Position numbers and translations under genes: made by a program. DNA of 64,000 bases from Mesostigma viride. Taxonomy: Eukaryota > Streptophyta > Mesostigmatophyceae > Mesostigmatales > Mesostigmataceae. Numbering within the stretch: position 1 is the stretch's first letter; every line of letters starts with the position of its first letter. Below the pieces are notes generated by a model that saw nothing but the letters and a program-made list of their open reading frames with translations, searched no databases and was not told where the DNA came from. Below are positions 1 to 64,000 of the stretch, in pieces. Location of the stretch: contig RPFO01000034.1 of NCBI GenBank assembly GCA_009746045.1, positions 4,371,949 through 4,435,948 of the forward strand. The letters are read 5' to 3'.

Positions 1-699
1 CCTTACACATGTGTGCCACTGTTCAGGGCAAACTGGGGTGGTGGTCAGCCATCTGTGGGGCTCCCTTAGCTGTCATCAGCAGGGTCACCCATGATGTTCT
101 AGTCAAAATAAAATGCAGTCACATCAGGAAGTTGATCCATGACTGCCCCCCCTCATCCTCCATGGCCTGAATCTGATGGAAGACATCCACATACACAGTG
201 TCATGGACAGCTCCATGGAGAGCAGAACAATCAATCAGATGGGGGCACGGGAATCAGGGCTGTTTTTTCTCACCAACAGGTCAGATTACATGTCCCTCAC
301 TTCCTGGTACAGCAGGCTACACCGCAGAAAACCTGGCAGCAGCAACTCAGCTGAATGTCGTGCTGTGGTGTCTGCTGCATTGCATGCTCGTTCCCTGCAG
401 CACATGCTCACCTGGCTACAAACCCAGGCAGGCAGCACATGCAATGTCATCTCACATCTCTATACTGACAGCTATTCTGTGATCAGTTTTCTAACCAAGA
501 AATCTGTTTCTACTGCTGTCCACACTGACCTGGATTGGGTGATCCTCAAACAGGAGGCAACCTACTTTCCAGCTGGACTCATGTGGAAGATGAGGAAAAC
601 CCAGCAGACGCCTTAACCAAGCTGAGGGATGCTGCTGGCCAACAGTACCAGCTCCTCTTTCAGAACATGAACCCCTATGATATCAGAGTCAGTGTTTGA
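1..699 (+). pseudogene. Element F: end of RT and RNase H (partial, frameshifted)
   Basis: 3' end of a retrotransposon pol gene; the rest lies left of the window. About residues 1-55 (frame 3) match the RT-RH connector of elements A and E (VQGKLGWW compared with LRGQLGW). The RNase H follows in frame 2 with its acidic residues visible: Asp in MDSSMESRT, Glu in SAECRAV, Asp in LYTDS. The last motif, EENPADALTKL, is in another frame and the protein ends at the TGA 697-699. At least two frame changes (near 170 and 570) make it a pseudogene copy. RNase H removes the RNA strand during reverse transcription. The sequence is clearly diverged from A, B and E, so F is a separate subfamily. Confidence 0.8.
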
Positions 700-1073
700 A
701 TAAATGACTGGCCATAGCACAGTACACAACCACCACACCCCCTTACCACAGCGATAGCTGCTGGGCGCCATAAAATTCAACACATTCGTTGTGGGGTGTG
801 AGTGCTGGCTAGGTCAGATTTGTATCCATTTGCAGCTTGAGGACACAAGCTTTGTATCCATTTACTTAATGTGTGCTTCAGTAACTGGCCAAACCAGCCA
901 GCTGTGTACACCTTATTTAATGTGCAATATAACACCTGGCCAGAACAGCCAGCTGTAACCAACCTGGCTCAACCAGCCATGTCTCTTTTGTACCCCTAAT
1001 CAACTTAAAAACAATAACAATAATGTTGGGGGTGCAGACCTGCATTAAGAAATAAATAATAAAACAATACTGG
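700..1073 (+). other. Element F 3' untranslated region
   Basis: This lies between the pol stop and the proposed LTR. It is AT-rich, has short CCAGCCAGCTGT repeats at about 890-980, and carries AATAAATAATAAAA just before the LTR. No coding signal was seen. Confidence 0.5.
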
Positions 1074-1547
1074 AGTTAGTCTCCATGCTTTGCTGTAGAC
1101 TAAGTCTCAAAGGCATTGTGAATACAACGTATGAATAAGCCTTGTAAACCTACGTTGGTATGTGAATATAAATACCACGTGGGCTATGCAGATAGGAATG
1201 CTAGTCGAGTCGCATACGTTTCCCTAGATAGGTACTTTGGGTACTGAGGTACGTGACAGATGTCAGTACCCAGTATACGTAGTGTCCTGTCATTGGACGG
1301 TACTAGAGTATCCTAGATAGGGACCGTACTGCAGCGTGCATTGATCTGTGATCGCACGATGCAGTGACTAGACTGCTACCTGTCATCGTGTGGCCACGGG
1401 CCAACGGTCTGCACCCAACGGTCACTGGCGGCGCAGCCGGTGAGAGGAACGTTGATAAAGGGTAAACCTATTTTCTAATGAACCAAGCATTCATTGCTCC
1501 TTGCATTCACTGTGTCTTCAAGCAATATATCCCACCGCATTCTAACT
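1074..1547 (+). repeat. Element F 3' LTR
   Basis: Proposed from its ends: it starts AGTTAG and ends CTAACT, the same AGTT...AACT signature as the LTRs of A, B and E. The pol reading frame of element C (minus strand) stays recognisable up to 1548 and loses family similarity exactly where this segment begins. The expected 5-bp duplication would be CAACC at 1548-1552; its partner is off the left edge. The second LTR is outside the window, so the call rests on the terminal motif and the interruption of C. Confidence 0.6.
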
Positions 1548-3702
1548 CAACCCACTCCTCCCTGGCTTTGGTAAAAGCTTCCAGCCACTTAAGAAACCCA
1601 ATCTGCGTCTGGCAGTCCCGTACAATATCATCATAGGACAGGGGAGACATGGATGCAACATCCCATCTACCAAGCCCAAACGCTGAAGGGTGTAGCTTTT
1701 GAGAGTGTATGAGGTCTTCCACACATGGTTCCTGACCTGGGAGGTACTTGGGCTTAACTGCATGGATGGCAGCATCCAACCCAGTGCTAATCTGGCTCAA
1801 AGGGATTTTAAAATGATCTAGAGGTACCTGTCCTACCCCTGCCACACTCAACCTCCCAGCTGAGATGACAACACCAGGGTAAGATACAAAAGGTTCCCCT
1901 AACAGGGCATTCCCTGAGTAACCCTCAACCACCTGAAATGGAGTGGGCATACCCAAGATTTGAATGCTCACCTGACCTTTGACCTGCATTTTTGTTTTGC
2001 CTGAAAAATCTGACACTCTAGTAGCCCATGGTGAGGCCTTCATTTTCAGACCAGATACAGCTGCTGCACTGATGATACTCACCTGTGCTTGGGTGTCTAC
2101 AGCCAAAATACTAGGATCTTGACCTGCATCCCCTACAGCATTGACTTGTGCTGCACCTGTTGCCACAACTGCTTTAGTGTTGTGTGCCTTGTGCAAGGCC
2201 TTAAGAATCTCAGCAAATGACTTCCTGGGAACGACAGGATCTGCTCTATCTTGTGACTCCTCCAGGTGTGAGGGAGGTGCTACCTGCTGCTCACCCTGTG
2301 CACCGTCCTCCTGCCCAGGTGGACTATTGGGTTGTAGTGGGGCTGCACTACTGAGGAACACAGGAGCTTCTACTGTGGAACTAGTGCTTGCATCAATGAC
2401 GTCCTTAGCCAATTCATTGGGTGAGATCAATCCACCAGACTCCTGCTCTGAATCCATGTCCAAGAATTCTACCCCTGACACGTCTGCCAGTGGTGGGTAA
2501 TAAAGCTTGAGTCTATGCTTGCTGACCACACGCTCTCTGTCATGTTGTATAGTGACTGCAGTCCCTTCTTCATGAATTTTAGTGACTACAGCTGGACCGT
2601 GCCATCTGGCAGAGTGTGCTCTTCCTCTGTCACCCTCTCTGAAAAACAACACATGGTCCCCCACTTCAAACACAGGCCTGGCATTATTTTTGTCTTTCTT
2701 TGCCAGCAACTTGGCTAAGTGCTGCCTTTGTGTGTTGTAGTGAGTGTGTACCTCTGAAGCATAGCTGCCTGACTGAAGGCCAGTTGGGGTGATTTCCCCA
2801 AAAGGTGAGGACATTATTGGTTTGGCGTTTAGCTGGGTAGTCACCCCTGCTGCCCAAGATGCCCTGTCAGCATAGCTACCAGAGTCAGCCAACCTGGATG
2901 GCATTTTTCTTATCACATCCCTGATGGCTCTCATGGTACGTTCTACCAACCCCTGACGTTCATGATCTTGAGCCCCAGACACTTCTATCTTGGGCAGATC
3001 ATTCCTGTCCTGGATGCAGAGAAACTGCTGATCCAGCATTACTTTTTCAATGGGGTGAAAACGTGCCAAGGCTATCTGTAAAGCTCTGTGCAGCTGCTCT
3101 TTATCCATCCCAGGCAGAGGCTCCACTACCACAAACCTTGACCAGGCATCCTTTATGACTAGGTAGTATACCGTGTCCTTCACCACGTGTATAACATCCC
3201 CAACCAGTTTGCCTCTAGCCAGTGGTGGTGTGGCCACATGCCATTTTCTGGGCTTAGGAGCATATAGCTGACGTTGCTCACAGTGCTTACGTACGTGCCT
3301 GCACATCTGTTCCAGATCATGGCCTTGTATTTTATTGGCTAGCCTTTCAGCCACAGCCTCATGGCCCATAACCTTGTGCAGTTGCTCTGCTAGAGCACCA
3401 TACGTGATTACCTTTTCTGCTGCTGCACTAAGGGAAGCTATGGTGGGGTCACGCATCATGTGTGACAGTGTCATGTCATATGCCACTTCCCAATCCACAT
3501 CATCACACTCAGGCAACACTTGGCAGACAGAAGGTAACAGGAAACCATTTGTGAAAAATGGTGAGGGTAGCTTACAGGAGTCTCCCTGGTCTGCCGCCCC
3601 CGCGCGGTTGTATAGCGCCCTGGCGTGTTCTTGTTGTGCCTGGGAGCCGTGCAGCGCGCTCCTGCTGCAATGGGGTGACGTGTTTTCCAACATCCAGGAC
3701 AA
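1548..3702 (-). pseudogene. Element C pol: integrase, then protease, truncated RT
   Basis: Numbering starts at 3702. INT: zinc-binding H109, H114, C134, C141; catalytic D169 (GKLVGDVIH), D224 (VMLDQQF) and E254 (GLVERT), with 29 residues between the last two. A basic C-terminal domain runs to about 400. After a Pro/Ser/Glu-rich linker comes an aspartic protease: D536 in AVDTQAQVSI, flap-like DFSGKTKM, and ALLGEPF near 599-605, like the ILG motif of retropepsins. The family's pre-RT block (LSYDDIV... to EEWVE) follows, then F interrupts. The order INT-PR is opposite to Copia and unlike Gypsy. Pol lies in a different frame from the zinc-knuckle end of Gag, so either a programmed shift or a mutation separates them. 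The last residues before the stop at 1507 are read through the LTR of F and are not part of the protein. Confidence 0.82.
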
Positions 3703-4597
3703 ACATCCACGTCAGAACCATAGTCGGGTTTGCCCTTCCAGCAATCATCTTTTAGGTGCCCCTTACAAAGGCACCTAGTGCAATGTTTGGTGGGGTCATG
3801 AGGCAACCTCTTGTCCCCCCCTGCTGGCTTAGCACCCCCTGGCTTGCTAGCTCCCCCACTTTGTTTTCTGTTTTTGTTGTTATTATTCTTCCCCCCCCCT
3901 TGTTTCCACCTCCCCCACTTTTGTTGTTTTTGTTTTTATCCCCCCCCATTACCGCCTTTACCTGGGCCACCAGCGACTGCATCTGCTTTTTGGAGAGCCC
4001 CGTACCTGAGGCTTCCTCCCCCTTTACCTGCTTCACCTTTACATCCTTGGCTGCAGCAGCAAATGGCTCTAGGCGTTGCTGCACATAAGCCATTGCCTTC
4101 CTGAAGTCCTCCCACTTATCCTTCAGACCTGCCAGTATGACTGACAGGGTGGTAGGGTCCAGTTCTGCCTTTTGTAGCCACAGGTGTACTAGGTACTTGG
4201 CATTGAGCTTCTTCAGCTCCTCATCCCCCTCTATGTACATGACATACTTTTGTTGTCACTCACATAGTCACGCTTATTGACCTTATACGCCTCTATCCAC
4301 TGGAAGCCCTTAAGTACTTCTAAGTGCTCCCCCGTGGTAACAAGTGCCCTAAGGTCTACCATGAACTGCGCCCACAAAACATTTTCTGCCACATCTACGT
4401 ACCCGCTGCTGGCACGCTTTTGGTACAATTGTACCAACTGCTGGATAGGCTTGGCAGATTGATGGATGGGTGTGGATGCACGCAGGGATGCAAACCAATC
4501 ACGCACATTATCACTAGCATACGCATGTGACAACTTAAACAACCACTCCCTAGCTTCATCCTGGGTATGGCCCTCTGGCAAACCCGGGAACACTAGC
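3471..4597 (-). pseudogene. Element C gag, C-terminal half with zinc knuckles
   Basis: Capsid-like Gag segment read from 4597 down (VFPGLPEGH, DEAREWLFKLSHAY, then VRDWFASLR). It passes through a Lys/Gly/Asn-rich stretch (about 3860-3960) into nucleocapsid motifs: CTRCLCKGHLKDDC (CX2CX4HX4C) and a second Cys/His cluster, CPGCWKTRH. It is spread over three ORFs (4593-4231, 4240-3752, 3806-3471), so two frame shifts interrupt it; one lies near a C-run. Gag forms the particle that packages the element's RNA. The upstream half lies at 26468-26700 on the other side of element A. Confidence 0.75.
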
Positions 4598-5285
4598 AGT
4601 TAACGCCAAGCGCATAGGCGTGATCCTGATTCGGCATTTCTCTGCGATTCCAGCTGCACCGGAACGAGTTCATTCCGACAAGTATCAAGAAAGTTATGGC
4701 ATTCCGACTTCCCGGTCGCGCGCGAGCGCGAGCCGGCTGTTCTTCTAAGTCAGACGTGAATATTTGCCGACGACATATGGGGTCGACAGTAATTCCTGGG
4801 CTGACAGGAATTAGGTGCTAAACCTACGACGGTATTGGATTAATACGTCGTACGCAGGAAATAGGAACCTTAACCTGTGGTCTGTTGGCACCGCAGGCTT
4901 AGTCCTAGGTGCAGATGCAATAGTCACTGTGGACTGTGCTCTGTGGTCACTGTACCTGTATGGCAGACCTACTGTATAGGAACTGGGCGCTGTACAGGTA
5001 GTGAATACTGTACCGGGAGTGTTATTACTGAGCAGGCCTCCTAGGCTGCTCAGGACTAGCAAGCACAGTGCACAAGTATATAAAGAATAGGCCAGTGCCA
5101 ATTGGGCATCTCTTGCGAGCCCGCCTCACGTGTGTTGCCTTGACTTGGCAAACGCGTGTACAAGCCTCAAGTGTGTGAGCGCTGTAACATTATCCAATTT
5201 TAACAAAGCTCCGTTTCCAACCATATTCACACATTGCTGCATTGCAACCATATCCTTACATATTGCGTTCATAAGAACGTTAACT
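4598..5285 (+). repeat. Element A 5' LTR
   Basis: 688 bp, AGTTAAC...GTTAACT, matched by 25780-26467 and more distantly by the LTRs of B. It contains a TATA box near 5077 and the palindromic GTCGCGCGCGAGCGCGAG at about 4714-4731, conserved in all four copies. Confidence 0.93.
5077..5084 (+). promoter_or_regulatory. TATA box in the A/B LTR
   Basis: TATATAAA within AAGTATATAAAGAATAGG. It is conserved at the same place in all four A/B LTRs (5077, 10084, 16774, 26259), about 200 bp before the LTR end. This is the expected position for an RNA polymerase II promoter that starts the genomic transcript; the start site itself is not visible. Confidence 0.6.
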
Positions 5286-5378
5286 CAAATTACAAGCAGT
5301 CTCGACGGAACGGCCAGGAGGGTCGTTGCTGGTTGCGGCGTGCAGCGTTGACGACGCGAGAAGCTCGTCCGGTGGTGA

Positions 5379-6299
5379 ATGGTGCAGGAAGAACAACGGC
5401 AGCAGAATTTCCGGTTTCGGCAGTCTGCTGGTGGTTCAATTTCGCCTGAATTGCGTCGTGTCGTTCGAGATTTATCTTTATTGCTTGCAGATCGTCCACC
5501 TGTTAATCGCAACTTCGTGCAATTCGTCGACGACCAGGTCGAGGATTGGGAGCGGATTCTGCGGCACGTCCAAACCATCGTCATTCCGGAGCACCGGAGC
5601 ATCGACGACATCGAGCAAGAGCTGCACGGTTTGGTCGGCATCCAGACAGTGATTACAGCATTAGCTGAGCGGGTGCGTGCGGAGTTGGCGGCTAGGCGAG
5701 GAGAGGCTGCGGAGGCAGCTGGTGCAGTGCGACACGAGTTCGTGCCGGCAGCAGCGGGTGCGGGTGTACCACGTACGTTCGCAGGCGTAATCGGCGACGA
5801 GGGTGTTGCAGCGGGACCAGTTCGACGAGAGTGACGCGGAGCGGAGCGCTACAGGCGGCTGGCAGAGGTCGAGGCGGCAGCGGAAGCCATCACCGGAGGA
5901 CAGCGTGCGGCACGAGTCGGCAGGTTTCCGGAGCGAGCAAGGGTTCCTTTTCAGGAACTGCCCCAACCCCTTCGCGTTCGTGTGACGCGTTGGGAAGAGT
6001 TCGCCCCTCTTGGTTACGATAGTGACCTTGAGGTGGGAGCAGTGGGCGTCGCTGGGCTAGGCGACGAGGCGCTTGGCGACCACGAGGTGCCAAGATACAA
6101 TCCGCGGGGTGCCAACGACGGGTTGTCACCTGTCTACTATACTAACGGTGACGATTCTGTCATCGCGGGCCGACAGCGGGTCGACGACGGCGCAGCGGGT
6201 AGCAGGGTGCCAGAGCTGATTGTTGTGAGCGACAGCGACAGCGACAGCGACAAGGAGAACCAGGACGCGCCCGGGGGCGACCGTGGTGGTCTTGACTGA
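5379..6299 (+). pseudogene. Element A ORF1: extra protein upstream of Gag, one in-frame stop
   Basis: From the ATG at 5379 one frame stays open for 306 codons except for a single TGA at 5832-5834. The codon sits where a CGA-to-TGA change is the simplest explanation (flanked by RRE and RGAERYRR). The N-terminal part looks helical (VRDLSLLLADRP, EQELHGLVGIQ, RVRAELAARRGEAAEAA). The C-terminus is acidic with alternating Ser-Asp (from GACAGC repeats at 6230-6252), then KENQD. No family is recognised. Element C also has a separate ORF before Gag (26701-27954), so a leader protein may be part of this element type. It could instead be an N-terminal Gag part. Confidence 0.55.
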
Positions 6300-6401
6300 G
6301 TGGTAACACTTGGCATTTTCCCTTCTTGTTCAGTAGCTTATATTGCTTTAATTGCTGCTTGGCCACTTGGCTGGCTGTAGCAGATCTGAACAGAGGCCAT
6401 C

Positions 6402-7314
6402 ATGAGTGAGGGAGCTATTGACCAACAAGCGCGCCTTATGGGCTTTGCGCGGCGCGGCGCTGGGATGGATGGACGCGATGGACGCGATGGACGCGGTGAC
6501 GGCCAGGCGCTGGGAGACCAGGCTGCGCTGCCAGATGATCAGAGCCAAGGATCTCAGGGCGGTCAGAACGCGCCAGCTGCAGATCAAGCGGCACCTAAGC
6601 GACCGACCGTGGCTGAGGGGTACGCGGTGCTCGGCCAGTTTCAGTCCATCAAGGACAATTGGCAGCCCCGGGACGCTGAGAGGATGTTAGAGGGCATGAA
6701 CTTGTACACGGACATCTACACCGGTGACAAGCTTCGCATCCTGGCGTCTAGTGCCTACATAAGGCAGTCGGCGAGGCGGCTGTTCAAGTTTGTTCGGGAG
6801 CGACACACGGCGGGAGACACCTGGGCTGCGTTTATGACGCGACTCAGGGTGTTCCTGAGTGACAAGAGGACCATAGATGGGTCTCACCTGAAGCAAGAAT
6901 ACCTGGACTACAAGCCCATCAAGGGGCAGCTAGTGGTCCACGCCTTTGAAGACTTCGTCAAGCTGAGGGAGGACGCCATGGCCAAGGGATTCTTCGTTGC
7001 AGATCGGATGGCCATGGGCGACTTTCTCAAGTCGCTGCAGCTGGATCCGGTCACCATGGATAATGTGACCATCCACATGCGACAGGTCCATGGCTGGGCA
7101 GCCATGACGGACCAGTTGTATGAGTGTTTCAGCGGCAAGTACGTAGGTGGTAAGCGCCCACGTCAAGGGGACGAGGAGGCCGCTGAACCTGCGGTTAAGT
7201 CCATGAGGGGATCGGGCCACGGGGGCCCAGCGTCCTCGAGAGGGCCTGAGACCTCTTCAAGGGGTCGAGGAAGGTCCAGGAGGGGGCGTGACAGAAGGGC
7301 TGGACGGGGGACAC
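6402..7314 (+). pseudogene. Element A gag, N-terminal and capsid part
   Basis: ATG at 6402 (CATCATGAGTG). A Gly/Asp/Arg-rich start (DGRDGRDGRGDG) is followed by a capsid-like helical region of about residues 65-250 (AVLGQFQSIKDNW, MLEGMNLYTDIYTGDK, ARRLFKFVRERH, FMTRLRVFLSD, VKLREDAMAKGFF) and an Arg/Gly/Ser-rich RNA-binding tail from about 270. It builds the virus-like particle. The frame is cut by element B at 7315; the zinc knuckle continues at 16986. The two sides are offset by one base at the joint, so the copy also carries an indel near there. Confidence 0.75.
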
Positions 7315-10294
7315 AGTTAACGCCAAGCGCATTGGCGTGTTCCTGATTCGGCATATCTCTACGATTCCAGCGGCACCGGAACGAGTTCATTCCGACAAGT
7401 ATCAAGAAAGTTATGGTGTTCCGACTTCCCGGTCGCGCGCGAGCGCGAGCCGGCTATTCTTCTAAGTCGTGCGTGAATATGTGCCGACGGCATATGGGGT
7501 CAACAGTAATTCCTGGGCTGACAGGAGTTAGGTGCTGAACCTACGACGGTATTGGATTAATACGTCGTACGCAGGAAATAGGAACCTTAACCTGTGGTCT
7601 GTTGGTACCGCAGGCTTAGTCCTGGACTATTGGGTGCAGACGCAATAATCACTGTGGACTGTACTCTGTGGTCACTGTGCCTGTATGGCAGACCTACTGT
7701 ATAGGATCTGGACGCTGTACAGGTTGTTAATACTGTACCGGGGGTGTTAAGGGGAGGGGACATGCCTAAAGGGCACTTTTCTGGAAACCATACCTATGCA
7801 TGTGCTAAAAATCCAATGATGATTGGGGACCATAAATATGATTTTAAAAAAAAATTCCAGCCACTTGGGGGGGGTACTAGCCCCCACCATACACCGGTAA
7901 CGCGCTAAAAATAGAAAAAGACGCTATTTTAGTCACATTTTCCCTAGGACAATGGGCAAACATATTGGGACCAAATCATATATTCCCGCATAGTTCCCCC
8001 ACTTTTTAGAAATTCTACCTAGTTGGCACCAAGAAATAAGCATGTTTACTCACGTTGATGGATTTCCCGCAAAACAGGTACTTTTTTAATCAAAAAAAAA
8101 AAAATCAAATCATAAACACATCATATCATGCTCCACCATATATTCCCAAATATTACAGGTGGGGGGACATGCAGCCCCAAATTTTCAGGTCATTCTGACA
8201 AGCGCAGCTCTAGTTGATGGATTTCCTAGGTAGCCACCTGTGACGAAGCTAAGGGAGGTTTTTTAGTGTATCTTACCACATAAACACCCCTTAATCCATC
8301 CAAACCATGCAAAAACTGGCCAAACCACATGCTGCCAACCTCTGCACATATGGTACCTCCTATGTTCAAGGTTTGACGCCATTCTGACAAGAACTGCCCA
8401 AGTTACAAGCATTCCAAGACGGCCACCCATGTAGACACTACAAGGACATAAGAGTAACCATTCAGCCACACTAGCACCTCCTTCTTCATCAAAGACATCT
8501 GCAAACTGACCAAAGCACACATAATTAACTCTTGCATGCTGACGGCAACGCATGCTCAACGTGGGGGGTCATTGTGACAAGAACTACTCAAGTTGATGGG
8601 TTTCCTATATGACCACCTGACAAGGCGCTAAGGACCACTCAGTAAGTTAGTGACCCCACAGCTAGTGCCACTTCATATGCCATCCAACATGCACCAAAAC
8701 CATGCTGAGTATGTTTACAATGTACGAAGGGGTGGCCACGCACCTCATACGTCTTCATCATCCCTCCAGCATGGCCAGCCTTGTAAATATGTTCATAGCC
8801 TTGACGATGGTAGCCCTAATATGCCTAAGCAGCATTTCCTATGTTTCTCCTAGGTTAGAGTGTAAGGTTGATGACAACCATAATCAACTCAACAACACCT
8901 CCTAAACTGTCCTCCCCGGCATGGATGACAAACTGGGACTATGGAGGGCAAGGAACCAAGTAGGAACATGGTATATATAGCTTGCATGCAGTCATGCATG
9001 TCAACCATGGTTGGCTCAGCACATTGTAGTCTTGTCACATCATCATAACAAAGGAAAGCTCAAACAACCATTGGTGCCAGCTATCTACATGCAGTCACAC
9101 AAATGCAATATCTCCAACATCATCATCACTCAAACACTTCCATCCCTGCACGATAAAATGCAAAGAAACCATTGGCGGCCCTTCAGCGCATGAGCGCTGT
9201 GATGCCGCTGCGAAGAGAGGGTGCGTCACTCTCACACGAGAAGCGTCCATACGCACAACATCCTTGCCGGAACACGTTTTATGAAATGCCTTATACCTTC
9301 CCGAAGAGCTATAGGCTGCGACTGAAGCGGCCCTGATCACGACATCAACGAAAACAATCTAAAGCTGCCAGGTATTCGACAACACAACGGCAAGCGACGG
9401 CGAGATAGCTGGCGGAAACTGCCCAAAAAGAACAAAAAATACCTCGAACGACGAGCTCATAGAAGAAAGCACTGATAGCAGATAACATTCGCGACAAATC
9501 TGAACCTCGCCCTCGTAAATCCCTCGCCCAGGCGCGCAACAACAGCCGTTCTTCCATGGACAGGTCAGACACGCACTGCGCAGGTCTGAACAATTACTTA
9601 CCGATAATGGCCGAAAATCTGGCAAAAAGCACCAGCTCGGTTTAGAATTCGATGCAACCGATATTAACGCCTGCCTCACGGTCAGAACAACCCCAAAAAC
9701 CCCGATTTTACGGCCGCTATCATGAATTCTATTTCATTCCGCGCGACCAAAAAATTCAGATTACCCCCCATGCCGATGGCGTAAAAAAACAACCGCGATA
9801 TTGTCAACCAGCTGATTTCCGCCACAAACTAACATCATAAACTCATCGTCTTTTAGATTCGAGTAAAATTTTTGCATTTCGCCTGCCCTAGTGTGGTAGT
9901 TTCGCCTGAACGCAGTCGCCATGGCCACTTCCGCAAGAGGTGCGCGCACCGTGCACGTGAAATTTATGACCTTCGGTTCCGGCGCGAATTTTTTGGCGCC
10001 AAAAAATTCGGGCATGTCCCGTCCCCTTAATACTGAGCAGGCCTACGAGGCTGCTCAGGCCTAGCAAAGCACAGTGCACAAGTATATAAAGAATAGGCCA
10101 GTGCCAACTGATTAGATCTCTTGCGAGCCCGTCTCACGTGTGTTGCCTTGACTTGGCAAACTCGTGTCTAAGCACTCACGTGCACGAGTGCTGTAAGCCT
10201 ATATATTTTTACCAAGCTCCATTCCAACCATTCTCATGATGAATCTATCCGCGCGCATTGGAATCTGTCTATCCCTACACATTGCGCTTTAACT
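7315..10294 (+). repeat. Element B 5' LTR, split by a DNA transposon
   Basis: LTR bases 7315-7750 and 10032-10294 together match 16286-16985. The break is an insertion at a TTAA. Confidence 0.93.
7751..10027. mobile_element. Element D: piggyBac-like non-autonomous DNA transposon (TTAA target)
   Basis: 2277 bp between two TTAA copies (7747-7750 and 10028-10031); the uninterrupted LTR of B at 16286-16985 has one TTAA there, so the boundaries are exact. Terminal inverted repeats are 16 bp with one mismatch: GGGGAGGGGACATGCC on the left, and GGGGACGGGACATGCC on the right when reversed. A TTAA target with G/C-rich short inverted repeats is typical of the piggyBac superfamily. No transposase was seen. 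The left half has loosely repeated units of about 190 bp around ATTCTGACAAG and GTTGATGGATTTCC (8050, 8190-8230, 8390, 8570-8610). An 84-codon minus-strand ORF at 10015-9761 is unrecognised and its start is uncertain. Confidence 0.85.
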
Positions 10295-13200
10295 CAAATT
10301 ACAACGATGTTCCGGTTCCATCAAGGCGGTTTACTGCCTGGGCTTCATCGTCGAGTTTAATCCTGCGCTGGACTGCTGCGGATACTCGCGGAATCGAGAC
10401 TAGCGGATAGAAGGGCGTAGCAGCTGATTATCGGTTTATGATGCGTTCCGGGAATGGTTGAGTTCCCAACGACGGCCGAGGCTAAGTTTATCTTGGAGGT
10501 TGTTGGTGGGCGTTTGTACGCCAGGACTAGCTGGATTGGCTGCGTGAAGGTTTCCTGAGCTATCCAGATTGCGGGCACGTTATTGGCGACGAATGAGTTT
10601 CGTTGCTGGCCTGCTACGTGTTGACGAGCGCTCCTGGCTGTTTCGCATTTCCTGATGACAAGATGTTGCGGAATCGGCTTTTAGTGATCCTTGTGGGTTG
10701 CTGGGTTTAAATGGATCGAGTTATCCAGATTTATCAAGAGTCAACTGCGCATGCGCGCGGTTCGGCATGGATCGAGTCGATCAGATCAATATTGGTTGCG
10801 TTCGATTCCGGTTTGCGGCATGGCTATGCTTTGCACCTGAGTGAAGCTACGAGTTTCAAGCGTTCGAGATTTGTCGTCAAGCGAAGGCGTTTCGCTGCCA
10901 TGGGTGGCGGTCAAGCATGTTGCTGCAGTGTTGGCTACGACAAGCTCGGCTGGTGTTGACTGTCGAGTATGCTGGCGGCGAGTTTTCGCGCATGTAGTCG
11001 ACATAGCTGCGAGCTGTGCTGGTCGCGAGCTCGAGGAGCTACGCGAGGCGTCATCTGCAAGGTTGCAGTTTGTGCGGTGTGGAGTTATCCATCGTCAATC
11101 TTTCCAGATTTATATTGCAAAGCTGCAGATTGCTGTCGAGTTCTCTTTATACCGCTTGATGAGCGATTGTGAACGGCGCTGGTGTGGGCGTGTCGGCAGC
11201 TAGAGGGTGAAGTTGTGTCGACTGCGACGAGAGAGCGTCGGCATCTGGGGAGCAGCGAGGAGAAGTTGTTCCTGGTCAATTTTCCGAGTCGCGGGTGACG
11301 GTGTCGACAAGCGGCAAGGTCGGCGGTGTTGTTGTTGTAATTAATAATGGCAGTGCTGCGCGACGTGATGATTGCATTGCTGCGACGCGAGGACGTCGGG
11401 CATCGACTGCGGCGAGAGACGGCAGCAAGAAGAGCGGATGGCCAGGCGAAGTATCGCGGGGCGACTAGAATGTCACAGGCGACCTGGCGAGACGCGAGTA
11501 TGCTGGCGCGAGTCGCAGGCGACTGGGTATGTCGCGAGCGACTGGGTGTGCCGCAGGCGACTGGGTATGTCGCGAGCGACCGGGTATGTCGCAGGCGGCA
11601 GATCTAGAGTATGTAGAGCGATGGCAAATGATGGCTGCAGGTTGCAGTTAATTGCATATTTGCTCTCAGCATTCCACTGCTATATGTGGTATGGCGCTAT
11701 GAGAATCATGGCATTGAGGCCGTGATTGCAGAACTCGTGGAGTTTGCAAGGAATTAATGGATGGTGCGTCCATCATTAGTTGGCGCGCGTGTACGTGACT
11801 GGCAGGCAGCTCCTACAAGGTCAGCATTTCCTGAGTCAGCGACTGGCAGGCAGGGATGGTTTTGTTGGTCGGGGGTAGCCAGATAACGTATAAGGCGAGA
11901 GCTGAAGGGTTCCCATAGCCGGAGGTCTCGCTGAAGACGTGCTGTTTCTGGGTCATGTATGCAGTAGCCGAAGCACAGTTGTGCTGTTCTGCGTGTGAAG
12001 GGGCTTGAGGGCCAAGTAACATGCCGTTTTCTCCACCGCTTGTATGTTGAGTGTGTCCCCGAGCGGGTGTTGAGTACATCATTCCTGTTAAGGGATATGT
12101 GAGGGACAGCCCCAGGCTCGGTCTAGCATGGTGTTGCTATTCCTTGAAGCATGAACACACTGGGGGATCAGATGCTGAATGTGTTTCCAAAATTACTGCA
12201 ATAATTTGACGGTTGTTGGTGACTGGCCTGTTTGCACAGGGTCAGGTTGAGCTCCCATGTGATCTCTGTATTGATGTGTGAGGGTGGGCAACTCACAGCA
12301 TTGTGCAGAATGCCCCTGGTCTAGTGCATGACAGGGAAGGGCACCCTTATTACAGTTGTATAAGGGTGTGGATAAGGGCCTCGCGGTTGGCCGTTACCAC
12401 CATGTGCTGGTGTGTAATTAGTGATCGAGACCCAGGAAGTACCTCTTCTGGATTGAAGTGTGGGAAGGGTCTAACAAGTGTTCGGTTTGATGTTTTGATT
12501 TGTGCCAACAATCTGAAGTCAAGCATTTGCATCTGATTTTTCAAGGTTTAGGCAGCTGGGCTTGGCGTGGTGAGCCAGGTGGAAACCAGTTGGCCATAAA
12601 TGCTTTGAGTGGTTTTGGAAACATCACCTTAGCAATAATATGCCTGTTCTGTGATCAGCCATTCAAGGACAGGTAAGCTGATGGGAGTCAGTTATACCTG
12701 GGTACCTGAGCTTTGCCAGCTGCAGGTGTAATGCAGAGGATCAGTTTGCTACAGCTGTATCGAGGCCCCAGGGTGACCCTGGCCAGGCCCCTGGGTACCT
12801 TCATATACGGTGGTTGGGCAAGCAGACAGGCAGGCTGCACCCCTGGATTGATCGGCCAAACACCAGGCCTGATCGGGTGTGCGCCTATAACTGCGTTGGG
12901 AGGATTCCCAGAGAGATTTTAATGTTGTGGTCTTGGCTAGGCAAAGCACAAGACGGTGCCAAGATGGCTAGCATGCTCATCCAGGTGCTACGTCCTGAGG
13001 CTGCTAACATTAAAGTGGATACCAATGCTCAGGTCTCTGACATGGGATCTTGGTCAGCATACAGGAGAACTGCTGGTCGGTGAGCCAAGTTGCCCCTGGG
13101 TGTCTAGCTTTGTGTTGGGACACACGTGGAAAGGGCCTCAACATGCCTTAGGGGAAAATTAACAGTTGGTTAATAAACCCTAACTTTCCAGTGTTAATGG

Positions 13201-14700
13201 AAAACTGATGATACCCGATATGCACTGGCAGGTTGCCAGAAAATATAACCGTTGGCAGCATTGCTCCTCATCCAAGCAGTGTTCATGGTATATTCTGCAA
13301 TATCACTCCTGTATTTACAGTTTATCCATAATAGTGTTCCCCCATACTATGTACAAGACCTGCAGGGTCTGTTGCAAGGGGGTTCCTAATCCTGGATTCT
13401 CCAATGTGGTACGTTGGAGTGTTGCTGGGTCCAGAGTTCTGTGTCTGCAAGTGAACCTGAGATGCTGTCAGCTTCAGCTGCCCAGTGATACCTGTCGAGC
13501 TTGAAGGTGATGAACCAGAAATCCAGAAATCCAGATTTCCAGAATTCAAGAGTTCCAGAGTTCCAGAGATTCCAGTTTCCAGAGATGCAGACCAGTGTCC
13601 TGAGGGGGCTAATAATATTGTCAAGTGGATCCAGATTTTCCTGTTGAGTTCAGGCTGTCAGAGTGGCAGGAGGTAACTACCTGAGTGTTGCCAGGGGATA
13701 CATACATGGCTGAGTGCCAGATTTATATTTGTCTCCCGTTTTGGCAGTTGCTTACATATATGGTTTCTTGTAGCAACCATGCTGCTTTGGGGAATTATTA
13801 TGTCCTCAAAAAGAAAGAAAATGTTGGAACAGTGCAGCATGTTTAAAGTTGGCTACCAGATGGAGAAGAAACCAGATTATGTTTGAAGGGTTGGCACAAG
13901 CTTCCTGAAGAAAATTTCCAGTCTACAAGGTCCGGGACTATGGAGCCTGCAGAGGATGCTTCAAGAGCAATCTGAAACCTGCTGAATGCTGAAGGCCGAC
14001 TGTGGAGGGTATATACAGATCAGCATCTGCATACGTGAGTTGCTGATGATGGATGTGTGATTCCAGTTGACCCTGTCCCTGGCCTGTGCATGTTCAGATT
14101 GATTGCTGTATGACAATCAGCATATGGAAGTTGTGATGGTTCCCAGGTGTGTTGCTGTAAAACCATAGGATTTGGTTTCCTCCTAGTTTGGAGTTGGCTG
14201 GCCTGGAAGTTATGATTGATCCCAGATGTGATGCTGTGAAACCATATAGTTTGGTTGTCTCCTCATTATGGAGTTGGCTGGTCTTGGGATGATTTACTCT
14301 GTCCACGACTGTTTTGCTGTAAAACCATGGATTTGGTTTCTCCCAGGGTGATATGGGAGTTGGCTGGTCTGAGGACATGTTTCAGGGACTGAAAAACCTT
14401 ACTGATGTTTGACCTGGGTGTTACACTGTCAGATGTGATATGGATCTGTGCACGAGGTAGCCCAAGGTTGGCTCCACGGTGTGGTGCCTTATTCAGCCTG
14501 GGTGGGGTTTTCTTCTCAGTGCCTCTATCATCTGATGCTTATGTGTACCCTGCAATGATGGTTGCTTCATGGTTATCAGTATGGTTGTTCCTGAATGAGT
14601 TTCAGCCTGACATGTACAGTTTGTATGTGAGGGTTGATCTGTGCTCTGGATAAGGGCATATGTGGCAGGCTGAAGGACCTACGAGAGGGGATCTGGACAA
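10295..14700 (+). other. Element B degenerate internal region
   Basis: No convincing gene. At 11480-11600 there are short direct repeats of CGACTGGGTATGTCGC. From 12740 to 13120 the sequence follows the INT-PR linker and protease start of A (18600-18930), including the codons for VDTNAQVS, but with shifts and stops. At 13505-13590 there is a low-complexity CCAGA-rich stretch. From 14130 to 14370 a unit of about 95 bp with AAACCATAGGATTTGGTTTC and GGAGTTGGCTGG is repeated three times. Confidence 0.6.
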
Positions 14701-14923
14701 TCTAGCCTAAGAATAACATTACGTTGTTTGCTGGATTTGCTTCAGATATGTATCCCTTGGTCCTTGCCACTAGAGATGTTAGTGCTTATCACGACATGTC
14801 CCAAGTTGAGAGGCATGTGGGCGTGGTTTGTTAGCTGCCACCTGTGGGCCCTATCATTGATGATGCACAGCAGAATGCCTGATGAGGTGCTAAGGATGAG
14901 AAGCCTCGATCGTCATAGCCCAG

Positions 14924-15478
14924 TTGGTGGAGAGTACCCCTGATCTGATTTTGTCTGGGATTGACTTTGCCCAGCCTAACACCTTGGAGATCTTTGTTGA
15001 CAGTTCCATGGATGCTCGCCAGGTCACTAAGGTCAGGGGGAGATCTGCTGCTCTGTTTGCTTTCTATCAGAGCAGGGCAAGTTTGTTCAGCTGGTACAGC
15101 AGACTGCAGAAGAGGGTCTGTATCAGTTCAGATGTGGCAGAATGCAGGGCCATATGTGAGGGGATCCAGTCCAGCTTGTACATAAAGGAGTTAATGCTGG
15201 AGCTGGCTTCAGTTACCCCTTGGTCCTTGCAGATGGAGACGTTGTTGCTAACAGACAGCACGGGTATGGTCCAGTTTGTTCACAAGCAGCTGGCCAGAAG
15301 CCGGGATCTGGGTTATTTGTTGCTAAAGGAGTTGGCCAGTTTGGTTGACTTGAAGCATATCCCTGGCGAGGAGAACCCTGCTGATGCATTGACCAAGCTG
15401 CCACACAAGGCCCCAGCCCAGTACAATGTACTGAGGAAGCTCATGAATGCTGACTGTCAAGTCGGTCTATCTGTCTAA
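14924..15478 (+). pseudogene. Element B RNase H
   Basis: 184 codons, nearly the same as 20280-20837 in A. Acidic residues are visible: Asp in IFVDSSMDA, Glu in DVAECRA, Asp in LLTDSTGM, Asp in NPADALTKL. The RT that should precede it is missing; 14728-14920 holds only a scrambled remnant of the connector. The ORF is intact but cannot act as a complete polymerase, so I treat it as a fragment kept by recent divergence from A. Confidence 0.75.
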
Positions 15479-16096
15479 AAGCTGAGAGCTGGGTGCTTAA
15501 GTCTCTGGATATCAGGCTGGGAGCTTGATTGTACATAATCCTGAGCACACCTTGAGGGGTGAGACATGTCTCTGGTGTGGGAATGTCTGACATTGTCTCT
15601 GATGGAGAGATGTCTATCTGGGGTTTTCATCTCAGTCTGAGGTTTCCCCAGATCTGTGGTTTGTGGGCGGGGTTCGATTCCCTGGTGCCGTCTTAAGGCG
15701 GAGTTTCACGGACTGGCTGACCCATCCACCATGCTGGTGAGGTGGCGACAGGTCCCCTGATTTTCCACGGTTGGAATGAGTATAGGAGCTTGTGTTTTGC
15801 ATGTGCTTCGCGTAGATGTTGTGTCTGGTTCGATAAGGGGCAGCAGACCGGCGCCGACTCCCGTCTGGGGGTCAGCAATGTTTTCTGATGAGCTGTTGTG
15901 GGTGATCTGTGGGGTTTCGCCTAAGGTCCTGAAGGTTGTACATACTTCTCAAGTTCTTCACTGAACACCTATGGGCTGCCACAGTTGGCCAACCTCTTGT
16001 ACATGGGTAACACAACGAGCCTCCCGGGAAGGGATAGGGACTCATTGTAATTTGTTTGTGCTCCTGAACCAGTATGGGTGCTATGTACATATAATA

Positions 16097-16216
16097 AGGA
16101 ATCCAAGCTGACTGTCATGCCCAGTGGGTTGTGACTTGTAGTCGGGGAGGATGTCCAGGAATCCAAGCTGACTGTCATGCCCAGTGGGTTGTGACTTGTA
16201 GTCGGGGAGGATGTCC
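16097..16216 (+). repeat. 60-bp tandem duplication in the 3' UTR of B
   Basis: Two identical 60-bp units starting AGGAATCCAAGCTG. The matching place in A (about 25651-25712) has one unit, so this is a duplication specific to B. Confidence 0.9.
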
Positions 16217-16285
16217 AGTACCCATTGTGTGTGTTTGTATGTAGACTTGTGTGAGCTGCTACAGCTCAAGAAAAGAAAGGATTGG

Positions 16286-16985
16286 AGTTAACGCCAAGCG
16301 CATTGGCGTGTTCCTGATTCGGCATATCTCTACGATTCCAGCGGCACCGGAACGAGTTCATTCCGACAAGTATCAAGAAAGTTATGGTGTTCCGACTTCC
16401 CGGTCGCGCGCGAGCGCGAGCCGGCTATTCTTCTAAGTCGTGCGTGAATATGTGCCGACGGCATATGGGGTCGACAGTAATTCCTGGGCTGACAGGAATT
16501 AGGTGCTGAACCTACGACGGTATTGGATTAATACGTCGTACGCAGGAAATAGGAACCTTAACCTGTGGTCTGTTGGTACCGCAGGCTTAGTCCTGGACTA
16601 TTGGGTGCAGACGCAATAATCACTGTGGACTGTACTCTGTGGTCACTGTGCCTGTATGGCAGACCTACTGTATAGGATCTGGACGCTGTACAGGTTGTTA
16701 ATACTGTACCGGGGGTGTTAATACTGAGCAGGCCTACGAGGCTGCTCAGGCCTAGCAAAGCACAGTGCACAAGTATATAAAGAATAGGCCAGTGCCAACT
16801 GATTAGATCTCTTGCGAGCCCGTCTCACGTGTGTTGCCTTGACTTGGCAAACTCGTGTCTAAGCACTCACGTGCACGAGTGCTGTAAGCCTATATATTTT
16901 AACCAAGCTCCATTCCAACCATTCTCATGATGAATCTATCCGCGCGCATTGGAATCTATCTATCCCTACACATTGCGCTTTAACT
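16286..16985 (+). repeat. Element B 3' LTR
   Basis: 700 bp, uninterrupted, starting AGTTAAC after the purine tract ending GGATTGG, and ending TTTAACT before GACAC. Confidence 0.93.
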
Positions 16986-17240
16986 GACACCGCCGAAGTC
17001 GGGGCATCCCAGTTTGACTTCAAGAGGGTGGGTGGTCCTCCCAAGGCTGGGCCCAGCAGTGGGACCTCACGGGACATCAGTCAGGTGGAATGTTATTTCT
17101 GCCAAGGGAAGGGTCACTTCAGGAATGAGTGTCCCTCGTACCTGAGGCAGGAAGGTCAGAGCAAGCCAGCTCAGGGTGGCAGCAAGGAGAAGGCTGGTCC
17201 ATCCCAGGACAAGGGCAAGGGCAAGGCTGCTGATCATTGA
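16986..17240 (+). CDS. Element A gag, zinc-knuckle end
   Basis: Continuation of the Gag of A after element B. The frame opens with DTAEVGASQFDFK and reaches one clean knuckle, CYFCQGKGHFRNEC (CX2CX4HX4C), then a Lys/Gly/Gln-rich basic tail. It binds the element's RNA. It stops at TGA 17238-17240 (CAT TGA CTT). The next codons stay open in the same frame straight into Pol, so Pol would be made by reading through this one stop. Element E has the same arrangement. Confidence 0.8.
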   Translation, partial: DTAEVGASQFDFKRVGGPPKAGPSSGTSRDISQVECYFCQGKGHFRNECPSYLRQEGQSKPAQGGSKEKAGPSQDKGKGKAADH

Positions 17241-20170
17241 CTTGAGCCTGCACACATCCCTGAACCCTGGAGGGTGCCCCCAGGGGTGTGTAATGTAGCT
17301 GCTAGTGACGGCAGTGAGGGGCAGCCCCATGCTCTAGTGACAGAGCCTATTGGACACGATGGGGCAAGCTTGGTTACCACAGAGAGTATGCCAGCTGTAG
17401 CTGCAGTGGTTACTCGCCAACGTGCCCGCCATGGCGGTGCTGAGCCTGAGGTAGGACCTGGTGATGTGGACCCAGGTGGATCTCAGAAGCATTCTGACCG
17501 TGCAGGACTGGCACAGGATGGTCAGGATGAGGATAGGGCTGGAGACAGTCTGACAGGCACGACCCTGGTGCCTCCTGTACATAAGGGATCTGTACATACC
17601 TTGAGTGCTAATAATGACAATAAAAGATTTTCTCTCTTGTATGACATTGCCTCAAGGTTGCATACCATGTTTGGCCATGCAGCTCAGTCTTTGCAAGTTG
17701 CTAGACGGCTGGGAGGAAGTGAGTTGTACTCCATCTGCCAACAGGTTGCTCAAGCTTGCAAGTGCAGGCTAGTTGCTAGAAAGCCCAAGCAGTCTCATAT
17801 GCCAGGACTCCTATTTTGCAGCCAGGCCATGTGCAGGTAGATATTCAGAGAATCAGGGGTTTGAAGCTGCTGGTGGCAGTGGACAGATATACCAAGTACA
17901 AGACCCTAGAGATCCTGCCTGACATGGAGAAGCCTACATTAATTGCTGCTCTGAAGTTGACAAGGAGCAGGTACCCTGGGTTGTGGAGTTGCTGCAGTGT
18001 GACATTCAGTTTGAGTGCTGTGAGAACCTGCCAGAGTTTCCAGAGTTGCTGATTACACCCAGGGAGAGCCACGGCCAGCAAGGGGTGGTGGAGAGAGCCA
18101 TCCAAGAGATCAAGACTGTGCTGCTGGTGGAGAGGATTCCAAGGACGTCATCTGCCATTGTGACATCTGCATGGCTACGTTCTGTGGAGGATAGGCTGAA
18201 CCTCAGGACTCCCATGTTCTTTGGTGACATTGCCATCAATCCTCTTATGCTGCACACCAGGATGCTGCCAGCTGATGCTGAGCAGGCATGGAAGGAGAAG
18301 CTAGAGGCCAAGTTCCTCAAGCTGAGGCAGAAAGACAAGGGCTGGAGTGTCCTAGAACCTAACGTTGGACAACAGGTTGTTGTGTGGAAGGAGCCAAGCT
18401 TTCCAGGGAAACGTGGCAGCTGGCATGATGGGGTGGTGACCCGAGTAGAAGCCGCTGGCCATAAGTGCTGGGTGGCCATTGATGGCTCCCAAGCAGTGCA
18501 CCGTCTGTCCTGGTCAAAGATCCGTCCCCGGGGAGGTAATCAAGGAGACCTCTTCCAGGTGCCCGTTGGTGTACAAGGCGGGGGTGACGTGGAACTTCCT
18601 GATCAGGGTGCTACAGCTGTATCGAGCCCTCAGGGTGACCCTGGCCCGGCCCCTGGGGTACCTTCACATACGGTGGTTGGGCAAGCAGGCGGACAGGCTG
18701 CACCTCCGGAACGGCCCGACACCAGGCCTAGGGGTGTGCGTCTATCAGATATTGTACAGGCTTTGCAAAGAGCCAAGAAGGAGCCTAAGGTGTCCAAGCT
18801 TGTCCAGTTGGATGAACCTGAGGTAGCTGCCATGGAGATAGATACCAATGCACAGGTTTCTGTCATGGGACCTCAGCATACAGGAGAACTGCTGGTCGGA
18901 GAACCAAGTTGCCCCTGGGTGTCTGATTTCAGTGGTAGGACGCATCTAAGGGTGTTGGGAGAGGTTACTGCCCCTGTCATGGGTGTGGATGTGACCTTCC
19001 TTGTCCTAGAGGACTATGATGGCCCTGTGATTTTGGGTCAGAATTTTCTGGGCAATCCTGGGATTTCTATCAGAGCTACAGCTCTGAGAAGAGATGGCTG
19101 GGGGATGATTCCCCTAGAAAATTTCAGGACAACATTTCCAGTCAGGTGCAGGGCCAAGCCGGTCAAGGGTGTAAAATGGGATGAAGGGGAGGTGCCCCCA
19201 GCAGCCAGGTTGGTGATTCCAGCTGTGTTGCACCCCAGCAGTATTGGCATAACTCACAGGAGCCTTGCTGCACACTCTCCTTTGACATATGACCAGCTAG
19301 TCCAAGAGATGAGCTCGCCTACTTTGTTTGAGGCTTGGAAGCTCGCCTTCTCCAAGGCATTGGAGGAGTGGTTGCAGTTTGAGTGTGCTGCACCAACAGA
19401 CAGACGTCCCCCAGCATCAAGGAAGCTTGCTTTGAGATTTGTGCTGAAGAGGAAGGTTGTGGATGAGGTATCAGTGCCCCATGTCAGGCCTGTCCTGAAT
19501 GAGTATCACGGCACGGGGAGTCTACCAGGAGAGGAGCTGTACACGCCAGGGATGCTCACACGACACATGGAGAATTTTGCTATGTCTCTACGTGGGGTTG
19601 CTGAACAGGGGAGCAGCTATGTCATCAGTGCTGCTGGACTTCAAGAGGGCATTTTTAAAATCTGATCCAGAAGTAGCCAGGAGGGTGTGGAAGCAGGATG
19701 AGCCTTACTGTGTTGAGGTCCCTGCCATCTGGAAGCTGGAGCTGCATCAACAATTCCTGGTTATTCTGAAGGGCCTGGAAGGACTCAGGTCGAGCCCAAT
19801 CATCTGGAGACTCACGCTGCAGGAAGCTCTGATCAGTGAGTGTGGCTTGAGAGTGTCTTCAGTTGATCCCTGTTTGCTGCTGGCCCAATGGGAGGGTCTG
19901 CCAGTGTATGCTAGTTTGCATGGAGATGATCTGCATTTGCTAGCCCCCACGACCTGGCTGAAGAAGTTTATTCCTGTCATCAGTGGCAAGTTTTCACTGG
20001 GCAAGGAGCTGTGGCAGGAACCCAACAAGCCTGTAGTGTTCTGTGGAATGCAGGCTACCCTGTTCAGGAGGGATGGGGAGTGGAGTATCAGGCTTCAGGC
20101 TGGAGGAGATTATAAACAGACCATTGTGAAGGCCTTGCCAGAGAAGATCACCCAGGCTGCAGGACCTTGA
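17241..20170 (+). pseudogene. Element A pol: INT, PR, RT (frameshifted)
   Basis: Starts in frame with Gag after the UGA. INT: zinc-binding SRLHTMFGH and CQQVAQAC (about 17660-17760); after a shift near 17830, catalytic Asp in VQVDIQ; after another near 17985, Asp in LLQCDIQF and Glu in GVVERA, 29 residues apart. A C-terminal INT domain (VVVWKEPSFPGKRG) runs to about 18530. PR: EIDTNAQVSVMG (about 18838), SDFSGRTHL, and VILGQNFLGN (about 19030), which resembles the ILG motif of Gypsy retropepsins. RT: pre-RT block, RFVLKRK and VRPVLNEY; after a shift near 19575, DFKRAFLKSDP and the active site LHGDDLHLL (about 19915-19940) instead of YxDD. It ends at TGA 20168-20170. At least three shifts make it inactive. 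Confidence 0.85.
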
Positions 20171-20171
20171 G

Positions 20172-20837
20172 TTGAGAGGCATTTGGGCCTGGTTTGCCAG
20201 CATCTGTGGTCCGTCTTTGATGGTCCATAGCAGAATGCCTGATGAGGTGCTTGAGGATGAGAAGCCTCGAGTCATAGCCCGATTGGTGGAGAGTACCCCT
20301 GATCTGATTTTGTCTGGGATTGACTTTGCCCAGCCTATCACCTTGGAGATCTTTGTTGACAGTTCCATGGATGCTCGCCAGGTTACCAAGGTCAGGGGGA
20401 GATCTGCTGCTCTGTTTGCTTTTTATCAGAGCAGGGCAAGTTTGTTCAGCTGGTACAGCAGACTGCAGAAGAGGGTCTGTATCAGTTCAGATGTGGCAGA
20501 ATGCAGGGCCATATGCGAGGGGATCCAGTCCAGCTTGTACATAAAGGAGTTAATGCTGGAGTTGGCTTCAGTTACCCCTTGGTCCTTGCAGATGGAGACG
20601 TTGTTGCTAACAGACAGCATGGGTATGGTCCAGTTTGTTCACAAGCAGCTGGCCAGAAGCCGGGACCTGGATTATTTGTTGCTGAAGGAGTTGGCCAGTT
20701 TGGTTGACTTGAAGCATATCCCTGGCGAGGAGAACCCTGCTGATGCATTGACAAAGCTGCCACACAAGGCCCCAGCCCAGTACAATGTACTGAGGAAGCT
20801 CATGAATGCTGACTGTCAAGTCGGTCTATCTGTCTAA
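20172..20837 (+). pseudogene. Element A RNase H
   Basis: Read in another frame directly after the stop at 20168. The connector (RGIWAWFASICGPSL) is followed by RNase H with Asp in IFVDSSMDA, Glu in DVAECRA, Asp in LLTDSMGM and the final NPADALTKL. It ends in QVGLSV at 20837. It would be the C-terminal domain of Pol; a one-base change near 20167 separates it from RT. Confidence 0.85.
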
Positions 20838-21084
20838 AAGCTGAGAGCTGGGTGCTTAAGTCTCTGGATATCAGGCTGGGAGCTTGATTGTACATAATCC
20901 TGAGCACACCTTGAGGGGTGAGACATGTCTCTGGTGTGGGAATGTCTGACATTGTCTCTGATGGAGAGATGTCTATCTGGGGTTTTCATCTCAGTCTGAG
21001 GTTTCCCCAGATCTGTGGTTTGTGGGCGGGGTTCGATTCCCTGGTGCCGTCTTAAGGCGGAGTTTCACGGACTGGCTGACCCAT

Positions 21085-23203
21085 GGCATCGGCCTTTAAC
21101 ATGGCATCGGAATGAGGGGGGTTGTGATCTTTCCCAATCGGGCAAATTTTTGCCTGGGCAGCATTTCGGCAAGAACTTTCGGAATTCTAATCCGTTGGTG
21201 CCACTCAACATGTCCACGGAATCAGCATCAAATTGCGCATCTATTGAACCAAGTCCGGCGTCGTTCCGTGGAGTATTGCGTCGGCTACGAATTTTCTTGC
21301 GGCAGGCCCTGTTTGCTCCGAATTTCGACCTTAAACGACCTCTTGCATGAGCTTCACTAAACATTCAGATTTCTACATTGTCGGCACTTGGGCGCAGCGG
21401 TTCACGCTTTATTTTATTACCCTGGGTGACTACCGGTTGCCAGCCGTGACCAGCCTTGCAAAGCCCAAGACCCCTTTGTTCTTCTGAGAATACAACGAGC
21501 TTGATGGCGCCTATATAAAGCGACCACAAATGTTTTAAACGGTGGGCCACCTTCCAGGCGACATGGGGTTTCTTTTTCCTAGTTCCAGCCAAGCATTATT
21601 CAGATTTTTTGCCAGTCGCCATGGTTTGGAAGCACCATCGTACATGAGCAGCTATGCACGGACCACTACAACGGCATCAACTACAATGCTCCATCCCACG
21701 TCGGTGCGGGGAAATCTTGCAGCATCCACCTGGTTCTCCTCTCGCACCCTTGGCTTTTCTTCAATGGGAAACAGCTCGTTTAAATGCCGCTCGCCAGCCG
21801 CAGCAGCCGTCATTAGTTAAGTGGCCAGTGACAGCCAACTGCCGCACGCAGCCGTAGTGCAGTACCCAGCACGCGCCATACAGCATGATAGGATATAGTA
21901 GCAGCAGTCAGCCACACACCACAGCCTGACTCGCTTGTGGTAGTTGTTGCAACCAGCTGCAGATACCTACCAGCACCCCATCAGCATGGCAGCACACAGT
22001 CGCAGCAGCCAGCAACACACAGCAGCCTGATCAGCTCTTAGTAGTAGTTGCAGCCAGCTGCACGTACCTGCCAGCCAAATCGCCACTTCAGACCAGCATC
22101 AATGCCACCAGCCAGCAGTACGCAGCCGTCTAGTCAGCGGTTAGTAGTCACTGCAGCTAGGTGCCTGTAGCTGCTCACACCCACTGCGGTCGTCGCCAGC
22201 TCCTGATAAATGATTCCAGAGCGACTCCTGCCATTACCAGCTTTTACGTCCACGATTTCTGCTGATTATTACTCCAAGGGGGGCACCCTTCCAGGGGCAT
22301 CTACACACGGGGCCGAGCTGGATCCAGTCCTTGTTTTTTTTTTTTTTTCCCAGTATTTCTACGTGACCTGGGGCACCCTGTTCTTCACCTGGCGCACTCC
22401 CAGGGCCACTTGGGGGCCATGTGACCCTTAGCTCCAACTGCTACTCTTGCCTATTTCTCCTTTCAGCATGACCGGGTTAGCCGTGTAAGGGGGGGAGAGC
22501 TTGGGTTTCTTTATACCCGACTACCCTCACTATCCATGTGTTACTTGCCAGGGGGGGTGAGCTTGTATACGGCATTTGGTGCAAGGGGCATGTCAGGAAT
22601 ATGCCCCAATATGCCTGACAAGTCTAGCACTTACTAATCTAGATAAAGTTCGGGTAGTCCGTAGTTAAGTCAGAACAACCTACAACGCCAGTATGACTGC
22701 GTAGAGCTCATGTTTGGCTACAACTTTGCCACTAGAATCACCTTGATCTGAGCTCTAGGTAGAAAGTTATGAGTCTTTTCATATATATGTGCCTGGTCAC
22801 TATACGGCACTGTAGTACAATCCATGTCGTGTCATGTGGCGCATGGCCCATATAGGACAGGCGCCAATAATTCAATTCGTGGCACCTGGACCGTCAGCTA
22901 GGCGTACCTAATTCTGTCTGCCATGGTACAACCATGATTTGCCAGCAGGCAGCATCTAGCACTGGTTAAGTGTTGCCTAGCTGTCATGTTAAGTTAATTA
23001 TGTTGTGGTCCTGCCGACCAGCCATATAGGTGGTGGCTGGGCTACACGCCAGACATCCTCTCTGACCACCACTGTTCTAGAAAATGGCACCTTTCAGCCA
23101 TGGTGGTTGACAAAATATTTCCATCATGACAAAGTCGTAAATGAGGTCATCATTATTAATGTAATATCAACAACCTCCCATGGTCACAGCATGACATTTT
23201 TGA
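21085..23203. mobile_element. Insertion X in the 3' UTR of A, class unknown
   Basis: 2119 bp absent from the matching place in B (about 15725). The trinucleotide CAT stands on both sides (21082-21084 and 23204-23206), compatible with a 3-bp target duplication, but the ends (GGCATCGGCC... and ...ATTTTTGA) show no clear inverted or direct repeat. Inside are a CAGC-rich stretch (21780-22150), a T-run at 22331-22347 and no recognisable protein. It could be a non-autonomous DNA transposon or a composite. Confidence 0.5.
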
Positions 23204-23266
23204 CATCCACCATGCTGGTGAGGTGGCGACAGGTCCCCTGATTTTCCACGGTTGGAACGAGTATAG

Positions 23267-25334
23267 TGTCAAGGGTATATTTTACCCTATGTGCCCAACT
23301 ACCTGTTTATATTTAATTCTGGCCGTCATGTTGTAAACGGAGGACTAATTAGGGTTGCGTCATTATTAATCGCACCCGCCTACCGTATTTCAGGCCGATA
23401 ATTAAATAGGTTAGGAAGGGCTCGCCGTGATAATTACGGCACAGTTTATAGCACTAGAAATAGTGCCGTACAGCGAAAGTTATTGTATGCCGAAGTTGTA
23501 CTATTTCCGGCACAAGACTTAACGCACTGTAGGTGCCGACGGTACCATCCTCGGCCCACTATTCCGTGTTGGATATTTCTACCGACACGAGTTACTAGAT
23601 GCCCCGTACTTAATGCGCTGGCATGTTAGCAAGACTTCTAGAATGTACGACTCTGAAGTTAAGTCGTTAAGTTATTGTCTTGCGCATAGCCGCCACCTTT
23701 GGTGGATATAGGCACGATGTTTGTGCTCGATGCCTTCACCTTACCTGTCCTAGCTGTCAGCTATGGACGATAATGGTCCCCACCCGGGAACCGCACCATG
23801 GCTTTGGCGGTCAAACGGTGGCAGTCCGTAACCTAAATATGAAATGAATAAATCGTCTATCAATTGTCTCAAGCAGTCTTGACGACCAAGGAATCAACCA
23901 AATTTCTGACACAAAGCCATTACACAAATTCACCCTATGGACGTCAATTAGCGAGACCCGCCTGAAAATGGCGAGAGACGTAATGTATTTTCATGCATTA
24001 TTATGGTCCGGAGGTTCGCGGCGTTGCTGTCGTCAAGCCGCATTGTAATTCCAGGAACTGGCCCAGTGCCGCGGCCTGATCAACCGCAGGCCTTATATTG
24101 CCAGATTCCAGGAAATTTTCCCCAGATTCCAGAGTGTGGCCGCGGCACTCATGCCAAATGCTGCTGAAGCTAGAGCCATACACGAGCTCAAGTTCAAATC
24201 GCGGCGGAGGCGAATTCGCAGCCCTCTTTGTGAAATTTCATTTTTTGCTGGGTGATCATGTCGGCCAGGCGCGGTATCCGCCTGCATTCTATGACTCGAA
24301 TTTTTGTGAAGGCCGAGAAGCTAAGTGCGCAGGAGCCCAGCTGCCGAGAAGCCAAGTGCCGCAGAGCCGAGAAGCCAAGTGCGCAGGAGCCCAGAGCCGA
24401 GAAGCCAGTGCCATCCACGAGTTAAGGAAATCGGGATTTTTTGTTCCGGTTCATGTCATCGGGTTCTGATGCTAAGCCCTGTATTCAAAAGCACACATTC
24501 GGGTTTTTTGTTGCTAATCCCCATGTCCAAAAGCACAAGTGTCAACCTCGCCTAAGCTCCAGTTTTTGTTGCAATGGTTCACCATGGAATGTTATCCCAA
24601 GTAAGGGGGGCTATACACCCTACCTAAGCTAAAGGAAAAGTTACAACCATTGGATTATACCATAGTACTGGCTAGTTGAGCAAGGGGGGTGTCAAGGGTA
24701 TATTTTACCCTATGTGCCCAACTACCTGTTTATATTTAATTCTGGCCGTCATGTTGTAAACGGAGGACTAATTAGGGTTGCGTCATTATTAATCGCACCC
24801 GCCTACCGTATTTCAGGCCGATAATTAAATAGGTTAGGAAGGGCTCGCCGTGATAATTACGGCACAGTTTATAGCACTAGAAATAGTGCCGTACAGCGAA
24901 AGTTATTGTATGCCGAAGTTGTACTATTTCCGGCACAAGACTTAACGCACTGTAGGTGCCGACGGTACCATCCTCGGCCCACTATTCCGTGTTGGATATT
25001 TCTACCGACACGAGTTACTAGATGCCCCGTACTTAATGCGCTGGCATGTTAGCAAGACTTCTAGAATGTACGACTCTGAAGTTAAGTCGTTAAGTTATTG
25101 TCTTGCGCATAGCCGCCACCTTTGGTGGATATAGGCACGATGTTTGTGCTCGATGCCTTCACCTTACCTGTCCTAGCTGTCAGCTATGGACGATAATGGT
25201 CCCCACCCGGGAACCGCACCATGGCTTTGGCGGTCAAACGGTGGCAGTCCGTAACCTAAATATGAAATGAATAAATCGTCTATCAATTGTCTCAAGCAGT
25301 CTTGACGACCAAGGAATCAACCAAATTTCTGACA
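23267..25334 (+). mobile_element. Element H: short non-coding LTR retrotransposon (TRIM-like)
   Basis: Two LTRs of 645 bp, 23267-23911 and 24690-25334, which look identical. Ends are canonical, TGTCAAGGG...TTTCTGACA. The duplication TATAG is at 23262-23266 and 25335-25339; B has one copy at this place. A purine tract (GAGCAAGGGGGG) lies just before the second LTR, so the element reads left to right. The inside (23912-24689) encodes nothing recognisable; it contains GAGAAGCCAAGTGC repeats at 24315-24410. It is a different lineage from A, since it has TG...CA ends. Confidence 0.92.
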
Positions 25335-25779
25335 TATAGGAGCTTGTGTTTTGCATGTGCTTCGCGTAGATGTTGTGTCTGGTTCGATAAGGGGCAGCAG
25401 ACCGGCGCCGACTCCCGTCTGGGGGTCAGCAATGTTTTCTGATGAGCTGTTGTGGGTGATCTGTGGGGTTTCGCCTAAGGTCCTGAAGGTTGTACATACT
25501 TCTCAAGTTCTTAGCTGAACACCTATGGGCTGCCACAGTTGGCCAACCTCTTGTACATGGGTAACACAACGAGCCTCCCGGGAAGGGATAGGGACTCATT
25601 GTAATTTGTTTGTGCTCCTGAACCAGTATGGGTGCTATGTACATATAATAAGGAATCCAAGCTGACTGTCATGCCCAGCGGGTTGTGACTTGTAGTCGGG
25701 GAGGATGTCCAGTACCCATTGTGTGTGTTTGTATGTAGACTTGTGTGAGCTGCTACAGCTCAAGAAAAGAAAGGATTGG

Positions 25780-26467
25780 AGTTAACGCCAAGCGCATAGG
25801 CGTGATCCTGATTTGGCATTTCTCTGCGATTCCAGCGGCACCGGAACGAGTTCATTCCGACAAGTATCAAGAAAGTTATGGCATTCCGACTTCCCGGTCG
25901 CGCGCGAGCGCGAGCCGGCTGTTCTTCTAAGTCGGACGTGAATATTTGCCGACGACATATGGGGTCGACAGTAATTCCTGGGCTGACAGGAATTAGGTGC
26001 TAAACCTACGACGGTATTGGATTAATACGTCGTACGCAGGAAATAGGAACCTTAACCTGTGGTCTGTTGGTACCGCAGGCTTAGTCCTAGGTGCAGATGC
26101 AATAGTCACTGTGGACTGTGCTCTGTGGTCACTGTACCTGTATGGCAGACCTACTGTATAGGAACTGGGCGCTGTACAGGTAGTGAATACTGTACCGGGA
26201 GTGTTATTACTGAGCAGGCCTCCTAGGCTGCTCAGGACTAGCAAGCACAGTGCACAAGTATATAAAGAATAGGCCAGTGCCAATTGGGCATCTCTTGCGA
26301 GCCCGCCTCACGTGTGTTGCCTTGACTTGGCAAACGCGTGTACAAGCCTCAAGTGTGTGAGCGCTGTAACATTATCCAATTTTAACAAAGCTCCGTTTCC
26401 AACCATATTCACACATTGCTGCATTGCAACCATATCCTTACATATTGCGTTCATAAGAACGTTAACT
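25780..26467 (+). repeat. Element A 3' LTR
   Basis: 688 bp, AGTTAAC...GTTAACT, TATA box at 26259-26266, followed by the duplicate CTAGC. Confidence 0.93.
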
Positions 26468-26700
26468 CTAGCTTATCCTCTTTCTTTTTTGGATCAAACC
26501 TGGGCCTACACAAGGCCATGTTGGAGGTTGTGGTCGTTCCTGCAGGTGGCTGCTGCTGCTGCTGCTGCTGCTATTGCTGTTGCTGCTGCTGCTGCTGCCG
26601 CTCCCCGCCCTCGTGACGTGTTGGTGCAGACTCTTGGGTGCCGTGTCCTCCCCCGCCCTGGTTGCCCCCCCTCTCTCCGTCATCCTCCCCCTCGTCCCTC
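26468..26700 (-). pseudogene. Element C gag start with polyglutamine
   Basis: Minus-strand frame running from just after ORF1 (PQPKRRRDEGEDDGERGG) through a polyglutamine tract coded by the CTG repeats at 26549-26597 to RPRFDPKKKEDKL at the border of element A. It joins in frame with 4597. Polyglutamine in Gag is unusual and the tract may vary in length. Confidence 0.65.
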
Positions 26701-27954
26701 CTACGTTTTGGCTGTGGCGTGCATGCCTCCTCCGGTGCCCTTCGCTTTCAATGCTGGCTTCAGCGAGGCCACCAGCCTCGCCACCGTGTCGGCTAGCCTG
26801 CCATGCTCCGCCGGGGTGAGCTCCCTCCCCTCGTCCAGCATCTGCTGGGCCAACTGGAGTTGCCTCCGGATGTCCTCCCGGTGCGACAATGTCGCTGGAC
26901 CGGGTTCGCCCCGGTGCGTCACCCTGGTTCGCGCCGCTGTGCCATCTCTGTTAGATATGGTGTGCGTGGGCTGCGACATAAAATGGTACAATTGCTCGGT
27001 GGAGATCCGCTCATCCGGCATTAAACCAAACTCAGCTCTTACCGCCTCCCCCATGCATCCCCTCACAGCAGCCTTCTTGATGTTCTTGGACATACGGCGT
27101 CGCTGCTTGAGCATACGCCGCTCCAGCCTGCCGACGCTCGCCTCCCAGATGGCCAGCTTCCGGCGGTAGCGCTCCTCGGCTTCCCTACGAGCCGGCCCCT
27201 GCAGTGGTGCCAGCTCGGCGACCTTCCTGTATTTCCAGGACTTCATGTCGCGGGTCAGACGCTCACACCGCACCTTGGTGTGAGACATCTTCACCCTAAT
27301 CCTCGCCGCGAGCGCCTCCGCCCTGTCGCGCTCTTGCTGCCCGCGCAGCTTCCTCTGCTCAATCGCAACGCGCCTGCGCTGCTTCTTCGCCCTCTCCGCC
27401 TTGAAGACCTCCATCCTCCGCTTCGCCTCCTTCTCGCGCTCCTGCATGGCTGGTGTCATCTCCACCAGGTCTTCCGCGTCCGACGCCGACGGTCCCGTCA
27501 GGGAAAACTCGGACTCTTGGAGAACCCCGTCGATCTCCCGCGGGATCGTCTCAGACCTGCGAAGACGTTGAAAACACGCCAGGTCGCCCCGCCTGACCAC
27601 CTCGTAGGTCGGCGAGGCCGGCCTTCTCAGGGCCGCGCGGACCCGTGCAGCATCCTCCATCTGCATTGCCCTCTCACGTGACCGCAGATCCTGCCGCCTC
27701 TCCTCCGCGGACTCCTGCTCAGCAAGGCGACGTGCCAGAACAGCATCGGCTTCCACCTGCGCCGAGCGTGCCTCATCTGCCGATGAGGGCTGCATGCCAA
27801 ACAAGCCGAGAGAGCTGGACTCGGACTCCTCGCCCGACTCCCCGCCAGTCTTCTCACCCGACGAGGTGACGCCCGGCCCCGCACCACATGGTGCATATGG
27901 CGGACCCCGCGGAGCACGTGCCACCACCGGCGTCGAACCCCTCACCCGACGCAT
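26701..27954 (-). CDS. Element C ORF1: 417-residue helical protein before Gag
   Basis: Intact ATG-to-TAG ORF. The N-terminus is Gly/Ser/Glu-rich (TSSGEKTGGESGEESESSS). Residues of about 70-290 are rich in Arg, Glu, Ala and Lys in a pattern expected of long coiled coils (VLARRLAEQESAEERR, EREKEAKRRMEVFKAER, RRMLKQRRRMSKNIKKA). A more ordered end carries LMPDERISTEQLYHFMSQ and LQLAQQMLDEGRELTPAEH. No family is recognised. The position just before Gag of element C, with an ORF in the same place in A, suggests a particle or RNA-binding role (inference). It overlaps the Gag start in another frame at its 3' end. Confidence 0.6.
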   Translation of the reverse strand: MRRVRGSTPVVARAPRGPPYAPCGAGPGVTSSGEKTGGESGEESESSSLGLFGMQPSSADEARSAQVEADAVLARRLAEQESAEERRQDLRSRERAMQMEDAARVRAALRRPASPTYEVVRRGDLACFQRLRRSETIPREIDGVLQESEFSLTGPSASDAEDLVEMTPAMQEREKEAKRRMEVFKAERAKKQRRRVAIEQRKLRGQQERDRAEALAARIRVKMSHTKVRCERLTRDMKSWKYRKVAELAPLQGPARREAEERYRRKLAIWEASVGRLERRMLKQRRRMSKNIKKAAVRGCMGEAVRAEFGLMPDERISTEQLYHFMSQPTHTISNRDGTAARTRVTHRGEPGPATLSHREDIRRQLQLAQQMLDEGRELTPAEHGRLADTVARLVASLKPALKAKGTGGGMHATAKT

Positions 27955-28070
27955 GAGAGCATCCCGTTTCGTTTAAGTGGTCAGCCGGAGCGGCTGCTTA
28001 GGTTTTAGCGGGCAAGTGTTCGAAGCGCGTCATTGGTGAATTACTCGGGAACTTGGGTTTCCCCGCGAAA

Positions 28071-28124
28071 CTCCAACCGCACGTTCAGATTTCCAAATCT
28101 CAAGTAAAGTTCGGCGCAACTTTC
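28071..28124. repeat. Left end of a tandem repeat split by element E
   Basis: Bases GCACGTTCAGATTTCC onward match the second unit of the array at 34430-34480. The rest of this unit continues at 34327 after element E. This confirms that E landed within the array. 27955-28070 is the leader of element C with no other feature seen. Confidence 0.8.
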
Positions 28125-28553
28125 AGTTGAACGCCCTTCACCGCTGGCTAGCACGCCGGCGATGGAGACGGGATTTTTGTTGTTTGGGGAACCGATTGTG
28201 GGAGGCTGAGCCCGCAGCCGCCACTGATTGCTATTGAACCCTTGCTGCTGGCCAGGCCGCAAGGAGCTCAGCGGCGCGGCGCTAACCGATAAGGCATGCT
28301 CGAGCCTCTAACCCGAGACTACCGGTAGGCTACCGGATAGTGCATGCTCGAGCCTCTAACCCGAGACTACCGGCACTCAGCGGATCTGTGCTACCGAGGG
28401 CGACGGTTCTCTGACCGTCCCGGCGCGCACTGGCTTCCGTACCTTGCTTAGGCACCGACTAGCATCTAGACACCAATCTTTGATGCCCACCTGACTAGGC
28501 GCCCAGGCCGGCGACTACCGGCCAGCGGATAGATGCCACTCGGGAGCACAACT
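28125..28553 (-). repeat. Element E 3' LTR
   Basis: 429 bp. It contains two copies of GCATGCTCGAGCCTCTAACC within about 80 bp (28294-28372). Identical by eye to 33893-34321. Confidence 0.95.
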
Positions 28554-28891
28554 CCCATACTTTCTTTTTAAATAATTATCATAAATTATTTAAAGCGAGG
28601 GGCAATAGGGTAGCACTGACCCTACGTACGTTCAAGTAGAGAAACACGTAACGGCACACTGACCGTCCCCAAATCCTAAACCCCAAGGAGGGTGCCCTAC
28701 GCTGGGATCTGAGCACGCCAAAAACACCCGGGCTTTGCTCCCGGCCTCCTTTTCTACTTGGGTGCAACTGCACCACATGCATCATTATTAGGCACACTGG
28801 CCGCCTGTCAGGTCTAGGGAAATGTATTCACAGATGAAAGAAGCGCCCATTCCCATGCAAAAAGACGACAGGTCACACGGTAAAAAAAAAC

Positions 28892-30850
28892 TCATGTCAT
28901 CATGAGCTGCCGCAGCAGCTTGTACTGAGGCCCCGACAGCATCGCTGGCTTGGTCAAGGCATCGGCAATATTCTCGCTCTCGGGGATCCACCGCCGCTCA
29001 TCCAACACCGTGGCGGACTCGGCCAACACAAGGTAATCTAGTTTGGTGGTGGAGGCGAGCGGGTTATTCAGAAACTCAATTATTGACTTGCTATCTGTGC
29101 ACAGCCGCATGCGGAGCGACAGCGCCACGCGGGCCTTATCCGCAATCCATTGCAAAAGATGCTGCACATAACACGCATGGTCGACAGCGGAAATGAACGC
29201 GCGACACTCCGCGCGATTGCTGTCTACCACTACCCGCTGATGGATGCGGCTATACCAGTCGACAATAGTGGGCTGCCCAGTGGGGCTATCAAGAAAAAAG
29301 ATGGCCGCCTCCCGCGCGCGCAGCTGCGTGATGGTACGCGACTCCAGGTTCGCGTCAGAGTAAATGGTCATTGCCACCGGGCGGGTGATATCAACCCCCC
29401 ACACGCGCAGGCCCGGTGACGCCAAGACTTGCGTCCGAAGATGCTGCGCTCCCATGCCCGCAAGCACGGCGTCGGGCGCACGCGCGTAGATGGACAGGTC
29501 GGGTCGCACCGTGCCCGCGAGCCACCCCAGCTGGCCGCGCAAGTGCGGTCCCGCGGACGCATCCAGCCGCTCAGGCAGCGATTGCGCGAGCTTGTCGGCG
29601 TATTCCTGCTTGGCCGCCATGTCAATGCACCAGCCAACCGGTGTGCGGTGCAAAGTGTAGGTTAGGCCACAGAAAGGGACGGGGGTGTCGGGGTCCAGCC
29701 ACAACGTGCGGCTAGTGGGCAAAAGCTTGGCCACAGCGGTTATGAACTGCCGGACCCACGCCCGGGGTCCAATAAGCCGCCAGTCATCCCCATGCCATTG
29801 CATGAACGCGGGCTCGTGTGGGTTGGGTGTGTGGATGTGAAAGAGGTTGCTATCGATGCGGGAAAACACCGCCCCCATGCTAGCAAAGATGCGTTCAGCC
29901 GTCTTGCGAAAGATGATGGGGCTAGACTGCAGGCCCTCCACACCAAGGAGAAGCCGCAAGTACACACACCGCAGCTCCCCCTGCCACACCAAAGGGACCT
30001 TGACCACATACACCGTGCCACGCCACACTTCCTCGGCCACTGCCGGGTCGCTATGGAGAAAGGCCCGCTGAAAATCTGAGCAGGCCATGGCATAGTCCAA
30101 CCCCCGATCCAACAGCCCCAAGAACACCGATGTTAACACCCGGCTAGTGGTCTGCGACAGCCCGGGCGTAAACAATTCCTCCTCCGACAACTCAGACGAG
30201 CCCCTAAACTCCGTGACACAGGGCCGTACATGAAATGTGACAGGGTCAGTGGGGAGGACCTGCTTATACTTGAGCACAAACTTCAAGTTCAGCTTTACCG
30301 CCCCTTGCGGCACCTCCATCAACTCCCCATACACCCCATACATCGCCCACTCCAGCTGCGCGCGCAAGAAAGCCGCGCGCCACTTATGGAACTTGACAGG
30401 GTCACGGCAGTCCTCCTTAAACTGCGGATAACTAACAGGAGATTTAGTGGCGATGCTCCAGGGAAAAATGCCAAGACTGCTGGGGTGACACTTCTGCGGC
30501 TGCGTGACATCGGCTACCAGCGGCTCTGCCGTATATTCCGCCCCGCGAATGGCCCCTACTGCAGTGGCATAATCCTCAGGGTGATTAATAGCCTCGGGGG
30601 GACCCCGGCCCGTGAGGGCTGCAAGCGCTACGTGATATTGGTACAAGCCTATGCTCCCCACCCCCTCGAGGGTCACCAAGCCGGCTGACACAGAAAACCC
30701 GGGGAGGGAAACAAAAGGGTTACCTATGAGGGTGATCCCCTTGTAACCCTCTAGCACTTGCACAGGGACATCTACCCCTAGGATGGGCATGAGCACCTGC
30801 CCAGCCACCTTATAGGCCCGCTGCCCGTCAAACCCCGCAACTCCTTCCAA
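28892..30850 (-). pseudogene. Element E pol, second part: PR end, RT, RNase H
   Basis: 652 codons, numbered from 30850. PR end: GFDGQRAY then LIGNPFV (about 41-47). The conserved pre-RT block (SYPQFKEDC, WRAAFLRAQLEW) leads into RT: LNLKFVLKYKQ, HVRPCVTEFRG, D259 in CSDFQRAFLHSDP, LLLGVEGLQSSPIIF (like the LYGLKQSPR region of Copia), and the active site QWHGDDWRL (353-356). Connector LRGQLGWLAGTVRPDLS. RNase H: D499, E548, D586, D630 in ENIADALTK. RT copies RNA to DNA; RNase H removes the RNA. The frame differs by one base from the upstream ORF, with the switch near 30845 right after SWKE, so one indel separates them. Everything else appears intact. Confidence 0.88.
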
Positions 30851-32640
30851 CTACTGGGCAGCAAAGGGTAATAGGCCTCGGCCGCCGCCGGGCTCGTGAT
30901 AGACACGCCTGCCATGGTATCTATGGCCGCAATATGCCTAGAGGGAACATCATGAGCTTCAGTCACAACCGTGGGGCACTTATCTGGCATGACGCGGCTG
31001 ACTTGTGCCGCACCCCCCGCTGCCGCCGCCTTGAGCTTGTCCGCCTTGAGCAGCTGTCGGAGGACGTGGGCCAGCTGGGAGCCCACGCCCGCGCCTGACG
31101 ATGTGTCCGGCGCCGCCACGGTGGGCGCTGCTGGGGTCGCGGGGAGGGGCTGAGGTAGCGCCCCCGCGTCGACCCCGGGGACTTGCTCCGGCGCGGCGCC
31201 TGCAGGGGGGTGGGCAACAAGCGCATCATGCACAGCCACCCCAAGTGGGGTGGGTAGGACAGGTTCCAGCCGGGCCCGCTTGGCCGGCCGGCTATCCACA
31301 TCCCAACCGAGCTGGCGGCTGTGCTCCTTGGCCGCCTGGACCTGGGCATCGGACGCCTTGTACCGATACACCTTATCCCACGGGATGAGATAGTCCCTAT
31401 GCTCCCAGTGCACCTTCACCCGCCTATGCACCCAGTCCAAATCCACCACCATGCCTGGCCCTTGCATCTGCCCCCGCTTGCCAAAGGAATTCTCCTTGTG
31501 AAACAAGACCAACTCCCCCAGCTCCCACTCCTGCGACAAGTCAGGCTGGGTGCGGTCTAACTGCCGCCTAACCTCAGCGGTGGTAGCGAGGTGGGCCTCC
31601 CAATGGTCTGCCACGTCCGGAGGGTAAATGCCCGACTGCAGCCCCCGCGCGGTAATAAGACCTAGTCCCTGGGGCAGCTTGAAAAGCACCTGGCTGTTGT
31701 ACTTGTCCATGAGCAAGCGGCACCACAGCGCGCGTTGTGCATAAGGCTGCCCCGCGGGCTTGAATCCTAACCCGCTGGCCTGCTGCTTGGCTGCCATGCC
31801 CTTTACGCTGCTGATGTGCCTATCAATCAGCCCCAAGTTGCCATGGTCCTGCCGCCCAGCAATAACCACCATCTCACAGCCCTCCCGCCCCACAATGCAA
31901 TCAAATTGTTGGTCCAACATGACCTCAGAAATGGGAAAGAAGTGAGACATGGCAATGCGCAGCCCCCGCCACAAGGACTCCTCTACCATGCTTGGCAGGG
32001 GCTCGATGGCTAGGAACTTGGTATAGCGATCCATCAAGACCAAATAATAGTCCCCCTCCTCCAAATGCATGACATCCCCCACTAACCTCCCCCGGTACGG
32101 GGAAGGAGTCTTAGCATGCCAGCGCCTACGCTTCTTCCTGACACTTGCGCATGCGTGGCACTCCTCTAACTCCGCCTGAGCGACCTTCAACCCCGGCGCC
32201 CCCATAAGCCGAGTCGCCCAGTCTAGCGTTTGCCCCGCCACATGACCCACCGCAAGGTGAATCTGGTGAGCAAGCATCCGCAATCCTATGGCCGTGGGGG
32301 TGGTGCCATCCCCTTCTATGCTAGGCACCTGCCCCGCCAAGCTCTCTGCATGTGCATTCCTGTCGGCAATGTGCTCTAGTGAGGCCTTACTGAGGCGGCG
32401 ACCCAACTCCACGTCTACGTGAGGGGCTACCTCGGCATCTGCCGGCACTATCTCACCTGAAGGGGTGAGCTCCGGAAGGGCGTGTTCAGGCTCTATTGCG
32501 ACCACGCTGGGCACGCACTCCTGATCAGCTGCAGCACTTGCACTTCCATTCTGAACCACGGACGTGGGAACATTAGGACTACAAGGCACAGCATCCTCAC
32601 GCCTAGCCGACTCACCGCGACACACATCACCTCTATGACG
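30778..32640 (-). CDS. Element E pol, first part: integrase and protease start
   Basis: Open in the same frame as Gag from the codon after the UGA. Numbered from 32625: an acidic linker of 120 residues; INT zinc ligands H123, H128, C156, C159; catalytic D184 (GDVMHL), D238 (VMLDQQF), and D268 in GLIDRH where C and A have Glu. The spacing of 29 residues is the same. An INT C-terminal domain (LGELVLFHKENSFGKRG) runs to about 420, then a Pro/Ala linker and the protease start with D569 in AIDTMAGVSIT. The frame then runs into a stop at 30778 after the PR frameshift. INT inserts the cDNA; PR would cut the polyprotein. The last acidic residue being Asp could weaken INT. Confidence 0.87.
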   Translation of the reverse strand, partial: RHRGDVCRGESARREDAVPCSPNVPTSVVQNGSASAAADQECVPSVVAIEPEHALPELTPSGEIVPADAEVAPHVDVELGRRLSKASLEHIADRNAHAESLAGQVPSIEGDGTTPTAIGLRMLAHQIHLAVGHVAGQTLDWATRLMGAPGLKVAQAELEECHACASVRKKRRRWHAKTPSPYRGRLVGDVMHLEEGDYYLVLMDRYTKFLAIEPLPSMVEESLWRGLRIAMSHFFPISEVMLDQQFDCIVGREGCEMVVIAGRQDHGNLGLIDRHISSVKGMAAKQQASGLGFKPAGQPYAQRALWCRLLMDKYNSQVLFKLPQGLGLITARGLQSGIYPPDVADHWEAHLATTAEVRRQLDRTQPDLSQEWELGELVLFHKENSFGKRGQMQGPGMVVDLDWVHRRVKVHWEHRDYLIPWDKVYRYKASDAQVQAAKEHSRQLGWDVDSRPAKRARLEPVLPTPLGVAVHDALVAHPPAGAAPEQVPGVDAGALPQPLPATPAAPTVAAPDTSSGAGVGSQLAHVLRQLLKADKLKAAAAGGAAQVSRVMPDKCPTVVTEAHDVPSRHIAAIDTMAGVSITSPAAAEAYYPLLPSSWKELRGLTGSGPIRWLGRCSCPS

Positions 32641-32643
32641 TCA
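32641..32643 (-). promoter_or_regulatory. Candidate Gag-Pol readthrough stop (UGA-C) of element E
   Basis: The only stop between Gag and Pol, which share one frame; the next base is C. Element A has the same layout at 17238-17240. Inferred role: a small share of ribosomes reads through to give Gag-Pol. Confidence 0.55.
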
Positions 32644-33846
32644 CTTGGGCATGGCTGGCCGTGGGGCGCGGCATGTGTTGGGGTCGTGTCCAGGAAGCCG
32701 AACCGCCCAGCAGCGCCGGCACACTCGAGTCGCCTTGCCGAGGTCCAGCCGCAGCGTGCAGTTGGCCTCGGTGTGCCCCACGCCGGTGCACCGCTCGCAG
32801 ACGACCTTCTCCTTGGGGACGCCACCCTGCTGCTGTTGCTGCCTGCCAGCGCCGCCCTCCTGTCGAGGCTGCTTGCCCTGACCGCCTCCCGGCCCGCGTT
32901 TGCTGGACGCGTTCTGGTTGTGCCGACCACCGCGAGCTCGGCGTTTGCCACCCAACATTCGCACCACGTTGTCGGCCACCGTCGTGGACAGCTGGGTAAC
33001 AAGAGTGGTCAAGTCCGACAGAGAAGCTGCTGGCGGGGTCGAGGCAGGCACAGGGTTTACCTGAGCAACTGTCGGCAGCTTGTTGTTACGCCTGGGGCCG
33101 CCCCGGTCCTTGAACATCTCTCGGAGGTGCGCCATGGCTGCGTTGAACCGTTTCTGGTCGTCCGGGGTGCCCACTACCACGGAAGAAGCTAGCGCAATTT
33201 TCATGCCGAGACCGGCCTTGACATTGGCACGGCTCTCTGGCGTCAGCCCCAGCGCATCCAGAACTGCGCTGAGTAAATATTCGCTACTCATGTGCTTCAA
33301 GACACCCTTGCTCCGGACCTGGGCCGCGAATCTGGCCATGTCCGAGCTGAGGTAATTCGGGTCAAGCGACAGGTTGCGCACCAGCGCCTGCCCCTCCTTT
33401 TCCTCGTCAGGAAAGCTTGAGGTGTCGAGCACCTCTTGCAGGGCCTTCACTGTGTCGGGCCAGGTCCACGCCTCTTTGCTGGCGTTGATAATGACCCCTC
33501 GCACGTCCGCATTACCCGTAGCCTCGTTGCATACCTCTGACCGGCGCAGCTTGGTGAGGAAAACTGCGTCGGACAGTTCGTTGTAGTCCTGCCGGAGCTC
33601 GCCCAGGCTGTTAATAAACTCCTCCACGGCGGACGGCGTCAGAATTTCTGGCAGCTTACTTGGCAGCTCTTCTTTCTTGAAAACTTTCCGGGCAGTTGGT
33701 GCTGACTGCTGCCCCGGAGCTGTGCTGACCGAGCCACCAGCTGGCTCAGTCGCCACGGTGGCTGCGCCACTCCCATCCGCCGGAGTTGATGCTTGCGTTC
33801 CCTGGTCCTGGGTTGCAGCTGGCGTTCGCTCCGCGCCACGCGCCAT
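32641..33846 (-). CDS. Element E gag
   Basis: Start chosen at the ATG 33846 (MARGAERTP), the first after the 5' LTR; upstream codons lie within the leader and LTR. Pro/Ala/Thr-rich N-terminus, then capsid-like helices (VEEFINSLGELRQDYNELSD, VKALQEVLDTS, FAAQVRSKGVLKHMSSEYLL), then a Gly/Arg/Gln-rich segment. It ends with two Cys/His clusters: CERCTGVGHTEANC (CX2CX4HX4C) and CRRCWAVRLPGHDPNTC. It ends AAG TGA CGT. Gag forms the particle and binds RNA. The single UGA followed by C is a leaky type of stop context. Confidence 0.87.
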   Translation of the reverse strand: MARGAERTPAATQDQGTQASTPADGSGAATVATEPAGGSVSTAPGQQSAPTARKVFKKEELPSKLPEILTPSAVEEFINSLGELRQDYNELSDAVFLTKLRRSEVCNEATGNADVRGVIINASKEAWTWPDTVKALQEVLDTSSFPDEEKEGQALVRNLSLDPNYLSSDMARFAAQVRSKGVLKHMSSEYLLSAVLDALGLTPESRANVKAGLGMKIALASSVVVGTPDDQKRFNAAMAHLREMFKDRGGPRRNNKLPTVAQVNPVPASTPPAASLSDLTTLVTQLSTTVADNVVRMLGGKRRARGGRHNQNASSKRGPGGGQGKQPRQEGGAGRQQQQQGGVPKEKVVCERCTGVGHTEANCTLRLDLGKATRVCRRCWAVRLPGHDPNTCRAPRPAMPK

Positions 33847-33892
33847 GAGCCCAGAAAAATGGTCAACGGTAATGTTGACTGTTGTGAATACA

Positions 33893-34321
33893 AGTTGAAC
33901 GCCCTTCACCGCTGGCTAGCACGCCGGCGATGGAGACGGGATTTTTGTTGTTTGGGGAACCGATTGTGGGAGGCTGAGCCCGCAGCCGCCACTGATTGCT
34001 ATTGAACCCTTGCTGCTGGCCAGGCCGCAAGGAGCTCAGCGGCGCGGCGCTAACCGATAAGGCATGCTCGAGCCTCTAACCCGAGACTACCGGTAGGCTA
34101 CCGGATAGTGCATGCTCGAGCCTCTAACCCGAGACTACCGGCACTCAGCGGATCTGTGCTACCGAGGGCGACGGTTCTCTGACCGTCCCGGCGCGCACTG
34201 GCTTCCGTACCTTGCTTAGGCACCGACTAGCATCTAGACACCAATCTTTGATGCCCACCTGACTAGGCGCCCAGGCCGGCGACTACCGGCCAGCGGATAG
34301 ATGCCACTCGGGAGCACAACT
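33893..34321 (-). repeat. Element E 5' LTR
   Basis: 429 bp, ending (minus strand) in CAACT just before the leader, flanked at 34322-34326 by the duplicate CTTTC. Confidence 0.95.
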
Positions 34322-34810
34322 CTTTCTGAACGGGGGCAGTTGACGAGCAGCATTCCTCCGGACGAATGAATTGCGTTCCATACTTGCGCAAAATTTTGAA
34401 AGGTAGCTTGCGTGCAGCCCTACTAAAATTTGCGCGCACGTTCAGATTTCCAAATCTCAAGTAAATTTCGGCGGAACATTCTGAACGGGGGTAGTTGGCG
34501 GGCAGCGTTCCTCCAGACGAATGAAATGCGTTCCATACTAGCGCAAAATTTTGAAAGGTAGCTTGCGTGCAGCCCTACTAAAATTTGCGCGAAGTGTGGG
34601 ACTGAAAATTCGTAACGGAAACTTTTTGGTAGTTGCCGTCACTTCCTCTTGTGCAAACGTGTGGGAGTGAAAATTCGTAACGGAAACTTTTTGGTAGTTG
34701 CCGTCACTTCATTTTGCGCGAGTGTTGGGCTGAAAATTCGTAACGGAAACTTTTTGGTAGTTGCCGTCACTTCCTTTGGTTCGACTGAAAATTCGCTGAA
34801 ATTCGCTGAA
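34322..34810. repeat. Tandem array: 157-bp units and 68-bp units
   Basis: One unit of about 157 bp (TGAACGGGGG..., CGAATGAA.TGCGTTCCATAC, AGCCCTACTAAAATTTGCGC) occurs twice; the first copy was split by element E. Three units of about 68 bp follow with GAAAATTCGTAACGGAAAC and GGTAGTTGCCGTCACTTC (about 34605-34775). It may be part of the 5' end of element C. No coding. Confidence 0.8.
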
Positions 34811-35880
34811 TTCGTACCGTAGCCTAATTTTTAGTATCTCGAAGTGACGGGGCACCTAAAAATTTGCCCACAAGTACACTTGGCAGCGCGCTCACTGGGA
34901 AAAATTGTACAGCCGCTCCGGCGGGCCACTTGAACGAATTGTAATGGGGATGCGCAGGGGGGGTGGAAAAAACAAAAATATCAGACACCATGCTGAAATT
35001 TTCCAAAAGTTGGCCCTTGGACCCTACCTACCTAGCACCTAGGCGCTATACCTAGCAAAACCCTGAGGTCCCAAGGGTTATAGGGGTCGACCTAGGGTGC
35101 AAAATGATCAGCTCCGCGAGCTCTACCGTTTGAGCATATTGGTGTATGGGAAAATTCCGGTTTTCTTAAATGGGTCGTTGGCCGGCGCGACGCGATACTG
35201 GCACAGCACGGCGCTGGATAGCCGAAGGCTTTTAGTGGTGGCAGTCTGACGGCAGCATACTTCCGTGCCTAGGGGCAGCACCATCTTGCGGGCAACCCCC
35301 CCCCTCTATGGTACCTGCCAAAATTTTGACTGCAGATTTGGGTTCAGCTCGCCAAGTGCTATCAGTTTGTCCGTCAAACCGTTTCAAAATTCCGACCATA
35401 CAGGGAGCTAGCAGAAAATCCAAGTGTTTTGTTGTAAAAAACCCATATCGGCCCGGCACCCTACCAACCTACCCTTTAAGTTAACGGTTTTTGAGGCTCT
35501 GTAACTTCTAACCTAGAGACCCCCTGGGGTTGCGACCAGTGGCAAACATGCTTGTTTTCGCGAGATCTACTCGAATCCAGCATGATGTAAATTTTCTTGT
35601 TTTTTTCCACCCCCCCTGGGGATGCGCACCACTTCCTGCACAACGTCCCTATACGACGGGTCATCCTCCTCAACGTCATCGGGGTGCGTCTCATCCCGGG
35701 TGTTCCGGTCCAAAATTTCCTGGCGCAGACTCGCCAAATCCGAGTCTGATGTCCCCGAGTCGTCAGACATCGGGGACGAGGACGACTGATACGGCGTGAC
35801 TGATGGCACCTCCTCGTCTGCATGAGGAGGTCGCGCCCATCAGGGCCTTGCCCTTGTTGTTCGGAGCCTTGGGAGCCATT
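34811..35880. other. Unassigned sequence with a possible minus-strand first exon
   Basis: Mostly featureless. At 35877 down to about 35570 a minus-strand ATG (MAPKAPNNKGKALM) abuts the LTR-like repeat at 35881, and a neighbouring frame reads an acidic stretch (SDDSGTSDSDLASLRQ, DDVEEDDPSYRDVV) to a stop near 35567. It could be the start of a Gag or transposase; frames do not join cleanly. Low confidence as a gene. Confidence 0.3.
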
Positions 35881-36322
35881 TGTTGCGTCCAAGCCTATTT
35901 AATTAGGTTCCTTTAGTGGACAGTTCGGCGCAACAATGTTAAATAGGCGAAGTCTTAGTGTTCGACTATTTAGGACTATTTGTACAGCCGGTTCATACGG
36001 CGTTGTACTTGCTATTCAGTGGTTTTGTAGTACTTTCGGTACTTTGGTTTATCTGTAGGTGCGCAGCATGTCAATGTGCGTGGACCTAGTATAAGTCGTT
36101 TTGGGTCGTACGGTGAATGCGTGTGAACCGTAGCGCCCTAGAGATCTCGGTTGACCATGCGTCCAAGCAGTGCTGCTTGGCACTGCTTGGCAACGCCGTG
36201 AGCCGCCAAGGTTAATAGTGTGTGGGAACGTTCACCATTGTCACCCCCGGAATGAATGAAATGAATTGAGTTAATCTCTTTCTCTTTCCGGCTGGGTCAC
36301 GCCCGCGGGTTTAGGAAATGCA
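35881..36322 (+). repeat. LTR of TRIM family I (copy I1)
   Basis: 442 bp, TGTTGCGTCC...GGAAATGCA, the same length and sequence as the inverted copy at 48739-49180. It is followed by TGGTCCTGAATTCC, which starts TGG like a primer-binding site but differs from the other copy. No matching second LTR in this orientation and no duplication of flanks (CCATT and TGGTC), so it is a solo or orphan LTR. Confidence 0.75.
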
Positions 36323-38418
36323 TGGTCCTGAATTCCTGTCGTAAATGCTACATGTACCTCGGGAGGCATTTCGCCCAGCTTCCCACGAGGTTGCAACACC
36401 TCGGGCTTGAACCGGCCAGGGTCAACTGCGCCAGGTTAATTATGTTAGATTAGTTATCGTCCATACTAGTCATGGTGTGGATTGCGTAGATTAATATAGC
36501 GACCACTGTTCATAATGGTCTATTATGAATCAGGTGTAGATCTTTCGCAGCCGGCAGCCAGCCGGGATGTAAAACTGGACTCGGAGGAATCCACCTGAGT
36601 CGCAGAGGTAAATAAGCGCTGTTTATAAGTTTCTAAAACAATTGTAATGTCACATCGCAAACTTGCCACCTTGCGATTGTGCGTATGTCGTGACCTACAC
36701 TCTAGAGGTCACGACCCAGGTTCCTGTCAGGAGCGGCTTTTTTTTTTTCACGAATTTAATTTTAGTCGACTTTTTAGTAGGGCGGGGTTGCTGGCGAGTG
36801 TTCGAGGGAATGTCCTCATCATCGGCGACCTCTTTTACTTCGGCAGCGTCCATGGGCACGACACCCGGCAGTCAGCTGGGGGAGTCGAAGACACAGGTAT
36901 GCCCGGAGTAGGATTGTTCATTATGATAGAACGCTCCTTCGGCCAATGCTGTCGAAATTTTAGTTTTTCCTAGACTTGAATTTCTATCAGTATATGCAGC
37001 CCTACCCAGTAGTGTTTCTTTTAGGGTTGCAGCCCTTCCAGGCTGTAGCCCCCTTTTCTTTTTGTCATGCTGCAGCCCTTCCAGGCTGTAGCCCATTTGT
37101 GGTGCTGCAGCCCTTACAGGCTGTAGCCCCCTTTGTGTGTGTGTGTGTGTGTGCTGCAGCCCTTACATGTTGTAGCCCATTGTGGTGCTGCAGCCCTTAC
37201 AGGCTGTAGCCCCCTTTTGTGTGTGTGTGTGTGCTGCAGCCCTTCCAGGCTGTAGCCCATTTTTGCGTTGCAGCCCTTCCCGGCTGTAGCCCATTTTTGC
37301 GTTGCAGCCCTTCCCGGCTGTAGCCCATTTAGCGTTGCAGTCCTTCCAGGCTGTAGCCCAAGTGTTTCTTTTAGTGGCAGCCCTTATAGGCTGTAGCCCC
37401 TAGCAGCAATAGTGTACACTGTGGCTTGCTCCTTAATCTTCGGAGCACGCTGAACAGGTCATTCGTGGGTACGGGTGGGGTAGGCAGGTCTTGCCACTCT
37501 TGTTCAGGCAAAAGAGTTAATTCTTATGCACACGGCACTCCTGGGTCACTAGGAGCCACTTGTACCACTCTATGACCTTCACCACCACCTTTGCCTTCTG
37601 CCCCAACCCTCCTCTCACCTGGGTCATCAGTGTAGAGGGTACAGGGAGGGCAACAATTGTTGGATGCACTACGTAGCTGTGACAACAGGTAGTCATATCT
37701 GTTGCATGCGCAAATGGTGACGCGCAGTAGTAGCTACTTTGGTTGGCTGCTGCACTGTTACAGGTGGTCACACAATTGTTCTTTTCCTTCATTGGGTTGT
37801 TTTATTTTCTTTAGGTGCTGGTGGTCATGCCAGTATCTTGGAGACAGGCAGGTAGTAGCCAGTCTGGCTAGCTGCTGCGCTGTTACGGGTGGTCACACCT
37901 GTCCTTCTTCTTTCTTTTGTTGTTTGGTTATTTCCATATGCTGCTATTCATGCTAGTATGTTGACACTGTGTCCCTGTTGTTGTAGCCGGTAGCTGCCTG
38001 TACCATACCTCCTTTGCAGGGGCCAGGATGGCTGCCTGTGCTCACCTTATAGGTGCTATAGTGACAATTGCTATCTTTAGTAGCATCGTCCCTTGTAGTC
38101 TTTAGTGACTGCAATATTCTAGCAATATTTGTATCAGCTGTGACAGCAGCTAGTAATAGCTGTGTTGTCTAGGTTGGTCTTATTTGCTACTAGACATCGC
38201 AATTAGGGATACCCTCATGGCTGTTGCTGTCTCTTTGTTGGGATCAATTAGTTAAAGTGACAGTTGTTGCAACAGTTAGTCATAGCTGGTGCCATCATGA
38301 GTATTTTGTCTCTTTTGCTTCTTTTGGTTCCTGTGTATATGGCCCTCACGGCCGTCCATGTGAAGTGCATTAACGCTTTACCTCTTTTGTTTCCTTAGTG
38401 TCCCAATGTCCAGGAAAA
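36323..38418. other. Non-coding stretch
   Basis: No gene seen. Contains the tandem repeat at 37019-37400 and pyrimidine-rich sequence with scattered GGTCACAC and TAGTA motifs up to 38400. Confidence 0.5.
37019..37400 (+). repeat. Degenerate tandem repeat around GCAGCCCTTCCAGGCTGTAG
   Basis: About eleven units of 24 to 45 bp, each with GCAGCCCTT.CAGGCTGTAGCCC, a near-palindromic core (GGGCTGCA/TGCAGCCC arms). Spacers include TTTTTGCGT and GT runs at 37131-37153 and 37219-37233. Confidence 0.85.
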
Positions 38419-40162
38419 GGCCTCAATTGAGGCCTTTTTTATATTGGGTGTTGCATGCAGCCAAACAACTTTTTTCCAAATATGAGCATAGGCCATGCAT
38501 TATTATGATTGTTTTGGGGTTGCCAGCACTTAACATCAGTCATATAGCCCCAATACCTATTTAATTATGATTTGACAAAACAGGGTGTCGCTGCGGTGGC
38601 ACCATAAACACAGCATGACCATAGATGCAAGCAGAAAAAAGGCGGTAGTACTCAGTTCCCTCTGCCTCTTAGGTGTCTTTTGGACCTTTCGAGGTTTCCC
38701 CACAACACGGTAAGCATGGCATGACATGGCATGCTCCCCCAAGGGACGCCTCATACACAATTGCACGGCCGGGGCTGTCGCGCAGCACTGCAGGCAGCAA
38801 CAGCCTGCCATGGGTATTGCACGTAACCATGAGGAATCCAAAGCCTCTATTACAAACACGCACAAGGATCATGCATTATAATGATAGGTGTGACCTTCCA
38901 AGCGCTTAGCTTCACTCACATAGCCCCAATATCTACGTTGTTACGGTATATTCTGACAGGGGTTTGCTGCCGCGGCAGCAGATGAACAGCACATGGCAAG
39001 ATATACAAGCATAACTGGACACCATTTGCACTGTCCTCTAGACCTCTAGCCTGATTTTAAGCTTTGCAAGGGTTGCCTGAGACATGGCCAGCATGGCAGG
39101 ACCTGCCATGCTTCTTATGGAAAGCAAACACGTCTACACAGTGGGGGCCAGCCGCAGAGCACTGCACGAAGTAAGATAGCCTGCCTTACGTCACCTCGGC
39201 ATTAGGCGCCGATAGGCAGCTAAAAACTGGCGATATCACAAGCAAATCGATGCCATTCCCTTTCTACCACCAGGACGCACTTACCTTTCACACCCCTCAC
39301 ACCCGGGATCACTAAGCACGCATATGCGTTGGCGCTGAACGTGGCTGCATCAGAAAAGCTGTTCAAGCTCGGCGTTTTCAAGTTGTCCGGAAGCGATGCA
39401 GCCCGCTAATCTGGCCGGACAGACGCTCCATGCGTCGTCCATTGACGTATGAAAGCGGCTGCAGCGGCCTCACCAGCGCTGTTCGCATACTTGCGCTCCC
39501 ATATCTGGGGGCGCGCGCGCGTTTATTGTCCGCAACCCAGTTTTTCCTAGCTAAAAACACCCCTTCCTCTACCTATGGATTCACGACAAAAGGCTCGAAT
39601 ATAACCAGCGCCCCTTTAGTCACGGCTGCCCCAACATCCCCCCCCGCCGTTCCGCTAGTCTCCTTCCCACCATATCGAAGCATCGTCCTGCTGGCAGGCG
39701 CACTATCAACGCCATCTACGCCCCATCTGAACTTCACTAACCTGGCATTCAGCACACAAATAACGACCCCACGAATTTATAAATCGGCTTTTGACACATT
39801 TAGCGGTCGGGCTAGCTTCAAGGATAATTTATCTGCCCAACGCGCTCCATACTGCTCGAAATGATGCACGAACGTGGCCATACGGTCCATTTTACTCGAG
39901 GCCGCCATGGTCGTGCATTCGTGAAAATTCCTCGTCCCGTTGCACGAAAGTGGCCAAAATAGGTACTTTTCCACCTCACGTATTTTTCAGTAACCGTCGA
40001 CCCCTGTCGACCCCAACGGGTCAGGACGCTCAGCACATGTACCAGATTCGCGCCACTGGGGCCGGACGACCCATAGGACCGGTCCTTCCCGCCAAAATAC
40101 CGTACTTTGTGAGATCTTGGTAAAAAAGGCCTCAATTGAGCCAAAAGGCCTCAATTGAGGCC
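38419..40162. mobile_element. Candidate non-autonomous element with palindromic ends
   Basis: The left end has the 16-bp palindrome GGCCTCAATTGAGGCC (38419-38434) followed by TTTTTTA. The right end has TAAAAAA, then GGCCTCAATTGAGCC (40128-40142), AAAA, and a full copy again (40147-40162). The inverted ends agree over about 20 bp. Target duplication unclear (an A run on both sides). The inside (1.7 kb) has no recognisable protein; the longest ORF (39430-39864, 144 codons) has no recognisable motif. It could also be two unrelated palindromes. Confidence 0.4.
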
Positions 40163-41205
40163 TATGGACAAATAGACATTAGTGGTTGTCGCCGGCGTTC
40201 CACCGGCTTGTTCCTTTGTGCATCGTGTCCATCTTCAAGCGTCGGCCTGTTTGGCAAGGGTAATTAATGTTTCTTACCTTTGACGTATCTATGCGACGTG
40301 GTTGTTTCAGGATGATGCGCTTGGTTGTTGTAGCTCGGGTACCTTACTTTTCCTTCCAGTCAGGGAGGGTTCTATCAGCATATGCTTTGCAACCTTTCCT
40401 AGTTGCAGATTTCACTTTGCTTAAATGCATGCTGTTGTGGACGTTCATGGACATCAGTTCCCACGTGTGGATCCTACAGGGTTCTCAGTCCTCCTGTCAT
40501 GCACACTTGTCTCCTCGTACTTTTTCCTTCCAGTCAGGGAGGGTTACGTCGCCTTCTTAGTTGCAGGTTTTAGGCAATGGAGCACTTAGCTGCATGACGG
40601 CCCTGGGATTGTTGTTGATTTTTGTTGCTTGACAATAACAATCTATGGATCCTATAGGGTTAGCAGTACTCCTTCAGTCTGAAGGCGCTATTAGCATCTT
40701 GTTCTCTTCCCTGTTCTAAGGGGAGTTAGGACTCTTCACATGGGGTGCATTGGGTTTTACCACCACCCCCACATCATCTATCCTCAGTTGCATTCAGCCC
40801 CTTGCCATCCCCCCTCCCTTGCACAGCCACCGTGCCAGGAGCTAGCAAGTAGTAATCCTTGCTGTTAATCGGGGTTGCTGTTGGTCATACATGCTGTTTG
40901 CTGGGATTGATGTCAGGTGATAATGGGTGTTCCTACCCATTGTTGTGGGTGTGTGGCACGTTTCTGTTGCAGGTAGTCATACCTATTTTTTTTGTACTCA
41001 ATACTAGCGGTCATGCTGGTAACCGTGGCAATGGTTTATTGGATATCGCCCGCTAGACACATCTACCATGATGACAGGGGCTCGTGATAGCTCAGTACCG
41101 GGGAGTTCCTCGACGTGTTTGTAGGGGCAGCCTTGCTTGTGGACCTGATCACTCCACTCTCACTGCCATTCGGACACATGTTTCGTAGACACTGCCTTGT
41201 CCTGA
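40163..41205. other. Non-coding stretch before element G
   Basis: No gene. The 21-bp motif beginning TTTCCTTCCAGTCAGGGAGG occurs twice, about 180 bp apart (40348 and 40528). Confidence 0.5.
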
Positions 41206-41210
41206 CCTTC

Positions 41211-41956
41211 TGTCAAAATAACCAGGTATTGGAGGAACCTGATCTTTCTTGAAGCCTAGTACTTGAGGAAATGTTTATCACAATAGGAATTAATGTTCAT
41301 ATCCCATTCGTTGATTAAACATTAATAATATGGGGCGGCCACCATGTCTAGGGCCAGCCCTTTAGGTCACCTGGCTTGTAAACAACAAGGAGCAGCAATT
41401 TTCCTTAAGTGCTATGTCCACCCAAAGGGCAAAACCACAACAACGCATTGTAGCCGTCAGATTAGTGACGGCGCATTCAACATTGTCGGATGCACAAAAG
41501 TCATGCACATGCGCCAGAGGCGCGGCGCCGGAGCCAAAAGGTACTCTACCACTTATATTAGGTTTCTTTCTCTAAGGTCGGCGCAGGCTCAACTTATTTT
41601 CGTCTACATCTGTCACAAGGGAAGTGACGCGGCGCCACAACTGGTCCGTCTGGCAAAAATTGCCAAAGTCCATGCAGCCCGTCATACCAGACAACTCAGA
41701 ATATATGGTAAGACCTACGGACGGTACAAAAGTCCACAGTATCTTCCGTACTGAGATTCGACACTGAAAATAAAGCAAGGCACTGACGTAGCTCACACAG
41801 AATTGTGCCGGCAAGGTAAATCACGGCATATCCTACGTAATAATTCCGTCAATGTCCCGACGGCAGAATAAACGATAATACAAACACGAGCAAGTGGCCC
41901 AAGCCTGCACTAATAAAAATGCGAGCCTGTGGCACAAAACGGTAAAACTTCTGACA
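41211..41956 (-). repeat. Element G 3' LTR
   Basis: 746 bp, TGTCA...TGACA. The 136-codon ORF inside it (41344-41754, plus) is also present in the other LTR and shows no family features. Confidence 0.92.
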
Positions 41957-42142
41957 CACCCCCTTGGGCCATGGGCGAGAACTACCTGGCTTGTCACCAA
42001 AAACACTTGTTACTCTAGTATAGGTGAGCAGTTGGACGCGTCCGTCCTCACCACCCCCTGACAAAAGCACTGCGTCTGGGTTTCACATAATCAGGTGTTG
42101 AACCCGGCCATAGGGGTATATCATGTCATCACTGTCAGCGGC

Positions 42143-43055
42143 TCACAGAACTGTCTCAAGGGTCCCGGATGGGCCTGCGTCAGTGGAAAAACAGAAACCG
42201 GGTGGCAGTTCGCTGGCCTCCTGTGTCATGTTGGCCTGAGCTGGCTTCTCCTTGGGTCGCAGCTCGGGGTGCTTCCGCCAGCAGGTGGCAGGTGTGTGAC
42301 CGGGCTTCCTGCAGAAAGAACAGCGCTTGGGCGTGCTGCCTGCTCCAGTCGCATAGGCCTGCCCCGGTTGCTGGGCACCAGAGGTGCCTTCCTGCGGCTT
42401 GGCAGCACCCCCTTGCCCCTTGGAACCAGTACGGCGATCAACCAGGAAGTCGTCGATCTCCAAAAACAGGAGTTTCACCTCCCCCAAGGTCATCCCATCG
42501 CGCCGGCGGGCGGCCAGTGCCTGTCGATACTGTGTAGGCAGGCCGGCCAGCATGTAATCCCGCCACGCTTCATCGGTGAGGGGGATGCCGAGGTCATGAA
42601 GGCGGCGTCGGAGGACCTCACCCCTTGTCCAGTAGCTTATCCCCGACTCGGTCGCTGGGTTCATCTCAATCCTTGCAATCTCGCGTTTTTTTCTCCGCTT
42701 TGTAACTGTCAGTCATCATTGGCTGTTCGATTGTGTCACGCAGCCGTGCAAACACTGTCGATGCTCGCTGATCCGGGCATGAGTCAGCCAAGGAAACAGC
42801 CCAGTCTTCCAGGCACAAGAGAAGGGGTGCAAGCAGCACCTCGTCTAAGTTCCGGTTTTCTGGGTTGTCTTCCGCTGTCCCCAGCAGGATATCAGCGATG
42901 CCCTGGGAACGGCACAGCGTTGTAAACTGCAGCTTGAATGTGATCCACTTGTCGATATCTTTGCCGTTGATCTTCGTGACGTTTTTCACTGCTTGAGAAA
43001 GAAAACGTGTGTTGGCTAGGCGTTCCGCAGCGCGGTCAGCAGCCCGGCTAGTCAT
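42143..43055 (-). pseudogene. Element G gag (Copia/UBN2 type), one frameshift
   Basis: Starts at 43055 (MTSRAADRAAERL). Copia-type capsid: GKDIDKWITFKLQF, DILLGTAEDNPEN, WAVSLADSCPD, then after a one-base shift at the A-run near 42690, SYWTRGEVLRRRLHDLGIPL, DYMLAGLPTQYRQAL and LLFLEIDDFLVD. The nucleocapsid knuckle is CSFCRKPGHTPATC (CX2CX4HX4C). It ends at 42143 (GTLETVL). Role: particle formation and RNA packaging. The shift in a homopolymer may be a mutation or an assembly error. Confidence 0.85.
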
Positions 43056-43152
43056 TCTGAACAGGGGTATGGTAATGCTGGGCTCAGGTCTGGTTCAAAA
43101 ACAGGGGTATAGTCCGCTTAAACAGTACCAACTTAAAAGAAATAGTCAGCAC

Positions 43153-43413
43153 CTAGTCGTTGCCGGACCCTCCTGTGATGTTGTCAACCACAGCCCTTTC
43201 AATGTAGTAGTAAAAATCCCACAGGCCAAAATGCCAAGTGTTGTCCTCGTTTTTTACAGCCTGGAAAAGTTGATGCAACCAAGAGAAAGCTTGTAAAGGG
43301 TCTACAGCAAATGAGAAACTTCGACCCTCATACTCAAAGGTAACCTTAATAGGCTTTACAGGGTTGGAGGCTGGCTCTGATGAAGCTGGTGCAGGATTTT
43401 CAGTTCCGGACAT
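43153..43413 (-). CDS. Element G small ORF before gag
   Basis: 86 residues from the ATG at 43413 (MSGTENPAPASS): Pro/Ser-rich start, then KVTFEYEGRSFSFAVDP, LHQLFQAVKNEDNTWHFG and a Tyr-rich WDFYYYIERAVVD. No family recognised. It lies between the primer site and Gag; it may be the N-terminus of Gag in another frame. Moderate coding look, low certainty. Confidence 0.4.
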   Translation of the reverse strand: MSGTENPAPASSEPASNPVKPIKVTFEYEGRSFSFAVDPLQAFSWLHQLFQAVKNEDNTWHFGLWDFYYYIERAVVDNITGGSGND

Positions 43414-43585
43414 AGACTTGACACAGTCCAAAACTTGATATCTGGGACCCCAAACCTTGCTCTTAGGATGGCAAAAGTTGCCCAAAGGTGTGATGATCAC
43501 CCCTAGGTCCTTTTTGCATCAAAAAACCGCCTTCCAAGAACCCCCCAAGGTCAAAAACGGAATTCAACTCTGTAACTCGATACCA

Positions 43586-44328
43586 CGTCAAAATAACCAG
43601 GTATTGGAGGAACCTGATCTTTCTTGAAGCCTAGTACTTGAGGAAATGTTTATCACAATAGGAATTAATGTTCATATCCCATTCGTTGATTAAACATTAA
43701 TAATATGGGGCGGCCACCATGTCTAGGGCCAGCCCTTTAGGTCACCTGGCTTGTAAACAACAAGGAGCAGCAATTTTCCTTAAGTGCTATGTCCACCCAA
43801 AGGGCAAAACCACAACAACGCATTGTAGCCGTCAGATTAGTGAAAATCGCAACATTGTCGGATGCACAAAAGTCATGCACATGCGCCAGAGGCGCGGCGC
43901 CGGAGCCAAAAGGTACTCTACCACTTATATTAGGTTTCTTTCTCTAAGGTCGGCGCAGGCTCAACTTATTTTCGTCTACATCTGTCACAAGGGAAGTGAC
44001 GCGGCGCCACAACTGGTCCGTCTGGCAAAAATTGCCAAAGTCCATGCAGCCCGTCATACCAGACAACTCAGAATATATGGTAAGACCTACGGACGGTACA
44101 AAAGTCCACAGTATCTTCCGTACTGAGATTCGACACTGAAAATAAAGCAAGGCACTGACGTAGCTCACACAGAATTGTGCCGGCAAGGTAAATCACGGCA
44201 TATCCTACGTAATAATTCCGTCAATGTCCCGACGGCAGAATAAACGATAATACAAACACGAGCAAGTGGCCCAAGCCTGCACTAATAAAAATGCGAGCCT
44301 GTGGCACAAAACGGTAAAACTTCTGACA
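43586..44328 (-). repeat. Element G 5' LTR
   Basis: 743 bp, nearly identical to 41211-41956; followed on the minus strand by the Met-type primer site at about 43585-43573. Confidence 0.92.
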
Positions 44329-44333
44329 CCTTC

Positions 44334-45624
44334 ACACCCCTTTCTCCCCAGTCTGGGGGTACCCTTGTTGGTACAATGTCTTTGTACCTCAGTTGTGGCA
44401 CGTCAATTTTGGCTTGATATTCTATCTGTTTGGTTTGTTTGGAATTTTTTTTCCCTTTCCCCCCCCCCCCTCCGGGTGCTTTCCGTCGCGAGGGCGCTCC
44501 GATTCCCATAGAGGGGGGAGGAGAGAAGAAGGAAGAGGCTTCACAGCCCCTTAGGGGGGGGAGGAGTCACATGGATAGGCATCTGTGTGTTACCCAGTTA
44601 GTGGACTGAAGGGAGAGGCTCCCATCCCCCTTAGGGGGGGGAGGAGTCTGTGTGAGAAAGCACTGAGGTTACTAGTGTTATTACTAGTGGTGAGATCAGG
44701 TGCATGTGTTGGTATGTGTATAGTAGATAGGTGGTTGGGTGTCCCTGGTTCATCAGGGACAAGGGTCAGCTGCACTATGATGTGTGCGCTTAGAAGATGT
44801 ATGTAGGTGTATGGGGTGTGCATAAAGGATTGGAAGATGCGTATGCGTGTCAGAGGAATCTTTCAATTTTTTTTTAATTTTCACTTTGTGTGGTTTCCTC
44901 CATGCAAAGGCACACGCAGGGCTCCCCCTTAGGGGGGGGAGGTATCTCATCTCTTTCGTGCGATGGATGTGCGCAGTCATGCACACTTGTCTCTTCCCCA
45001 CCACACCAATACCAGCCGCAGGTCCGCAAGGAGGAGCTATCTGCTCTTCAGGACCCCGCTCTTCAGGAGGGGTTGGACCTCGGCATTAGTTCATTCGGCG
45101 CGGAGTCCCCCTTGTAGTCATACGAGGTGGCGAGGGACACCGATTTCATAAGGGTTACGGCGGCGACAAAGAGCGCGGGATACGGTGCGCGCAGTTCGAG
45201 CTATGATCGCGCCTCAAGTTGCGACATCGGCGCGACGTCGGCGCAGTGGCGGCAGTCAGCGCTAGGGCGGCCGTCGGGCGAAGTATCACACGCGACTTCG
45301 ATCCGTCGCAAGCGTATATTTGTGCAACGGTGGTAAGCCACCGTACATGGAGCCCGCGCTATGCCCCTCAGGTATAGTGGCGACGGGCGACAAGGACAAG
45401 GAGACACAGTGGCCACATCGGCGAGTCGATGGACGCATCGGCGAGTCATTTGTTGGACAACATGGTTTGCGGCATTAACAAGGCGTCCGACCTCTCTTCG
45501 CAGTCCGCGGTGGAGGTCGAGCAGCGGGTTTTCTCCTAGCTGCAGGCGCTGCGTTTAGGTTTGGAGAAACAGATGGTTGCACAGGCAGAGTTTTTTTTTT
45601 TAGGCGCGGTTGTCCACCACGATG
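44334..45624. other. Unassigned sequence with G-tract repeats and decayed coding
   Basis: The motif CCCCTTAGGGGGGGGAGGAG or close forms recurs at about 44548, 44628 and 44926. From 45380 to 45624 a plus-strand frame looks like a decayed helical protein (LDNMVCGINKASDL, LGLEKQMVAQAE) broken by a stop and a T-run at 45591-45601. It resumes after element J (EAVLQKVMERMLTPQAAAG, to the stop at about 46984). Possibly an old Gag or coiled-coil gene. Confidence 0.4.
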
Positions 45625-45629
45625 GAAGC

Positions 45630-45707
45630 AGTTATATACAACGATTCCTGACGGAATCGACACTAAGCGCTTAGTATCGATTCCGTCAGGAATCGTTGTA
45701 TATAACT
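45630..45707. repeat. Palindrome P1 of element J
   Basis: 78 bp with 39-bp arms and one mismatch; centre AAGCGCTT. Confidence 0.95.
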
Positions 45708-46213
45708 AAAACTTTTGCTTGCGCCGGCAAGGCTAAGGCCGATACTAGTCGGGTCATCGAATTGGCTATTCGATTATCGAAGTTGCCTATTCGACCATCG
45801 AACTTTCCTATTCGATTATCGAATTTTCGTTATTCGATTGTCGAAATTTCCTATTCGACGGGGGGTCAGAGGCCAGCGGCCTATCATACTCGGTGCCCAG
45901 CGAGCCACCGAACTAGGCCTAGTCGATTATAGCGAGACATCGCGTGGAACTTAGCCGATTTCGGGGACTTAGCCGATTTTCGGAGCGACGTCGAACAACA
46001 CAGATGATTAGCCGGTTGAGCACATCATATCAGTCGAATAGCTAGCGCTGGTACTCGGCCTAGTAAGCGGAGAGCACTTGCCTATTTCGATTAACATATT
46101 AGGCCGAACGATTAGCGTCCGCAACGTTATTCGCATTACTAGGCGAAAAATCCACCCCCGGAACGATCCTAGCGGGATTCGAACCCGGGATGCCGGCGTG
46201 TCGCAACAGTCTT

Positions 46214-46291
46214 AGTTATATACAACGATTCCTGACGGAATCGACACTAAGCGCTTAGTGTCGATTCCGTCAGGAATCGTTGTATATAACT
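46214..46291. repeat. Palindrome P2 of element J (perfect)
   Basis: 78 bp, perfect; it is also the axis of the whole 1.25-kb palindrome. Confidence 0.95.
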
Positions 46292-46345
46292 AAGACTGCT
46301 GCGACACGCCGGCATCCCGGGTTCGAATCCCGCTAGGATCGTTCC
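46292..46345 (+). other. tRNA-like 3' half inside element J (copy on the plus strand)
   Basis: Directly after P2: AAGACTGCTGCGACACGCC, then GGTTCGAATCC (46320-46330), the exact B-box/T-arm consensus of tRNA genes, with four of five T-stem pairs. No full cloverleaf was made out. The mirror copy is at about 46160-46213 with GGATTCGAACC at 46175-46185. It could come from a tRNA gene and could serve as part of a Pol III promoter. Confidence 0.55.
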
Positions 46346-46798
46346 GGGGGTGGATTTTTCGCCTAGTAATGCGAATAACGTTGCGGACGCTAATCGTTCG
46401 GCCTAATATGTTAATCGAAATAGGCAAGTGCTCTCCGCTTACTAGGCCGAGTACCAGCGCTAGCTATTCGACTGATATGATGTGCTCAACCGGCTAATCA
46501 TCTGTGTTGTTCGACGTCGCTCCGAAAATCGGCTAAGTCCCCGAAATCGGCTAATTTCCACGCGATGTCTCGCTATAATCGACTAGGCCTAGTTCGGTGG
46601 CTCGCTGGGCACCGAGTATGATAGGCCGCTGGCCTCTGACCCCCCGTCGAATAGGAAATTTCGACAATCGAATAAGGAAAAATTCGATAATCGAATAGGA
46701 AAGTTCGATGGTCGAATAGGCAACTTCGATAATCGAATAGCCAATTCGATGACCCGACTAGTATCGGCCTTAGCCTTGCCGGCGCAAGCAAAAGTTTT

Positions 46799-46876
46799 AG
46801 TTATATACAACGATTCCTGACGGAATCGACACTAAGCGCTTAGTATCGATTCCGTCAGGAATCGTTGTATATAACT
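46799..46876. repeat. Palindrome P3 of element J
   Basis: Identical to P1 base for base, including the mismatch, in direct orientation. Confidence 0.95.
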
Positions 46877-46881
46877 GAAGC

Positions 46882-47379
46882 GGTACTCCAGAAGGTGATG
46901 GAGCGGATGTTGACTCCCCAAGCGGCGGCGGGACCTGGGGCTTCTACACATTCCAGTGCAGGACCCAATCAGGTCGCGCCTTAAGGGCCGGGCGGGGCAG
47001 TCACCAGCGCGACGTTACCGGTGGGTACTGTGACCGTTGCGGGTGGTACTTCAGGGGTCGCACCAGGGCCGTTAGGTCCCCACGTGGCGGGGCTTTCCAG
47101 CTCCTCCCACCGACCTTTGGCTCCTGTCCAGGTTCCCCCTCAGGGGTCTGGGTGGACCTCCCTATTGTCGCGTGTGGCGATAGTACGGGCGTGTGATTGG
47201 TCATGGTCACATGACAGTTTATATTGTGTTCTTCACCACATTGTCTGATCGGGTTGGAGCTTTGGCACCTTGCTTGCCATTGGTAGACTGTTCTATTTGG
47301 GACGTCGTTGAGTTGGTGACATTTGGTGACATTTGGCGACATTCGGTGATCTTTGGCGACTTTTGGCTACTTTATTGTA
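46882..47379 (+). other. Unassigned sequence between J and K
   Basis: The first 100 bp continue the decayed frame cut by J; the rest shows no gene. At 47315-47365 TTTGG.GAC is repeated. Confidence 0.4.
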
Positions 47380-48741
47380 GCATGGCCTTTATTGGCTCTT
47401 GTGATGAGAATTTGGAGGTTGAGCCACCTGCGTGTGATGTATCACCTCGTGCAGTTACAGTGGTGGTCGTGTCGATGCCTGTATTGACTATCCTCACTTT
47501 GGATGTGTTACGATTCACGTATGTCCGTGGCTAAACTTGTGGTGATCGTGGAGACCTTGGCTCACTGCCCTGTGTCTTGGCCCCTCGCTTCTGTCCTTTG
47601 GGCATGCATCCTTCTTCTGCGTGCCGCGCGGCCAATGGACGGGATCTGAGTTGGGCTTGCCCGATGGACCAGCTTAGTCGTGCAAGCTGGTCCCTGCCCC
47701 ATCGGGACCATAGGTCACTCATGGGTTGCACCATGCGTATACGGAGTCTAGCATGTTCTGGGCGTGGTTGTCGTTGGGCTAGCGGGGTAGCCGACCTCTC
47801 CCCAGAGAGGGGGGAGGAGTGTTGCGTCCAAGCCTATTTAATTAGGTTCCTTTAGTGGACAGTTCGGCGCAACAATGTTAAATAGGCGAAGTCTTAGTGT
47901 TCGACTATTTAGGACTATTTGTACAGCCGGTTCATACGGCGTTGTACTTGCTATTCAGTGGTTTTGTAGTACTTTCGGTACTTTGGTTTATCTGTAGGTG
48001 CGCAGCATGTCAATGTGCGTGGACCTAGTATAAGTCGTTTTGGGCGCTACGGTTCACACGCATTCACCGTACGACCCAAAACGACTTATACTAGGTCCAC
48101 GCACATTGACATGCTGCGCACCTACAGATAAACCAAAGTACCGAAAGTACTACAAAACCACTGAATAGCAAGTACAACGCCGTATATGAACCGGCTGTAC
48201 AAATAGTCCTAAATAGTCGAACACTAAGACTTCGCCTATTTAACATTGTTGCGCCGAACTGTCCACTAAAGGAACCTAATTAAATAGGCTTGGACGCAAC
48301 ACTCCTCCCCCCTCTCTGGGGAGAGGTCGGCTACCCCGCTAGCCCAACGACAACCACGCCCAGAACATGCTAGACTCCGTATACGCATGGTGCAACCCAT
48401 GAGTGACCTATGGTCCCGATGGGGCAGGGACCAGCTTGCACGACTAAGCTGGTCCATCGGGCAAGCCCAACTCAGATCCCGTCCATTGGCCGCGCGGCAC
48501 GCAGAAGAAGGATGCATGCCCAAAGGACAGAAGCGAGGGGCCAAGACACAGGGCAGTGAGCCAAGGTCTCCACGATCACCACAAGTTTAGCCACGGACAT
48601 ACGTGAATCGTAACACATCCAAAGTGAGGATAGTCAATACAGGCATCGACACGACCACCACTGTAACTGCACGAGGTGATACATCACACGCAGGTGGCTC
48701 AACCTCCAAATTCTCATCACAAGAGCCAATAAAGGCCATGC
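47380..48741. repeat. Palindrome K: fold-back of TRIM family I
   Basis: Arms of about 665 bp (47380-48045 and 48076-48741), nearly perfect, with a 30-bp loop (48046-48075). The left arm holds the family's inside region, its purine tract and the first 226 bp of the LTR. The right arm holds the same on the opposite strand. The left arm ends at the junction between LTR and inside (CA/TGG), within 3 bases. Identical 92-codon ORFs on both strands (47577-47855, 48266-48544) are mirror images, not genes. Confidence 0.9.
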
Positions 48742-49180
48742 ATTTCCTAAACCCGCGGGCGTGACCCAGCCGGAAAGAGAAAGAGATTAACTCAATTCAT
48801 TTCATTCATTCCGGGGGTGACAATGGTGAACGTTCCCACACACTATTAACCTTGGCGGCTCACGGCGTTGCCAAGCAGTGCCAAGCAGCACTGCTTGGAC
48901 GCATGGTCAACCGAGATCTCTAGGGCGCTACGGTTCACACGCATTCACCGTACGACCCAAAACGACTTATACTAGGTCCACGCACATTGACATGCTGCGC
49001 ACCTACAGATAAACCAAAGTACCGAAAGTACTACAAAACCACTGAATAGCAAGTACAACGCCGTATGAACCGGCTGTACAAATAGTCCTAAATAGTCGAA
49101 CACTAAGACTTCGCCTATTTAACATTGTTGCGCCGAACTGTCCACTAAAGGAACCTAATTAAATAGGCTTGGACGCAACA
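48046..49180 (-). mobile_element. TRIM family I element, 3' LTR truncated
   Basis: On the minus strand: 5' LTR (49180-48739, 442 bp, TGTTGCG...AATGCA), TGG primer-site start (TGGCCTTTATTGG), 437-bp inside without coding, purine tract GAGAGGGGGGAGGAG, then 256 bp of the 3' LTR (48301-48046) where the fold-back begins. Small size, no coding, and LTR/PBS/PPT order are the marks of a TRIM. Confidence 0.8.
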
Positions 49181-50339
49181 CCATTGTTCCAAAAATGTGG
49201 GTAGAAAAAGAAATGGGTTTTCGCGAAATGAACGCTTGAACGCTCGTCGTCAAAAAATGCACACCTCACGGAGTGCTTTTTAATGCAAGTTAGTGCAGGC
49301 TGAGAGCTTGGGAAACTCAGTGCACGCAAACGATGCCAAATGGCCAGTGTGGAGACGACGAGACACCTTGGCATTAGGATAGAATGGCACATATACCGCT
49401 GGTCAGCCGTCAATTGCGGCTGACCAGACTTTGCGTAAGTTAAGCCTAACTTACTGATCCTGGACGGACTAGCCTATCAGTTACAACCTGATCTAGTCAG
49501 TCCTAACATGACAACTACAGTCCCGGTACTGAGGTACCGGCTCATCACATACTGAGTCTAGCCACGTGTCCATGCCACGACTGCTCTAGTCCAGCACCGT
49601 CCCAGTACCCAATTGGGCGCCGGCGGTGCTGGCACGTGTCCACTTAGGCTACAGGCGGGAGACTTAGACTAACTACCTGGCCCGCACAGATCAGGTAGAT
49701 ACATCAGATAGACTAGCTGGCACCTAGCCCGCCCAGCCTGGGCGATATGTCCTCACCTGGCGTGCCCCCGGCCGCGCGCGGCAGGGCCGCCACCCGTGGA
49801 CTTTTCGTGATAGGCTCGGCATGGACATGTGCTACACTAGACGTGACGGGCTCACCCCCGGGCAGCCTCCTGGTTTGTCTGTAATATGGAGGCAGATGGT
49901 GCGCAAGGATGGATGGCAAGTAGTGATGAAGGAGACCACCCCCAAGCCTGTGGGGGCTCCGCGTGTGACCAAGTATGGCATTCATAGCGATTCGGGCCGC
50001 GGTGCCCACACCCCTGTAACTAGGACCTAGAAAGCTTATACCATCCATTCCATCCCATGTTCCCCTCCCACTGAGGACTTATGCTCACGTGACGCAGTCA
50101 CGTGTCTATTAATTAATTAATTAATTAATTAATGATAGTTTGTGTGATTCGGACCAGTTATTTTGGGCCTAGGTTGATGTATGCGATCTTCTAGCCGGGC
50201 TGGCGCAGTCGCGGCGCGCTGCGTACTTTATAGCTGGTTGAGATATTGTACTCATGCGTGGATTCTGTAGGCGAGGGTCGATGTCGACCCGAGGATCTTG
50301 TGTGGACTGCATGTTTTGGAAGGTCGGCGCCATGTCGGC
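49181..50339. other. Unassigned sequence
   Basis: No gene supported. There is a hairpin GGTCAGCCG/CGGCTGACC at about 49400-49427 and an (ATTA)n run at 50109-50133. The ORFs here lack family features. Confidence 0.4.
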
Positions 50340-51603
50340 CAGTGATGCGCCATACGCCGTATTATACGCCGTATTTAGCGTATTATGCGCGATACGCAAG
50401 CGGCGCGCACGAAAATGGGGTACTTTTATACGCAACGCGTATTTTTGCGCATTTTTGCGTATTTTCGCGTATTTTTTGGCATATTTTTGGCTTACGAGGT
50501 GGGTGCATTTGCTTGCCTAGACTGCGGCGCGCCGACCTGTAGTAGGAACAAATAATTGCGTGATGAGCTAGCTAGTGTATAATGCAAGAAAGCGTTCGAA
50601 TCGTGACTTGTGAAGGCGGGAATGTGAAGGCGGGAAGGCTGAAGACTAAAGACAACAGGTGACAAGGTTTCTTTGTCTGCCAGCAACATCAGTGCGTAGC
50701 ATATCGACATCCAGGCATGGCTGACGCGAGTGAGGAGTCAATGGAACACAATGATGATGTGCGGCCCGATGAAGAAGAGGCCGCATCCGAAACTGTCTGG
50801 ACATACATTAGCAAAGAGCGCATCCTCAAGAACGGGCTGCAGACAAATAAATACTTCATGGAGTGCTCACTCTGCCAGGCAAAGTTCAGTGGTTCTTTTA
50901 CCCGAGCAAGGTGCCATATCCTGGGCGGCTCGTACGCAAAGGACGCAAAAGTGTGCCCTTGCAAGAAGCCACCGCCGGTACTCCGTTACAAGATGCTGAT
51001 TGAGCAGGCGGAGAAGGATAGCACTGCCAAGAAACGGAAGGCGACTAGTGACGCCAAGAAGCAGGCTGATGTGCGGGCGGCGTTTCAGCATGTCTTATTT
51101 TCAGATGGCACAATGTTCTTATCACTTCTATATTTGGCAGCTTGGCAGTCGGCCAAGCTCTCTTTAAGTACTATATTTGGAAGACAGTTCTCTGCCGCTT
51201 CAATGTATAGAGTGCATTCATATCTTGAGTTCTACAAATTTATTATCCTTTCCAGTGAGTTGTGAATTGATACGTACTGGTATTGATACTGAGTTGCATG
51301 TTGTCTCGATTTTGAAGAGAAACTATCAAGTTAGACCGTTATAAACTATGCTTGTATTTCTAGGTAGTGATGACAATGCCAAGGTCATGCTATATATGTC
51401 ATCTATAGCCAAAAGCGGGTATGGAAAAAACACCAGCAGACCATGCTTGGTTGCTCAGAATGTTGAAAACCCCTCAAAACCATGCCAAAAAAGGGGTTTT
51501 CAACAGTTAGCGTACGATTAACGTATAATACATTATACACCGCGTATTATACATTATACACCTGGGGCCGCGTACGACGCGTATCGCGTATGGCCCATCA
51601 CTG
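50340..51603 (+). mobile_element. hAT-like element with inverted ends
   Basis: Left end CAGTGATGCGCCATACGC (50340-50357) and right end, reversed, CAGTGATGGGCCATACGC (51603-51586): 17 of 18 match, beginning CAGTG as hAT elements do. Subterminal TACGC/GCGTA repeats lie inside both ends. Flanking 8-mers (ATGTCGGC and TCACCAAC) do not match, so no target duplication is seen. One BED-finger ORF lies inside; the hAT catalytic domain is absent, so it is non-autonomous or truncated. Confidence 0.7.
50717..51265 (+). CDS. BED-type zinc-finger protein, N-terminal exon of a hAT transposase
   Basis: 182 codons from ATG (MADASEESMEHNDD). Acidic start (about 1-30), then a BED-like finger of about 30-75: VWTYISK, CSLCQAKFSGSFTRARCHILGG with CX2C then His, and a following VCPC. 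A basic coiled-coil-like stretch (EKDSTAKKRKATSDAKKQAD) follows. BED fingers bind the transposon ends. After about residue 125 the coding look fades, and splicing at about 51250 (TTTCCAG) or earlier is possible. No RNase H-like catalytic core or hAT dimerisation domain follows inside the inverted repeats. Confidence 0.65.
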   Translation: MADASEESMEHNDDVRPDEEEAASETVWTYISKERILKNGLQTNKYFMECSLCQAKFSGSFTRARCHILGGSYAKDAKVCPCKKPPPVLRYKMLIEQAEKDSTAKKRKATSDAKKQADVRAAFQHVLFSDGTMFLSLLYLAAWQSAKLSLSTIFGRQFSAASMYRVHSYLEFYKFIILSSEL

Positions 51604-53400
51604 TCACCAACCTCGGACTTTGGCGAGATTGTGAACTCGTCCTGTGAACTCGTGAACTCCTCGGGACCCAAAATTAGCTCGGCCCCGGTCGGCCCAGTTC
51701 ACCAAAGAGTTCACAAAGAGTTCACCGCCTCATGTGAGTCGTGCCTATAAAAGGCGGTAGTCCAGTTTCTCGCCAATACAGTAGCGTCATGTACAGTAGG
51801 GAGATACTGTAGTCGCGTCGTCCCCCCTGCCGGAAGCGCATAATTTGGCCCTGATGACACAAACTCTAGTGCGGGGGTGAGTGCGGGGTTCCGGGACACC
51901 ACCGCACTAAGTCCGACGCGCCTGCCCAGGCCACGCCGCGCCGGACCGGCACACGAGTTACGCGGGAAAAAAGGGCCTGCCGCGCCAATTAGGACTTGGC
52001 TAATTTCTTTGTTGACTACAAGCGCAGTCAAGGATGATAAAACGTAGCAATGGCGGACATGTTAGGGTGATGCTCGGCTTAGGGACAGTGGACATGTTTG
52101 AGTGATTGCTCGCCAGACTCGAGCTCGCTGGCATACACGTCCGTGGCACCCTCGGCATTTAGCTGGGTTGACGCAAATCCTTGTACTGTTTACTGGTGTG
52201 TGCGATAATAAAGGAATGGTTATGCACGACATCTAAATGCGAATATCACACAAAAACTGGTTCCTGGAATTCTCGCGAGCTGCGCGGTGTATGACTGGCG
52301 CTTTCCGTTTTTAATTTGCTTCTCGCCTTTTGTGCTCCAAACAGGGGGGTCGTTTACATCCACTGCAACAAAGTGCTCGTGACCTCCAGCTTTCATGGCC
52401 CGGCCCTGCCTTTGCTGCTTGACCAGCACCAGACAGGGTGTGCTGGTGGCCATCCTCGCAATTTTTCTAGCGGTCAGCGGCATCGTGTGGGTCTGTGCCT
52501 TAGGTAAGGCGTTAAGCCCTTATTCCAGTTTCTGTCCAAATGGCACATCATATTAACTGTACTTGCTTCGTCTTGCGCATGCGGACCCCCCCTTGTTAAT
52601 GATGCGTTGTCCTGACATTAGCTTCGCATGTGCATTAATGGGACGTGTTCCCGATGTGCATATTTCGGCCCATTATTACTTCAACATACAATTTCATGGC
52701 GATATTAACTATATGAATTAAATGCATTTCCTCTTTCCTTAATCCTTCTAGTTATACCCTTTTTTCATGTTTGGTTGGTGGTTATCCATGTAGGGCATGT
52801 GGCGGTGCAAGAGCGCGCGCGGGTGCCTGCGAAGTTTTCAGTTGTCGCGCCTATCAACCCAGGTAAGCAAGGAGTAGAGGGAAAGACTAAGAATATATTT
52901 TCTGAATTTCTAGGTCATAGTTGTCCTTTTGCACGAGATGGAAGCGTTATGCCATGGGGCTTTATGGTTGGGTAATAGCCCTCCTGAGAACGGCTTGCTC
53001 TGCAACTTTGTTGGTATGTTCATACCTTGTCACGCGGCAATGTGGTGCAGATCTTCATGCATCCACATGGTGGATCACCTTGGCGTTATTGGCACTACAT
53101 GTTGGTCTGAGGTAAGGAATCCATGCTACCCTAAAACGACTAATGCACTGAATGCTCCTCTTTCAGTTTCCAGCGGAATACACAATGATGAGTTGTTTCA
53201 GATACTTCTTGGCGCCACGTGCGGCACGCGGTGGGCCTAGCCTATTGGGATCTAGCGGAAGCTATTCTTAAGTTAGGGTTTATTTTTGGAGTTATATTGG
53301 CAGCCCCATGCAGCTATGCCTAGACTTGCTTGGCCATTTTGAGGTGCGATCGAGGTAGTTCATAACTTCTTTCTTCGCTGCCCTTTTTCCTTTTGCGCGT
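51604..53400. other. Unassigned sequence
   Basis: No gene with support. GTGAACTCGTGAACTC-type short repeats are at 51630-51660. A minus-strand ORF at 52483-52220 (MPLTARKIARM, 87 residues) and several short ORFs near 52775-53240 have no family motifs. This may include 5' exons of the MULE gene below, but I could not define them. Confidence 0.35.
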
Positions 53401-53751
53401 TGCTGAGCAGGGATATGCCGAGGTGCTCTCCTTATGTCCATGTCTGCATTTGGCACAAGGCACAATGCATCGCTCCAAAACGGCAGTCAGTTCGGCGACC
53501 CAGGCATCGCGGTATTGTTCGCCGCCTTCTCGCTCGGCGTAAAGCGGTGCGGCAACGCAAGCATCCTTCCTCACAGCGCGGGGAAAGCATCCCTCCCCCT
53601 CCCCCGCCACCTTCCCCGCAAAGGGAAATAGTGTGGCATATGATACGTTTCGTACGCAGACTATACATCATACGCAGCTTTGCCGTACGGATGTTAAACG
53701 TATGCCTACGGATACGCGTACTCTTGCGTATTACGTACTCTCACGTATTAT

Positions 53752-53939
53752 CTTTCTCTGCTTCCCCGCCACCCCCACCGCCACCGCCACCGCCACCGCC
53801 ACCGCCACCGCCACCGCCACCGCCACCTTCTCCGCCACCTTCTCCGCCACTTTCTCCGCCACCTTCCCATGTTGGAGCACCTCCACCTGCGGCAGCGCCG
53901 GCACCGATTGGTCAGCACGGCGGACAACCGTTTTCCAAC
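53752..53939 (+). CDS. Proline-rich exon, probably of the MULE gene
   Basis: The frame reads a run of prolines coded by (CCACCG)n (53768-53823), then SPPPSPPLSPPPSHVGA and PIGQHGGQPFSN. A good donor site follows at 53940 (AAC/GTACGT, phase 0), and the acceptor at 54207 gives an in-frame join. The 5' end of the exon is uncertain. Ser-Pro-rich runs are common in green algae. Confidence 0.45.
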
Positions 53940-54207
53940 GTACGTTGCCCTTCCATGTCGTTATCTCATTTTCCCGTTCGAACTCGCTCATGCTTGGTAG
54001 CGACATGGTCTGGAATGTTCTTGTTGTAAGCATCTTTCCATGATAATGGAGTTATTTGCATATAAGGCAGTTAGTGAGCTTCATAATGGCAACTTATGTT
54101 TATGGCGTCCCCAGCTAATTGCACCCACCAAATCCATGACTATGTTGTAACTTGTAATTAGTTTCTGAACATCGTGTTTAATTTCTTATGTTGCTGACCC
54201 AAAACAG

Positions 54208-54443
54208 GGAAGTTCAAGACAAAATCCAACACCAGTGCCCAGTTGTGAAGGCACAAACAAGGCAACCAGGAAAAGGAAGGCCTCCTACAAGTGTGCTCGC
54301 AGAGGTATTTCTGGGAGGCGCTGCTGTGACAACACGGGCACCCATCCGGACAATCCACTTGTGGCCGGCCGTGAACCACTTCAATTCGTTGGCTCTCATT
54401 TATACTGCACGGGGTGCGCGGATGCTGTACGCTCCAAGAAAAG
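54208..54443 (+). CDS. Cys-rich zinc-binding exon of the MULE gene
   Basis: Acceptor AAAACAG/GGAAG at 54207 and donor AAAAG/GTACGC at 54444. The 236-bp exon reads a basic stretch (KATRKRKASYK), then CARRGISGRRCCDNTGTH and LYCTGCADAV, with cysteines and histidines spaced as in a small zinc-binding domain. It could bind DNA at the element's ends. The phase left at the donor fits the acceptor at 56792. Exon structure is my inference from splice signals and phase. Confidence 0.5.
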
Positions 54444-56792
54444 GTACGCCTGGGTATGCGCGTGTTGTTTTTACTCTACATGTCATCAATACATTGAACA
54501 ACCTTTTTCTGATTTGCGTCGTTTATCAAGCACAGTCTCTTAGTTGCCTTAGCTTTCATGGTGTTCACCAAGGCCATATCAAATATTGTAGTAGTGCATA
54601 ATGTAACTCTTTTGGCTGAATGTTCTTTGGGTTTTGTTGATTGGCCTGTGATTGGTCTTTATGGCCTGCTAGTTTTGGTTTACGGTATGGTTTTGCTTGG
54701 AAATAGATTTTTATTCTACAGAAGCCTTATTGCAGCGTTTATGGTAGATGAGCCCGTTTGGCAGCCCTATGCCGGGCGTAATCTTATCTTAACCTCGTGG
54801 CTTGTCCTTTCCTACTAGCACATTACTGACAAGCCACACACAACATGGGGTCGCAAGAAAACCTTAGCATAGCGCTCCATGGGGTGTTCATGGCAAGCCC
54901 AATGCGTGGTGGCTAAATGTTTAACCTTTACTCGGGGGCTCGGCGTGCCATGCTTCCAAGTTCGTTGTCTCTTTCGTACGTAACCCTACCTATTTTTAGG
55001 ACTGAGTTGAACTCAGTCCTAATTTTAGGACTGAGTTTTTGGGTTTCGTAGAAAATTCGCCCCGGTCAGAGTGTTGGACAAAAAAATTCTCTCAAAATTT
55101 ATTCAAATACTACGTGAAAAGACCTTTCTTGGACATATTTTTGGGATTTTTTTTGATTTTGTTTGGGCGGCTAAATGTGCGGTCAAGGTACAGGTGGTAA
55201 GGGTACTTTTTCACGCGAAACGTGAGTTCCGGAAATGCACGACCTAGCCATGGCGGCTTGCGCCCATGCATGCAGTTTACGTTTGCGGACGATTGAGCTG
55301 GTCAAACTCAGGAAGTAGATTTCTTATGTCTTAAAGATGACACAGGCAAAATTTTAGCTCGCGGAGATGCGATTTACCAGGTGTCGGCACTGCTCTTGGT
55401 GGAAAAAACTGCGATCAGGCAGGCTGACGGAATTGATGACTAAAACTGCTTTCCGGCGCAGGTCGAAGGGTTTATATGCTTCTTTCTACTAATTATCATG
55501 CATTTTCGTAGAATTAAGTCAGTGGCAGTAAAGATTTGATGATTTCAAGCACTCTGTCACGTCATGCTTTGTGTGCCGGCAAGTGTCACTTTTGCGGGCA
55601 CCGCCTGGGCCAAGGTAACGCCATCCGTGAACGGTAAAGCTGAAATATCGTTGCCTCATCGTTTTTTGATGTTCTTGAATGAGTTTAAGCTTGCGAGGCG
55701 TTGTCAGTTTCGAGTCTTGATGCGCTTTCTTGACCGTTGCCTGCCCCTCTCTAAAACCCCCTTTTTTGATAATGTTACCAGGCATTTGCCTTACCCTAGT
55801 GTAATTGTGCAGGTTTTTAGGCGCTTAATGGGTTTAAATACCTTCATAGATGTTAGTTCTTCTTTTGCTACGTTCATACTGCATGATTGTGTGGCCATGG
55901 GCTGCATCAAGTGTGCTTTCGAGCTTACACTTGTGAGTGAAAAGTCTTGGTGATAAACCACTGTCATAATGTGCCAGCAAGTATGTTGGCCTTGTCATGG
56001 CAAAGCAAAACAGCTTTAGCCATGTCTATTCTTGTTAGAAACAATTGAAATATGCTTAACCTACCCATCATATTGGTGGTTAAGACTTATAATACAACCC
56101 TTTGTAGGTAGGTATCCATACCCATTCCCTACGTGCGTGCATAGGCTCTCACACATACTAAGGTATCATATAACTGCAATATGATGATGCAAGCATGTTG
56201 TCCTGTTATGCTAGAAGGGAAATGAGTTGATTGGCATGGTTGGTTGCCACGGTGGTGTGTAGTATGACCGCACTTACATGCTAGCATTTTGCTAGCAAGG
56301 CCCAGTCCTATTATAGGACTGGCAATATTTTGTGTGTTTCAGGCAGTGCCTGTGGCCAAATTGAGTCCAGTTTTTTTCTACAGGTCAAGAACTATATTTT
56401 TTACATGCCTATATTTTTTCAACATGCATATGGAATTTATTCAATTTTTCCCAATCGTGCTTCCACACAAAAATGCAAAATCGCGAGTAAGGGTCCACAC
56501 CCCAGTAAAATTATACATGATTTGGTCAATGTATGATTTTTTATGCATATGCCCAAGCATTAGCATGATATTGAGTGCTATTATGCATATCAAACATATG
56601 GGGTACCCCCCTACCCTTACTGCTACATGATCTCAAAGTTGGCATACTCAGTCCTATTTTTAGGACTGAGTTTGCACGTACGACGTGTTAATATAACTCT
56701 CCCCATTTGTTACCCATTTGTCCCGCATTGTCTTACATGAATGCTTTGTACTTTGCTGTATTCCGTGTTTGTGGCGTTTCAATATCGAGCAG
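54444..56792 (+). other. Inferred intron or insertion with repeated palindromes
   Basis: No coding of note. The palindrome ACTCAGTCCTA...TAGGACTGAGT occurs at about 55010-55037 and 56645-56671, with a half copy at 54995-55008 and a weaker one at 56307-56326. The segment between could be a MITE about 1.65 kb long. Confidence 0.4.
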
Positions 56793-58056
56793 CACCTTGA
56801 GCACTACGGAGATTAACCAATTTATTGACGCCCTGAAGCCTTACCCCAATGTTGACTGCGGTCAAATATATGAGACCCCCAAGCTCGCTAATCAGGCGCT
56901 CGACAAAGCCAACAAGCAAGAGCTCAAGAATGGGCCCCTAAATTTTCACGACCTCAACTGGGTGTTGGTGTTTTGCGATAAAGGTCCGAAGCAAAGGGTC
57001 CTTTTGCGATCTAGCTTACCAACCAACAGAACCGCTGACTATTTGAGCGGCGAGGGCGAAAGGGCAAACTGCAAGCCTCGTTGTAGAGGAAACGAGAGCA
57101 ATGCACAAAAGACATCAAAAGCTTGCGCCCCGCCTTCGGACGCCCCACTGGATGCCGCCCCGGCTGCCGTGCCCTCTGCCCCGGCTGCGGTGCCCTCCGC
57201 CCCGGCTGCCGTGCCCTCTGCCCCGGCTGCGGTGCCCTCCGCCCCGGCTGCCGTGCCCTGCGCCCCGGCTGCCGTGCCCTCCGCCCCGGCTGCCGTGCCC
57301 TGCGCCCCGGCTGCCGTGCCATGCGCCCCGGCTGCCGTGCCCTCCGCCCCGGCTGCCGTGCCCTGCGCCCCGGCTGCGGCGCCCTCCGCCCCGGCTGCCG
57401 TGCCCTGCGCCCTGGCTGCCGTGCCCTGCGCCCCGGCTGCCGTGCCCTCCGCCCCGGCTGCCGTGCCCTGCGCCCCGGCTGCGGTGCCCTCCGCCCCGGC
57501 TGCGGCGCCCTCCGCCCCGGCTGCCGTGCCCTGCGCCCCGGCTGCGGTGCCCTCCGCCCCGGCTGCGGCGCCCTCCGCCCCGGCTGCCGTGCCCTCCGCC
57601 CCGGCTGCGGTGCCCTGCGCCCCGGCTGCTGTGCCCTCCGCCCCGGCTGCGGTGCCCTCCGCCCCGGCTGCCGTGCCCTCCGCCCCGGCTGCGGTGCCCT
57701 CCGCCCCGGCTGCCGTGCCCTGCGCCCCGGCTGCCGTGCCCTGCGCCCCGGCTGCCGTGCCCTGCGCCCCGGCTGCCGTGCCCTCCGCCCCGGCTGCCGT
57801 GCCCTCCGCCCCGGCTGCCGTGCCATGCGCCCCGGCTGCGGTGCCCTCCGCCCCGCGGGGTGCATCATCAACATTAGCTGCCGGACAAGAAGTGCAGGAG
57901 GATGATCCGGACAGCGATTCTGGGGATGAGGAGGAAGATGGGGGTGGAAAGGACCATGAGCGTCACCCAAGTGCCAACAAGGCATTTGCGCGGTACCTGT
58001 GCGAGGTATGGCAGCTGCAGGGTCAACCCAAAGAAACTGCCGCGTGGGCACCCTAA
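56793..58056 (+). pseudogene. MULE gene exon with Ala-Pro-Val repeat
   Basis: After the acceptor ATCGAGCAG (56792) the frame reads STLSTTEINQFIDALKPYP and a folded-looking 110-residue domain (YETPKLANQALDKANKQEL, LNWVLVFCDKG). Then come about 34 copies of a seven-residue unit, APAAVPS or APAAVPC. The end is acidic (DDPDSDSGDEEEDGGG) with NKAFARYLCEVWQLQ. It then runs into a stop at 58054-58056 while the next part of the protein continues in the neighbouring frame from about 58015, so a frame break is present. It is the region before the transposase domain; the function of the repeat is unknown. Confidence 0.55.
57154..57855 (+). repeat. 21-bp coding minisatellite
   Basis: About 34 units of GCCCCGGCTGCCGTGCCCTC plus one base. 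All six frames are open, which gives long but false ORFs on both strands. Units differ mainly at TCC/TGC (Ser/Cys) and GCC/GCG. Confidence 0.95.
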
Positions 58057-60327
58057 GGCGCGGGCGTCTAAATTGAGGGGTGAGATGTGCGTTGGATGTC
58101 GGGTTTCATGGCGTATCGTGGAGTTACGTGAGAACCTCGGCACATCATATATCACGTACTCCGAGTTCAGGCATGAGCATGGGGCAACTGGGCTGGCCAG
58201 GGACATCTACGAAGGTGGACAACGACTAAGCGAACGTTGCCGGGAGTTTCTATGCGGTAAGATGAGTGACCTGAAGGATGGGCAGCGGGCTAATTGTAAT
58301 GCTATCATCCGAGAATGGCAGAGAAGCTTAGAGGACTTGCTGGGATCCGAGGAGGCTATCAAGCAAAGGGACTACGCGTTGACTGCAGCGGATGTGAGAA
58401 ACATGGAAGACAAGTTGCTTTCAACGGCGTGGAAGTTCCATGCAGAAGAAGCAGAAAGCGTGGAATTATGGGCAGCGCGCTTGGGGGACAACGTCCGCTA
58501 CTACCAACCCCAGGAGATGACCCCGGACGGTACAGTCCAACTTTCCCCCTTTGTGCTAGTGTACCAGAATGCATGGCAGCGGGAAATGTATAAACTGCAT
58601 GGGCAAAAGAAGGCATTTTGGATAGCACATTTGGGGTATCCACCATGGGTTTCTCACTGGTGACGCTCATGGTCGTGGATGCTTTTGGTAATGGTGTGCC
58701 AGTGGCTTGGTGCCTTGCCAGCGCGGAGACCAGTGCCGTGTATGAGGCATTTCTAGAAGCTGTGGTGGATGGCTGTGAAACGAAGCCCCCGTTGACAATC
58801 ATCATCGATTGTTCAAACGCTGAAATGAACGCATTGAAGCGGGTGTTCCCAGCTACCAAGATCTTTTTGTGTTCATGGCACGTCCAGCGCGCTTGGTGCA
58901 CGAACCTATTAACAAAGGTGAAAGGTGCCAAGGTCCGTATGGAACTGATGGAAGAGCTTAATGCCATCTTGTATTACATGAGCTCGCGCCTTGCCGGGGA
59001 TGCGGAGGCGCAAGTACGTGCGGTGCAATGCCGGCTCACCCAGTTTTATACCAAGTGGGACCCCATTACCCCCGCATTTGTCGACTACATGCGCAGTCAA
59101 TGGGAGGACAAGCTGCACATGTGGGCGAAAGCGTTTAGGGTGGCGGATTATGCCCAACATGATACGAACAATATTCTTGAACGGTATCATCGAACCCTCA
59201 AGTATACTTGGCTGCATAACCGTGGGCGCCAACGTCTTGACTGGCTAATTTACATGTTTGGGTTGATTGTTGGGTGGCTGGAAAGGGACCAACAGCTCAA
59301 AACCCGTGGTGTCATCATAAATCACCGTCGGCGGAAAGAAGAGATGGCGGAGCTTGACAAGGCGTGTAATCTCCAAGCGGAAATACAGCAAGGTAAAACC
59401 AGGAGCTGCTGGGCGGAGATGGTCACGGATGGTTCTTGCACATCCCGTCGCGTTGTGGTGGATTTCGTGACTTGCGTGAGGTCATTTAATATTGACCTCA
59501 ACTCTAACACGGCCACTTGCGACTGCACCGACTCTAAAACAGGAAACATTTGTCATCATTTCTTGGTCGACCTCATGCTCTCCGGTGTGGCTACCCGTGA
59601 GGACATTGAGCTTGTGATCAAACGCCGGGCAGCATTCGGTGTTCCGCCAAACAAGCACTCTTGTGTGCACTTCCTTGAGGAATTGCTCTGGGTGAGAAAC
59701 AAGGCAACTCCATCTGAGAAAGGGGAGGCTTCGGATTTTCCTGACACGGCTGACGTCGATGAAACTCCCGATGACGCCCAGCCACCCGACTTTGGTCAAC
59801 CTGCCAATCACGACAAAGGTCAAGCATCATCTTCCGTGAAGGAGAAGAATCGGCAGATGCTTAGCCGAATCGAGGCTGCATGGGATGGGGCGGCAACCGA
59901 GGATGGTTTGCGGCGCGCCCAAGAGCTCACAAGTCTAGCTTTGGCGGACGTGGCGCGACAAATTGAAGACTTTGTGCGCTTGGATAGGCAAAGGGCAGCA
60001 GTGGGCAATGTTCCGCCTACACCTACCTTGCGCCCTGTTGATAAACCTGCGGTCAGGAGAGGCACTCGAGACATTCGGCACGACCCCGCTGTATTCGGGC
60101 AACAATGTGGTGTCAAACGTGCATTTGTCCGTCGGAATGGTGGGGCAAAGAAACAGAAGCTGAGCGTCATGGGCCGATTGCAGAAAGATGCTGCCAGTGA
60201 GGCAAGCAATGGTGCGGGGTCCCGAGCCCAAAGCAATCCACTATGTTCTTTTCCACTTGCTGAAGCGTCGGATTCATCATTGGCCATGCCGGAAGGCGGC
60301 CAAGCGGCTGTCGACCACGGCTTGTGA
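58015..60327 (+). pseudogene. Mutator-like (MULE, FAR1/FHY3-type) transposase, frameshifted
   Basis: First part in frame 2 (about 58015-58600): CVGCRVSWRIVELRENLG, then SFxx-free helical text ending LVYQNAWQREMYKLHGQ. A one-base shift near 58600 leads into the frame of 58618-60327. The catalytic triad is visible: D2 in LDSTFGVS, D64 in IIIDCSNAEMN followed by CSWH, and E188 in NNILERYHRTLKY. The SWIM zinc finger is C301, C303, C312, H314. A long C-terminal tail carries DETPDDAQPPDF and a basic KRAFVRRNGGAKKQK. It ends at TGA 60325-60327. MULE transposases cut and paste Mutator-type elements; related proteins serve as plant transcription factors. The two frame breaks suggest a recent pseudogene or assembly errors. 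No 9-bp duplication or long inverted repeats were found around it. Confidence 0.82.
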
Positions 60328-60448
60328 TGGAGCTCAAGCTGCCGAGGCATACATGTGGAGGTAATACACTGTGCAAGAGCCAATGTCCTTCGGCGAAGTC
60401 ATTCCTCACAGGCATGTTGTGTGTGGGCGGGGGCAGGGGCGGGGGCGC

Positions 60449-60784
<336 letters not shown>

Positions 60785-60786
60785 GC

Positions 60787-61597
60787 ACGACTGTCCGACT
60801 GCCCGACTGCCCGACTGCCGACTGCCCGACTGCCCGACTGCCCGACTGCCCGACTGCCCGACTGCCCGACTGCCCGACTGCCCGACTGCCCGACTGCCCG
60901 ACTGCCCGACTGCCCGACTGCCCGACTGTCCGACTGCCCGACTGCCCGACTGCCCGACTGCCCGACTGCCCGACTGCCCGACTGTCCGACTGCCCGACTG
61001 CCCGACTGCCCGACTCCCGACTGCCCGACTGCCGACTGCCCGACTGCCGACTGCCCGACTCCGACTGCCCGACTGCCCGACTGCCCGACTGCCCGACTGC
61101 CCGACTGCCCGACTGCCCGACTGCCCGACTGCCCGACTGCCCGACTGCCCGACTGCCCGACTGCCCGACTGCCCGACTGCCCGACTGCCCGACTGCCCGA
61201 CTGCCCGACTGCCCGACTGCCCGACTGCCCGACTGCCGACTGCCCGACTGCCCGACTGCCCGACTGCCCGACTGCCCGACTGCCCGACTGCCCGACTGCC
61301 CGACTGCCCGACTGCCCGACTGCCCGACTGCCCGACTGCCCGACTGCCCGACTGCCCGACTGCCCGACTGCCCGACTGCCCGACTGCCCGACTGCCCGAC
61401 TGCCCGACTGCCCGACTGCCCGACTGCCCGACTGCCCGACTGCCCGACTGCCCGACTGCCGACTGCCCGACTGCCCGACTGCCCGACTCCCGACTGCCCG
61501 ACTGCCCGACTGCCCGACTGCCCGACTGCCCGACTGCCCGACTGTCCGACTGCCGACTGCCCGACTGCCCGACTGCCCAACTGCCCGACTGCCCGAC
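60787..61597 (+). repeat. (GACTGCCC)n 8-bp satellite
   Basis: About 100 units of GACTGCCC, with interruptions that lose one or more bases (for example near 60815, 61013-61057, 61234, 61457, 61549). The run sits directly against the ACGC block. Confidence 0.97.
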
Positions 61598-63860
61598 TGC
61601 CAACCTAACGAACTCCCTCTCACTGCGTCTCTCTCTGCTGGGCTTCCTTTTCCCTTTTTCTCCCCCGTTATTGTATTGTGGTTGTGCATGTGCATGTAAT
61701 GCCCATATGTACGCAATTAGAAAAAGAGATTCCTGAAGTTTTTCATCCATAGCTTGTCACGAATCATTGTTTGTGTGTGGTTGAGTCCAGGGTTCTAAAC
61801 TCAGTGCTTGTCTATTTGCTCTTAATGCAGGAGGTGGTGACCGAGCTTTCGGCATGAAGATTCCAAGACTACCCTCATATTGGAGCATTATCAGCTGGCA
61901 GCTGCAAATGCCCAAGGGCTGCAATGGATGGAGCTCTCGAGTTGAAGGGCCCATTATCATAAAGGCCTGCCTTCACGTTGGCCATGTTACACAGTCATGA
62001 ATGAATAAATTAATAAACACGTAGACAGCGTCAGCATATTTCCTGATGGAATGGGGAAGGGGGATGGGGACAGTCATAAGCTAGCCGCAGTGGTGCAGTA
62101 TCATGTGTCTTATATGCATACTGCTATAAAACTGGGCACCTTGAAAATTTTCCTCGTGGGCTAGCTAGGATCCATGCGACAACTGGATGATTGTGAGGTT
62201 CTTCAACATCTACCTGGTCAGTAATTTTGCAGGTGGCCGGCCAACACAAGGTATGCGTTGCTAACATTCAACACATGCATGCGTCTGCTGATTTAATAAT
62301 GCATACCGATGTTGGTTGACCTTGATAGCTAATTTATTGGCGGATCCACACGTCACGTTGCCGTAAGTAATAATCATAAGATGTCATGATTGACTGCGTC
62401 AACGAGCATACATCCCCATTGGAATGGTTGAGCAATGAGCCCCGACCAAATTATCAGTCAAACCTTAATTTGGGTTGAAAGAGCGTCAAACACATTCTTG
62501 ATTGTCCAAATTCTTACTATATGATCTGACGTGCATCCATCCTCACAATGCCAATGGCCGCTATCTCATGGATGACAGGAACATGTTTCCTGCTCTAAAA
62601 TTAAATTAAATAAATTATAGCATGCCTCGGTGGGGTGGGCATGTAGCACCTAGAGTGCTTTCCAGTCCCTGTAAGTTGCACAGTGGGAAAGGGGCAAAGA
62701 CACCTGCGTCCTCACTCATGCCCGAAGGCAGGCCACAGCTGCGTTCAACGCTCGTTGGACTATGGCAAACTGTGGGTGTGCTAAAGCTGAAATATGCGCG
62801 AGTATGCTGGTATGTTGGCTGCTCTAAGGACCGAGCCACTGATGGCCAGTGGTGGAATCATCTTGCACGTAGTCTAGCTAGCCAACCCCAACACTGTCCC
62901 AAGGTACCTAGCCACAAAGACCCCACTAGCTGCAGGCATGGGTGCCAACAAAGTGTGATTCGGCTAGGATCGGCTCCCAAACATGCGAGCCATACATGTG
63001 TGCTTTACATTTACGCACACACTGACAACCTCAGCCCAGGTCGATCCACGTTGGTTGACATTAGACAACGTATTGACGCTGTAATTACCAAATAAGCAAA
63101 AAAGCTCACCATGGGCTCAACAATTTTCAGGCACGGCATGTGCACGGCAGTTGCCTGCACCTATTTTACAATGCACGTCAGTGGTAAAAAGCTTGGTACT
63201 GTATTTCATTGATATTTGTAATGCCATCCTTGCCTGCATGTCCCAAGGGCTACTCAAAAAAAGAAGAAGCAGTATCAACGACAAGCTTTCTACTTTAGGA
63301 CACAAGGATCCCTATACAAACACTCATACAAGAACAAACCCAGCATTCAACAAACCCATCACCAAATGATACAGTGGTCAGTCACACTCTGCAACACTAA
63401 ACTTGAAGGATACAGCAACACTAGCAACCTACGCAAAATAAGCAAGATACTGTAACAGATACATGTGGTCCAGTTCCCAGATACGGGCTGACAGTTCCGC
63501 GAGGGCCGACAAGGTGTGCTACCAAGCTTTACGCAGAAAATCAGAGAAAGAAAGGCGCGCACGATGACCGCGTCCAGACGCATTTCCCGGTATATCTCTT
63601 CAAGGTCTACTTGGAAACTTGGTAGCGAGGTATGGAGAGGCAATGCATAAAAAGCTCGGAAGCTAACGAGAGAAGGCAGGGTGGGGGGAAGAAGACAGGA
63701 CGGGACGTTGGAGGAACGCATGAGACGGAGGGAGGGAGCGAGCAAGGGAGGGAGGGAGGGAGAAAAAAACGAGAGAGGGAAAGATTGCCAGACAAAAGAT
63801 CGATTCGAAGAGGAAACTAAGTGTGCCGACATTACTGCGAGTAGAGAAAGCAGAATTTTT
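61598..63860. other. Unassigned sequence
   Basis: No gene with strong support. A T-rich stretch followed by GCAG at about 61826 looks like a splice acceptor, and the following 180 bp read an open frame of mixed composition. An ATG ORF at 62622-63095 (157 codons, MPRWGGHVAPRVL) has no recognisable family and no upstream signals. 63660-63780 is purine-rich with GGGAGGGAGCGAG repeats. Confidence 0.4.
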
Positions 63861-63865
63861 ATTGC

Positions 63866-64000
63866 TATGGATCCCAGGGACGTCAAAGACTGTTTGTCTC
63901 CTACTTTAGACAAATTAGGGTCCGATGATTATACTTTAGAACAACCATGGCATTCTCGTCGCCCAACTTCCCGGCTGCGCAATCAGTTGCCAGGCAATAG
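63866..64000 (+). CDS. Start of an unknown ORF, cut by the window end
   Basis: From the ATG at 63866 the frame stays open to the last base (45 codons): MDPRDVKDCLSPTLDKLG, then SDDYTLEQPWHSRRP. It is codon-like and hydrophilic, and follows a purine-rich leader. It could be the start of a Gag or a host gene. No family recognised. Confidence 0.3.

Follow-up and report, generated by a model that had tools for sequence, protein, structure and literature searches.

Fold-back DNA transposons carry long inverted repeats together with inner tandem repeats, as does the element described here, named J, but unlike in J their ends are not remade as direct repeats. For small LTR elements, an inverted pair of Zma-SMART elements within the target-site duplication (TSD) CTTCA was reported in maize, in one figure legend of a study of tandemly arrayed TRIMs (TA-TRIMs; PMC4717578). 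Grass LTR complexes in which a single target duplication surrounds two similar outer LTRs and another LTR between them have been described, and the text of that report presents these features as the marks of template switching (PMC1950507). Among the titles and opening lines of abstracts searched in the openly accessible literature, no TRIM with a palindromic LTR was found; fourteen papers with related wording concerned HIV integrase, LTR-finding programs, AAV, and other subjects.

J is located in a 64,000-nucleotide stretch of Mesostigma viride DNA (the window). It is 1247 bp long, and consists of three 78-bp palindromes (P1, P2, and P3) alternating with two inverted insides, with GAAGC at both flanks (45625..45629 and 46877..46881). 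P1 (45630..45707), an outer palindromic terminal repeat with 39-bp arms of half-types t9/t0, is followed by the 506-bp inside arm I+ (45708..46213, + strand), the perfect central palindrome P2 (46214..46291, t9/t9), the 507-bp inside arm I− (46292..46798, − strand), and the second outer terminal repeat P3 (46799..46876, t9/t0), which is identical to P1 in direct orientation. I− is an inverted copy of I+ about P2, with four differences (three substitutions and one indel). Repeats of 21 bp (TATTCGATTATCGAA...) occupy a subterminal position in each arm (45756..45858 on the + strand in I+; 46647..46752 on the − strand in I−). The ends of J read AGTTA...TAACT, and one mismatched pair is common to P1 (C45661/A45676) and P3 (C46830/A46845). 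The preliminary description had reported this duplication, these ends, the direct P1 and P3 with their common mismatch and the inverted insides, all of which were confirmed to the base. The longest stop-to-stop frame is of 85 aa and J is without coding sequence; its length of 1247 bp is that of a dimer, monomers of the family being of about 660 bp.

Outside J, the longest loop-free palindrome of the window (one mismatch at most) had a 16-bp arm, and the same measure applied to five single-base shuffles of the window gave arms of 9 to 11; since only short arms are found there, the palindromes of J are not due to chance. Folded as single-stranded DNA, P gave a z of −16. TCGA was found 30 times on the two strands of one arm of the inside, the rest of the window giving an expectation of 2.0. 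A MIR814 match on P2 (57.5 bits for a gathering score of 90) was taken as hairpin scoring plus chance, and a 19-mer match in a bacterial contig was estimated to be at about chance level in 257 billion bases. A search of viral contigs gave 0 matches.

The family was then searched for in the genome (440 Mb, 2243 contigs). First-look candidates numbered 204 with J as the query, 188 with the inside, and 397 with P; because the places fetched come from the best-scoring 40 of these 188 to 397 candidates per search, the sample leans to J-like copies. The 62 regions fetched, with J added and L029, L061, and two L022 copies removed, gave 64 clusters. Both outer P were complete in 44 of them, and 37 of these 44 were bounded by an exact duplication of 5 bp or more, when 0.89 would be expected with shuffled right flanks, in line with the many duplicated copies that had been predicted. 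As 37 of 44 places carry exact target duplications, an assembly artefact is very unlikely for J. Four clusters (L011, L018, L053, and L060) had no exact duplication but regained a 5-bp one when an end P fragment was counted as part of the element, and three of the 44 (L025, L042, and L051) had none even with P fragments allowed. The duplications were biased: of the 37, 15 began with G and 20 had C at position 5.

The 37 duplicated insertions comprised 16 intact inverted dimers, 10 monomers, which are the P-inside-P copies also predicted, 1 trimer, 1 direct dimer, and 9 dimers that had been damaged or rearranged. P-I-P, P-I-P-I'-P, P-I-P-I-P, and a four-P form were seen, with one duplication around each. 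Inverted dimers were the commonest form among the fetched copies and no solo P was found among the fetched places. Copies devoid of the duplication and of direct P had been named in advance as contrary evidence; they do not form the rule, although L025, L042, L051, L022, and a second family, Q, are exceptions. Direct identical ends (with the exceptions of L022, L031, and Q), a 4–6-bp duplication, and no coding capacity are shared with LTR elements and TRIMs, and J is probably a non-autonomous, non-coding LTR-type retroelement (TRIM-like), the LTR of which is the 78-bp palindrome P and the inverted dimers of which arise by strand switch or fold-back.

The junctions of the dimers have a marked polarity, with 36 tail-to-tail inverted junctions (T-arm side inward) versus 1 head-to-head, and 5 direct junctions, in a count that takes in truncated clusters and leaves out L065–L067. 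L041 and L060 are direct dimers. In three broken dimers (L045, L046, and L048), P2 is interrupted and the sequence continues directly in the inside, with match overlaps of 4, 2, and 3 bases, respectively. In 19 dimers, divergence was 2.18% between + arms, 2.30% between − arms, and 2.25% between + and − arms, and these near-equal values led us to reject separate + and − arm lineages. In 10 of the 25 loci with two arms, these arms were sisters. In L022, the arms were 0.0% apart and the outer P were inverted, as expected from a fresh fold-back. Polarity, sister arms, and P2-to-inside jumps are compatible with reverse transcriptase strand switching at the palindrome, through a putative RNA step.

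The second family was found nested in a J-family copy (L067:2062-3075). Q, of which one copy was seen, is 1014 bp long, has its own AGCAC duplication, and contains a 212-bp palindromic repeat three times, with 189-bp insides in inverted order. Its arms are identical (0/189 differences); of the three repeats, Q1 and Q2 are the same, and Q3 corresponds exactly to Q1 in reverse complement. A BLAST search of the other loci and the window gave no match beyond its own place (L061 and L067). Q and the J family are nevertheless alike in their AGTTA...TAACT ends, the AAAAC start of the inside, the T-arm motif GGGATTCGAACCC, and the GTCTT closing the inside before the repeat.

The T-arm/B-box motif GGTTCGAATCC is present in both arms of J (46175..46185 on the − strand in I+; 46320..46330 on the + strand in I−). 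Four matches to GGTTCGANTCC were detected in the window, for 0.08 expected, two in the J arms and two in the A and E elements presented below. The 11-base motif was exact in 82 of 88 aligned insides; GGGATTCGAACCC was at most 3.4% variant at any position and the P-proximal 50 bp of the inside (45708..45757, + strand) at most 2.3% per position, for a mean variability of 1.4%, and this conservation gives no more than a hint of function. ARAGORN predicted 0 tRNAs in J, and Rfam gave no tRNA between 45580 and 46930 among matches to E ≤ 5; a tRNA gene or SINE identity was thus rejected, only a B-box-like motif being found. No hammerhead or other ribozyme, as in retrozymes, was among the Rfam matches of J up to E = 5, and the RNA fold of the T-arm stretch was not unusual (z −0.44). 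Of the possible tRNA-derived promoter put forward in the preliminary description, a T-arm/B-box motif was the sole sign found, though at the same place in the second family as well. P is followed by AAAACTTTTGCTTGCG, with no TGG start and hence no canonical tRNA primer-binding site, and P3 is preceded by GCAAGCAAAAGTTTT only, with no clear purine tract. J ends in AG...CT and not in TG...CA.

AG...CT ends are also found in three AGTT...AACT LTR elements of the window, A (4598-26467, TSD CTAGC), E, nested in A (7315-16985, TSD GACAC), and x (28125-34321, TSD CTTTC), which, like J, have a 5-bp duplication. Unlike J, they contain non-palindromic LTRs of about 430–700 bp and gag/pol-like ORFs, and no end sequence shared with J was seen beyond AGTTA. 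In our reading of the sequence, these ORFs appear Copia-like (HGDD, ADALTK, CCHC), with an unusual gag-INT-AP-RT-RH order in which the protease would follow the integrase. In Pfam, NCBIfam, and PDB, the best support for pol was a weak Pfam rve match in x (E = 0.045), matches for A, E, and x being otherwise weak and unrelated, and a structural model built for the RT-RNase H ORF of x reached a pLDDT of 36. J could be placed in the A/E family, as first suggested, by the AGTT...AACT ends and the 5-bp duplication only; it lacks coding sequence, and neither a tRNA primer site that could be recognised nor a clear purine tract was seen in it. A sense T-arm-like GGTTCGATTCC is present at 15671 and 21030 in the A/E nest.

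Other elements were noted on reading the window and the fetched loci. By our reading, the segment 47376-49180 is an LTR element with TG...CA ends and a primer-type TGG site, the copy of which snaps back at a natural LTR hairpin with a 12-nt spacer, forming a 1.36-kb inverted repeat; another copy of its LTR lies at 35881-36325. TG...CA LTR pairs with 5-bp duplications were also read at 23266-25334 (TATAG) and 41212-44329 (CCTTC), and their presence beside AGTT...AACT elements indicates two LTR-end types in one genome. An ORF with a MULE transposase domain (58594-60324, Pfam E = 1.9e-14), a 733-aa ORF with a weak integrase-core match (1507-3708, rve E = 2.1e-5), and long tandem arrays of 21-bp, 4-bp (CGCA), and 8-bp (CGACTGCC) units (57155-57855 and 60446-61601) were present in the window. 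Among the fetched loci, an inverted dimer and its flank are repeated three times in L022:499-5012, with a unit of about 1.63 kb, and a J-family copy contains an 830-bp insertion (L034:598-1427), the ends of which resemble CAGTGTTTCGA...TCGAATCACTG and which seems to have an 8–9-bp duplication.

The outer P were identical in direct orientation in 23 of the 37 insertions, for at most 7 in 10,000 re-pairing shuffles. Fourteen of these 23 pairs are perfect palindromes, in which direct and inverted are indistinguishable, and orientation can therefore be told in only nine, namely J, L006, L007, L012, L016, L021, L039, L052, and L056, where the outer P are direct and not inverted. When inexact pairs were counted, the direct orientation fitted better in 14 insertions, 5 of these pairs being inexact, and the inverted one in two (L022 and L031); L022 is the sole J-family insertion among the 37 with outer P exactly inverted and not direct. 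Seven of the 37 (L008, L011, L013, L040, L045, L064, and L066) had unlike outer P that fitted equally well both ways. These results bear on the earlier proposal that the end repeats were made or corrected as direct repeats, like LTRs: in J it is seen at one mismatched pair only, and the other copies agree, with exceptions.

The halves of P (39 nt) were then typed, L052, with its 77-nt P, being left out. A pool of 212 halves (three L022 copies counted) contained 32 types, four of which made up 125, and a second typing gave 35 types in 214 halves, with 13 types at two or more loci. Among 34 asymmetric outer P, both half-types were known at another locus in 23, one in 9, and neither in 2. A pair of such half-types was found at both ends in J (t9/t0), L006 and L007 (t0/t2), L016 (t0/t5), L021 (t11/t3), and L039 (t8/t0); one half was known elsewhere in L012, and none in L056. 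Halves within one P were more alike than random (20 of 49 perfect, for at most 14 in 5000 shuffles). Such a mixing of half-types would result if U3 and U5 of different templates were joined. The direct identity of the outer P and their two half-types could also be explained, with neither a primer site nor reverse transcription of a long hairpin, by an element replicating at the DNA level, in which a one-P circle produced by P1 × P3 recombination would insert by a staggered cut across P followed by fill-in on both sides. We consider this unlikely: on its own, it leaves the direct dimers, the end P fragments, and the P2-to-inside jumps unexplained, and a transposase duplicating a 78-bp end in such a way is not known to us from eukaryotes, which counts against it.

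The near-perfect inverted ends, the subterminal repeats, the 1.2-kb fold-back form, and the fixed-length target duplication are also those of a class II DNA transposon, fold-back or MITE-like, mobilised through its inverted ends, and the outer repeats are exactly inverted in L022 and Q. However, cut-and-paste does not make ends identical, when 23 of 37 insertions have such ends for at most 7 in shuffles, the direct orientation prevails over the inverted by 14 to 2, and L041 and L060 are direct dimers. Separately inherited inverted ends, which distinguish fold-back and TIR elements, were not found, though L022 and Q do have exactly inverted ends, and a transposon of this type appears rather improbable. 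Standard annotation would, we expect, class the J-family copies as fold-back DNA elements.

Between loci, P differed at 5.3 of 78 positions, roughly threefold the divergence of the insides (about 2.2% in 19 dimers); taken with the likeness within insertions, this suggests that P changes fast between insertions and is usually alike at both ends. J, L006, L007, L012, L016, L021, and others contain three P in one duplication, the outer two alike and the inner one different, and such an identity of the outer P with a differing central P is LTR logic. A TIR element in which the copies of P were evened out at each locus by gene conversion would agree with arms 1.5% apart within dimers versus 2.2% between loci (19 dimers), but conversion should then include the nearer central P, which equals P1 in only 4 of 22; we regard it as very improbable.

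L007 has arms of two different length subtypes, and each of them matches arms from other loci at every aligned base; the arms of L014 are likewise of two subtypes, one arm matching arms elsewhere in this way. Some dimers may thus join two templates or have recombined afterwards. A tandem or inverted array generated by recombination between neighbouring independent insertions would suit L007, but it predicts no matching duplication round the complex (an argument made in the text of PMC1950507), when 37 of 44 have one, and hardly deserves consideration.

If J is an LTR-type retroelement, as we favour, its RNA copy would be reverse transcribed by enzymes acting in trans, perhaps provided by AGTT...AACT-ended, pol-bearing elements of the genome; that elements of the A/E/x type move J is a guess based on the ends. 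Because P is its own reverse complement, the growing cDNA could fold back at P or continue there on the opposite strand. An inverted dimer would be produced in this first step and, having proper ends, would then spread as a unit, each cycle making the outer P identical and direct. J would be a product of this second step, when L022 and, by the model, Q look like products of the first. The inverted outer repeats of Q are a counterexample to the direct-repeat claim. The lack of a canonical primer-binding site and of a clear purine tract, the outer repeats that fit better inverted (L022, L031, and Q), and the pairs in which direct and inverted are indistinguishable count against the retroelement reading, and so do the poor suitability of a 1.2-kb inverted repeat for reverse transcription and the fact that we know of no autonomous element with P-like ends.

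For the J family, LTR-like behaviour has good support, with the exceptions given above, and the family is possibly a class of its own. More tentatively, it may represent a distinct class of retroelements in which a palindromic terminal repeat takes the place of a tRNA primer, a hairpin at the 3' end of the RNA or cDNA, on the T-arm side, self-primes, and tail-to-tail inverted dimers are the normal product and then multiply as units. The plan is common to the J family (P, 78 bp, many copies) and Q (212 bp, one copy seen), the sequences of which are unrelated. If the LTR-type reading is true, copying in the LTR manner operates on an element with a near-perfect hairpin for an LTR, and its monomers, inverted and direct dimers, trimer, and hybrid repeats constitute a natural multi-copy record of possible reverse transcriptase strand switching at a palindrome. 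Inverted repeats on the kilobase scale, which can give rise to double-stranded RNA and set off silencing, could then themselves be mobile units.

Among described systems, TA-TRIMs are like the J family in being small non-coding LTR elements with several repeats and insides in one 5-bp duplication, but in the J family inverted dimers are more common than any other form fetched, with a single polarity, whereas the main text of the TA-TRIM paper contains "palindrom" 0 times and its inverted case is one figure panel (PMC4717578). The grass complexes share with J the 5-bp duplication, the likeness of the outer LTRs, and the presence of a third LTR between them, and reverse transcriptase template switching was invoked for them; they are, however, formed by large LTR retrotransposons, and neither "inverted" nor "palindrom" appears anywhere in the text of that report (PMC1950507). 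According to its published description, biv-TRIM of bivalves, like J, has no clear primer-binding site, inner inverted repeats with tRNA-like stretches, and tandem forms, but its palindromes are inverted repeats of 9–10 bp in the inner domain and not terminal repeats (PMC6934838). Cassandra, as described in PMC7215508, is like J a TRIM with a Pol III-type sequence that is found in arrays; it has a 5S rRNA sequence in its LTR and forms tandem arrays, whereas the T-arm motif of J is in the inside, beside the central repeat.
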